A DNA stretch of 44,759 nt from an uncultured Lachnospiraceae bacterium (GTDB lineage Bacteria > Bacillota > Clostridia > Lachnospirales > Lachnospiraceae): the NCBI GenBank assembly GCA_902786365.1, contig CADACD010000022.1:1-44759 (forward strand). Reading direction: 5' to 3'. Below the pieces are notes generated by a model. It did not search any database. It had not been told where the DNA came from and saw nothing but the letters and a program-made list of their open reading frames with translations. Shown piece after piece: positions 1-44,759 of the stretch. The translations under genes were made by a program, and so were the position numbers. Positions within the stretch are counted from its first letter, which is position 1; every line of letters begins with the position of its first letter.

Positions 1-13
1 AATTTTCTTTATT

Positions 14-691
14 ATGAGTAACAATTCCCTTTCATTCGAGTTTGCAAGCGGTGCTGACAGCACCCAAGTTCAAGAACAAGTTGTAAAAAGCTGCAGCTCT
101 AGCTTCTCCAATCTCAAAGAGGTTGTGGTTGATGTCGATGATGACGAGATCGACCTTGCTGACTTCAAGCATGACTACCGCACAGGTGAGCCTGCCCTGT
201 ATGTGGGTACTTATGCCAAGTACAATAACGGAGACTTGACAGGTATGTGGGTATCGCTGGCGCGGTGCTATGACTACGACGAGTTTATGAAGGTCTGCTA
301 CTTCCTACATCGTGACGAGGAGGACCCCGAGCTGATGTTCCAAGACTGCGACAATATTCCCGATTGCTGGTATAGCGAGTGTGGTCTCGATGAGGAGACT
401 TTCGACCTCATCAAGGCCTATGGCGAACTTGACGAGGATGAGCAGCGTGCATACGAGGCATTTCTGGACCTGCGATGCGAGGATGACTTGACAGTGGAAG
501 ACTTCCGTGAGAACTACTGCGGTGAGTGGCACAGTGAGGAAGAGTTCGCCGAGAATCTGATCGAGGAGCTTGGAATCCTTGACGAAGTGCCAGAACATCT
601 GCGCCGCTTCTTCGATATAGAGGCATACGCAGAGGAGCTATTCCGCTACGATTATGACTTTACAGATGGCTTTGTCTTCAGAGTGTGTTGA
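14..691 (+). CDS. ardA: ArdA-family antirestriction protein
   Basis: ArdA proteins are acidic mimics of bent B-form DNA that occupy type I restriction-modification complexes and protect incoming mobile DNA. The 225-residue product is rich in Asp and Glu and carries the family hallmark LYVGTYAKYNNG around residues 63-74, followed by the typical sequence around LHRDEEDPELMFQD. The family is usually about 165-180 aa; here a Ser- and Asp-rich N-terminal extension of about 60 residues precedes the core. The ATG at 14 is the first in-frame start visible, but only 13 bases of upstream sequence are in the window, so the promoter cannot be seen. A strong terminator follows. The family call is firm; whether it acts on the systems in this island or on those of other hosts is inference. 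Confidence 0.93.
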   Translation: MSNNSLSFEFASGADSTQVQEQVVKSCSSSFSNLKEVVVDVDDDEIDLADFKHDYRTGEPALYVGTYAKYNNGDLTGMWVSLARCYDYDEFMKVCYFLHRDEEDPELMFQDCDNIPDCWYSECGLDEETFDLIKAYGELDEDEQRAYEAFLDLRCEDDLTVEDFRENYCGEWHSEEEFAENLIEELGILDEVPEHLRRFFDIEAYAEELFRYDYDFTDGFVFRVC

Positions 692-710
692 TCTCACAAA
701 ACGCTGATGC

Positions 711-744
711 CGAGCCGCCTCACAAGGGCGGCTCAAGTTTTTTG
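711..744 (+). terminator. Rho-independent terminator after ardA
   Basis: GAGCCGCC (712-719) and GGCGGCTC (727-734) form a perfect 8-bp G+C-rich stem with a 7-nt loop, followed by six T residues at 738-743. It closes the ardA transcription unit and separates it from the WYL module. Confidence 0.9.
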
Positions 745-821
745 TTCTATTACTTTTATTTAAAAACAGATTGACATAAAGATGTTTTCATATACTTTTT
801 GTTTGTTGTCGAAATTATGAT

Positions 822-830
822 TAATTTTGC
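822..830 (+). promoter_or_regulatory. Promoter -7 box for the first WYL gene
   Basis: TAATTTTGC fits the Bacteroidota primary-sigma -7 consensus TAnnTTTG and lies 18 nt before the preferred start at 849. Unlike the other strong promoters in the window, no dyad is visible centred 19 nt upstream, so autoregulation of this WYL gene is not evident. Confidence 0.6.
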
Positions 831-848
831 AACAAAGATTTATTGCTT

Positions 849-1871
849 ATGTCTCAAAATAGGAAAGCATTACTACGATACCGAGTGCTTGATAAGTGTT
901 TTGCTGATAAGCACAACAAGTATTTCATCAATGACCTTGTTGAACGTGTCAATGATGCGCTTGAAGATGCAGCTATATTGCCAGTGTCTAAGCGGCAGAT
1001 ATATGCAGACATAGACTTTATGAAGAGTAGCGATGGATGGGAGGCTCCTATTGTTTCAATACAAGACGGCAAACGGAAGTACCTTAAATATTCTCAAGAT
1101 TTCTCCATTATGGAAACTCCAATAACGAGTACTGAGATGGAACAGCTTGAGAGCTTGATAACTTCATTATCGAGGCTACAGGGAATTCCTATGTATGACT
1201 GGATGGATGAGTTGCTGTCTAATTTACGTAAACGTTTTGGTGGAAGTAAAGAAGATTCAAATTTTATAGGTTTTGATCAGAATCGAGATTTGAAGGGATT
1301 GCGATATTTATCCGATTTAATCAATTTCACAATAACTCATCAAGCGGTTGTTATTGAATACCAGCCTTTTGGGAAAGACGTTCAACAATGGACTATTCAT
1401 CCATACTATTTGAAACAATATAATAACCGGTGGTTTTTGCTTGGTTATAACTCTAAGTATGATGATTTATCATTTATTGCTCTTGACAGGATTGAGTCAT
1501 TGTCAAAAGCCGATATCCCTTTCATAGAAAACAAGGATTTCGATTTTGAGAACTATTTTAAGAATATTATTGGTGTCTCAATCGAGGTGAATAAGATCAT
1601 TGAGCAAGTTTTATTAAAGTTTACACCTGATCGCTTGCCTTATGTCCTCTCAAAACCATTGCACAATTCACAAAAAATTGAAAATCGCCGTGAAGGAATT
1701 ATCTCAATAAAGGTAATTCCCAATAAGGAACTTATTTCAGAGCTTATTTGGTTCGGGAGCGATGTTGAAGTGCTAGCTCCAGACTCGTTAAGAAAAAAAA
1801 TAATACAAAAAATTGCAGAAATGCATAAAAAATATTTTGATGTGAAGAATGACTTCACAACAACTCCCTAA
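849..1871 (+). CDS. WYL-domain transcriptional regulator (module 1)
   Basis: 340-residue regulator with an N-terminal winged-helix region and a central WYL domain: IEYQPF at about 169-174, then the signature NNRWFLLGY with W195-F196-L197. WYL proteins such as BrxR and CapW repress defence operons and release DNA on sensing a nucleic-acid-like ligand. An in-frame TTG lies at 843, but ATG at 849 is better placed. The stop codon TAA forms part of the promoter box of the next operon, so the cognate operator lies inside the last codons of this gene. Matching operators occur at 1841-1859 and 5452-5470. That it represses the kinase pair and the PIF1 helicase is inferred from site position; the family assignment rests on the motif. 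Confidence 0.9.
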   Translation: MSQNRKALLRYRVLDKCFADKHNKYFINDLVERVNDALEDAAILPVSKRQIYADIDFMKSSDGWEAPIVSIQDGKRKYLKYSQDFSIMETPITSTEMEQLESLITSLSRLQGIPMYDWMDELLSNLRKRFGGSKEDSNFIGFDQNRDLKGLRYLSDLINFTITHQAVVIEYQPFGKDVQQWTIHPYYLKQYNNRWFLLGYNSKYDDLSFIALDRIESLSKADIPFIENKDFDFENYFKNIIGVSIEVNKIIEQVLLKFTPDRLPYVLSKPLHNSQKIENRREGIISIKVIPNKELISELIWFGSDVEVLAPDSLRKKIIQKIAEMHKKYFDVKNDFTTTP

Positions 1872-1877
1872 TTTTGC
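1841..1877 (+). promoter_or_regulatory. Operator-promoter O1 (TGTGAA-N7-TTCACA)
   Basis: A dyad with arms 1841-1846 and 1854-1859 is centred at 1850, exactly 19 nt upstream of the box TAATTTTGC at 1869-1877. It drives the kinase gene at 1903. The same core, differing at one position, recurs at 5452-5472. The dyad covers roughly the -40 to -20 region and would block polymerase when occupied. Assignment to the WYL protein encoded just upstream is inference. Confidence 0.75.
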
Positions 1878-1902
1878 CGTCGAAAACTAAAAACAAAAAA
1901 CT

Positions 1903-4344
1903 ATGCAGACAGCAAACAACACCAACAACTACACAGTAGAAGGCCTCGTCGCCAAGTATCGCAATTTTGTAATGGAACATTGCCCAAAAACTTATGAGGT
2001 CTTTGATTATGTAGATGAGAAAGGTAGATTTCATGCAGAAGATGCTTACATACCTGTATCACCTGATGCAAATGCAGAAGAGCAACTACTTGCAGTTGTT
2101 TACGCTTCTGTTGCAGGTAAAAATGCTAATACTGAAATCGTTGAAGCTTTGTCAAAGTATTCTGACAAGTTCTGTGAGGAAGCACTTCAAGAAGATGAAT
2201 TCTCATACTTGTGCTCTAATTTTAGTGAATTTGTTTCGTACACTTTTGATCATAAATCAGAGTGGTTTATGAGAAGTTCTACCGAGATAGGACTATCAAA
2301 AGAAAGGCTTAGGCTTGTTAATGAGTTTATCCATCCCCAAAATGGATCAACAGTATTCATCGCTGATACAGAACATTGTGAGCAAGCCATACAATTTCCT
2401 GGGTGTGTAATAAAAGGCTTTACTGGTTGGAGCTATAACCATAAAGAGGTTTGGGCACTGGGTGAAATACGAATGTTTGCAGCAGACATCAAGTCTGAGA
2501 TCGTAGCAGGAGAGGAAGTAAACGAAAAATACACTTATCAATTACCTCCAAAAGGCAGTGTTGACTACTTAATATTCCGCAACTGCGAAAACAAATATTT
2601 TGCTCAACAAATATTTGGAACTGAATGTTCAGATATTAATGCATTATATGATCTTCTCAAGCCTGAGGGAAAGATGATTTTATTTGCAGAACGGAAGCGT
2701 GAGTTAGCTGGTAAAGGAGATGACGAATTGCATAATTTCATAAAACGCATAGTTAAAGATAAGACGGTTGAAGCAATTGTCTCATATGAAGACAAGCATC
2801 TTTTTCTTAGAAATAGAAAGGATGAGTACATCTTGCTTGTAATTAGCAAGTCTCCATGCACAAAGTTTTTGGTGAAAAATGAAATTACATCTTTTTGCCA
2901 AGAATTTGATATGACATATCTAGATGATGAAATTCTATGGCCAGGTTACTATGCAGCACAGCGACCACAAAATGGCATTCCTCTTTCTAATATTGTCTCG
3001 CTAAAAGAACTAAGAAAGGGCAAAACTCTTTTTCAAGAAAACGAAAAAGGTGATTGGATTCTACCTGAGTCTATGGCTAATGTTCCTGTAGCTGTACCAG
3101 CTATTATGACTAAGGAATATAAAGATGCTAATCTTAATATGACCAAACTATGGTCAGCATCAGATCCTTCTTTAGAGAATTGGGAAGATGAGATTCGACT
3201 AATAGATAAACCATGCGTTCTTTTATATGGTAAAAATGACAAGTGTGTCATCGGATACATCAATGAGACTCATGATGAAGGAATGGCTACGTTGGATTCT
3301 GTAATCTGTCTTCAGCCAAATGAAGGTGTTGATGTCAGATATGTTGCGACCTTACTTCTTTTACCAGAAGTAAAAGACCAAATAATATCTATCTGTAGTG
3401 GAGAAGTTAACGAGAGGATTTTTAGTGTGATTTTTGACAAGGTTATTGTTCCTAATCACACAGACAAAGAACGTTTTGCTTTTTTAGCTGAAGCAAACTA
3501 TAATGCTTTGATTTCTTCTCAGGAAGAAATGAAAAAGAATCAAGAGAACTATATTTTGGCAGTAAGAATGCGTAAACATGCCTTAAGTCAATCGCTATCT
3601 TCTATGAATGAGTGCTTCACATCATTGAACAAATATCGCCTGCACAATGGAGGTAAATTGTTTGATTTAGATAAGATCACGCCAATAACTGATGATACTG
3701 TAAAAACTTCTTTCGATTTTTTGTCAACAAAATTTGCCGAGATGATGCCATTGGTTGATCGTCTTGCAGATATTGAATATAGTTTTGGCGCTCCTGAATG
3801 GATTGATCCAGAACAATTCATTGAAAATTATATTACTCAAAATTGTGGTGGTTGGTTGTCATTCAAAGCTATTATGTCTTGGGAAAAAGGTGATAATAGA
3901 ATTAAGAATGATATGAGAGACCCTGAATCGGGTGAAATTGTTATTCACAAAGGAGACGCAATCAGTAAACTCCATTTCCCTCCAAAAGCTCTAAACCAAG
4001 TCCTTGAAAACATTATATCAAATGCAAAAGAACATGGTTTCACAGATAGAAATCGTGAAGATTATCAAATTCGTTTTTCTTGGCACGAAGAAGGAACAAA
4101 TCTTGTTGTTGAAATTGAAAACAATGGAGCACCAATACCCAATGATTACAGCACATCAAAATTGTTAGAGTATGGTGTCTCAAGTAAGTTGCATGAAAAT
4201 GGTCACAATGGCATTGGTTGCAATGAAATTGACAACATAATGCATCGTTATAATGGTGGGGTTGAAATCATTTCATCTCCTGACAAGGAATATACTGTAA
4301 AGTATATCCTTACGTTTAAGTCAAATACAATTATAAGTTTCTAA
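1903..4344 (+). CDS. Restriction-subunit-like sensor histidine kinase (degenerate HsdM + HsdS-like + DHp + HATPase)
   Basis: 813-residue protein with an unusual architecture. The C-terminus is a clear histidine-kinase ATPase: N box SNAKEHG (N707), G1 box NNGAPIP (G742) and G2 box GHNGIG (767-772). Just before it, RMRKHALSQSLSSM places His559 as a plausible phospho-acceptor in a DHp helix. The N-terminal half instead resembles type I restriction subunits. A region with the layout of HsdM (LVNEFIHPQNGSTVFIAD, later LLKPEGKMILFAERK) lacks the Gly-rich SAM motif and NPPY. It is followed by an HsdS-like target-recognition and spacer region (IPLSNIVSLKEL, then RYVATLLLLPEVKDQII, then a KVIVPN segment). 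The response regulator follows 13 nt downstream. I infer a kinase whose input is DNA or its methylation state. The kinase domain is firm; the restriction-like half is pattern recognition. Confidence 0.75.
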   Translation: MQTANNTNNYTVEGLVAKYRNFVMEHCPKTYEVFDYVDEKGRFHAEDAYIPVSPDANAEEQLLAVVYASVAGKNANTEIVEALSKYSDKFCEEALQEDEFSYLCSNFSEFVSYTFDHKSEWFMRSSTEIGLSKERLRLVNEFIHPQNGSTVFIADTEHCEQAIQFPGCVIKGFTGWSYNHKEVWALGEIRMFAADIKSEIVAGEEVNEKYTYQLPPKGSVDYLIFRNCENKYFAQQIFGTECSDINALYDLLKPEGKMILFAERKRELAGKGDDELHNFIKRIVKDKTVEAIVSYEDKHLFLRNRKDEYILLVISKSPCTKFLVKNEITSFCQEFDMTYLDDEILWPGYYAAQRPQNGIPLSNIVSLKELRKGKTLFQENEKGDWILPESMANVPVAVPAIMTKEYKDANLNMTKLWSASDPSLENWEDEIRLIDKPCVLLYGKNDKCVIGYINETHDEGMATLDSVICLQPNEGVDVRYVATLLLLPEVKDQIISICSGEVNERIFSVIFDKVIVPNHTDKERFAFLAEANYNALISSQEEMKKNQENYILAVRMRKHALSQSLSSMNECFTSLNKYRLHNGGKLFDLDKITPITDDTVKTSFDFLSTKFAEMMPLVDRLADIEYSFGAPEWIDPEQFIENYITQNCGGWLSFKAIMSWEKGDNRIKNDMRDPESGEIVIHKGDAISKLHFPPKALNQVLENIISNAKEHGFTDRNREDYQIRFSWHEEGTNLVVEIENNGAPIPNDYSTSKLLEYGVSSKLHENGHNGIGCNEIDNIMHRYNGGVEIISSPDKEYTVKYILTFKSNTIISF

Positions 4345-4357
4345 TAATAAAACAAGT

Positions 4358-5413
4358 ATGAAACATTACGATTTAATCCAAGTTCTATGGGTTGAAGATG
4401 ACAAATCAATAATCAATCAGCTCAAAAAAAATGCTTTTTATTCTGGGCTTCAATTAGTTGCATATCCATGTTGGGATGATGCCAAAGAGGCACTTGAGAG
4501 TGATTATGATCGCTGGTCTGCTATCATTCTTGATGCTAAGTGTAAACACCATCGTGATAGCGCTGATAGTGCAATTGTGTTTTTGCGCGAAGCACTCAAG
4601 GATATTTCGGTTCTTGCCGAGAAAAAAGACCGCGTAATCCCATGGTATGTGCTCACAGGAGGTGACACTAGCGAAATTTCGGACAGCATTAATGATGAAC
4701 GCGAAAAATGGGATAAAGATTGGACAGACTCTACGAATAAAAAGTATTACTCTAAGAACACTGATACTGAAATGCTCTATAATCGCATCAGGTATCATGC
4801 AAATGTATCACCACGTCTTCAGATCCATAAATTATACCAAAAAGTGTTTGATGCAATAGTAGAATGTGGTATCGATGATGAGGCTTGTAACAACATTGAA
4901 GATTTGCTTGTTCCAATTCATTTTCCAGAGGAAATTGAGAATAAGGATTTTAATGATAAGTTCAAAAAGGCAAGAATAATTCTTGAGAATATTTTCAGAA
5001 ATATGTCGACTTATGGCATTTTACCTGATTGGGGGAAAAACATAAATGTACGTTGGTCAAGTTGTATTCTATCTGGAAAACCAGCAGTAAAATATATCAA
5101 AGATGGTGATGATATTGTTGTGATAGAGGCAAAAGAACCAATATTGCCTGTGGCGTTATATGATGTTGTTCGCTTAATGGCCAACATTCTGCCAGCTGAT
5201 GTACATGCAAAGAGCAGTGATGCCAACTCAGTAAATCTTCCTGATTACATAAACAGCGTTGACGGCTCAACTTATTTACTTAAGAGCATTGCACTTCAAT
5301 TATGTGACTTAATTCTATGGTATCGTAATTATCTTAGAGATCATAAAGATAAGGAACAGAATGCATTGAAGTACGAAATCAAGGAGCCAAAGTATCTCAA
5401 CTTAAGGAAATAG
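4358..5413 (+). CDS. Response regulator paired with the restriction-like kinase
   Basis: 351 residues. The first ~120 form a receiver domain: LWVEDD gives the acidic pair D14-D15, AIILDAKC gives the phospho-acceptor Asp59, and VLTGG matches the Thr/Ser position after beta-4. No DNA-binding domain is recognisable in the remaining ~230 residues, which are mostly helical (residues about 150-350) and could be an effector or an interaction domain. The gene starts 13 nt after the kinase and is co-transcribed. An operator-nested terminator closes the operon at 5446-5481. The receiver call is good; the output function is unknown. Confidence 0.75.
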   Translation: MKHYDLIQVLWVEDDKSIINQLKKNAFYSGLQLVAYPCWDDAKEALESDYDRWSAIILDAKCKHHRDSADSAIVFLREALKDISVLAEKKDRVIPWYVLTGGDTSEISDSINDEREKWDKDWTDSTNKKYYSKNTDTEMLYNRIRYHANVSPRLQIHKLYQKVFDAIVECGIDDEACNNIEDLLVPIHFPEEIENKDFNDKFKKARIILENIFRNMSTYGILPDWGKNINVRWSSCILSGKPAVKYIKDGDDIVVIEAKEPILPVALYDVVRLMANILPADVHAKSSDANSVNLPDYINSVDGSTYLLKSIALQLCDLILWYRNYLRDHKDKEQNALKYEIKEPKYLNLRK

Positions 5414-5445
5414 AATTCTTTTTTTGAAAAAAACATTTTATTTTT

Positions 5446-5481
5446 CTCAGTTGTGAATAATGACTTCACAACTGAGTTTTT
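5446..5481 (+). terminator. Terminator hairpin containing operator O2
   Basis: CTCAGTTGTGA (5446-5456) and TCACAACTGAG (5466-5476) are perfectly complementary over 11 bp and are followed by TTTTT at 5477-5481. It ends the kinase/response-regulator operon while its inner part is the operator of the next promoter. Confidence 0.7.
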
Positions 5482-5488
5482 ACTTTGC
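5452..5488 (+). promoter_or_regulatory. Operator-promoter O2 (TGTGAA-N7-TTCACA)
   Basis: The dyad core at 5452-5470 matches O1 except for one spacer base and is centred at 5461, again 19 nt before the box TTACTTTGC (5480-5488). The PIF1 helicase ATG lies 24 nt further on. Shared half-sites with O1 suggest the same WYL regulator controls both units. Confidence 0.75.
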
Positions 5489-5512
5489 CAGCGATAATAA
5501 AAACAGTGAACT

Positions 5513-7576
5513 ATGGCAAAGAACAAAACCAATCAAGAGACTCTCAACAAGGAGCAACAAAAGGCCTTTGAGCTTGTGAAGAACACCAACAGCAGCCTTT
5601 TTATTACCGGTAAAGCAGGTACTGGCAAGACTACTTTTGTGAAGCGCATTCAGGAAGAAATCAATAAAACTTTCTTGGTTCTTGCTCCAACTGGCATTGC
5701 TGCGCTCAAAGTTGGGGGGCAGACTATTCACTCGGTCTTCCGTTTTCCATTTGACGTGATTACTCCAGAAACCAGACTTTGGGAAGACCAAAAATCAAAT
5801 CCAGGTCGATATCAGAGGACAAAGAATCTCTTGAAATTGGTTGACGCAATAATTGTTGATGAGGTTTCAATGGTCCGTTGTGATATTGTTGATGCAATGG
5901 ACCGCATTCTTCGCCATGTGATGAGCACATACCAGCCATTTGGTGGCAAGCAGGTTATCTTTGTTGGCGATCTGTGCCAGCTTCCACCTGTTGTAAAGAG
6001 AGAAGATGCAATAATTCTTTCAAGATATTATGGTGGTGTGTCACCATTCTTTTACAAAGCTCATGTTATCAAAAGAATGAATCTTCCTAAGATCGAGTTT
6101 AGGAAAGTATATCGCCAAACAGATAGCGAGTTCATTAACTTGCTCAATAAGATGCGCTCAGGCAAAGTGTCGCTTCGTGACCTTGAATTGATAAACAAAA
6201 ATGTTGGTGCTCCAAAGGACTCTGACGACTATTTTGTTACTTTGACAACAAGGAACCATGTGGCAAGTGACATTAATTATGAGATGCTTGCCAAACTTGA
6301 CGGCGAGGAACACATCTATGAGGGTATTACCTCTGGCAATTTCAAAAAGAGCGATTGTCCAGTTCCCATGACATTAAGGCTCAAAGTAGGTGCTCAGGTT
6401 ATCATTTGCCGCAATAAGTGTGTTGATGGATGTGTTAACGGAACTATTGCTAAAGTTATTGAACTCGGCGATGATTATATAAGAATTGCTCTTCAAGACG
6501 GTCGAGAGGAATATGTTGCACCTGCCACCTGGACAAACTATGAAAAAGTAGTAAATGAAGAGACCGACGAAATTGAGAATCGTGAGGTTGGTAGTTTCAT
6601 TCAATTCCCTTTAAAACTTGCATGGGCTATAACTATTCACAAATCTCAAGGAATGACATTTGACCGTATGCACTTTGACCTTTCGGGTGGTGTGTTTGCT
6701 AGTGGTCAAACTTATGTTGCAATAAGCCGTATGCGTTCGTTAGATGGTCTAACACTAAGCAGTGCTATAATGCCTCATCACATCATGGTTAATCCTGAGG
6801 TAACAGAGTTCTATAAAACCCTTAATGACTATGCAGTTATAGATGATGAGTTGGAAACAGGAACTGCAATCAAGCAATATCTTGATGCAAAGGATTTTGA
6901 TGGAGCAACAAGAGTATGCCTGAATGCAGCTATTGCAAAGGCACATAATGGTGATATGCGAAATGCAGCTCTGATGCTTAAGAGAATGTTTGACGTTATG
7001 CTCGATGACGATTGCTTATTAGGAATGACTGGAGATGAGGTCTTGTTAAACAATGAGACCACGACCTCTAACTTTATAAATGCTGCCTTCTGTCTATATG
7101 GTAACAGATTTGATGAGGCTGTAGTATATGCCGATAAGGTTTTGGCTAGTCGCATGTGTCCAGAGGCAATGTTTGTCAAAGCACGTGCTTTGTATGCTCT
7201 TGGTAAATATGATGAAGCAAATGATGCATATTTTGTGCTTGAAATGACTTCAAATACCAAGTCGAGCAAAATTATTGATCAAAAGCAGTACTTATTTATG
7301 GCTAAGCTTAATGAAAAGCTGGGCAACTCTAATGTTGAAATCTGCAAGAAGCTTATTAAGCTCTGTCCAGAATGTGTTAATGCTTATGCAATTATGCGCC
7401 GTGAAGCAATTAAAGATGGTAAGCAGATTGATGCAAATGGCGACTTGTTTAGATTATTTAATGACACCACGATTTCAGACGAGGAGTTTGTTAATGTGCT
7501 TATCCAAGCCGATAGTAGAGAACTTATTAAACTAAGAAGCAAAGTAAGCCATTTGTGGCCTAAGGCTGCAGCATAA
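5513..7576 (+). CDS. PIF1-like superfamily 1B helicase with C-terminal helical repeats
   Basis: 687 residues. The helicase core spans roughly 1-440: Walker A GKAGTGKTT (33-41), motif Ia APTGIAALKVGG, Walker B VDEVSM (D116-E117), GDLCQLPPV, and the C-terminal ITIHKSQGMTFDR with YVAISRMRSLDGL. This is the layout of PIF1/RecD-like 5'-3' helicases that unwind stalled forks, G-quadruplexes and R-loops. The last ~240 residues are alpha-helical with TPR-like spacing (for example AFCLYGNRFDEAVVYADKVL and ALYALGKYDEANDAYFVLE), suggesting a protein partner. It has its own operator-promoter of the module 1 class, so it probably belongs to the same response. A role in defence is inferred. Confidence 0.88.
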   Translation: MAKNKTNQETLNKEQQKAFELVKNTNSSLFITGKAGTGKTTFVKRIQEEINKTFLVLAPTGIAALKVGGQTIHSVFRFPFDVITPETRLWEDQKSNPGRYQRTKNLLKLVDAIIVDEVSMVRCDIVDAMDRILRHVMSTYQPFGGKQVIFVGDLCQLPPVVKREDAIILSRYYGGVSPFFYKAHVIKRMNLPKIEFRKVYRQTDSEFINLLNKMRSGKVSLRDLELINKNVGAPKDSDDYFVTLTTRNHVASDINYEMLAKLDGEEHIYEGITSGNFKKSDCPVPMTLRLKVGAQVIICRNKCVDGCVNGTIAKVIELGDDYIRIALQDGREEYVAPATWTNYEKVVNEETDEIENREVGSFIQFPLKLAWAITIHKSQGMTFDRMHFDLSGGVFASGQTYVAISRMRSLDGLTLSSAIMPHHIMVNPEVTEFYKTLNDYAVIDDELETGTAIKQYLDAKDFDGATRVCLNAAIAKAHNGDMRNAALMLKRMFDVMLDDDCLLGMTGDEVLLNNETTTSNFINAAFCLYGNRFDEAVVYADKVLASRMCPEAMFVKARALYALGKYDEANDAYFVLEMTSNTKSSKIIDQKQYLFMAKLNEKLGNSNVEICKKLIKLCPECVNAYAIMRREAIKDGKQIDANGDLFRLFNDTTISDEEFVNVLIQADSRELIKLRSKVSHLWPKAAA

Positions 7577-7594
7577 TGTTGAACATTCAAATGA

Positions 7595-7849
7595 TTAAAC
7601 AAGATACTGTGTTGTCATTATTATCACCTCAAATTCACTATACCCTTTTTGGGAGAGAATAGACTCGTCATGGTTTAGTTCATCGCATAATGAGATTGCG
7701 GTTTGCTTGTCTTCAAATATCATTGCATCTAAAGGCTCAAAAGCGACAATAGTATTGAGAGCAAAAGGGACTCCTTCCTCTCTTGCTATTCCTTTGTAAT
7801 AGAAAACCACATCAGAGTTTTCCAATAGATGCGTTCTAAGTATATACAT
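7595..7849 (-). CDS. Small hypothetical protein, convergent with the PIF1 gene
   Basis: 84 residues, no recognised domain, no signal peptide or membrane segment. The sequence is of normal composition (FALNTIVAFEPLDAMIFED, then ISLCDELNHDE), and the frame is on the strand opposite to its neighbours with its own upstream promoter box at 8060-8052, which argues for a real gene. It ends 18 nt from the stop of the helicase gene. Function unknown. Confidence 0.5.
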   Translation of the reverse strand: MYILRTHLLENSDVVFYYKGIAREEGVPFALNTIVAFEPLDAMIFEDKQTAISLCDELNHDESILSQKGYSEFEVIIMTTQYLV

Positions 7850-8060
7850 GGCTTAAAAAAGAAACCTTTGGCAAGTGAGCGTGAGTGATCGTACAGGGGC
7901 ATCAGTAGCCAAGATTCGTGCAGCACGCAGCACTTGCCAATCAAATGGATGGAAGGGCTAGCTTTTCGTAAGGACAACCGAGAAACGTGCGCACTTTCGG
8001 CTGACGATTTTCGTGCAGAATCCTTTGCCCCATCCAAGTTAGGTTTCCGATGCAAAGTTA
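7850..8060 (-). promoter_or_regulatory. Promoter and long structured leader of the small minus-strand gene
   Basis: Read on the minus strand, TAACTTTGC (8060-8052) fits the TAnnTTTGC box, implying a leader of about 195 nt before the ATG at 7849. Within it, TTGGCAAGTG (7868-7877) and CACTTGCCAA (7931-7940) form a perfect 10-bp inverted repeat 53 nt apart, the inner arm ending about 18 nt before the start codon. No coding frame of convincing composition is present here. The leader could be a cis-regulatory RNA; no riboswitch class is recognised. Confidence 0.4.
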
Positions 8061-8139
8061 CTGCCGTTCACATCGCCCCACAACCGACTAAAGATTGCAT
8101 TTTCAATATTTTCAAAAAAAATCAACTTTTTTCATTAGT

Positions 8140-8176
8140 TGTACCGAGTTATGGTACACCATCTTATTATCTTTGC
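8140..8176 (+). promoter_or_regulatory. Operator-promoter O5 (TGTACC-N7-GGTACA)
   Basis: Perfect 6-bp arms at 8140-8145 and 8153-8158 are centred at 8149, 19 nt before the box TATCTTTGC (8168-8176), the geometry seen at O1-O4. The half-site differs from both WYL classes, and no regulator gene that obviously matches it lies next to it. It would drive the candidate RNA at about 8180 and the methyltransferase operon. Confidence 0.65.
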
Positions 8177-8177
8177 A

Positions 8178-8380
8178 TAGAGATTGCTTTTTGAAAAGTT
8201 TTCAACAATTCACTCCATATGTTTGCAATCAAGGTTAGAATTGCGTAAATTTGCAATCTCTATGGGAGGATACTCCTAAATCCTGATAAAAGACCGATAA
8301 GATTAAACGTATTACAAACTCCTTTGTAGTGAAAAAAGGCTTTGGTCGGCTTTCAGGCACTACATTGGAGTTTTGTTTTT
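8178..8380 (+). ncRNA. Candidate structured RNA or attenuated leader
   Basis: Between promoter O5 and the methyltransferase there are about 360 nt with no substantial gene. CATAGAGATTGC (8176-8187) pairs perfectly with GCAATCTCTATG (8253-8264). A 16-nt stem with two mismatches (8316-8331 with 8358-8373) is followed by GTTTTT, resembling an intrinsic terminator. Together they would delimit a ~200-nt RNA or an attenuator controlling read-through into the operon. No known RNA family is recognised. Structure is seen; function is inferred. Confidence 0.45.
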
Positions 8381-8395
8381 AAGATATATTGAACA

Positions 8396-8500
8396 ATGGA
8401 CGAGTTCAACACCATTCAAGACTTGCGAGCGTTTGACAACAAGATTTTCAACGCTCTGCAAGATTATTGTGATGACTGCGCACAAATACATTTTTGTTAG
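8396..8500 (+). CDS. Possible 34-aa leader peptide or gene remnant
   Basis: ATG at 8396 opens a 34-codon frame (MDEFNTIQDLRAFDNKIF then ALQDYCDDCA) just after the terminator-like hairpin and 42 nt before the methyltransferase start. It has a protein-like helical composition but matches nothing I recognise. It could be a leader peptide, or the 5' end of a truncated gene, perhaps the regulator missing for O5. Confidence 0.3.
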   Translation: MDEFNTIQDLRAFDNKIFNALQDYCDDCAQIHFC

Positions 8501-8542
8501 ATAATTTGAATCTCCTGTCTTATTGTTCATTTTTTTAATGAA

Positions 8543-10135
8543 ATGAAGCGTACATATATATCTCTATTCAGCAGTGCAGGAGTGGGATGCTACGGATTCA
8601 AATTAAATGGATTTGAATGTGTGGCAACTAACGAATTGCTAGAGCCAAGAATTGAAATTCAAAAAGCTAACAATAAATGCAAATATGATAGTGGGTATAT
8701 TTGCGGAGATGCAACATCACAAGAAACCCACGAATTGATTCAAAAAGAAATAGATTTTTGGAAAGCAAATGAAGGCCTAATTGATATAGATGTGGTGTTC
8801 GCAACACCACCATGTCAAGGTATGTCTACAGTTAATTACAAAAAAACTGACCACGAACAAAAAAGGAATTCTCTCGTTGTAGAAGCAATAAAACTGATTA
8901 AAGATATTCATCCAAAAATTTTTGTTTTTGAGAATGTTCGTGCTTTTATGAAATCTACTTGCACAGATATCTCTGGTCAAGATATGCCTATATCAGACAG
9001 CATTTATAATAATCTTTCTGAAGAATATTTCATATATTGGAAAGTAATAAATTTTAAAGATTATGGCGTGCCATCAAGTCGTCCTAGGACACTCGTTATC
9101 GGAACAAGAAAAAACATTAATATTTCACCACTACTTATTTTCCCAACACGACAAAACGAGATTCTATTAAAGGATTCTATTGGTTCATTTCCTCGCCTTA
9201 GTTATTGCGAAAAGGACAAATCAGACCCATTTCATTTTGCCCGCCCTTTTCCACGATACATGCTAGAATGGATTAAAGATTTAAAAGAAGGTGAAACGGC
9301 TTTTAATAATCCAGATGAAACAAAACCATATACAATAGATGCGCAAGGTAATAGAGTAATTAATAAAGGTGCATATATGGGCAATAAATATCGCAGATTA
9401 ATCTGGGATAGACCAGGTGCTTGTATCGCAACTAGAAGTGATGTTATGTCATCTCAAGATACTATTCACCCTTGTGATAATCGGGTGCTAAGTATACGAG
9501 AGCTCATGACACTTATGACAATTCCCAACTCTTTCAAATGGACTTCGAAAGATGAAGAATTAACTGTTGAGAATGCTGAAGAGTATCTCAAGAAAAATGA
9601 GGGAAACATACGAAGATGTATTGGCGAGGCAGTGCCTACTCAAATTATAAAAGACATTGCCAATAAAATAAACATTGTTTTGGATTATGCAGAATTCAAC
9701 TGTGAATTTGGCTTAAAATCAAGAAATGCATTTATAGAGATAACCAATAAATATGGGCTTCTGCCATACAATAATTCATTTCCCAATGTAGACGATTTAA
9801 AAGAGGATCTACAAGAGGTTAAAGCAAAAGTTGATGGCGTCAAGAATTTTATTCTCTACTATCATCAGATAATTTCTTTCTATTCACATGTCAACTCTAT
9901 TGAGTTTGACGTATACGATACAAGTGAAATTGAAAGGGTGGATATAAATAAATTTATTCAGGTTTTTTCTCATCCCCAAAATGTCAATATAGCATTTGAA
10001 GAATACTATAAGCCTATCAAAGTTTATAATTTACTTATCGAGAACCAGAAATGTTATAATCTTAAACAATCCAAGAAAGGAACAAACAAAAATTCTGTTT
10101 CTGAAAGTGACTCTCAACAATTAGCTCTTTTTTAA
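8543..10135 (+). CDS. C5-cytosine DNA methyltransferase
   Basis: 530 residues with the ordered motifs of C5 methyltransferases: motif I ISLFSSAGVGCYGFK (residues 6-20), catalytic motif IV ATPPCQGMS with Cys91, motif VI FENV (E130-N131-V132), motif VIII FKDYGVPSSRPRTLVIG, and motif X GEAVPTQIIKDIANKI. It transfers a methyl group from SAM to C5 of cytosine at an unknown target. After motif X, around residue 380, there is a helical extension of about 150 residues that is unusual for a stand-alone enzyme and may bind the partner protein. The next gene starts 3 nt after the stop, so the two form one modification/restriction pair. An upstream ATG at 8538 is closed at once by TGA, fixing 8543 as the start. 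Confidence 0.93.
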   Translation: MKRTYISLFSSAGVGCYGFKLNGFECVATNELLEPRIEIQKANNKCKYDSGYICGDATSQETHELIQKEIDFWKANEGLIDIDVVFATPPCQGMSTVNYKKTDHEQKRNSLVVEAIKLIKDIHPKIFVFENVRAFMKSTCTDISGQDMPISDSIYNNLSEEYFIYWKVINFKDYGVPSSRPRTLVIGTRKNINISPLLIFPTRQNEILLKDSIGSFPRLSYCEKDKSDPFHFARPFPRYMLEWIKDLKEGETAFNNPDETKPYTIDAQGNRVINKGAYMGNKYRRLIWDRPGACIATRSDVMSSQDTIHPCDNRVLSIRELMTLMTIPNSFKWTSKDEELTVENAEEYLKKNEGNIRRCIGEAVPTQIIKDIANKINIVLDYAEFNCEFGLKSRNAFIEITNKYGLLPYNNSFPNVDDLKEDLQEVKAKVDGVKNFILYYHQIISFYSHVNSIEFDVYDTSEIERVDINKFIQVFSHPQNVNIAFEEYYKPIKVYNLLIENQKCYNLKQSKKGTNKNSVSESDSQQLALF

Positions 10136-10138
10136 AAC

Positions 10139-13100
10139 ATGAATACAAGTATTGACTATTCTATATTGGGTGACGTCATTATTGGCAGAGTAGACCCTCA
10201 AATATATGCGTTCACAACAGAAACTATTCCTAACTATCTTAAGGTTGGCGACACATATAGGCCGATTCAAACCAGATTAGATGAGTGGAGACGGTTTTTC
10301 CCAAACCTTATCCATCGATACACACATAGTGCAAGACTTGATAGTGGTAATATATTCCGCGACCACTCAGTTCATGATTATTTAGAGTACTCATTGCATT
10401 ATCATAGATTAGAGGCTGATGAAATAAGCCCAGATATATATTATTCTAGAGAGTTCTTCAAAGATGCACAACCAAAAGATATAGATGCGGCAATAGAAGA
10501 TATACAGAGCAGTGAAAAGAAAAAGGATGGACGTTATCATTTCTACACATCTGCACATCTACCAGTAAAGCTAAAATTTGAACGAAATAAAGATTTTCCT
10601 GCCAGGAAAAATCAAGAAGTTGCTATCAATAACTTTATAAAAGCTTATAATAACGGGCGAACAAATTTACTAATGTATGCGGTCATGCGCTTTGGTAAAT
10701 CATTTACCGCCATGTGTTGCGCAACAGCCATAAATGCTAACTTTGTTCTTATTGTATCTGCAAAAGTTGATGTGCGAAAAGAATGGCAAGAAACTGTCGA
10801 AAGCCATGTACGTTTCGAAGGATACGATTTTGCAGATGGAGAAGACTTGGCAAGAGATAACAATCTAATTAGTTCTTATCTAGCCTCAAATAAGAAAATT
10901 GCTCTTTTTTTAACTTTGCAAGACCTTCAAGGTGATACAATAAAAGGAAAACATAAAGAAATATTCAAAGAACAAATCGATTTGCTTATCGTTGATGAAA
11001 CTCATTTTGGAGCACGTGCTGCAGAGTATGGCAAGGTTCTTAGAGAATTTGAGTTATCAAGTAAACAAATTAATAGTGAAATTAAAACAGCCGAAACAAC
11101 GGATGATATCGATAAGGAATTAAAACAGTTAAATACAAAAGTAAGACTTCATCTTTCAGGTACACCCTATCGCATCCTAATGAGTGATGAGTTCACAAAA
11201 GACGATATCATTGTTTTTTGTCAGTATAGTGATATAGTAGATGCAAAAGAAAAGTGGGACGAAGAATATGGTCAAAAGGACGAGTTCGCAGAATGGGATA
11301 ATCCATATTATGGATTTCCTCAAATGATTAGATTTGCGTTCACGCCTAATGCATCAGCTGTAAAAAGAATGAAAGAAATGAGAGAGAAAGGAGTCACATA
11401 TGCTTTCTCGTGTTTGTTTCAACCGGTATCAATTCTAAAATCCCCTGATGGCAGCCACAAGAAATTTGTAAACGAGCAAGAAATACTCGATCTTTTGGAA
11501 GTTATCGACGGCTCAAAACATGATGAAAATCTTCTAGGTTTTTTAGATTATGATAAAATCAAAGAAGGTAAAATGTGCCGTCATATTGTATGTGTACTTC
11601 CATTTCGTGCTTCATGCGATGCGCTTGAACAACTAATTATTTCAAACAGGAATCGTTTTAAAAATCTTAGTCAGTATGAAATAATTAACATTGCTGGAGT
11701 AGAAGATGAAAGAACTTATAGCGACACAGATCGTGTAAAGGCTAAAATATCATCATGCGAAGCAGATGATAAGAAGACGTTGACTCTAACGGTCAATCGA
11801 ATGCTTACTGGTAGTACTGTAAAAGAATGGGATACGATGCTTTTCTTTAAAGACACGGCTTCACCTCAAGAATACGACCAGGCAATTTTTAGGATACAGA
11901 ACCAATATATTAAAGTTTATCTAGATGATGAGGGCAAGGAAATTAGGTATAATATGAAACCTCAAACTTTGTTGGTTGATTTTGACCCTAATCGAATGTT
12001 TCGAATGCAAGAGCTTAAATCTCAGTTTTACAATGTAAATACTGACAAAAATGGCAACAGTAAACTTAAAAGCCGTATAGAACGTGAGCTTGTTATTTCT
12101 CCAATTATTACATTAAATCATGGTATAATGAGAAGAGTAGAGGCTACAGATGTAATGGCTGTTGTCCAACAATACTCACAAAACAAGAGTATTTTAGATT
12201 TAGCATCTGACACCCCAATAGATTTTGCTCTTTTCAATAACGATGAATTTAGAAAAGAGATAGAAACAATGAAAGCTATAGATGCATCCAAAGGTTTAGA
12301 ATTTAGGCCAAATGAAGGAGATAATGATAATGATTACAATATTCCAGAAATTGAATCTTCAACAACAGATGAACCTGATAACAGTTCTTCAAATACAAAC
12401 AACTCGAATAGCGATAGTGATAGAAACGAACAAGAAGATTTAGCTAAAAAATATAAAGCATATCAAGCTAAAATTTTATTCTATGCGTTTCTGTCAGAAA
12501 GTAATGTTGAATCGATCGAAGATGTTATCAATAGCATAATAAATGGAAACCTTGACAACAGAAGAATAGCCAAGAATCTTGGTCTTAAAGTACCAATACT
12601 TTGGTTGATTCTCAATAATTGTAATTCTTTTATCCTTCGACAACTTGATTATAGGATAAAAGATATTAATGATCTTATGAAAGATGAGGATTTGTCTCCC
12701 ATAGAAAGAGCAAATAGAGCAACCCGAAAATTTGCTCGAGTTTCAGACTCAGAAATTGTAACTCCATCTATTTTAGTTGATGAACTCATTTCTTTAGTTC
12801 CAGAGAATGACATAAAATCCGCAAGTGGTATCCTTGATATATCTACCGTACAAGGAGAAATCGCATGTGGATTAAATCGCAAATTTGGGGAATCTATTAA
12901 TTCAAAAATTTTCTCAATCCCCTCTTCTCCATTAGCTTATGAACTAACAAGAAAAATATATACAATCATAGGTATACCTGTAAATCAAATTCTTAATTTC
13001 TATTCTTCTGACCTAATAGGAGAAAAGGCAGAACAGTTTATAGATGAAATAAAACGCCTGAATATTGATTTAGTTATTGGCGTTCCGCCATTCACTGAAA

Positions 13101-14095
13101 AAACTGAAGGAGGAAGAGGTGATGGTTATAATGCTATTTATCATAAATATTTTAATCTTATAAAAGATCAAATTGGCATTGAAAAAATTGCAATAATGAT
13201 GCAATCAACATGGTATTCAGGAGGCAGGGGAGAAGGTCTGGATTCATTTAGAGATTACATGCTGGAAACATCACATATTACGGAATTTCATGACTATCCT
13301 AATATTGAAAGCTATATTAAAAGTGTTACAACATTAAGAGGTGGTATTTGTTTGTTTTATTGGGATATAAATCATGATGGCGACTGTTTGTTTATTAATC
13401 GTATAAATCATCAGGACTATTCATTGAGAAGAAGATTGAGATATGTTAATGATAATTATAGAGCTGATTTTTTAATTCGTTGGAATGAAGGCCTATCAAT
13501 TTTAAGAAAAGTTTTAGAGGTTGAGTCTTCTTTTATCTATCAACCAGGCTCTAATTTAATGCATAAAAGAAATCCTTTTGGATTTCCTAATAAAGCTGAT
13601 AATTTCTCGACAAGAAAAACTTCCCGCGCTAAAACAAAAGTATATCTAGCTAAGGGTAAAGTAGGATATGCACTCAAATCTCAATTTAGTCACACACCTG
13701 AGAGAAATTCTCTACGTAACAGATGGAAAGTTTTGATTGCAAAATCAAGTTCTGGTGGAGACGAGTTACCGCACTTAGTAATTAGTGAACCTATTGTTTC
13801 AGAACCAGGCAGTGTCACTGCTAATACACACTATATAATTGATGGGGTTCCTACAAAACGTGAAGCTAAGAATTTAGCTTCATATATGAGAACTAAATTT
13901 TTCAGATTTATGGTTATGTTATTAAGAAGCAATCAGAATATGCGTGTAGACATGTATCAATTTGCTCCTAGATTAGATTTTACTCGTTCATGGTCAGATG
14001 ATGATTTATATAATAGATATCATCTAACTGAGGAAGAAAGAAATTTTATAGAACAAATAATAAAAGATATGGACAGTAAAGTTAAGCGTAATTAA
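10139..14095 (+). CDS. GIY-YIG / SF2 helicase / degenerate N6-methylase restriction protein
   Basis: 1318-residue multidomain protein. Residues ~15-105 resemble a GIY-YIG (T5orf172-like) nuclease: IYAF (22-25), YLKVGDT (33-39), Arg46 in RPIQTRLDEW, then a VHDYLE helix and SREFF. Residues ~160-640 are an SF2 helicase: Walker A-like MRFGKS (G186-K187-S188), DETH (286-289), SGTP (340-343) and late helicase motifs near NRMLTGSTVKEWD. A Ser/Asp/Asn-rich linker (~725-770) leads to a C-terminal region resembling Eco57I-type N6-adenine methylases, but motif I is LDISTVQGE (899-907) without GxG, and NPPY is replaced by VPPF (982-985). It is probably the NTP-dependent cleaving subunit partnered with the C5 methyltransferase, with the dead methylase used for recognition. 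Domain calls for the helicase are firm; the nuclease and its catalytic Glu are less certain. Confidence 0.78.
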   Translation: MNTSIDYSILGDVIIGRVDPQIYAFTTETIPNYLKVGDTYRPIQTRLDEWRRFFPNLIHRYTHSARLDSGNIFRDHSVHDYLEYSLHYHRLEADEISPDIYYSREFFKDAQPKDIDAAIEDIQSSEKKKDGRYHFYTSAHLPVKLKFERNKDFPARKNQEVAINNFIKAYNNGRTNLLMYAVMRFGKSFTAMCCATAINANFVLIVSAKVDVRKEWQETVESHVRFEGYDFADGEDLARDNNLISSYLASNKKIALFLTLQDLQGDTIKGKHKEIFKEQIDLLIVDETHFGARAAEYGKVLREFELSSKQINSEIKTAETTDDIDKELKQLNTKVRLHLSGTPYRILMSDEFTKDDIIVFCQYSDIVDAKEKWDEEYGQKDEFAEWDNPYYGFPQMIRFAFTPNASAVKRMKEMREKGVTYAFSCLFQPVSILKSPDGSHKKFVNEQEILDLLEVIDGSKHDENLLGFLDYDKIKEGKMCRHIVCVLPFRASCDALEQLIISNRNRFKNLSQYEIINIAGVEDERTYSDTDRVKAKISSCEADDKKTLTLTVNRMLTGSTVKEWDTMLFFKDTASPQEYDQAIFRIQNQYIKVYLDDEGKEIRYNMKPQTLLVDFDPNRMFRMQELKSQFYNVNTDKNGNSKLKSRIERELVISPIITLNHGIMRRVEATDVMAVVQQYSQNKSILDLASDTPIDFALFNNDEFRKEIETMKAIDASKGLEFRPNEGDNDNDYNIPEIESSTTDEPDNSSSNTNNSNSDSDRNEQEDLAKKYKAYQAKILFYAFLSESNVESIEDVINSIINGNLDNRRIAKNLGLKVPILWLILNNCNSFILRQLDYRIKDINDLMKDEDLSPIERANRATRKFARVSDSEIVTPSILVDELISLVPENDIKSASGILDISTVQGEIACGLNRKFGESINSKIFSIPSSPLAYELTRKIYTIIGIPVNQILNFYSSDLIGEKAEQFIDEIKRLNIDLVIGVPPFTEKTEGGRGDGYNAIYHKYFNLIKDQIGIEKIAIMMQSTWYSGGRGEGLDSFRDYMLETSHITEFHDYPNIESYIKSVTTLRGGICLFYWDINHDGDCLFINRINHQDYSLRRRLRYVNDNYRADFLIRWNEGLSILRKVLEVESSFIYQPGSNLMHKRNPFGFPNKADNFSTRKTSRAKTKVYLAKGKVGYALKSQFSHTPERNSLRNRWKVLIAKSSSGGDELPHLVISEPIVSEPGSVTANTHYIIDGVPTKREAKNLASYMRTKFFRFMVMLLRSNQNMRVDMYQFAPRLDFTRSWSDDDLYNRYHLTEEERNFIEQIIKDMDSKVKRN

Positions 14096-14125
14096 ATTTG
14101 CTGATGTACACACACTTAATATATC

Positions 14126-14365
14126 ATGGCGATGAGCTTCTTCAAGAACCGCAGACATCAGATATTGGTTTTCATTGATGACGATGGGAAACGAAACGTT
14201 TTCAATAACGGCATACGTTTTTGCACTCCTGAATGGTATCAACCTGCATACGAGCATATCGAGGAAATTGACGAAGACGAATACCGTTACATAGCCGCTT
14301 CGGGCGACTGGGAGCAACCAGCACCAACTCGCAATGACGCATCGCTATATCTAGACTGGGATTAA
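14126..14365 (+). CDS. Small acidic hypothetical protein
   Basis: 79 residues (a second ATG gives 77). Lies 30 nt after the restriction protein and 22 nt before the first DUF262 gene, in the same direction, so likely part of the operon. Acidic C-terminal half (HIEEIDEDEYRYIAASGDWE), no membrane segment or known domain. It could be an adaptor or inhibitor of its neighbours, but nothing in the sequence shows this. Confidence 0.5.
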   Translation: MAMSFFKNRRHQILVFIDDDGKRNVFNNGIRFCTPEWYQPAYEHIEEIDEDEYRYIAASGDWEQPAPTRNDASLYLDWD

Positions 14366-14387
14366 ATATATAGCAAAAAAATATAAT

Positions 14388-16391
14388 ATGACTGATTTAA
14401 ACCCGATAAACTATCTTGACTTGTTGTCAATTCCAGAGTTGTGCGAGAAGAACTTCTTTATCCCTGAATATCAGCGTGGGTATAGGTGGGGTGAAGTTCA
14501 AATAAGGCAACTCTTGGAAGACCTTTATACATTCTTCTACGATGATAAGGCAACAGGCAATTTCTATTGCCTTCAACCTGTCGTTGTCAAAGAAATGACT
14601 GCTGAAGATATTGAAAATTTGGGCTTGAAGTCAAGCAAAGACAACAATCGTTGGTATGAAGTTGTTGACGGTCAACAACGTTTGACCACAATAAAAATCA
14701 TTCTTATGCTTGAAAATCTCTTGGACGAAGACAAAGAATTGTCATTTGAGATTTTCTATAAGACACGCCCCGAATTGGCTAAGTTCTTTTCATTGATTGG
14801 AAAGCAGAAGAACGAAGAAAAGAAATATCAAATCATTGTTCAAACTGAAAGAAAACTTGATATTGACTCCTGGCACATCATAAAAGCCGCCCAACGGATA
14901 ATTGACTGGTTCCAAAATGAGGAATTGCCATACAAGCCGAACATAGCCAGCTTTAAGGGCAGGTTTTATGAATCATTTTCGGGTGACAAATCAAAGCAGA
15001 AGTCCGTTCAAGTAATCTGGTACGAATTGCGTGATGATAGCGACCCATACGATATGTTCAAGCGGCTGAACGACAGAAGCATATCACTTAATAACGCAGA
15101 GCTTATTCGTGGTATGCTGTTATCGGACTCTGCAAAATATAAGTTCGACCCATCACTTTTGGAGCAATTTAATGACGAAGTGAGACCAGTCGTTGAGGAA
15201 CGTGAGCAAGCAAGGAAACAAAGCCACATCATTGAGATGTGGGACATCATCGAGAGCCAACTCCGTGATGAAAAATTCTGGGCATTCATCAAAGATGACA
15301 ACCGTAGCGAACAATACAGTTGCCGCATCGAATATATTTTTGATATTCTTGCCCAAAAAGATTCAAATCAGAAAGATCCGCTATATACTTATTTATCGTT
15401 TGATAAATACATTAAAGATAATGTATATGCCGACCTTTGGGATTTATGGCTCTCTGTTGAAACTTACTTCTCGTTACTCAAAAGTTGGTTCAACAACTCC
15501 TATTTCTATCACAAAATAGGCTTTGTTATTTCTGAGTTGGGAACCACGTCCTTGATTGGAATGTTAGCCGATGCGATGAAATTGTCAAAAGATGATTTCA
15601 AGAAGTCTATCGACAATCGTATTTCAGCAATCATTCGGGACAACAGAAATCCGAACAAGAGCATCCTCGATTATTCTTATGATGATAATTATGCCCTTTT
15701 GAAGAAAGTTCTGTTCCTGTATAATGTGGAAACAACGCTACAACAAGGAAAAGAATTTTTTCCTTTTGATTTGTACAAAAGTAAAGATTGGACGTTGGAA
15801 CATATTCACGCACAAAACTCTGACCGTATAGACCAAAGCGATAAAGGCAAATGGGAGATATGGTTCAAAGAAAACGAGAAAGTTATAAAACGCCTTATGT
15901 ACCGGTTGCCAAATGACGAAAAACTCAAAGCACTTTATGAAAACAACTTCAAGCCTGAATATGAAAAGTTTGAAAAGAATCAAAACCTATATTCTTTCGG
16001 CGAATTGACAAAGCTGTTTGACCTTGTGTTCAAATACTTTGATGAGTTAAATCAAAACGAAGACAAACCTGCTGCCATACACAACATATCCAATATGGCA
16101 TTACTTGACGGCATCACAAACACAAGCATCAGTAACTCGGTGTTTGAAGTCAAACGCCAAATGATTCTTGATGCTGATGCTTCAGGCAAATATATACCTA
16201 TTTGCACGAAGAAAGTTTTTTTGAAGTACTACAATAAAAACGAAGAATACTTTACTGTGCAACAGAATTTCTATTGGAGCGAAACCGACCGACAACACTA
16301 TCTAGACGATATTAAGCGAGTGTTGAGCGAGTATATTCATGAAGATAATCTTTCAACTCCAAATGATGAAAGCGAGGTGACAAATGAATAA
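14388..16391 (+). CDS. DUF262/DUF1524 GmrSD-type restriction protein
   Basis: 667 residues. The N-terminal DUF262 NTPase shows IPEYQRGYRW (about 24-33) and VDGQQRLTT with D94-G95-Q96-Q97-R98, as in GmrS, BrxU and SspE. The C-terminal DUF1524 domain carries the HNH-like motif TLEHIHAQN (E471-H472 to H474). Known members use NTP hydrolysis to control cleavage of modified or phosphorothioated DNA; the substrate here is unknown. The coding end overlaps the next DUF262 gene by 8 nt, implying translational coupling and probably a complex. Confidence 0.88.
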   Translation: MTDLNPINYLDLLSIPELCEKNFFIPEYQRGYRWGEVQIRQLLEDLYTFFYDDKATGNFYCLQPVVVKEMTAEDIENLGLKSSKDNNRWYEVVDGQQRLTTIKIILMLENLLDEDKELSFEIFYKTRPELAKFFSLIGKQKNEEKKYQIIVQTERKLDIDSWHIIKAAQRIIDWFQNEELPYKPNIASFKGRFYESFSGDKSKQKSVQVIWYELRDDSDPYDMFKRLNDRSISLNNAELIRGMLLSDSAKYKFDPSLLEQFNDEVRPVVEEREQARKQSHIIEMWDIIESQLRDEKFWAFIKDDNRSEQYSCRIEYIFDILAQKDSNQKDPLYTYLSFDKYIKDNVYADLWDLWLSVETYFSLLKSWFNNSYFYHKIGFVISELGTTSLIGMLADAMKLSKDDFKKSIDNRISAIIRDNRNPNKSILDYSYDDNYALLKKVLFLYNVETTLQQGKEFFPFDLYKSKDWTLEHIHAQNSDRIDQSDKGKWEIWFKENEKVIKRLMYRLPNDEKLKALYENNFKPEYEKFEKNQNLYSFGELTKLFDLVFKYFDELNQNEDKPAAIHNISNMALLDGITNTSISNSVFEVKRQMILDADASGKYIPICTKKVFLKYYNKNEEYFTVQQNFYWSETDRQHYLDDIKRVLSEYIHEDNLSTPNDESEVTNE

Positions 16392-18768
16392 TATCGGAAA
16401 ACTGACAACCTTTGCAAGATTGCTGAAAGAAGAAACAGTCATCATGATTCCTAAGGTTCAGAGAGACTATGCATATGGGCGCATAGAGCCGAAAGTCATT
16501 GAAGTTCTGAACGGAATGCTTGATACTATGTTTAAAGCCGTCAGAGACGACAAATCCGAGTTGTTCGATTTTGTCTATGGCGGCTCATATGTCAAAAAAA
16601 GCAATGAGGGCTTGATACCCCTTGACGGTCAACAGCGCCTCACAACATTGTTTCTGCTACACTTTTTTGCCTCGGTAGTTCAACCTGAAATACAGCAGGA
16701 TAAAGACGGTATTTCAGTAGATACGCTTAAGAAATTCAGATATGAAACGCGGCAAACCGCCACTGATTTCTGTGATGCACTCGTGGGTAACATCCGTAAC
16801 GAGATAATTCCCAGTTATAACTATTCCGAAGGCAAACCGATTAAAGAGTTGATTAAGAACAGTCCGAAATTTTTGCCATCTTATGATTCAGACCCTACCA
16901 TTGTTTCAATGCTGAATGTACTGGAAATCATTGAGCAAAAATATTTGGCAAATCCGATTGAAAACCTATGGGACAAACTCACCACACGCGACAACATACA
17001 ATTCTATGCACTGTCGCTAGAGAAGTTTGGACTTTCAGATGACTTGTATATCAAGATGAACTCGCGTGGTAAGAAACTTACCAATTTTGAGATATTCAAG
17101 TCAGACCTTGAAAAAGCGATTAACAAAATCGCCCCATCGCTGAAAGACGATTTGTCAAAGAAGATTGACAACGAGTGGATGGATATTCTGTGGGATTATG
17201 CTAATCTGTTTGAATATGAGAACGATGCAGATCTCATTAAGAAAGCCGACGACGGCTTTATGAACCTGCTTAATAACATTTTCAGAATTGAGCTTTTCCG
17301 CCGTGGCATTGAAACTTCTACCAAGCGAAACGCTTTGATTGAAGAAATAATCACAGATGAAGAATCAATAAGCAGAATTATCTCAATTCTAGATACGCTG
17401 TCTGATATTCATAAAAACGGAGGCATTGAAAGCCATTGGCAACAGTATTTCTATTTCTCCAATAATGTTGTAGGTGAAGACGATAAAATCAGACTTTTCT
17501 GGCGACAAGAACAAAGTCAAAAGCCAGTTTTCCATCTGGCTATTGACAGAGAACTTTCAGTTCCTGAAATTGTTTACTTCTATGCTCTTTATCGCTTGAA
17601 ATCAACTGACACTGATTTTGAGACTTCGTTCCGAAGTTTACGCATTGTGCGCAATCTCGTTACATCCAACGTGGATGCAAATCGTGCGCAATATAAAATG
17701 TTGTATGGATTTCTTTCTGATGTGGATTGCATAATAAACGCCAAAGGCAATGTGCCCGACAACGACGGCTATACATACGAATTTATCGGCACGGCGGTTG
17801 AAGAAGAACGAAACAAAATTCATCGTCTCTCAAAAGAAGACTATAATTCTTTGCTTCGTTTTGAGAACCACAACATCTTACGTGGTTCAGTAATTCTCTT
17901 TGTTGACGCATATCTTCAAGAAGACTCAACCTTGCTCTTTGAGCAGTTGAAGCATTTTGAACTTATTTTTAATAATGATTGGGCGAATGACTTTGAAAAA
18001 TATCGCATCAACTTCATTCAGCCCGAAAAATATATGCAATATGATCCATCGATGGAGAATGAAAAAAACATCACTCGTCGTTTCTTCATTCATAATCCTA
18101 ATGATTTCTCATTGTTCTTCATTAAAAACGAAAGGCGAAAGAACCAAGAGGCCATTCTTCGTGTTTTAAAAAATTACATAAAAACCACTGATGATTTTAA
18201 GTCTGGTTCAGAAATATGTGAAAACTATGAAATAGATACATGGCAGTATTATTATGTCAAATATCCCAGTTCAAACATCTATGATACCAAATACGGATGT
18301 TATGCTTGGGATGAAATAGATAATAAGCCACTTGAAATGGTCATCTTGAACAGTTCATACCACAGTGCCTATAATATCGAATGGAAAATGCTCAACAGGA
18401 TTTTATTTTGTGAGCTAAAGGATATGAATATCAATGTGACATTGAACAACCATTCCGACCCGTTAGTTTTAAACGACTATGGCATTAGTTTTGACATAAC
18501 CCAACAAGGTTGGCAGATAGCGTGTAACGACAACAAAGTCATTGATGCATTGGAAAACGATGAATCTTTCAAGGTTTCTGTGGTTGGAGAGGAAACCCCA
18601 AATCTCCACATTGTCGATTTCGGACAAAATGATGACTTTGACTACATCGATTTGGCAAAACAGATTGTTGATTCAATCAAATCTGTTTATAGCACAATGC
18701 AGAAAGAACTCATCATTGAGTTCGACAACATGGACGTAGAATCAAGTAAGGAACAATTACAGGAATAG
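16384..18768 (+). CDS. Second DUF262-domain protein, partner of the first
   Basis: 794 residues with a second DUF262 NTPase: MIPKVQRDYAYGR (about 21-33) and PLDGQQRLTT (L80 to R85), plus LYIKMNSRGKKLTNFEIFK, the usual downstream DUF262 motif. Unlike its partner it shows no DUF1524 HNH motif; the long C-terminal region is of unknown fold. Overlapping start (GTGACAAATGAATAA, start at 16384) with the preceding gene indicates coupling. The pair probably divides labour: one chain with the nuclease, the other for regulation or target recognition. Confidence 0.8.
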   Translation: MNNIGKLTTFARLLKEETVIMIPKVQRDYAYGRIEPKVIEVLNGMLDTMFKAVRDDKSELFDFVYGGSYVKKSNEGLIPLDGQQRLTTLFLLHFFASVVQPEIQQDKDGISVDTLKKFRYETRQTATDFCDALVGNIRNEIIPSYNYSEGKPIKELIKNSPKFLPSYDSDPTIVSMLNVLEIIEQKYLANPIENLWDKLTTRDNIQFYALSLEKFGLSDDLYIKMNSRGKKLTNFEIFKSDLEKAINKIAPSLKDDLSKKIDNEWMDILWDYANLFEYENDADLIKKADDGFMNLLNNIFRIELFRRGIETSTKRNALIEEIITDEESISRIISILDTLSDIHKNGGIESHWQQYFYFSNNVVGEDDKIRLFWRQEQSQKPVFHLAIDRELSVPEIVYFYALYRLKSTDTDFETSFRSLRIVRNLVTSNVDANRAQYKMLYGFLSDVDCIINAKGNVPDNDGYTYEFIGTAVEEERNKIHRLSKEDYNSLLRFENHNILRGSVILFVDAYLQEDSTLLFEQLKHFELIFNNDWANDFEKYRINFIQPEKYMQYDPSMENEKNITRRFFIHNPNDFSLFFIKNERRKNQEAILRVLKNYIKTTDDFKSGSEICENYEIDTWQYYYVKYPSSNIYDTKYGCYAWDEIDNKPLEMVILNSSYHSAYNIEWKMLNRILFCELKDMNINVTLNNHSDPLVLNDYGISFDITQQGWQIACNDNKVIDALENDESFKVSVVGEETPNLHIVDFGQNDDFDYIDLAKQIVDSIKSVYSTMQKELIIEFDNMDVESSKEQLQE

Positions 18769-18771
18769 GTT

Positions 18772-18861
18772 ATGTCTATCTTTAGTTGGATATTTGGCAA
18801 CAAGTCTTTTGAGGAAAAACGTGATTGTAAGAGCAAAGACGGTCAACGTTATATCGGATAA
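18772..18861 (+). CDS. 29-aa small ORF
   Basis: ATG at 18772, three bases after the DUF262 stop. Encodes MSIFSWIFGNKSFEEKRD and continues to a TAA at 18859. The amphipathic start resembles small proteins that begin M-x-I-F-x-W-x-F-G in Bacteroidota, so it may be a truncated copy of such a gene. No function assigned. Confidence 0.3.
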   Translation: MSIFSWIFGNKSFEEKRDCKSKDGQRYIG

Positions 18862-18865
18862 AAGA

Positions 18866-18967
18866 ATGGATTTGATATTAAAAGATACATTGACTATTGA
18901 AAACATAAAGGCAAGGACTGAAAAGCTTGTTGAAACTTTGATGAATATGTTTAAGTTCCCTGAATAA
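18866..18967 (+). CDS. 33-aa small ORF
   Basis: ATG at 18866, 4 nt after the previous small ORF, ending TAA 1 nt before the helicase ATG at 18969. Helical composition (ENIKARTEKLVETLMNMFKF). It may serve mainly to couple translation into the helicase gene. Low confidence. Confidence 0.3.
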   Translation: MDLILKDTLTIENIKARTEKLVETLMNMFKFPE

Positions 18968-18968
18968 T

Positions 18969-21827
18969 ATGCTTATGCTTGACGTGACGTTGTTTGGAAT
19001 ACCGATTATTGTTGTTATCGCAGTTGTTGTAGTTGTGGTTGCGATGATTGCGTTTATTTTATATACGTTTCACGTTAAGCATAAGGTTGGTCGTTACTCA
19101 GATGACTTTGCTAAGGCCATAGGTGAGTTTAACAGTCTATGTAATCCAATGCGTCCGATGAGTAATCCCGAATGGGAGCAATTTGAATCGGCGCACTCTC
19201 TAGACTTTGAACATGCCAATATAGTCGCTGGTTCAAAGTTCATAGCATGGGCAGTTAAGGATGTGGCCAATGCCAACACGCTTGTTGAGATTCAGAATAA
19301 TCATCAAGCGTATATTGACGCAGCCAAGAATAGCCATGACTTCATTGGTTATGTAAACCAATATCTTGAGAGTGCTGTTCAGGCTCAAAGAAAACTCTTT
19401 GATGGCAAACATTATTTGGCAAAATCAGAAGCCGATGTTTTCTTGAATGAATACAAGCTTGTTTTTGATGCAGTGCAGTACTGCATTGATAATAACCTGA
19501 ACCAGTATCTTGCTAATGCGCAAGAAACAGTTAATCTCAATAGCTTTGTGAAGACATTTGAGCAGCAACGTACAACTCACAACAACGCATTTGTTAAGGC
19601 AGAGTTGGCGCGATGCTCAGAGTTTTTCGATAACGTGCTTGCATATCCTCTCGATCCACAACAGAGAAATGCAATAGTCAACGGTGAAGATAACTGCTTA
19701 GTGGTTAGTTCTGCTGGTAGTGGCAAAACTTCAACAATTCAGGGTAAGGTGCGTTATTTGATTGACATGTGTAATGTTGATTCTAACGATATCCTGCTTA
19801 TCACCTATACACGAAAAGCAGCTGGTGAGTTGAGAGAACGCATTGGCTATTCTGGGCTGACAAGTTCTACATTCCATGGACTTGCCTACAACATTATTTC
19901 GCAGGTCGACAAGGCACCATCCATTGCCACCGCCGATTTCTCGCTGAATCTGTTTTATGAATTGCTTAAGAGCCACACGTTTGTTGAGGCAATCACATAT
20001 TATTTAATAAACCTGATATCACGTGTCAAAGACCCAGACCAATATCTGTCAGAACGTGAATACCTTGCTGATCGCAGAAAATATGGCGCACAGGCTTATT
20101 TCCCTGATATGGATGGCAGGATTATTTTTACTCACAGCGAAGAAGAGCGTAAGATTTGCCATTTCCTTTCGACACATAGTGTGAGATTCCGCTATGAGGA
20201 ACGGTATGAGTTTGATACTGCCACGACTGCTTTCCGGCAATATAAACCAGATTTCACCATTTACTACACAGTAAATGGAATGCCTCGAAAGTTATATCTT
20301 GAACACTATGCTGTTGGCAAAAGTGGCATGGTGCCTAAATGGTTTGGTGAAGCACAAGGCAAGACATGGCAAGAGGCAGATAGGAGATATAAAGAAGGAA
20401 TTTCATGGAAGCGTCAGACTCATAAGCAGCATGGTACGGCTTTAATTGAGACAAATAGTGCTATGTTCAGCGATGGTACATGGAAACAGCAGCTAACCGC
20501 CCAGCTCAATGCTTATGGTGTGCCAATTGTGCAGAAATCTGCAGAACAGGTTTATCAAGAAATAGTGCAACGTGACAGGCACAAGGAACAAGTGGTGCTT
20601 GAGTTGATTATGTCATTCATTAACTTGCTCAAAGCTAATTGTAAAAAGCTAGAAGATGTTGCTAATCAGTCTCGACAATTTAATGATGGGCGCAACTTGT
20701 TCATTATGGAGAAAATGGTACAACCATTCTTTACTGCGTACCAATCGGAGCTCAATAAACGTGGAGAAATAGATTTCACCGATGCTATACTTAAAGCCAC
20801 AGAATATTGCAATAATGGCAAATATGCTTTAAAGTATAAAAATATCATCGTTGATGAGTTCCAAGACATTTCGTTTGACAGATATCGGTTCTTGATGAGT
20901 CTGCGCAGTCAATCTCCGCTTGGTAAAATATTCGCAGTTGGCGATGATTGGCAATCTATCTATCGTTTCTCTGGCAGCGATATGGGATTGTTTGCTGATT
21001 TCTCCAAATACTTTGGTTTCACATCGATGTGCAGGATTGAATCAACCTACCGTTTTGCTCAGCCAGCGATTGACATCTCTTCGACTTTTATTCAAAAAAA
21101 CGCTAGTCAAGTAAAGAAAAACGTCAAGTCCCCTAAGAAAGAAGCATTAACTACAATTAAATTTGAGGGATATGGTGAAGACAAGGATCTTGCAGAGTCG
21201 GTAGCTGCTAAGATTAAAGCGATTCCGCTTGACAAATCGGTATATATCCTTGCACGTTATGCCTTTGACTTTACAATTTTTAAAAATGCTGGTTTCAACT
21301 ATAGAGAACATGACCGAAATATAGAAATAACTATTGGCAATCGCAAAATACGGTGTCTCACCGTGCATCAAGCTAAAGGACTAGAAGCCGATTACGTCTT
21401 CTTGCTTAAATGCGATTGCGATATTTACGGTTTCCCCTCTATGATTTCGGATGACCCAGTGTTGGAATACCTATTGAGCCAACAGGAAGAAAGTGTTGAC
21501 TTTGCCGAGGAGCGCCGCGTATTCTACGTTGCAATAACTCGAGCAAAAACCAACACAACCATTTACTATCGCAGATCAAGGCCTTCAATATTCGTTGATG
21601 AAATTTCTAACGAACTCGAAGAAGACACACACAAGAGGTGTCCTAGTTGCGGCTTTGGCAATATGAAGATTTTAAAACAAGGTTGGGCGAAATCGGGTAA
21701 ATATTACGTATCGCTAGGGTGTACCAATGCTGGTGGTGGCTGTACCTTCTTCCACACAGTATTCTACGATCAGCAACCACCACAACAAACAGTTGAGCGG
21801 TTGATACTTAATCCATTAAAAAAATGA
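18969..21827 (+). CDS. Membrane-anchored SF1A (UvrD/helicase IV-like) helicase with zinc finger
   Basis: 952 residues. Residues ~5-33 form one long hydrophobic segment (IPIIVVIAVVVVVVAMIAFI), followed by basic residues, so the protein is probably anchored in the inner membrane with the helicase in the cytoplasm. Helicase motifs: LDPQQRNAI, Walker A SSAGSGKTS (247-255), ITYTRKAAGELRERI, Walker B VDEFQD (D629-D633), GDDWQSIYRFSGSD, TYRF, and VHQAKGLEADYVFLL with YVAITRAKT. The C-terminus has a topoisomerase-type zinc finger with C891, C894, C918 and C925. The large insert between motifs Ia and II (about residues 330-600) holds no recognised domain. It is followed after 4 nt by the clamp-like gene. 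Confidence 0.88.
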   Translation: MLMLDVTLFGIPIIVVIAVVVVVVAMIAFILYTFHVKHKVGRYSDDFAKAIGEFNSLCNPMRPMSNPEWEQFESAHSLDFEHANIVAGSKFIAWAVKDVANANTLVEIQNNHQAYIDAAKNSHDFIGYVNQYLESAVQAQRKLFDGKHYLAKSEADVFLNEYKLVFDAVQYCIDNNLNQYLANAQETVNLNSFVKTFEQQRTTHNNAFVKAELARCSEFFDNVLAYPLDPQQRNAIVNGEDNCLVVSSAGSGKTSTIQGKVRYLIDMCNVDSNDILLITYTRKAAGELRERIGYSGLTSSTFHGLAYNIISQVDKAPSIATADFSLNLFYELLKSHTFVEAITYYLINLISRVKDPDQYLSEREYLADRRKYGAQAYFPDMDGRIIFTHSEEERKICHFLSTHSVRFRYEERYEFDTATTAFRQYKPDFTIYYTVNGMPRKLYLEHYAVGKSGMVPKWFGEAQGKTWQEADRRYKEGISWKRQTHKQHGTALIETNSAMFSDGTWKQQLTAQLNAYGVPIVQKSAEQVYQEIVQRDRHKEQVVLELIMSFINLLKANCKKLEDVANQSRQFNDGRNLFIMEKMVQPFFTAYQSELNKRGEIDFTDAILKATEYCNNGKYALKYKNIIVDEFQDISFDRYRFLMSLRSQSPLGKIFAVGDDWQSIYRFSGSDMGLFADFSKYFGFTSMCRIESTYRFAQPAIDISSTFIQKNASQVKKNVKSPKKEALTTIKFEGYGEDKDLAESVAAKIKAIPLDKSVYILARYAFDFTIFKNAGFNYREHDRNIEITIGNRKIRCLTVHQAKGLEADYVFLLKCDCDIYGFPSMISDDPVLEYLLSQQEESVDFAEERRVFYVAITRAKTNTTIYYRRSRPSIFVDEISNELEEDTHKRCPSCGFGNMKILKQGWAKSGKYYVSLGCTNAGGGCTFFHTVFYDQQPPQQTVERLILNPLKK

Positions 21828-21831
21828 CACT

Positions 21832-23691
21832 ATGCACACAATGATTATAAATAGCGCTGAAGTACTTAGAATTTTAAAAGCATTTCAGACTTTTGCTACT
21901 TATGAACGTAATAAACGTTTAAGTAACTCTCATTTTTCAATGCCTATATGGGAGGATAAGGTGAGTTTTAATGTTGTTGCCGATGAATTAATGGCTTGGC
22001 TCGTTTATGATACTGGAGATTATCAATTGTCATGTAGCATACATTGTGATTCAAAGGAAGATGTTAGGTTTTATCTTAACATCAATGATCTTCTATGTCT
22101 TTTAGAAAACGCAGAAGACAAGAGCATATTAATGAGAGAGTTCTACTCAGATTGTTCAGTCATTGATATTATGTCTGACTTGAGAGCAATGAAAGCCACA
22201 TCAGGACATAATAATTTTGGTTATGATTTCATTTTACTAGAGAGCAAAAATTCTATTGGGAGATTGAATGCCTATTTTGTAAAAGATTCCTTTAGAATGA
22301 TAAAAACCATAATTGGAGAAAAGGAAATTGGGCAGTATAGGCAATTCCAAGGCAACCTGTTGGCTTCAACCTTATATGAGTTTGATGGATTTACCTCATT
22401 ATATGGCGAGATTCAACAAGAATTAAGTATTATTTGGTATAATATTGATGGCAATCGTTGTTCGGTAAAAGCAACAAATTCACATATGCTTAAGTTAAAG
22501 GATTATGAATTAAATGAAAACTATAATCCTGGAACTTTTGGTGTTATTGGCGAACTAGCCAAGCCTATAATTGAATTCATTAAGAATAAAAATGTTTACA
22601 TTATTTATGGCGAGCATTTTTGCTGTCTTATAGTTGACGGAATTTTCCTGGAAATGCCATATGATAAGGTGAAGAAACTTCCGTCATTTGATAAAGCACT
22701 TGAAAAATTTGCTCCAAAGGAACAAGTAACCATTAAAAAGAGTTCTTTAGAGAAATTCATTGAATTTGTAGACTTAACAATGCCTTCCCAACACTTTGTT
22801 GATATTCATTTTGACGGCAAATATACTTATCTGCAATGTCTTAGTGAAGAACACTTGTCGGAGTATATTGGAGATGTTATTGAGAATGATGTCATTGTAG
22901 AGGACATTCGTCTTAGGTTATCAATACAATCTCTTAAAAGCATATTGAAGAATTGTAATAGTAAATTAATTAGGTTTTCAATAGACACGTCCAAAAATCA
23001 GTTATGCAACATAGCTGATCTATCTGAGCCATTTTCAAAAGCGAAAGCTCAATTGATAATTGGAGCAGTTTTCGATAATAATCTTTTAGAACTTGAGGCA
23101 AACGAAGGCTTAATGCGCATGGAAAGAGGTATTGAATCTTCACCTAAAGATGATAGTTCATTGGAAACATTTGTTCTTGGCCAAAAGTTTACAAGGCATA
23201 AAATTATTTATGATGGGGAAAATAAAGTCGTACCTGTAATAACTTCTAAAGGTATTGATGTAATATTGGCTCTGACTAATATTTCTGTTGAGGAGTATTA
23301 TGCATTAAATGAAGCTCCACTGGTTCTTGCTGTCTTTGAAATAAACTCTGCGCCATTTATTATTCTTGATTTTGATAAGACTATGATTTATCAATTTGGA
23401 TTGAATATAATGGGAATGAGTGAACCTGATAGAAAGATTTGGCTTGATAACTCTGACATAAATGTATTGAGATTATTCCATGTGGACGCAGATACAGGAG
23501 AATTGTTGTCGATGAGAATGCATCATATACAGATTATGGAACACATCAAAAACATTTGTAAATCACAGATTAAATATGATGCCGAGAAAATCAATAATTT
23601 CATTATTCAGACTGAAAATGTGATGACAGTCCAGGAAATGTATGAATATGCTCAGCAATCAGAGATTCTGAAAATTGATGCAACGCTCTAA
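21832..23691 (+). CDS. Sliding-clamp-like (DnaN-fold) protein with C-terminal extension
   Basis: 619 residues. The first ~410 can be laid on the three repeats of the bacterial beta clamp in order. Domain 1 has IINSAEVLRILKAFQ, a strand pair and INDLLCLLENAEDK in the place of the ARKFFDICRGL helix. Domain 2 has FVKDSFRMIKTI, then CSVKATNSHMLKLKDYEL aligned with the clamp signature VATDGHRL, then GELAKPIIEFIKNKNVYII. Domain 3 has VTIKKSSLEKFIEFVD and LSIQSLKSILKNC. Clamps encircle DNA and recruit polymerases and nucleases. About 200 residues of unknown fold follow. The 4-nt spacing to the membrane helicase suggests a joint function. The assignment is by pattern only, without a search, so it is a hypothesis. 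Confidence 0.5.
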   Translation: MHTMIINSAEVLRILKAFQTFATYERNKRLSNSHFSMPIWEDKVSFNVVADELMAWLVYDTGDYQLSCSIHCDSKEDVRFYLNINDLLCLLENAEDKSILMREFYSDCSVIDIMSDLRAMKATSGHNNFGYDFILLESKNSIGRLNAYFVKDSFRMIKTIIGEKEIGQYRQFQGNLLASTLYEFDGFTSLYGEIQQELSIIWYNIDGNRCSVKATNSHMLKLKDYELNENYNPGTFGVIGELAKPIIEFIKNKNVYIIYGEHFCCLIVDGIFLEMPYDKVKKLPSFDKALEKFAPKEQVTIKKSSLEKFIEFVDLTMPSQHFVDIHFDGKYTYLQCLSEEHLSEYIGDVIENDVIVEDIRLRLSIQSLKSILKNCNSKLIRFSIDTSKNQLCNIADLSEPFSKAKAQLIIGAVFDNNLLELEANEGLMRMERGIESSPKDDSSLETFVLGQKFTRHKIIYDGENKVVPVITSKGIDVILALTNISVEEYYALNEAPLVLAVFEINSAPFIILDFDKTMIYQFGLNIMGMSEPDRKIWLDNSDINVLRLFHVDADTGELLSMRMHHIQIMEHIKNICKSQIKYDAEKINNFIIQTENVMTVQEMYEYAQQSEILKIDATL

Positions 23692-23715
23692 TTTTTTCAT
23701 TCTTTGAGTATTATC

Positions 23716-24750
23716 ATGACACCTGTATCTATTCGTCTTCTTAATCAGCAGCTTGTTGCGCCACAGTTTGATGACCCTGCTGAGGTGGTGGGGCACATGG
23801 GTGCTGTGCAGGCGCAGGAGTATCGCATGATGCGGTGGGCGGTGGAGATGCGGACTCGTAAGCCTTCGGCGAAGGCGTTTAAACAGGCATTCGACAGTGG
23901 GCGGATAATCCGTCTGCACTTGATGCGTGGCACCTGGCAATTGGTGTCGGCCGAGGACTATTGGATGATGATTGGTCTCTGTGCGCCTAAGGCTATAGCG
24001 GTCACGAAAGGATGGATGAGCAGTAATAAGATCACAATTCCTGATGAGGAACTGATGCGTATCAGAGACATTCTCGCTCAGACAGCTGCCGACAAAGGGT
24101 CTGCGACGAAAGATGATTTCGTGCATGCGTTGGCATTAAAAGGATTGCATATGGATAATCACCGCTTGTCGTACCACATACGTATGGCGGAGATGTCGGG
24201 CACTCTTTGTAGCGGTGACCTTCTGCCGATGAAAGCCACCTACGCTCTAATTGCTGATAAAGTGAAACCGACGGCAAAGATGGACCGAGACGAGGCATTG
24301 ATAATATTCACTCGCAAGTACTTTCAGAGCCGCCAACCTGCCACGATAGAGGATTTTGTGTGGTGGTCTGGGTTGAATGTCAGCGACTGCCGCAGGGGCA
24401 TAGCGCTCTTGGGCGACAGAATCCATCTGGAGAAATGGAAGGGCAGGAAGTTCTATCTGACCGATGACTGCCGCACTCGCGGATTCAGAAAGGGAAAATA
24501 CCTTATGATTCCACCGTACGATGAATATCTTATCGGCTACAAGAGCCGCGAGATTGTGCTGCCACCCGAATACCGACATAAAGCCCACAATAACAGTGGT
24601 ATTTTCCTGCCAGTCATCACCTACGATGGCCTTGTATGTGGAAATTGGGCACCGTTCAAAGAAGAATTACAGGTTGAATTCTTTATCGGAAACCACGATA
24701 ACTGCATCCAAGAAGAGTCGTCGAGATACAAGAAGTTTCAGGAAAAGTGA
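23716..24750 (+). CDS. AlkZ-like winged-helix DNA glycosylase (HTH_42 family)
   Basis: 344 residues from the ATG at 23716 (an in-frame TTG at 23704 is less likely). Matches the AlkZ/YcaQ-type family of tandem winged helices: RLLNQQLVAP near the N-terminus, then GHMGAVQAQEYRMMRWA with the QxQ catalytic motif at Gln32-Ala33-Gln34, RLHLMRGTWQLVSAEDYWMM, and the late YDEYLIGYKSRE. Characterised members excise bulky alkylated bases or unhook interstrand crosslinks. The gene is visibly richer in G+C than its neighbours, pointing to a separate origin. It lies 24 nt after the clamp-like gene, so it may be carried as repair cargo of the island rather than being part of the defence function. Confidence 0.82.
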   Translation: MTPVSIRLLNQQLVAPQFDDPAEVVGHMGAVQAQEYRMMRWAVEMRTRKPSAKAFKQAFDSGRIIRLHLMRGTWQLVSAEDYWMMIGLCAPKAIAVTKGWMSSNKITIPDEELMRIRDILAQTAADKGSATKDDFVHALALKGLHMDNHRLSYHIRMAEMSGTLCSGDLLPMKATYALIADKVKPTAKMDRDEALIIFTRKYFQSRQPATIEDFVWWSGLNVSDCRRGIALLGDRIHLEKWKGRKFYLTDDCRTRGFRKGKYLMIPPYDEYLIGYKSREIVLPPEYRHKAHNNSGIFLPVITYDGLVCGNWAPFKEELQVEFFIGNHDNCIQEESSRYKKFQEK

Positions 24751-24772
24751 TTTCTATAATCAGATATTATTG

Positions 24773-24781
24773 TATATTTGC
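24773..24781 (+). promoter_or_regulatory. Promoter -7 box for the second WYL gene
   Basis: TATATTTGC is a perfect TAnnTTTGC box 118 nt before the WYL start at 24899. The following CACTCGCAAC resembles the sequence after the box at 35070, so these two promoters are related. No 19-nt-spaced dyad is visible. Confidence 0.6.
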
Positions 24782-24898
24782 ACTCGCAACAAAAAAATAC
24801 ATTAAAGGAACTTTTCTCAATTTTCTTTAGAAATCCCAACAGATTATTGTAGTCAGCTTAAACTGTATATTGTTGAGAAATATAATAAAGAGCTCGTT

Positions 24899-25840
24899 AT
24901 GAAAATACCAGCATTATTCAAGGAGTATATTTGGCTTGTGAATACCATCCTGAAAGCAGATGGAATCACGTTTGCCGAAATTAATGATAAGTGGCTTGAC
25001 ACTGAAATGAGTGATGGTGTGGAACTTGCCCGCTCTACGTTTGCTCGCCATAAAGATGCAATCGAAGACATTTTCGGCATTTATATCGATTGTGACCGTC
25101 AGAATGGCTATAAGTATTATATCGGCAACGAGGAAGTTCTCAGCGAGGATAGCGTCCAAAACTGGATGCTGAACACTTTAAAAGTTAACAACATCATCAG
25201 CGAGAGTATGTCGTTGCAAGATAGAATACTTCTCCAGCCAGTTCCTGCTGAGGGTGACTACTTGACCAAGGTCATCGAAGCGATGAAGAGAAACGTTAAA
25301 ATCACCATTGAATACAAGAAATATGGTGATGAGCAGCCTAAGAACTTGACTTTTGAGCCATACTGCATTAAATTGTTTAAGCAGCGTTGGTATGTATTGG
25401 GACACTTCCATCGTGATGCTACAGATGATAAGCCTGAGTCAGACTATTTTGGAGTTTTCTCGTTTGACCGCATCCTTAGCATGACATTGACAGAAGAAAA
25501 ATTCCAGATGGATCCTGATTTTAACGCTCAAGCCTATTTTGAAGAATGCTATGGCGTTCTTGTGAATGATGCCACAGAAGTTGAAAGAATAGTAATCAGG
25601 GGTTATGGATATGAACGGTTTTACTTGCGAGATTTGCCGTTACACAAGAGTCAAAAAGAAATAGGTCAAGGAGAAAACTATACCGATTTTGAATTCTTTA
25701 TGCGCCCAACAATAGACCTCAGCTATCACTTGCTTAGCAGTAGCGACCATATAAAGGTGTTAGAGCCTAAATGGTTAGCTGATGAAATCTATGATATGCA
25801 TCTACAGGCATCGCTGTTATATGAGTTTGATGAGGAATAA
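24899..25840 (+). CDS. WYL-domain transcriptional regulator (module 2)
   Basis: 313 residues. The N-terminal winged helix (residues ~1-75, with STFARHKDAIEDIFG as the recognition region) precedes a WYL domain with IEYKKY (137-142), the conserved FEPYCIKLF and the signature QRWYVLGHF (W164-Y165-V166). It is followed at once by operator O3 and the nuclease operon; an identical-class site, O4, sits after that operon. By analogy with WYL repressors of BREX and CBASS systems it should silence the AddAB-like module until infection or DNA damage; this is inferred. Confidence 0.9.
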   Translation: MKIPALFKEYIWLVNTILKADGITFAEINDKWLDTEMSDGVELARSTFARHKDAIEDIFGIYIDCDRQNGYKYYIGNEEVLSEDSVQNWMLNTLKVNNIISESMSLQDRILLQPVPAEGDYLTKVIEAMKRNVKITIEYKKYGDEQPKNLTFEPYCIKLFKQRWYVLGHFHRDATDDKPESDYFGVFSFDRILSMTLTEEKFQMDPDFNAQAYFEECYGVLVNDATEVERIVIRGYGYERFYLRDLPLHKSQKEIGQGENYTDFEFFMRPTIDLSYHLLSSSDHIKVLEPKWLADEIYDMHLQASLLYEFDEE

Positions 25841-25857
25841 TCCAAACTTTTTCCAAC

Positions 25858-25895
25858 TTGTCCCACAAAATGAGACAACATAGGCCTAATTTTGC
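25858..25895 (+). promoter_or_regulatory. Operator-promoter O3 (TTGTCCCA-N5-TGAGACAA)
   Basis: Arms at 25858-25865 and 25871-25878 (one mismatch) are centred at 25868, 19 nt before the box TAATTTTGC at 25887-25895. It starts 17 nt after the WYL stop and drives the AddB-like gene at 25918. The same half-sites recur at 33497-33517. Confidence 0.75.
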
Positions 25896-25917
25896 AAACG
25901 AAATAAAACAATAAGAC

Positions 25918-28680
25918 ATGAAAATACTTTTCTCACCTGAATTTCACGGACACGTTTACCTAGGATTAAACAAGGGGCATACACATCTGATGGATGTCAT
26001 GGTTTGCGATACCATGAGGCTAATAGGCATAATAGAACTGCATCTTGGTATCCATGTGGAGGAGCATCCTGGCCACAATCGTACAGTAAAGTACTTTAAA
26101 GCTATGTTGGAGTACATGAGATCGCATTCTAATAATGCTTTGGCCGAGTCATTTAAGATTTCCAACTTAGGCACCGCTGAACAAGCTTTAAGATGGCGAG
26201 ACCACTTAATGCTTGACAAGTGGCAGCCCACTGAGGGTCTGAGTGGGAGGCTTGATGCATTAGCAGGAACAGAAGCACTCTTTGACTGCCCTGGATTGCC
26301 AGACCGATTAAAAGCTGTTCTTCAAATCGTCAACCAAGAGCAACATTGTTTTGAGGATTTGGAAATAGAGTTACCATGCGAAGTAAACCAGCTTCACCCA
26401 TCTGTTGCAGAACTGTTGACGGCATTAGAAAGAAACGGAGCAAAACTCACACTTAGAAAACTATGTGATGTTTCAAATAGCAATCTCAGTACCGTTACAC
26501 AATTGCTTCAATCAACCACAGATAGAGATGTAACTTTGAATAAGGGTGACAAGTCATTGCTTATATATAAATTTCCTGACGATAAAGCAGCAAACGAATA
26601 CCTTGCATTCAAAGGTGATGAACTTGATGCCAATTTGTGGATTAACCTTGACAACAAATCTATGGATAACTGGCTGCGCTTGATGGGTAAGCCCACCATG
26701 GGAAGCAGTATGGATGTGTCTTCACCGCAAGTATTGCAACTCTTTGTGCTTGGCATTGACATGATGAAAGAGCCTCTTAACATTCAGAGTTTGATTAGCT
26801 GGCTCTATTCGCCTATGCAACCATTTGGGTCATTCTTTGGAAGTATTCTAGCTGACACTATTATTAATAAAGGTGGCTATAGGAACGAGTATTGCCTTAA
26901 GATAGTCAACGACTATATTTCAGGGAAATACACCTATCATGACCAAGACGAAGATTCGCAATTGTCAGAGCAAGAGATTGCTAAACGCAATGCGAGAGAA
27001 GAAAAGGAACGAAGGATATTGGTTGAGACCTATCTTCCATTATTTGAAACAAATGACGAGAATAGGCTGGAAACCATTAGACTAAAGAATTATCTTAACA
27101 GTCTCGCTGCCTGGACACGTACTCTTGTGCATGTGCTGAGCGAAAAACGAAACAACGAAGGTTGGTGCAGTCAATTGAACAGCTTGGCGCAGATGTGTGA
27201 CACCTTTGTTTTGCTTATGGACACTTCTGATTCTGGTGAATATATAGATGTTAAACAGGTGGAGTCATGGATTAGCACTCTATATAAAGGAGAATCGTTC
27301 ATGCAGTACAATGCCCAGCGTGACAGCCGCGAGTTGATTGATGCTCCAGCTAAAATGGCGGCTCACAGCAAAAGGACTGTATGGATGAACTTTGCAGGAG
27401 GAGATACCAGACACCTTGACTGCAGTTTCCTTTACCCGACTGAGTTGGAAAAGATAAAGGACAGCATCACACTCTGGGATGAAAACAAGGAAATTGGTTA
27501 TCACCAAACAATGCAGATGTTGCCATTTCTGATGACTGAAGAACAGATGATTCTCGTGGTCACTGATTATACCAATGGCGAGCCTTCTCCTAAACACCCT
27601 ATCATGGTTCGCTTGGAAAGTCAGGTAAAGAACCTGAAAGATTTCATCATAAAACCTAATCTGCTTGATGAGAAAACTGAGAGGGTTGAGACTGTCTCCA
27701 ACAGAAATATTGAATCATTGATAAGATTTGATCATTCAAATCTGCTCCGATGGCCAGACCACATGAGTCCAACAACCATCAACACTTTGGTTGATTATCC
27801 GCTTGACTACATGATGGAACGTCTGCTGAACATCGTCAATACAGGTCCAGGCAGCATCAAGGATGTCAAGACCACAAAGGGGTTGGTGGCACATGCTGTC
27901 ATTGAGAGCTTATTCGCTCCGAGAGAGGATAAACCATGTGGAGCTGACGAGATAGTACAACGCATCAATAAGGAATTTGACATTCAGGTTCAAAAGGCAA
28001 TAGAAGCATGGGGAGCCATTCTATATCTTCCAGAAAATAAACTGGATGCACAACTCTTGAAAGAACAGCTGCATAAATGCTTGGATATTCTTCTGGAAAT
28101 AATCCGTGAAAACCGTCTGACAGTGACTGGATGTGAGCAGTTCGTTAAGGCAGATATGGGACTTCTAAATAATGATAAGGGCCGTGATATGGTTGGCTAT
28201 ATTGACATGACGCTTGAGGACGAGAACCATCACCCTGTGGTGTTTGATTTCAAGTGGACTTCGTCCCGATCATACTATCGTGACATGTTGACAGCAAACA
28301 GATCTACTCAGCTGGAACTCTACCGCACAATGCTCTCTGAGGAGAAACATGATGCTGTGCAACGGACAGCATATTTCCTCATGCCTGAGGGTCATCTTTA
28401 TAGCAAAGAGTTCTTTAAAGGGCCACATTGCACACAGATGGAATCAGAGAATAACGACAATATTGTGGAGCAACTTCGCAACTCTTTCTTCTATCGTAAA
28501 AAACAACTGGATGAAGGTTTTGTCGAAGTGGGAGAAGCTTTCCCTGTGTCAGCTCTTGACTACTACAATGACACTGAAGAAAAGAATCTATTCCCGTTGA
28601 GCAAAGATGAAACTGGCTCAGTTAAAACAAACATTTTCAGCAATTACAGACTTTTCAAAGGACTAAAGGAGAACGAATAA
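25918..28680 (+). CDS. AddB-like PD-(D/E)XK exonuclease
   Basis: 920 residues. The C-terminus holds a RecB-type nuclease: GYIDMTLED (D763) and VVFDFKWTS (D777, K779), followed by STQLELYRTML, which matches the QxxxY motif of this family. The N-terminal ~650 residues lack a Walker A motif and resemble an inactivated helicase scaffold as in AddB. The stop overlaps the start of the AddA-like gene (TAATG), so the two are translated together and probably form a heterodimeric double-strand-break processing nuclease. Presence behind a WYL repressor makes a defence role more likely than housekeeping repair. Confidence 0.8.
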   Translation: MKILFSPEFHGHVYLGLNKGHTHLMDVMVCDTMRLIGIIELHLGIHVEEHPGHNRTVKYFKAMLEYMRSHSNNALAESFKISNLGTAEQALRWRDHLMLDKWQPTEGLSGRLDALAGTEALFDCPGLPDRLKAVLQIVNQEQHCFEDLEIELPCEVNQLHPSVAELLTALERNGAKLTLRKLCDVSNSNLSTVTQLLQSTTDRDVTLNKGDKSLLIYKFPDDKAANEYLAFKGDELDANLWINLDNKSMDNWLRLMGKPTMGSSMDVSSPQVLQLFVLGIDMMKEPLNIQSLISWLYSPMQPFGSFFGSILADTIINKGGYRNEYCLKIVNDYISGKYTYHDQDEDSQLSEQEIAKRNAREEKERRILVETYLPLFETNDENRLETIRLKNYLNSLAAWTRTLVHVLSEKRNNEGWCSQLNSLAQMCDTFVLLMDTSDSGEYIDVKQVESWISTLYKGESFMQYNAQRDSRELIDAPAKMAAHSKRTVWMNFAGGDTRHLDCSFLYPTELEKIKDSITLWDENKEIGYHQTMQMLPFLMTEEQMILVVTDYTNGEPSPKHPIMVRLESQVKNLKDFIIKPNLLDEKTERVETVSNRNIESLIRFDHSNLLRWPDHMSPTTINTLVDYPLDYMMERLLNIVNTGPGSIKDVKTTKGLVAHAVIESLFAPREDKPCGADEIVQRINKEFDIQVQKAIEAWGAILYLPENKLDAQLLKEQLHKCLDILLEIIRENRLTVTGCEQFVKADMGLLNNDKGRDMVGYIDMTLEDENHHPVVFDFKWTSSRSYYRDMLTANRSTQLELYRTMLSEEKHDAVQRTAYFLMPEGHLYSKEFFKGPHCTQMESENNDNIVEQLRNSFFYRKKQLDEGFVEVGEAFPVSALDYYNDTEEKNLFPLSKDETGSVKTNIFSNYRLFKGLKENE

Positions 28681-31600
28681 TGAAAAACGTAACATATATT
28701 AATGCCAGTGCTGGAAGCGGCAAAACTTACACGCTAACTCACAAATTGGCTGAATTAATCAAAAACGGCATGGTTAAACCTGACCAGGTCATCATGACAA
28801 CTTTCACTGTAAAGGCCGCCAATGAGATGAAAGAGGAGTCGAAAAAAGTGCTTTACGAGTATGGACTATTTGATGAGGCAACTCAACTGGACCAAGCAAT
28901 GATTGGCACCATACACAGTGTCGCAAACTCACTTATAAAGAAGTATTGGTTCTTTATGGGACTTTCACCTGATATGGGTGTGATGGCTGAGGAAGACACT
29001 CAATTCTACATCTCGCAATCTCTGTCAGACCTGCCTACTCATGATGAATTGACGCAGCTTCATGATTTCTGTGAGAATATGGGAATTGAGTATGGTTATT
29101 TCTCTGAGAAGTCAGGACTGAATTATGACTTCTGGAAGGAAGACATAGAAAAAGTCATTGCCTATACAACCAACTATGAAATAGAAAACTACGAAAAGAG
29201 CATTCAGGAATCACTTGACTATATCCGTCAGTTTGTTCATCCTGGAGTTAAAATGAATTATAATGTAACAGAATTAATAGCTGTTCTTGATGAACATCAG
29301 GCATTTCTTGAAGGTCAAAGGGAGTCGAAAGCCAATAATGAGCGATTGAAGGAACTCCAACGTTTAAGGCGTGGTGTGTATAAACCAGGTGTGGTATGGT
29401 ACAAAAAACTATGTAATCTGCTGAGTGGTCTTAGTAAATGTGGACCTTTTGCCGATAAAATGAGACGAGAACTTGCCAGTCTTTGGCATTCAAAACTTGT
29501 CTATTATGAGCAAGAAAAGTATATAAAACTATTGTTCCGCCTTGCAGAACGATGGAAGGAGCGTTTCATCACATTCAAGAAAGAGAGAAACCTCCTTGAC
29601 TACAATGACATGGAGAAGTATCTACATGATATGCTTGTCAAAGAAGAGCTATCCAAGGAGATTTCCATGGATTTTCGTTTCCTTTTTGTTGACGAGTATC
29701 AAGACTGCTCTCCAATTCAGGTGAAAATATTTGACCGCTTATCGGAATTAGTGGAGCACAGCTATTGGGTGGGAGACTACAAACAGGCAATCTATGGTTT
29801 TCGTGGTAGCGACATCACTTTGACTAAAGCTGTTGTTGACAGAATTTCCACTGGTGTTAATGGTTGTGACACAGAAACTCTTGATACATCCTACCGCTCT
29901 TTGCCTGACATCGTGGATGTTTGCAATGAGACATTCAAGCTGACTTTCGCCAATTTGCTTGATGAAAGCAATATTGTACTTAAGAAAAATCGTGTTAATG
30001 ATGAGCATATCAATTCGGTACGTTATTGGGATGTGAGAGACCCTGATGGACCAGGTGTGATAAGTCAAGTTGCCTATCTTATCCAGCGAGGTGTTAATCC
30101 CAATGATATAGCAGTCTTGTGTAGAACAAACAACTTTTTGAATGACATTGCTTGGGGACTAAATGATAAATTTGGCATTCCTGCCAATAAAGAGAGTGTT
30201 CCAATCTCTGAGATGAAAGCTACACCTCTTGTTCTTGCAATGCTCGATTTAATTGCAAGCGAGAAAGACTCGTTAGCAAAAGCAAAAATTGCATTGCTGA
30301 CACAAGACGGCTTTGACACAAAGAGAATAATAGAGGAGAAATTGCTTTTTGATGCTAATGAACAGAGCAGGGAGATTGAATTTCTCAATGATGTTCCATT
30401 GGTAAAACGTCTACTGGAACTTCGCCCTATTTTGAGACAACAGTCGATTGCTGCCCTTGTTGAAACAATGATAGTTGAACTTGACCTTTATAATGTTGTG
30501 AAGAGAATAGATCAAGTTAATGAGAACACCTCTTGTTTGAACACTATTATTCTTTCAGCCCATACTTATGAGCAACACTGTCTTCAAATGAAACTTTCAG
30601 CAACAGTCAATGGCTTCAGGGATTATCTGGTGATGATGAATCCAATAAAAGTAGGTAACACTGATGGAGTGCAATTATACACATATCACGGCAGCAAAGG
30701 TCTCCAATGGAAATATGTTGTTCTAACTCAACTACATGAGAGGAAGAACGACCCCAAGAAATGCATCAAGCAGGAAGTATTTGGTGTCCACTTCAATTAT
30801 ACGGAACAACCATCTGCATCAAATCCTTACCCAGAGGTATATATACGTGTGATTCCGTTTATCTATGGATCAAGTAACACTAATGTGCCTGATGATATCC
30901 AACAACAAATTGAGAGTTCCAATTTGTTCATGAATGTCATGAGGGAGTCTCTAAATGAAAGCAACCGCCTGTTGTATGTTGGAATGACAAGACCACAGGA
31001 TGTGTTGATTGTGGCTTTAGAGAAACCTAAGAGAGGTTGCCATTCATTACAATGGTTGGAAGATGTTGGACTTAACTGTGTTAAACCTGATGATAAACAT
31101 GATATCTTGGGTGTTGGGCACAATTTCAAAAATGACTCTATCAATAAAGAAGGTGTTGACGCTATTGAATCATACCATTATATTACTGATGCTGAAAAGA
31201 TGAAATATCGTCGCATCCCTTATCAGGGTTCTGTGTGTGAAGAAGCACCAAAGTATGTTTCCCCAAGTGCTATCCACAAGAAGGGTGCAGTTATAGATTC
31301 TCATTCTATCAGTGAACGCATCCTAGTTGGAGAATTAGTGGGAAAGACAATGGCAGATGTTGGTAACTGCATTCACCAGATCTTCTGTGGTATCGAACAA
31401 CACATTGACGACGAATCATACTATGCCAATCTGATTGAATGTTATGAACTCAACTCTTTCATAACAGACCACAAGGCAATCAGAAATGCATGGAAAAAAC
31501 TGGTCGAGTGGCTGACAACTCAAATTGGTCCAGCAACTAAGATTTATCATGAAAGACCATTCACATTGCTTAAAGATGGTCAAGTATATTCTGGTAGCAT

Positions 31601-31817
31601 TGACCTTGTTTGGCAGACCAAGGACAGCAATGTGCTTATAGATTTCAAAACTTGCCCAATGGGAAAGAAATATATCCTTGATAGTAATTCGGAATCTTAT
31701 GCAGGATGGTATGCAGGCCAACTTGATGCATATACTGATGCTCTTGAAGCAGCTGGAGAGAAAGTTATCAAGAGGTATATCTTTTATCCCGTGAGTGGTC
31801 TGTTGGCTGAGATCTGA
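28680..31817 (+). CDS. AddA-like UvrD helicase-nuclease, C-terminus probably frameshifted
   Basis: 1045 residues. Walker A NASAGSGKTYT (8-18), TTFTVKAANEM, Walker B VDEYQD (D338-D342), GDYKQAIYGFRGSD, SYRS, YTYHGSKGLQWKYVVL and YVGMTRPQDVLIVAL define an active SF1A helicase. The C-terminal nuclease has GSIDLVW (D975) and VLIDFKT (D988, K990), with GQLDAYTDAL as the QxxxY helix. It should unwind and degrade DNA ends with the AddB-like partner. The frame stops right after the last strand of the nuclease, while 30 further codons of protein-like sequence remain open in the +1 frame to a stop at 31908, suggesting a frameshift. Confidence 0.85.
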   Translation: MKNVTYINASAGSGKTYTLTHKLAELIKNGMVKPDQVIMTTFTVKAANEMKEESKKVLYEYGLFDEATQLDQAMIGTIHSVANSLIKKYWFFMGLSPDMGVMAEEDTQFYISQSLSDLPTHDELTQLHDFCENMGIEYGYFSEKSGLNYDFWKEDIEKVIAYTTNYEIENYEKSIQESLDYIRQFVHPGVKMNYNVTELIAVLDEHQAFLEGQRESKANNERLKELQRLRRGVYKPGVVWYKKLCNLLSGLSKCGPFADKMRRELASLWHSKLVYYEQEKYIKLLFRLAERWKERFITFKKERNLLDYNDMEKYLHDMLVKEELSKEISMDFRFLFVDEYQDCSPIQVKIFDRLSELVEHSYWVGDYKQAIYGFRGSDITLTKAVVDRISTGVNGCDTETLDTSYRSLPDIVDVCNETFKLTFANLLDESNIVLKKNRVNDEHINSVRYWDVRDPDGPGVISQVAYLIQRGVNPNDIAVLCRTNNFLNDIAWGLNDKFGIPANKESVPISEMKATPLVLAMLDLIASEKDSLAKAKIALLTQDGFDTKRIIEEKLLFDANEQSREIEFLNDVPLVKRLLELRPILRQQSIAALVETMIVELDLYNVVKRIDQVNENTSCLNTIILSAHTYEQHCLQMKLSATVNGFRDYLVMMNPIKVGNTDGVQLYTYHGSKGLQWKYVVLTQLHERKNDPKKCIKQEVFGVHFNYTEQPSASNPYPEVYIRVIPFIYGSSNTNVPDDIQQQIESSNLFMNVMRESLNESNRLLYVGMTRPQDVLIVALEKPKRGCHSLQWLEDVGLNCVKPDDKHDILGVGHNFKNDSINKEGVDAIESYHYITDAEKMKYRRIPYQGSVCEEAPKYVSPSAIHKKGAVIDSHSISERILVGELVGKTMADVGNCIHQIFCGIEQHIDDESYYANLIECYELNSFITDHKAIRNAWKKLVEWLTTQIGPATKIYHERPFTLLKDGQVYSGSIDLVWQTKDSNVLIDFKTCPMGKKYILDSNSESYAGWYAGQLDAYTDALEAAGEKVIKRYIFYPVSGLLAEI

Positions 31818-31908
31818 AATTGACTGGCGCAAAGGACACTCAGGTCAGTTATTGACAGAAGAACTTGCAAAGAAACTAGAAAAATTGTGGAATAAATTAA
31901 TGAAATAG
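31816..31908 (+). pseudogene. Out-of-frame C-terminal tail of the AddA-like gene
   Basis: In the +1 frame from 31816 the sequence encodes EIDWRKGHSGQLLTEELAKK and further helical residues up to TAG at 31906-31908, 8 nt before the next start. It continues naturally from the upstream GLLAEI. A single extra base near 31811-31817 explains the break; it may be a sequencing error, a real mutation or programmed. Confidence 0.5.
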
Positions 31909-31916
31909 GATTAATC

Positions 31917-33479
31917 ATGAAAAAAATCATTAAACTACATTGGAATAACTATAAAAATAGTGATTCCGGAAAGGAAGTTATTGCAACTTTCGATAAGTTG
32001 ACAGATCCCAATTCCTCATTGGAAGATTTGTATCTACTTGCTTGTAGATTCAATCCAAAGGTATTCAAGAATATAAGTGAAAAAGAAAAAAAACAAGAAT
32101 TAAAGGTTTTAGCTTTTTTTGATGGAGAAATAAAATTCATTCGCACAGAATTTGACAAACTCAATTTAGAAGGCTATCCAGATTTCAAATTTATCACTTC
32201 TTTTTTAATTAATGGTAATAATAATGATGAAATAGATCTTGAAAAGATCCCTCAATCATCATTTAAAAAGATTTTGGGAGATAACCTTTTTCTATCATTA
32301 GTACTTTCTCGATATTTTCCTGAATACTATCTACCTAATCTATTTATAATGCAATTTATATATCTAAAGAAAATTTCAGAGAAGTATGACATTACTTTAC
32401 CTAAAACTCCTAATCGTTCAGATTATAGAAGTCGTTGGTTATACTATGATGAAATGTGTACAGCACTTAATAATTTTGCTATTGAAAATGACATTCAATC
32501 ACTAAGTGAATTTTGTGCATTTTTATTTGACTATGAAATGACTGTCATTAAAGAAGAAATGGAAGAAGAGCACAGCAAGCCTATTCCTGATGTGCCTGGA
32601 CAGGCATGGATACTTGTAGGCAACTATGGTGAGGCTGAGAAAACAATGAATGAAGGATATTGGCAGTCAAGTCCTTTCACAAGCAAAGGTGATATTATGG
32701 TTTTCTATGAGAAATCACCTGTTAAGAAACTTAACTCAGTTTGGATAGCTCTTGAAGACGGTGTTGTTGAACCTTTTGGGCATTATTATTCATACTCTTA
32801 CATAGGACACAAAATTGTTATCCCTGATGATATTGCAATCCCATTTGCGGATTTCAAGGAAAGTGAGTACTTTATGAATCGAGATAAGAAAGGTAATTTT
32901 GTTAGTAAAAATTTCCAAGATGTCAGCGGATGGGAAGTAACCTATAATGACTACGCAGAGATTAAGCGAATGCTTGAATCAAAAGGTTTTAATACAAATG
33001 TGCTACCCAAACTTTATGAACCCATGAAAGTCGGCAACGTTAAAATTGAAAGGGAGCAAGATGTTTCAGACCAATTGCTTATTCCACTTCTTGTGCAAAT
33101 GGGATGGAAAAAGGATATTGATTTCAAAGCCGAAGTGGAATTTAATGCAGGTCGTGGAAAGACAGGGCACTCTTCAGATAAAAGACCCGATTTTCTTTTG
33201 CATATAGTAGAAACTAATGATGACATTGAGGCAAAGGTCGCAATTGAAGTAAAGCACTACATGAAGAATGAGAAGGAGATACATGAAAACTTTGTTCAAG
33301 GAAGGTCGTATGCTAAATGGGGGGCTGTTCAAGTTCTCGTCCTGTGTGACATGAAAAGAATTCGTGTTTATCAACGAAACAAAAAGAATAAGTTTGATGA
33401 AAACGATTATATTGAATTTAGCTGGAAAGACACAGAAATTCCTGACAAATACACTGAATTGAAAAAATTATTATCTTAA
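31917..33479 (+). CDS. PUA-like / HsdR-N-type PD-(D/E)XK endonuclease
   Basis: 520 residues. The C-terminal ~160 form a type I HsdR-N-like nuclease: SDQLLIPLLVQMGW, RPDFLL (D425), VAIEVKHY (E444, K446) and QGRSYAKW. Residues ~225-320 (AWILVGNYGEAEKTMNEGYW, then GDIMVFYE) have the length and aromatic pattern of a PUA/EVE-like base-reading domain. The first ~220 residues are helical and unrecognised. Modification-dependent restriction enzymes often join a PUA-type reader to a PD-(D/E)XK nuclease, so recognition of modified phage DNA is plausible. It follows the AddA-like gene in the same operon and precedes an operator-nested terminator. Confidence 0.7.
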   Translation: MKKIIKLHWNNYKNSDSGKEVIATFDKLTDPNSSLEDLYLLACRFNPKVFKNISEKEKKQELKVLAFFDGEIKFIRTEFDKLNLEGYPDFKFITSFLINGNNNDEIDLEKIPQSSFKKILGDNLFLSLVLSRYFPEYYLPNLFIMQFIYLKKISEKYDITLPKTPNRSDYRSRWLYYDEMCTALNNFAIENDIQSLSEFCAFLFDYEMTVIKEEMEEEHSKPIPDVPGQAWILVGNYGEAEKTMNEGYWQSSPFTSKGDIMVFYEKSPVKKLNSVWIALEDGVVEPFGHYYSYSYIGHKIVIPDDIAIPFADFKESEYFMNRDKKGNFVSKNFQDVSGWEVTYNDYAEIKRMLESKGFNTNVLPKLYEPMKVGNVKIEREQDVSDQLLIPLLVQMGWKKDIDFKAEVEFNAGRGKTGHSSDKRPDFLLHIVETNDDIEAKVAIEVKHYMKNEKEIHENFVQGRSYAKWGAVQVLVLCDMKRIRVYQRNKKNKFDENDYIEFSWKDTEIPDKYTELKKLLS

Positions 33480-33486
33480 AAGTTAA

Positions 33487-33527
33487 AAAAACGAGGTTGT
33501 CCCATGATTTGAGACAACCTCGTTTTT
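33487..33527 (+). terminator. Terminator hairpin containing operator O4
   Basis: A perfect 15-bp inverted repeat, 33487-33501 with 33513-33527 (core CGAGGTTGTC / GACAACCTCG), whose 3' arm ends in five T residues. It lies 7 nt after the endonuclease stop. Its inner part is the operator described next, the same nesting seen at 5446-5481. Confidence 0.75.
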
Positions 33528-33534
33528 ACTTTGC
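33497..33534 (+). promoter_or_regulatory. Operator-promoter O4 (TTGTCCCA-N5-TGAGACAA)
   Basis: Arms at 33497-33504 and 33510-33517 are identical to those of O3 and are centred at 33507, 19 nt before the box TTACTTTGC (33526-33534). Transcription would start near 33541 and enter the tRNA-like RNA at 33570, so the module 2 WYL protein is the likely regulator of that RNA. Confidence 0.75.
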
Positions 33535-33569
33535 AATGCGTAAAGTTAAAATTTTTTTTTGTGCCTACT

Positions 33570-33665
33570 GTGTGCAGAATGGGGGCAACAGGATTTGGTA
33601 GCAGGCATACCCGGATAAAAACTGGGTATGAGATAGGAGGTTCGAGTTCTACCCATTCTGCACAC
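33570..33665 (+). ncRNA. tRNA-like RNA 1
   Basis: The 96-nt element is closed by a perfect 14-bp helix, GTGTGCAGAATGGG (33570-33583) with 33652-33665. Inside are a D-loop-like GGATTTGGTAGC, an anticodon-like arm of 9 bp (CATACCCGG / CTGGGTATG, one G-U) with a 7-nt loop ATAAAAA that has the conserved U33 position, and a T-loop GGTTCGAGTTC. The closing helix is twice the length of a tRNA acceptor, no CCA is encoded, and the T-stem is imperfect, so it is not a normal tRNA. It may be a decoy, a degenerate tRNA or a tRNA-like guide of the module. Confidence 0.6.
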
Positions 33666-33683
33666 GTTTAAAATTCCAAGTTT

Positions 33684-33851
33684 ATGAGAAAAAAACAGAC
33701 TATTCATCAAGACAATTCTGAGATTAATCAGGCTGATATAATATTGCCAAAAGAGAACAACAAAAAACGTCATTTTGAATTTGCTTTAGGTCTAGGCTAT
33801 TCTCTTAATGGTAGATGGTCTAATCTATTCAGGTTTCAAATCAAAAAATAA
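33684..33851 (+). CDS. 55-aa basic small protein between the tRNA-like RNAs
   Basis: ATG at 33684 opens a 55-codon frame starting MRKKQTIHQDNSEINQADI, with a C-terminus rich in Gly, Phe, Arg and Lys ending in FRFQIKK. No domain is recognised. It is placed 18 nt after the first RNA and 40 nt before the second, so the three could be one transcript. Basic character is compatible with RNA binding, but that is speculation. Confidence 0.4.
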   Translation: MRKKQTIHQDNSEINQADIILPKENNKKRHFEFALGLGYSLNGRWSNLFRFQIKK

Positions 33852-33891
33852 TGTTTGCCATCGCTTAAAGGCAATTAAAATACGGACAATA

Positions 33892-33971
33892 AGTGGATAG
33901 GTGGATCCGTGATGCATGGTAAAGGCGGCATCTTAAGATGTGTAGAGGTTCGATTCCTCCGCCTATCCACT
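33892..33971 (+). ncRNA. tRNA-like RNA 2
   Basis: 80-nt element closed by a 13-bp helix, AGTGGATAGGTGG (33892-33904) with 33959-33971 (one G-U pair). It holds a D-loop-like GCATGGTAAAGGC, a central stem GGCATC / GATGTG with loop TTAA, and a T-arm GAGG-TTCGATT-CCTC. As in the first element the closing helix is far longer than a tRNA acceptor and the central loop is not 7 nt, so a canonical tRNA is unlikely. Both elements share the extended helix and the GGTTCGA T-loop, indicating a common type. Confidence 0.58.
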
Positions 33972-34051
33972 TTCTTTTAATACTCACAATGAGATTAGTA
34001 GCCACGTTATGCTAGGAATTTCGACATAAAGATCATTAAAGATATAATACA

Positions 34052-34546
34052 ATGAGTAAATTAAAAAGACTTACCAGTTTATATGAAACTCTTGCAACTA
34101 TGCGGCGCGAAAACCTGCAAACAACTTTTGATCTTGTAGAACTAATTCATAAAATCAACAAAGAAACTTATATAGAGAACCCCGAACCATTTATTAATAC
34201 AACTGATAATATAGATTTACCTGTTAGCGTGCGATTAAAATGGGCTCTTATTTCTCTTGGCAGGGAAGTAAGACAATCGAATGAATTGAAACAAGAGAAC
34301 GAGAAACTACGTACTGCATTAAGCAAGGCACGTAAACAAAATGAACGACTAAGAAACAAATACCTCACTAAGTGTCAAGTTGTTCAAGGCATTAAAGAAA
34401 AAGATGTTCGAAGAGAAGCAAAGCGGTTTAAAGAAACCATTGAAGCAATGAGAGGATATATAAACTCCTTGCACATTAGCATCAACTACCTCACTACTCA
34501 ATTAGAAAAACATCAAACGCAAGATCAACAAATAATAAATCAATAA
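34052..34546 (+). CDS. Coiled-coil hypothetical protein
   Basis: 164 residues, strongly helical and charged. Residues ~70-125 (LGREVRQSNELKQENEKLRT and onwards) read as a long coiled coil, and the C-terminus is Gln/His/Asn-rich. No enzymatic motif. It lies 80 nt after the second tRNA-like RNA in the same direction. It may be a structural or RNA-binding partner; function unknown. Confidence 0.6.
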   Translation: MSKLKRLTSLYETLATMRRENLQTTFDLVELIHKINKETYIENPEPFINTTDNIDLPVSVRLKWALISLGREVRQSNELKQENEKLRTALSKARKQNERLRNKYLTKCQVVQGIKEKDVRREAKRFKETIEAMRGYINSLHISINYLTTQLEKHQTQDQQIINQ

Positions 34547-34661
34547 TACTTTTGTCATGTAGGCTCTGTCCGTGAATTTGTTTGGATTCCACTTAATGGT
34601 CAAAACAAGCTGCAAATAATATGTCATTAACTTATAATATCGCATTAAATAATTATTCAAA

Positions 34662-34922
34662 ATGAAATCTAATAGAATATCTCTATATGAACCGTTATTA
34701 GAGAAAAAATCTGAAGAAGAGCGCATTGAGTGGTACGAAAAGATTGTTGATGACCGATTAAAATCTCTCGGACTTAATAAGGAATTATTATCAAAGCAAG
34801 AGCAAGAAGAGTTACAAGAAGAATTTGAGGCAGTAAAACAAGGACGTGTTTTTCTGCATCCAGTCCTTGAACGACCAGAAGTGATATATCGAAATGTCAT
34901 GCCAAACAAAGGAGATAATTGA
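34662..34922 (+). CDS. Small acidic helical protein
   Basis: 86 residues with a highly charged helical middle (KKSEEERIEWYEKIVDDRLK, KQEQEELQEEFEAVKQG). Same direction as the preceding coiled-coil gene after a 115-nt gap with no evident promoter box. No domain recognised; composition is like small phage or ICE proteins. Confidence 0.5.
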   Translation: MKSNRISLYEPLLEKKSEEERIEWYEKIVDDRLKSLGLNKELLSKQEQEELQEEFEAVKQGRVFLHPVLERPEVIYRNVMPNKGDN

Positions 34923-35069
34923 TAGTAAACAAAAGAATATACCCCTCAAGCGTTTATTTAGTTTTGATTCTCAATTAAAGAAAAAATGTTCATAAGCTTT
35001 TTTTAAAAAAAAGTAGCATCATTAAGATTTTTCATATACGATGGGCTGTGTTTTGGCACTATTTTGTTG

Positions 35070-35078
35070 TAAATTTGC
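35070..35078 (+). promoter_or_regulatory. Promoter -7 box for the endonuclease gene
   Basis: TAAATTTGC fits TAnnTTTGC 18 nt before the ATG at 35097. The downstream CACTCACAAC is close to the CACTCGCAAC after the box at 24773. No clear dyad is centred 19 nt upstream. Confidence 0.6.
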
Positions 35079-35096
35079 ACTCACAACATAAAAAGA

Positions 35097-36029
35097 ATGG
35101 ATATGAAGACTTTAAATGAAGTAGGAATATCTTCGTACTCACAGTTTAAACATGAGGCACGACTACACCAGTGGGCATACCGTGAACAGGTTCTCAAAGT
35201 AGGTTATAACAAGTACAAAAATGTACTTAGATATGAAGATGCAAAGAATGGGCTAATCTTCTTAGAGGGATATCGTGATGAAATATTAGAAAAACTGAAA
35301 AAAACTATTGAGCCCACCTCCACTCCTCCAAGTGGATTTATGCTCACGAACCTTTTGCGAAGTGAACACATCCCTTATAACATTTTCTTTCCTATGCACC
35401 ATGACCTAGATGGTTGCAAAAGGCTGTTTTGTGATTTGCTTTCTACTGACGACATACTAGCAATCGACAAAATTAATATTGAATATCATCCAATTCCAAT
35501 TGAATATTATCTAAACGATCATACTGCGTTTGATGTTTATGTTGCCTATAAGAACAGAGCAAATAAGCAATGTGGCATTGGTATAGAGGTTAAATATACT
35601 GAGAACTCATATCCTCTCAAGCCTGAATCTCACGAGTATTCTCAGGTTAAGGATGAGAATGGTAGCACATGTCTTAAAGGGAGATATGCTTTAATCACAA
35701 AAGAATGTGGTTACTATAAAGAAGACGTTACACACGATATGCTTGTTTCCAACAAGTTCCGTCAGATTTGGAGGAATCATATTCTTGGCGCTTCAATGGT
35801 CTTGAAAGGTAAGATCAAAAAGTTCACTAGTGTCACACTTTTTCCATCACATAATGTGCATTTCAGTCAAGACGCAATACCCAAATATCAAAAGTTCCTT
35901 ACTAAAGAACATTACAACGAATTTGTTCCAGTTACCTATGAAACTCTATTCAAAATGATGGACAAGTACCTTTTTGTTCCCCATAAGAAAGAATGGATAA
36001 AATACCTTAACGAAAGATATTTGTTCTAA
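35097..36029 (+). CDS. PD-(D/E)XK putative restriction endonuclease
   Basis: 310 residues. The central nuclease core is AFDVYVAYK (D146) and CGIGIEVKYTE (E164, K166), the PD-(D/E)XK arrangement D-x17-E-x-K. The shape (long helical N-terminus, then a nuclease core with a GIGIEVKY strand) resembles the PGN_0703-type putative restriction endonucleases of Bacteroidota, but I cannot confirm this by search. No methyltransferase partner lies next to it, which suggests a modification-dependent or stand-alone effector. It has its own promoter. Confidence 0.7.
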   Translation: MDMKTLNEVGISSYSQFKHEARLHQWAYREQVLKVGYNKYKNVLRYEDAKNGLIFLEGYRDEILEKLKKTIEPTSTPPSGFMLTNLLRSEHIPYNIFFPMHHDLDGCKRLFCDLLSTDDILAIDKINIEYHPIPIEYYLNDHTAFDVYVAYKNRANKQCGIGIEVKYTENSYPLKPESHEYSQVKDENGSTCLKGRYALITKECGYYKEDVTHDMLVSNKFRQIWRNHILGASMVLKGKIKKFTSVTLFPSHNVHFSQDAIPKYQKFLTKEHYNEFVPVTYETLFKMMDKYLFVPHKKEWIKYLNERYLF

Positions 36030-36067
36030 ATAGTCAATAATTAAAATCACAAAAGAAAATATCCAAT

Positions 36068-36286
36068 ATGGCTTATCCAAGCAAAGGTGATATGATAGAT
36101 CTGGTAAATGGTCTGTGCTTGATTCAAGATAGAATTCAAGCGGAACGTGCGTTTGACTTTATGAAAGATCCAAAACTCTCGAACGTGGAGGCATTAAAGG
36201 TTCCGATGTTCTATGTGTGGAGCAGACTTTATGGTCATACCCACACTCTATCGTGGAACAAGTGCCTATTGGCTGGCGAGCTTTAA
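36068..36286 (+). CDS. Small hypothetical ORF, possibly a truncated gene
   Basis: 72 residues beginning MAYPSKGDMIDLVNGLCLIQ. The N-terminal ~55 residues read like the start of a real protein; the end runs into a region whose better-conserved frame is different, so the gene is probably truncated by a deletion that also left the type III remnant. No function assigned. Confidence 0.35.
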   Translation: MAYPSKGDMIDLVNGLCLIQDRIQAERAFDFMKDPKLSNVEALKVPMFYVWSRLYGHTHTLSWNKCLLAGEL

Positions 36287-36532
36287 AACCTCGCCACCTG
36301 AGTATCTCTCCGAGTGCATGCGCCTACTACGTGAGGGAGACATCAAGCACATCTACTTCGTGGCTGAAACGAAACGCTACGACAAGGATGGCAAAAAGAC
36401 TGCCGTCGAGCAGAAAGTGTGAAGACAGAATGTGCAAGTCTGCATTTTGACACAATCTCAGATAGCCACGTCACATACGATGTAGAAAAGAACTACGATG
36501 AGTTACAAAGCCATAGGAACATAGTCCTATAA
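36213..36532 (+). pseudogene. Remnant of a type III restriction enzyme Res subunit (C-terminus)
   Basis: Around 36344-36418 one frame encodes DIKHIYFVAETKRYDKDGKK, close to the nuclease motif of Res subunits (a hydrophobic strand followed by ETK). The frame stops after VEQKV, but the +1 frame continues with KTECASLHFDTISD and VTYDVEKNYDEL to TAA at 36530-36532, matching the usual Res end in which a Cys-containing segment is followed by an HF motif. The helicase part and the Mod partner are absent, so this is a decayed fragment marking a lost type III system. Confidence 0.6.
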
Positions 36533-36576
36533 TCACGGGTGAAACTGCGATATATTGCAAGTTCCCATCCGAGTAT

Positions 36577-37377
36577 TCATTCTTGTGAAATCTCTAATGG
36601 ACACGTAGAGATAATAAATTTAGCAATCGTCATGTGTGGTCTTATTATCTTATCAAAAGCATTTTGAGCAAATGGTGCAATCCAATTCTCGCTCCCCTCG
36701 GGTGGAGCCATTCCCATTTCCATATAATCCATGTAATCAGAAGCCATCAGATAATGTGAATTGAGGTGAAATATAAATGATAGATGTATAAGGAAAAGTT
36801 GCTTTAACACTACCTCACAATTTTTCAAATGACGTTCCCTGTCCTCTATATAAACCGTATTGCAATTCAACAATAATAGTTTAAAACGATTAGAATGTAC
36901 ACTGTCATCCAACAACTCTCTGTTTTTCTTCAAATAGGTATTCCACCCAAACAATGGATATAAGTCTTTTGTTCTTTGAGATTCTTTTAGACATTTTAAT
37001 ATCTTATCCGTCTTTGGAATACGATGCTTTCCTTGGATCCATTCATTAACTTCTTGAACAAAAAAGTTATCAATACTGACTTTGTCTTTTAATACAACGT
37101 CCATGTATATTTCAAGAAGGATATCGTCAAATAGTTTACGTATCAGTGTATATGCATCATTAATCCTACCATTTTCTAACAGGACTGTAATGGAATCAAT
37201 GGTTCCCTCAATTGCAGAATAGACATATGAAGCATAGTTGGTTATTCCATGAGTGCCTGTTGCTACAAAACTAAAACAACTCATCGAAATTGAGTCATAG
37301 AACTCCTTCATATACTTCAAGTCATCAAATACCTCATGTTTAAGGTAGGCTTCTGGCATCTTATGTTCAATGCTCAT
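36577..37377 (-). CDS. HEPN/DUF5677-like helical protein downstream of the reverse transcriptase
   Basis: About 266 residues from ATG at 37377, 4 nt after the reverse transcriptase stop; a longer frame from 37413 overlaps that gene and is less likely. The protein is almost wholly helical, with GRINDAYTLIRKLFDDILLE in the position and style of DUF5677, a family related to HEPN nucleases. A strict HEPN Rx4-6H motif is not clear. Abortive-infection reverse transcriptases such as AbiA carry HEPN domains, so it may be the effector or partner of the upstream enzyme. The family link is tentative. Confidence 0.55.
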   Translation of the reverse strand: MSIEHKMPEAYLKHEVFDDLKYMKEFYDSISMSCFSFVATGTHGITNYASYVYSAIEGTIDSITVLLENGRINDAYTLIRKLFDDILLEIYMDVVLKDKVSIDNFFVQEVNEWIQGKHRIPKTDKILKCLKESQRTKDLYPLFGWNTYLKKNRELLDDSVHSNRFKLLLLNCNTVYIEDRERHLKNCEVVLKQLFLIHLSFIFHLNSHYLMASDYMDYMEMGMAPPEGSENWIAPFAQNAFDKIIRPHMTIAKFIISTCPLEISQE

Positions 37378-37381
37378 TATC

Positions 37382-38905
37382 TTAATATTTATCAAAGAGT
37401 GAAACTTCATCAATATCGATGACTGGCGTATAACAATCCCTCAACCAGTTTGTGCAAATCTCATATTGAGGGAATGTGTCCTTATATTCATCTGCTACCC
37501 ATTCATTATTCCATAGTACCACATCTGGGACATTGGCAACAATCTTACAGATGGATTCCGTATAGTCAATCGGCTTAGTCCATTGATATGTTATTCTTTG
37601 CATCCAAATCTGAAGTTCCCCAATATTTGGTATCATTTGGAATTTTCTATAAATGTCATTAACAATTTCTTCTCTTTCAGATGTGGTAGAAAGCTTATTT
37701 ATCAACACACTACACAACTGTAGCACTATTGGATAGCACTTTGGACTCCCCAGTGCAATTTCGGTTAGAATGGCTATGAGTATTTTTGGTTCATTAACCA
37801 TTTTCTTTCGTCCGTTCAATCTTTTAGAGAAGTTAGTGAGTAACTTTCTTAATGTTCCGCTATTCGGAAACTCTTTTGCAAACTGATGTATGTAAATCAG
37901 TTCTTGCTGAAGCGAAGATGCGGTAGTATAAATTCGCTTGCCAGCCTTACGATAAAGTGGATACCTTTTCATGTATGCAAGTTTGTCAGGTTTCAGCGCA
38001 TTTTCAATCACATCTTCTGTTAGAAAAGTTTTCTTAGCATTAAGTTGGAAATTCAAGTTCGCTAGTATATCCTGTAGGACAAATGCAATCTTCTCCAACT
38101 CATCTTTTTTATTGCAGAATATACGATAATCATCTCGATAACGCAATATCTTGTAATCAGTGATGCCATGATTTGCTAAAGCTTCACTTACCAGAGAATC
38201 CGCATACCCCAGAACCATCTCTGCGATGAAGTCAAAAAGAGCACTGCCTTGCGGAATTCCATTAGTCTGGCCATATTGCATACCTTGCATATAACTATCA
38301 ATAATATTACCAAGCAGACCTGGTTTCCCCTTTTTCTGTTTTGCTGTGTCTTTGCTCATCAATGCCCATGCTATTGTATGAGTATAAATGGAACCATAGC
38401 AGTTGATAATATCCGTAACAAACATGTATCTGTATTTCAGACTCAAAGTAATTGTTTTTTGCTCTACGTTTTCCCACCAATCAGTTATGCTTGCAGCCTT
38501 GTGCGATTTATCCATATCTCCCTTAACTTTTGGTATACTAATTACATCTATATTGGGGCAGACAAAGGTTGAGAATACTCGTTTTATCTCATTCCAGTTG
38601 CCTTTGGTTGTAATCTGTCTAACTAGTAAATAATAGAGGTACGGATTGGCAACATCAATAGGACGGTACGTAAACTGTGCATCCTTTTTAATTAAAAGCC
38701 TATGGTTAACACCTTCATACTCTGATGGCTTCTTTTCCTTGTATTTAAGAATTTCCTCGAAAGTTTTCTTACCGACTTTTCCCTCCACATAAGTAAGCAC
38801 CTTAGAGAAATCTATGTATTTAGGCAAATCAAGACTACAGTAATTGGATGACTCCATAAAATACCTATAAGCCTTAACCTCAGATAGTTCGAGTATTGAT
38901 TTCAT
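37382..38905 (-). CDS. Group II-like reverse transcriptase, defence type
   Basis: 507 residues. Motif A is TDIINCYGSIY with D165; the IPQGSALFDF motif is at 217-226; the catalytic motif is YRDD (256-259) in LRYRDDYRIF; then FQLNAKKTF. The Arg in YRDD departs from the usual YADD of retrons and many DRT enzymes. Beyond ~residue 330 there is a helical C-terminal region of ~170 residues. No maturase or endonuclease domain is seen, so it is a free-standing defence-associated (DRT/Abi-like) reverse transcriptase rather than a mobile intron. It is expressed from the RloAB-type operon 35 nt upstream and is followed by the helical protein. Confidence 0.82.
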   Translation of the reverse strand: MKSILELSEVKAYRYFMESSNYCSLDLPKYIDFSKVLTYVEGKVGKKTFEEILKYKEKKPSEYEGVNHRLLIKKDAQFTYRPIDVANPYLYYLLVRQITTKGNWNEIKRVFSTFVCPNIDVISIPKVKGDMDKSHKAASITDWWENVEQKTITLSLKYRYMFVTDIINCYGSIYTHTIAWALMSKDTAKQKKGKPGLLGNIIDSYMQGMQYGQTNGIPQGSALFDFIAEMVLGYADSLVSEALANHGITDYKILRYRDDYRIFCNKKDELEKIAFVLQDILANLNFQLNAKKTFLTEDVIENALKPDKLAYMKRYPLYRKAGKRIYTTASSLQQELIYIHQFAKEFPNSGTLRKLLTNFSKRLNGRKKMVNEPKILIAILTEIALGSPKCYPIVLQLCSVLINKLSTTSEREEIVNDIYRKFQMIPNIGELQIWMQRITYQWTKPIDYTESICKIVANVPDVVLWNNEWVADEYKDTFPQYEICTNWLRDCYTPVIDIDEVSLFDKY

Positions 38906-38940
38906 GTTCTACAACTTTCTTTAATATACCTTCCTGCATA

Positions 38941-39552
38941 TTATTTTTCTAACTCCTTCAGTTCTCTCATTAACCTTCCAAGCTCAGTGTATGTATAATC
39001 TCTATCACTCTTTTGTTTCTCTTCCAAAGAGTGATTGGCATTGGCTGTAGCTGTGTCGAGACTGCCTCCATTTCGTTCGAAATAAGAGTGCAATCCCTTG
39101 CTATTCTTGAAGAACTCTATCGTTTTCCGGTATTCTACATCCTGATTCAAATCTTTTAGCAACGATTCCTGGTCATCGTATGGCCGAGATGTGTATCGGA
39201 AATAATAAAGGAAAAACAGTTCAGTGCAGCGGTGGGTCTCAAAGAACTCGACCTCGCAGTAGATACCTTTCTTGGGTTTGTCGATAGGCTTGGCATACTT
39301 CGCCTTTAGCTTCTGGTATTGCGAACGCTCTGGTTCCTTGTCCTTCGTGTCCATATCAATGATGCAGAAGATATGGTTGTAGCCCAGTGCAATGCCCTCT
39401 TCTATCTTCGCTTCAAGTTCCTTGAGATTGGTGTGCTTTGGAGAGTCCGGTTTGATGGTAATTCGTTTGAACACATCGCACAATGATTTGAAGTAAAAGA
39501 ACTCGGTAGGTCCTTCACCCAAGATAAGTGCTGTTTGACGTAGTTTTCCCAT
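38941..39552 (-). CDS. rloB: RloB-family protein (TOPRIM-like)
   Basis: 203 residues with LILGEGPTEFFYF (E13, E17) and CIIDMDTKD (D66, D68), the acidic residues of the TOPRIM-like RloB fold, and FETHRCTELFFLYYF. RloB proteins pair with an AAA ATPase in AbiL-type abortive infection; the ATPase senses and RloB is the probable nuclease effector. It starts 1 nt after the ATPase stop, so the two are one unit. The reverse transcriptase starts 35 nt downstream. Confidence 0.85.
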   Translation of the reverse strand: MGKLRQTALILGEGPTEFFYFKSLCDVFKRITIKPDSPKHTNLKELEAKIEEGIALGYNHIFCIIDMDTKDKEPERSQYQKLKAKYAKPIDKPKKGIYCEVEFFETHRCTELFFLYYFRYTSRPYDDQESLLKDLNQDVEYRKTIEFFKNSKGLHSYFERNGGSLDTATANANHSLEEKQKSDRDYTYTELGRLMRELKELEK

Positions 39553-39553
39553 A

Positions 39554-40834
39554 TCAATCCTCCAGATTTATAAAGATACTACCCAGTTCTGGCTTTGCTC
39601 CTAATCGGCCAATGCGATAAGAGTTGTAAAGCGACAGGTTCTTGTGCAATCCAAATGAATCGCCTCGAGAATACTCGGAAGATGCTGTTTCTTTGTTTTT
39701 CTCTACAAACCACACCACGCCTCTGTTCTCATTGATTAAATCCTGAGAAAGGAGCGTCGTCTCCTGACTTGTTATAATCAACTGCGATTTATCCGAGTTG
39801 AAAATGAAAACATTAAGATAGAAATACAACAAGTCATTGTGCAGATCCTCGCCTAATTCATCAAGATAGTACACATGAGATTCTGTGATCAAATCGTACA
39901 AAGCATCGAGGATGCGAATGTATTTTAGTGTTCCATTTGACTGCCATTTAAGGGGGATCTCAAAATTGCCATCCTTTGAGTGATTAACAAAAGCTATAGA
40001 TTCAGTTGTGGGCTTAAGTAGTTCTTCTTTTATCTTTTCAGGAAAGTCTTGATTCAATATGCGTTCACGAATATCTTCAGGAATAATACGGTCTTCTATA
40101 ATGGGTCTAAATTCCAAAATATTCAAATCCGCCTTTTGTAGCATAGTGTTATAAAACTTACGCTTCTTGGGGTCGTTATATGCGTTCTTTAGGATTTCAA
40201 CGACGCCCTTGTTCCCATCACCATCCACATCATGGTAATTGTCCATAATCCACTTGTGAAGAATATTGAACGGGGCAATGTCTTCTTTGAGGGCTGCCTT
40301 GCTGCAAACAGACAGGACGCTATGGTTGTTCAAGGTATTCTCACGAATGCTTTCTTGGGTCTTGGCATGTAGTTTAAGACTTGGGCCAAATTTGATATCT
40401 GCCTGTACGTTTTCGCCAACAAATGTACGTTCATAGAATATCAACTTTGACTTGTTTGGATAATAATTTAAGACTTCATGAAGAATATATTGCTCGTTAA
40501 ACATCACATCATAATCATATCTGATGCCATTAGCATAGAATGAAACATGCATCTCCGTAGGTTCATCCTTCGTAAGAGCAAATGGAATATAACCATTGAT
40601 TTTTTGAATTGCATCTGATTTGGAATACACTAATATGCTAAATACTTTATTTAAGGCGATAAGCATGTTTGATTTTCCAGAGGCATTTGGACCATACAAG
40701 ATGCCTAACTTGTATAAGAACACTCCTTCGGAAATTTCTGTTGCGAGTTCCGATGAAGCTCCTTTAGCAATGAAATTTAATTCTTGCTTGTCGCGAATGG
40801 AGAGGTAATTCTTTACCCAAAAATCTCTTATCAT
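39554..40834 (-). CDS. AAA (ABC-type) ATPase of the RloA/AbiLi type
   Basis: 426 residues. N-terminal VKNYLSIRD is typical of SMC-like/OLD-like ATPases; Walker A is YGPNASGKSN (47-56), the signature-like SNGTLKYIRILD (299-310) and Walker B HVYYLDELGEDLH (D325-E326), followed by a D-loop-like segment and SQLIITSQETTLL. It is the ATP-driven sensor for RloB. A promoter box lies at 40878-40870 on this strand. The same gene order (ATPase then TOPRIM-like protein) is found in AbiL and PARIS. Confidence 0.87.
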   Translation of the reverse strand: MIRDFWVKNYLSIRDKQELNFIAKGASSELATEISEGVFLYKLGILYGPNASGKSNMLIALNKVFSILVYSKSDAIQKINGYIPFALTKDEPTEMHVSFYANGIRYDYDVMFNEQYILHEVLNYYPNKSKLIFYERTFVGENVQADIKFGPSLKLHAKTQESIRENTLNNHSVLSVCSKAALKEDIAPFNILHKWIMDNYHDVDGDGNKGVVEILKNAYNDPKKRKFYNTMLQKADLNILEFRPIIEDRIIPEDIRERILNQDFPEKIKEELLKPTTESIAFVNHSKDGNFEIPLKWQSNGTLKYIRILDALYDLITESHVYYLDELGEDLHNDLLYFYLNVFIFNSDKSQLIITSQETTLLSQDLINENRGVVWFVEKNKETASSEYSRGDSFGLHKNLSLYNSYRIGRLGAKPELGSIFINLED

Positions 40835-40869
40835 AGATGCTATTATTAGTATGTTATTGTATTTTCGCT

Positions 40870-40878
40870 ACAAAATTA
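40870..40878 (-). promoter_or_regulatory. Promoter -7 box for the ATPase-RloB-RT operon
   Basis: On the minus strand TAATTTTGT fits TAnnTTTG, 36 nt before the ATPase start. A dyad TCGTAG-N5-CTACGA (40919-40935) lies further upstream, but its centre is 49 nt from this box, unlike the 19-nt rule of O1-O5, so this operon is probably not under the WYL-type control. Confidence 0.5.
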
Positions 40879-41162
40879 CGTATTATTTTCTTTGGTGTCA
40901 AATTAATTTTCTCTAAATTCGTAGTATTTCTACGATTTGGTATGTTTTTGTGATAATTTAACAATTTAGGTGGCATAATAGCATCGATTTTCATCGTGTT
41001 GTGGGTATAATAGCCACTAAGTTTCTGATCATTCGCATATTTCGGTTTTATCCAGAACACGCTAAATATTTCGCAAAATTCTTTTTGCTCATTTTTTCAA
41101 AAAAAGTTCGTCACTTTTGTTTGAAAAGTGGGGGGTGATGTGTTATATAGATGTAAAGTTAG

Positions 41163-41189
41163 TAATTTTGTCGACAAATTACGTAATTT
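41163..41189 (+). promoter_or_regulatory. Promoter and nested palindromes before the sigma gene
   Basis: TAATTTTGT (41163-41171) fits the promoter box. TTTGTCGACAAA (41167-41178) and AAATTACGTAATTT (41176-41189) are perfect palindromes that overlap each other and end 4 nt before the ATG at 41194. They could be operator sites or autoregulatory elements acting at the start of transcription. Confidence 0.5.
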
Positions 41190-41193
41190 GTAA

Positions 41194-41691
41194 ATGACTA
41201 TTGACGCATTTGAACTGATAGCTCCACGGCTGAGGTCTGCCGCCTTGAACAAGGCTGCGGCGATGGGCCTCAACTATGACGAGTCGCAAGACATCGCCCA
41301 GGAGACGCTGTTGCGGTTATGGCAGATGCGTGACGATAAACGGCTCTACAATCCAGAGGGTTTTGCAGCTGTGATTGCTCACCGATTATCGCTGAACCAC
41401 TTGCGACGCAAACCACCGCTCCCTTTAGAGAGCAGAGAGAGAGCAAGCCAGACAATTTCGCCGTTGGATGAAATCATACAGCAGGAGGACGTGAAATGGC
41501 TCGAACAGAAAATCAATGAGCTACCATCCACCCTGCACGCAGTGTTGAAAATGCGCCAAGATGAGAAATACTCCAACAAGCAGATAGCAACTCTGCTCGG
41601 AATAAAGGAAGACAGTGTGAGCACATTGCTCGCAAGAGCACGAAGACAACTCATGGAACAAATCAAGAAACAACGCAGAGAACGACAATGA
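41194..41691 (+). CDS. ECF-type RNA polymerase sigma factor
   Basis: 165 residues with region 2 (NYDESQDIAQETLLRLWQ, then FAAVIAHRLSLNHLRRK) and region 4 (LPSTLHAVLKMRQDEKYSNK, QIATLLGIKEDSVSTLLARA). The length and layout are those of a group 4 sigma factor. Its stop overlaps the next start in ATGA, giving tight coupling with the likely membrane anti-sigma protein. It probably controls the envelope genes downstream. Composition is more G+C-rich than the adjacent minus-strand operon, marking the right end of the defence block. Confidence 0.92.
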   Translation: MTIDAFELIAPRLRSAALNKAAAMGLNYDESQDIAQETLLRLWQMRDDKRLYNPEGFAAVIAHRLSLNHLRRKPPLPLESRERASQTISPLDEIIQQEDVKWLEQKINELPSTLHAVLKMRQDEKYSNKQIATLLGIKEDSVSTLLARARRQLMEQIKKQRRERQ

Positions 41692-42428
41692 AACCATATT
41701 CACGACATCAGATAGAGGCTTTGCTCGACAAATTCATGGCGGGCAAGACCACCATTGAGGAGGAGTCGTTGCTGAGCCAATATTTCAGTACGGCTCACGA
41801 CGTGCCAGCCGAATGGGAAGATTATCAGGCTTTATTCGGCTATATCGACCGTGGACTGGAAGGAGACTTGCTTCCCAAACCGTCCTCACAATCACATCGC
41901 AGATGGGTTTGGTGGGTTCCTGCTGCTGCAGCGGCAATCGTGGCACTAGTTTTAGGTTTCAAGGTTTTAAACAAGCCCGAAACCACCCATCCTATTTCAC
42001 CACCGATAATCGCTCAAAAGGCAGAACCAAAAGAAGTGACGATTGACCATAAAACCGACACTCATCATGAGGTAGTGACAGAATCATCCGATAACAACAC
42101 TCGCGCACATAATAAAGCAGAAAGCGTCGCAATCAAGCAACAGCTCGTCGCAATCAAGCAACAGCCAAGAAAACAAAAGCATTCTATGGACGTCTCTCAT
42201 CATGAGACACAGACCAATCTTATTGCACAGAACGAACTGCATTTGCAAGACAACGAACGTTTGCAACGCGAACTTGAAGAACTGAACCAGCAAGCCATCA
42301 TCATCGACATGGAAGCCATGGGCTACCAAGCCGTGAAGGACGAGAACGGCTCAATAATTTATGTGGATATGCAGCAAGAGATAGATAATCAATTCAACAA
42401 CCAATCAACTAACATACCAGGATTATGA
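41688..42428 (+). CDS. Single-pass membrane protein, probable anti-sigma-like
   Basis: 246 residues. An N-terminal cytoplasmic part of ~70 residues (RHQIEALLDKFMAGKTTIEE), then a transmembrane segment WVWWVPAAAAAIVALVLGFK at about 72-91, then a long Pro/Thr/Gln/His-rich extracytoplasmic tail ending in a short coiled coil (NERLQRELEELNQQ). Overlap of 4 nt with the sigma gene and the topology fit an anti-sigma factor, though no ZAS zinc motif is seen. Confidence 0.7.
   Translation: MKPYSRHQIEALLDKFMAGKTTIEEESLLSQYFSTAHDVPAEWEDYQALFGYIDRGLEGDLLPKPSSQSHRRWVWWVPAAAAAIVALVLGFKVLNKPETTHPISPPIIAQKAEPKEVTIDHKTDTHHEVVTESSDNNTRAHNKAESVAIKQQLVAIKQQPRKQKHSMDVSHHETQTNLIAQNELHLQDNERLQRELEELNQQAIIIDMEAMGYQAVKDENGSIIYVDMQQEIDNQFNNQSTNIPGL
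42125..42164 (+). repeat. In-frame tandem repeat, 21-nt period
   Basis: CGTCGCAATCAAGCAACAG occurs at 42125-42143 and again at 42146-42164, encoding VAIKQQ twice in the extracytoplasmic tail of the anti-sigma-like protein. It is a recent slippage duplication in a low-complexity linker. Confidence 0.85.
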
Positions 42429-43144
42429 AAACAAAGTATATTATCATTGCACTGGCGTTGTTCATCGCACCTGCGGTGACGGCACAAGATTATTTCGCAA
42501 AGTTAAGATATTACTTTGGAGATAATTCGCCTATCGTCCAAAAGCAGAACACGCTGAAGATTCATAACACCTTCACCAATCCCGAAACTGGAGAGAAAGA
42601 GGGTGAACTTACAATCTATAAGTTCGCATTGCCTGAAGCCGACGTCAGTTACACCGACAGCGTGAAAGTGCTGTATGAAGCAATCAGCCAAGCGATGGAT
42701 AACGGCAAGTTTACCAACCGCATTATTTACACGCTTTGGAGCATCACCGGCAATAAAGACCGTCTTTATACCGGGTATCGCATATACCACAACAAAAGTG
42801 AGTTCACACTTGTGGGAACAGAAGCCGACAACTGCTACACAGTAGGACTGATCAACGAGGATGACACAAAGTTCAGAACCACTTACACCATAGAATGGAG
42901 CGAAGTGCAGGATGGCGGAGTCACAGGCAGGCTAATCACCACATACGCACCCATAAAACCACAAATAGAATCTCCCACAGTTGTCCCACCTTCAGAGCCA
43001 AAGAACGATAACAAAATGTGGATGAGAAAACTGTTCTTTTATCTTGACAAGCTCAAAGATGGCGAATCTCTGTATCTATCCGGGCTTTACTCATTGGCGA
43101 AAGAGTGTGATATGCTCGACCATGACGACCTAAGAGATACTTGA
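42425..43144 (+). CDS. Exported hypothetical protein
   Basis: 239 residues with a clear signal peptide MKTKYIIIALALFIAPAVTA cleaved before QDYF. The mature part is strand-rich with no lipobox Cys and no known domain; a short helical C-terminus follows a Pro-rich linker. Start overlaps the previous stop by 4 nt (ATGA). It belongs to the sigma operon and acts in the periplasm or at the outer membrane. Function unknown. Confidence 0.75.
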   Translation: MKTKYIIIALALFIAPAVTAQDYFAKLRYYFGDNSPIVQKQNTLKIHNTFTNPETGEKEGELTIYKFALPEADVSYTDSVKVLYEAISQAMDNGKFTNRIIYTLWSITGNKDRLYTGYRIYHNKSEFTLVGTEADNCYTVGLINEDDTKFRTTYTIEWSEVQDGGVTGRLITTYAPIKPQIESPTVVPPSEPKNDNKMWMRKLFFYLDKLKDGESLYLSGLYSLAKECDMLDHDDLRDT

Positions 43145-43256
43145 AGCAAGACTGAGTAAATAAAAGTCCCTACCATACATTTTAATAACATCGTTTATGT
43201 GACCGAAATCATGTAAACAGCCATAACTATGTCTATTTATCAATAAATTCACCAAC

Positions 43257-44759
43257 ATGAAAACAAGACTTTATTTATTTGCAATCAGTATTTTAGCTTG
43301 TCTTTCGGCTGCAAGTCAAGTGAATGACGACAGTACAAATGTCGTAACCGCCGATAGTATAAGTGTGCTGCTTCAAGAGGTCTCAGTCATCGCTCCTAAA
43401 GCGGTTATCCACAGAGACGGATTAAACTATTCAATCAGCAATCTGTCGGGCACTCATATCGGAGAGGCTGGTACTCTTTATGACATGCTCGGATGGACTC
43501 CTGGCATTGTGACCTACGACATCAACAACATCAAAGCTGGTGGATCGATGAGTGTTGGAGCAATTTATATCAATAGAGGTGATCCGTGACCTTGGGGTAA
43601 GGTATTCAGCAGAATCGGGAGTCGTAATCAAGATAACACTCAAAAAGCAGCTCAAAGACTACATTGGTGTATCTGTGACCAACAATCTTGAAATACGCCG
43701 TCGTGTGTCAGATGACGGTTGGGTCAATCTCAGTGGCAAGTACGGCAAGTTCTCGTTCTCAGGTTCGCTGGTAGGCCAATATACAAACCATAAAATATTT
43801 GACAATGGCGGAACGACAATATTCAACACTGATGGTGAACCAGCCTACAGCTATGTGTTTGATTCTGAATACACCTCAATCAAGACTGGCCCGTTATGGA
43901 ATGTCGGACTGAACTATCTGGCGAAACCAACACTTAATTTCATACTCCAATACTCAGGCAACTCTACCAACGTGGATTTCAAGGAGCATAAAATTCATCA
44001 ACTATCAATGAATGACGTTGAAGCAACCCTTGACGAAAACACGGTTATCCCACATCGCAAATCATCAGGGCACAATTTAACCTCAGGTATGACATACTTC
44101 TCTCCATCTGGTCATTTCTTCAATCTAACTCTCAGTTATACCCATCAGAACAAAGGTGAGACACAATTGATTGACATCCTTAACACTACTGACAACATTC
44201 TCACCACAAAGAATATCGCCAGCAACTCGAAGTATGACTTGCTAGACGCGGAAACAAACTGGCGCTTCTCGCATAAAGGCAATGACTGGGGATTAGGATA
44301 TAATCTTAGTATCATTAAAAACTCTTATGACTTCATCAATGACGGTATCGGGCAACCAACCATCAGAAAGGATTACACTAACATCCTTTACGGCTCATGG
44401 GGTCGCAAAATAAACAAGCTGAGACTTGACTTGGGGGCGAGACTGATGCACAACATCACAAAGTTGACACAATCATCAACAGCCAGCGACAAGCACACAT
44501 TGGTTTTACGTCCATATATCAGCTTGAAATACAATATAGCGGACAATTACTCCATTGGCACATATTACACAATGTTTGTCGGTTATCCCACAATATCGCA
44601 ACTCAATCCGGCTGTGGTATATAGCGACACTTTGCATTACGATAAAGGAAATGAAAATCTTGAAAACGTCTATACTCACAAACTGGCATTCTTCGCCAAT
44701 ATCAAAGATGTCTCGCTTGGCGTTGACCTCAAAAGAATCAACAAAATGATAGTCACTGG
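43257..44759 (+). pseudogene. TonB-dependent-receptor-like outer-membrane protein, frame-broken, partial at window end
   Basis: The frame from 43257 has a signal peptide (MKTRLYLFAISILACLSAAS), then LLQEVSVIAPKAVIHRDGLN and LYDMLGWTPGIVTYD, a TonB-receptor plug of the Bacteroidota type. It stops at 43589 after GAIYINRGDP. From 43576 the next frame continues as EVIRDLGVRYSAESGVVIKI and runs open as a strand-rich beta-barrel to the window end. In intact relatives the IYING and EVIRDPGARY segments are separated by about 25-30 residues that are missing here, so a deletion with frameshift has inactivated the gene. It lies 112 nt after the sigma operon. Confidence 0.72.

Follow-up and report, generated by a model that had tools for sequence, protein, structure and literature searches.

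The window, a stretch of DNA of 44,759 nucleotides, carries a sensor kinase (HK) whose sensor half has the predicted folds of a type I DNA methyltransferase, followed directly by the gene of a response regulator (RR). With modest confidence, the pair is interpreted as a mobile cytosolic two-component switch, in which a sensor kinase derived from HsdM and HsdS signals to the adjacent RR. This interpretation rests on predicted folds, invariant phosphosites, gene order and the loss of catalytic motifs. The cassette is compact, comprising three genes. The open reading frames were confirmed at 1903-4344 for HK (813 aa) and 4358-5413 for RR (351 aa), with the WYL reading frame (843-1871) immediately 5' of the HK gene. 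The parts of the locus are as follows.

712..734, + strand: terminator-like hairpin behind ardA, the upstream border of the cassette (pattern scan)
798..829, + strand: promoter-like site before the WYL gene (script, consensus match only)
849..1871, + strand: WYL-domain regulator (Pfam WYL 4.9e-10, WCX 4.4e-11)
1903..2292, + strand: HK residues 1-130, N-terminal, largely helical (structure model)
2293..2937 (approximate borders), + strand: HK residues 131-345, methyltransferase fold with catalytic motifs lost (Foldseek, profile and motif tables)
2938..3462 (approximate borders), + strand: HK residues 346-520, HsdS-like target-recognition domain, TRD (PADLOC Specificity_I; Foldseek M.TaqI)
3463..3777, + strand: HK residues 521-625, DHp, with the H559 codon at 3577-3579 (model; H559 invariant in 20/20)
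3778..4344, + strand: HK residues 626-813, HATPase catalytic domain, CA (Pfam HATPase_c 3e-8; present in 20/20 members)
4358..4804, + strand: RR residues 1-149, receiver, with the D59 codon at 4532-4534 (model, Foldseek; D59 and K133 invariant in 19/19)
4805..5413, + strand: RR residues 150-351, output part, mainly helical, without known family (model; no Pfam family)
5446..5476, + strand: terminator-like hairpin of 12 pairs followed by T5, behind the RR gene (pattern scan)
5513..7576, + strand: Pif1-type helicase, companion gene in the window clade (Pfam PIF1 7.2e-36)

The pattern scan returned 7 such hairpins in the scanned stretch against 4.7 expected. The consensus behind the promoter-like site (TTTG ... 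TAnnTTTG, at -33/-7) is of the Bacteroidota type. The listed WYL reading frame starts at TTG 843; ATG 849 fits the relatives better.

The HK–RR pair is a recurring family, beyond chance. A scan with the RR alone retrieved 15 loci at 24-76% identity, all 15 with a kinase directly upstream, and the two genes occur together in 18 of 18 loci. Gaps between the two genes lie between -41 and +20 bp in all 19 measured pairs. Over 171 comparisons, from which shared ancestry was not removed, distances between kinases follow those between RRs with a Pearson coefficient of 0.91 (0.79-0.80 for the sensor parts). The cassette is carried by gut bacteria. Among 194 relatives, the kinase search found, besides the window's own protein, matches to the ATPase part only, bar one in G164 (HK residues 112-193), which was interpreted as lying antisense to a murE-like gene and rejected. 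With the RR profile, a single full-length RR came up in 398 genomes and again in 397, each time the window's own; none of the remaining matches extends beyond position 63. A stretch in G029 (L031) with 34% identity over 64 residues, situated at a contig edge and followed by 1.5 kb without a kinase match, was excluded from the counts. Single-protein kinase scans of genome contigs and viral contigs gave no match, nor did alignment scans of viral contigs. The cut RR of L047 was left out of alignment A9, the kinases of L024 and L026 out of alignment A10, and the RRs of L024, L026, L047, L052 and L054 out of structure alignment A11.

The preliminary description had placed the kinase on an HsdM scaffold with a TRD and lost methyltransferase motifs, and had named structure prediction of the N-terminal half as the test able to refute this. 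In Foldseek searches, the model of this half matches M.TaqI (over 433 columns), CamA, BpuSI and the Vibrio M-TRD enzyme 7eew, and the HK model resembles both TRD-bearing DNA adenine methyltransferases and full HisKA+CA kinases. Both folds of the type I enzyme (HsdM/HsdS) are supported by predicted structure and by profiles, and the claim held. The likeness of the window HK to HsdM is undetectable from its sequence alone and rests on predicted structure and sister-kinase profiles: the protein has no Pfam N6_Mtase match and no HsdM match among PDB sequences, and the profile of the window clade (10 members) gives 0 matches in the PDB up to E 10. An HsdS-like signal is present in the window HK itself (PADLOC Specificity_I, residues 395-561, E 0.0032). 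A sister-kinase profile aligns with the window-clade profile (hhalign E 1.5e-27, 427 columns), and a profile of eight sister sensors finds EcoR124II HsdM (3.7e-21) and the fused M-TRD enzyme 7eew (6.3e-14); its match to HsdS is weak (1.4e-4), none of the stretches passing by itself. Among the 20 kinases, Pfam HATPase_c is matched in all, N6_Mtase in 8 (best 1e-29) and Methylase_S in 3; PADLOC Specificity_I matches 10, and the record of one member carries the annotation N-6 DNA methylase. The idea of an ordinary sensor kinase whose likeness to methyltransferases is fortuitous could draw on the missing N6_Mtase match and on the clade profile's failure in the PDB, but it conflicts with the N6_Mtase matches of the sisters, with the agreement of structure and profiles and with the record annotation, so that it is considered refuted and its probability negligible.

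Catalysis has apparently been lost throughout. Motif IV ([NDS]PP[FYWH]) is canonical in 0 of 19 kinases, with PP at the same place in 7 of 19. SAM motif I is unrecognisable in the window HK and, by eye, more HsdM-like in L026, L050 and L055. The architecture also varies, with an S-M-S-kinase order in L050 and a TRD-kinase without methyltransferase in L043, both read by eye. Identities to the nine clade-mates are 22-53% in the methyltransferase part, 29-50% in the TRD, 43-59% in DHp and 51-62% in CA. In 9/9 clade-mates, divergence is faster in the sensor parts than in CA, although not always faster than in DHp, and relaxed constraint fits this drift as well as diversifying recognition does.

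The kinase core shows a phospho-accepting histidine in the DHp helix followed by an HATPase domain, as found across the HK family; HATPase_c matches residues 695-800 of the window protein (E 3e-8), and in the model a single helix (521-581) starts where the TRD ends and passes through H559. The proposed phospho-histidine is invariant in all 20 kinases. The ATP-site boxes described earlier fared unevenly: N707, G742, G770 and G772 are invariant (20/20), but G767 is a glycine in only 13 of 20, and the G1 box has N740 instead of the usual aspartate in every member, departing from the canonical D-x-G-x-G. The acidic residue that follows the phospho-histidine (E/D at 560) is kept in 3 of 20 kinases and lost in 17. 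Owing to these two deviations, autokinase activity is not certain. AgrC-type kinases likewise do without the G1 aspartate, and the deviations are treated here as a variable feature rather than as grounds for exclusion from two-component kinases. The same deviations would suit a GHKL domain that serves a restriction complex as its ATPase or ATP-driven clamp, with vestigial phosphotransfer, and a linkage of GHKL proteins to restriction-modification (R-M) is in print (cf. the paraMORC link in PMC8011034). This possibility is judged quite improbable, given the invariance of H559, the match of the HK model to full HisKA+CA kinases and the retention of the receiver residues D59 and K133 in 19/19 RRs, down to about 20% identity.

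In the RRs, position 13 is E/D in 19/19, position 14 is D in 18/19 (N in one), position 59 is D in 19/19, position 100 is T/S in 19/19 and position 133 is K in 19/19. Pfam receiver families match none of the 19 RRs, and the receiver fold is seen by the model instead. Foldseek ranks 1-8 for the RR model are PorX chains, with a TM of 0.29 on the query and hence for the receiver part only. The output half contains invariant R206 and E210 (19/19) and H283 (18/19, a gap in one). It matches no Pfam family in the 19 RRs, in agreement with the earlier remark that the RR has no recognisable DNA-binding domain. DUF4145, HEPN-like and found in some HsdR proteins, was tried as a candidate: against nine RR C-termini it gives two weak Pfam hits (E 0.038 and 0.065), and hhalign of the RR output against a DUF4145 set from HsdR-type proteins yields a probability of 0.2%.

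The gene order around the pair is conserved at the front and variable behind. As previously claimed for the window, a WYL gene precedes the kinase, and it does so in 12 of 12 loci with enough DNA; the window WYL is 40-41% identical to those beside the first two homologues. A Pif1-type helicase lies downstream in 9/9 testable loci of the window clade. No full-length Pif1 homologue was found in 59 other relatives, where matches reach no further than residues 6-216 of 687, and Pif1 as a ubiquitous neighbour was rejected. The terminator-like hairpin between RR and Pif1 means that the helicase may be only a neighbour. Weak TPR matches, below Pfam's cut-off, occur in the C-terminal part of the window Pif1. 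Outside the window clade, hsdMSR, hsdR or GmrSD genes are found near some cassettes and none of these near others. A defence island, as first described, is true of the window and not seen in all relatives; the outer neighbours in L042 and L046 were read by eye as housekeeping genes.

For the ligand, phosphotransfer, signal direction, effector and transcription unit, we infer the following scheme. The ancestor of the sensor kinase would be a one-chain HsdM-HsdS half-enzyme in which methyl transfer was then lost, and to which a HisKA/HATPase core would have been joined via an HsdS-type long helix. The dead methyltransferase/TRD clamp may bind, or release, a nucleic-acid ligand or a look-alike; the change in the clamp would be transmitted along the single helix 521-581, leading to phosphorylation of H559, and the phosphate would pass to D59 of the adjacent RR. 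The helical output of the RR would act by protein contact, not DNA binding, on companion proteins that vary by clade: the Pif1 helicase in the window clade, and elsewhere the products of type I or type IV restriction genes. Expression of the three-gene unit is probably under the control of the WYL gene with which it begins. It is tempting to go further and propose, tentatively and at somewhat under even chances, that restriction-type target recognition has become the input of a phosphorelay, so that cytosolic DNA would be read (sequence, methylation or a clamped site) through swappable TRDs with programmable specificity.

The identity of the ligand is where the remaining readings part. In a strict version, the kinase would sense methylation of the target sites of neighbouring R-M systems and adjust R-M expression. 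This would agree with the hsdM-hsdS-hsdR genes that L024, L026 and L055 carry after the RR gene, and with a C5 methylase and an IIG-like gene that begin 3.1 kb downstream of the window RR gene. Yet the kinases of L026 and L055 (Myroides elements) are 97.9% identical despite a replaced TRD1 in the linked HsdS (a shared TRD2 half-site is possible), no R-M genes were noticed in L046, L050 and L051 (few neighbours profile-scanned), and the RR has no recognised DNA-binding domain; this version is rather unlikely. The broader earlier claim, that the kinase responds to the sequence of DNA or to how it is methylated, also stays conjectural in view of the TRD1 replacement and of the TRD charges. Window-clade TRDs have a mean net charge of -2.7 per 100 aa; the mean of 29 HsdS regions is -0.4 (p 0.012, with overlap between the ranges; 29 of 30 HsdS loci, L090 being left out for a stop). 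Such acidic TRDs argue against a tight hold on DNA and equally on acidic DNA mimics. They also weigh on the proposal of a decoy or guard, in which an HsdM/HsdS look-alike baits Ocr- or ArdA-like anti-restriction mimics and the bound bait fires the kinase: a basic surface is expected in a bait for acidic mimics. Sensing of Ocr is known from PARIS, the scaffold is similar to that of the one-chain M-TRD enzyme 7eew, whose structure was solved with Ocr bound, catalysis is lost by the motif evidence, and ardA lies directly upstream of the cassette in the window. As a conserved partner ardA was rejected, being not found in 17 other loci (tblastn 1e-4; three with little upstream DNA), and a decoy is considered unlikely.

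A published two-component sensor built on HsdM/HsdS was not found in the open-access literature, preprints aside; a related R-M-associated pair is nevertheless in print (PMC8011034). The nearest published system is HEF_HK/Response_reg_2 (PF19191/PF19192), a two-component-like pair beside R-M systems with a different sensor (Bellieny-Rabelo et al. 2021, PMC8011034). Like the cassette, it combines a soluble HK with an adjacent RR without other known domain and, by the same account, is over-represented beside R-M genes, with C5 methylases conspicuous (PMC8011034). Its sensor is described as usually an N-terminal HATPase_c_3 (paraMORC-like), in contrast to HsdM plus HsdS in the cassette, and WYL, Pif1, HsdM and HsdS are absent from the main text of PMC8011034. 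At E 0.01, PF19191/PF19192 match 0/20 kinases and 0/19 RRs, and the six Pfam families with matches in the 20 kinases do not include HATPase_c_3; a genome search with PF19192 (Response_reg_2) gave no matches, its controls being equally silent.

Other known systems share single parts. The HK has the predicted methyltransferase and TRD fold and order of type I HsdM-HsdS and of the one-chain M-TRD enzyme 7eew, and the long helix behind its TRD is, we assume, the counterpart of the HsdS helix; it differs from both by lost catalytic motifs, an added kinase core and an RR partner. Detocs (DtcA-DtcB-DtcC) is a two-component phage defence whose output is not a transcription factor; its sensor is TPR-based, and it has a dedicated effector. 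The cassette differs from that layout by its M-TRD sensor and a helical output without known family, and Detocs is not among the best 25 of 78 PADLOC families listed for the kinases. MAD2 is the DNA methyltransferase of the eight-gene MADS system (mad1-mad8). Of the 20 kinases, 7 match the mad2 PADLOC model (best 1.5e-15), presumably via the methyltransferase/TRD part, and the mad8 model matches the window Pif1 weakly (5.8e-4); unlike MAD2, the methyltransferase-like part of the cassette is fused to a kinase and accompanied by an RR. The known inputs of two-component sensors include small molecules, light, ions and proteins. Should the scaffold have kept its ability to bind DNA or DNA mimics, a cell could turn an encounter with foreign nucleic acid or anti-restriction proteins into a graded phosphate signal, and such a conversion would bridge restriction and signalling. 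The receiver part of the RR resembles that of PorX from Bacteroidota, which has a PglZ domain according to a passage of PMC12839542, whereas no such family is matched in the RR by Pfam.

Histidine kinases (HKs) built on an HsdM/HsdS scaffold and paired with a response regulator (RR) are a real and recurrent architecture. By tblastn, one relative of both proteins was found on a human faecal contig deposited as phage. Three plasmid records of Myroides carry relatives of the RR, and on a Myroides plasmid the kinase is annotated as an N-6 DNA methylase. Scanning genome contigs of 84,980 species with a trimmed RR alignment yielded 15 loci, a lower bound since the scan patterns are narrow. Together with the window and loci L024 and L026, they form a family set of 18 loci with 20 HKs and as many RRs; L043 (second pair at 11135-13425) and L045 (3556-7472) each carry two tandem pairs. 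Record titles place the loci in Bacteroidota, rumen or gut being the source of many; L047, a 3.5 kb contig labelled Erysipelothrix, may be misbinned. Among 398 genomes of the phylum and 397 of the family, a full-length RR occurs only in the window's own genome. L024 (MT835483.1), deposited as Bacteriophage sp., encodes conjugative-transposon TraM and a type IV coupling protein and is therefore probably a conjugative element.

Gene order is conserved. HK and RR are adjacent in 20/20 pairs, with gaps of -41 to +20 bp in the 19 measured (in the 20th, L047, the contig end cuts the RR). The WYL gene noted in front of the kinase in the preliminary description is general: all 15 loci with enough upstream DNA have it in front, in the same orientation (the stretch is too short to tell in L041, L044 and L047), and in 11, L050 included, it is the immediate neighbour. 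Elsewhere, about 1 kb with small ORFs separates it from the cassette (L043), the first HK-RR pair lies in between together with two further genes (L045), or a DUF1016/YhcG-type PD-(D/E)XK nuclease gene is intercalated before the kinase (L048, 874-2100; L049, 6249-7457). The L050 WYL gene (5910-6935) apparently occupies two reading frames, in pieces of 76 and 244 aa, and may thus be broken or mis-sequenced there. In the window, a complete contig of 44,759 bases, the order is as follows.

Features around the window cassette
14-691: ardA, ArdA-type anti-restriction gene at the contig start, directly before the cassette (Pfam 1.1e-27)
712-734: terminator-like hairpin before the WYL gene (folding prediction)
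843-1871: WYL gene
1903-4344: kinase
4358-5413: response regulator
5446-5476: terminator-like hairpin behind the RR (folding prediction)
5513-7576: Pif1-type helicase

Kinase and RR are 13 bp apart. Given the two hairpins and a promoter-like site of the Bacteroidota type before the WYL gene, recognized by consensus match only, WYL-HK-RR looks like one transcription unit as far as sequence signals tell. Strong hairpins are likewise predicted behind the RR in L042 and L046. Further along the window lie a C5 cytosine methylase and, behind it, a type IIG-like restriction-methylase of 1318 aa (8543-14095; PADLOC 1095 bits), a large protein matching GmrSD with a large adjoining protein, similar by eye (14388-18768), and, on the minus strand (36577-40834), a reverse transcriptase beside an uncharacterised protein of 278 aa, and RloB paired with an AAA_21 ATPase. 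A second WYL gene, resembling the first, precedes an AddAB-like PD-(D/E)XK nuclease and UvrD-type helicase (24899-31817); this stretch might constitute a separate defence unit.

In the window kinase, HATPase families alone exceed Pfam cut-offs, and residues 395-561 weakly match a type I specificity subunit (PADLOC). Its AlphaFold2 model (18 sequences; mean pLDDT 81.3, pTM 0.65) contains a single continuous helix, 521-581, carrying H559, and a second helix, 600-622. Compared with the PDB by Foldseek, the model matches M.TaqI (E 1e-10, 433 columns, TM 0.55 on target); the best 50 of 485 matches below 0.001 also include CamA, BpuSI and the Vibrio one-chain enzyme 7eew on the methyltransferase side, and HK853, WalK and ZraS on the kinase side. 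M.TaqI and the kinases each match a portion of the chain, as fits a fusion protein. A profile of eight sister sensors, family members resembling HsdM by sequence, retrieves EcoR124II HsdM from the PDB at 3.7e-21, and 7eew (profile 97-512) and four further methyltransferase sequences below 1e-13. HsdS chains score more weakly, 1.4e-4 and 1.6e-4. The ten-member profile of the window clade matches no PDB sequence; its alignment to that of the sister sensors spans 427 columns at E 1.5e-27. The Myroides kinase resembles a phage-borne protein annotated as a type I M subunit (3e-18). Across the 20 kinases, Pfam detects N6_Mtase in eight and Methylase_S in three, and the most widespread PADLOC Specificity_I model finds ten. 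Canonical adenine-methyltransferase motif IV is absent from all 19 kinases having a methyltransferase part (the second kinase of L043, 437 aa, is without one): at its place PP is kept in seven (NPPL twice, CPPF twice, TPPF, YPPM, FPPI) and lost in 12. The L050 kinase has, judged by eye, an apparent extra N-terminal target-recognition domain (TRD). Collectively, this upholds the proposed HsdM-like fold with lost catalytic motifs and the HsdS-like region.

The cassette is likely to signal. All 20 kinases share H559, N707, H711, N740, G742, G770 and G772, which include the phospho-acceptor and most of the ATP-site residues first assigned. They depart from textbook kinases in the G1 box, where N replaces D in 20/20, and in the residue after the phospho-acceptor His (A in 16, acidic in three, I in one). 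D59 and K133 are kept in 19/19 RRs. The RR model has a receiver (pLDDT 82.5), matched by Foldseek to PorX and other receivers, and a mainly helical second half. Pfam at E 0.01 matches none of 19 RRs and helix-turn-helix families none of nine C-terminal halves, consistent with the claim of an RR with no recognisable DNA-binding domain.

The preliminary description also proposed that the sensor reads a DNA sequence or its methylation state; three observations bear on this. Two Myroides elements, which serve as a natural experiment, are nearly identical in WYL (100%), HK (97.9%), RR (95.6%) and HsdM (95.1%), yet their HsdS proteins differ by a replaced first TRD: over the first four windows of 50 alignment columns identity is 24-52% of aligned residues, against 80-98% over the five full ones that follow, the remainder being preserved. 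Thus, the kinase does not follow its neighbour's TRD1. The HATPase catalytic domain is more conserved than the methyltransferase and TRD parts in 9/9 window-clade comparisons; this faster divergence of the sensor sequence fits both diversifying recognition and relaxed constraint. TRD net charge per 100 aa is -2.7 in the window clade (n=10) and -0.9 in other members (n=10), against -0.4 in 29 HsdS regions from relatives (Mann-Whitney p 0.012 for the window clade; no difference for other members, p 0.72). Together, these results make strict methylation sensing less likely; in the window clade they also lower the odds that DNA or DNA mimics are bound at all.

Linked genes vary among the loci. All nine window-clade loci with enough DNA have a Pif1 helicase gene behind the cassette (truncated by the contig end in L041; the L047 contig ends too early to count). 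A full-length homologue is absent from the 59 other relatives, 48 of which show a partial match within residues 6-216. In L024, L026 and L055, hsdM and hsdS come next, then hsdR (in L024 and L055 named from likeness to annotated Myroides genes or by eye). The next gene encodes HsdR in L052, a GmrSD enzyme in L053 and a Schlafen-AlbA protein in L042. Genes read by eye, with no profile, as housekeeping lie on at least one side in L042, L046, L048 and L052. The defence-island setting, which holds for the window, is therefore not obligatory.

As far as found, the architecture is undescribed, in line with the original view: the open-access literature, preprints being outside the search, yielded no published description of it. 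Passages of PMC12839542 and PMC7641849 contain no account of it, and the nearest published kind is that in PMC8011034.
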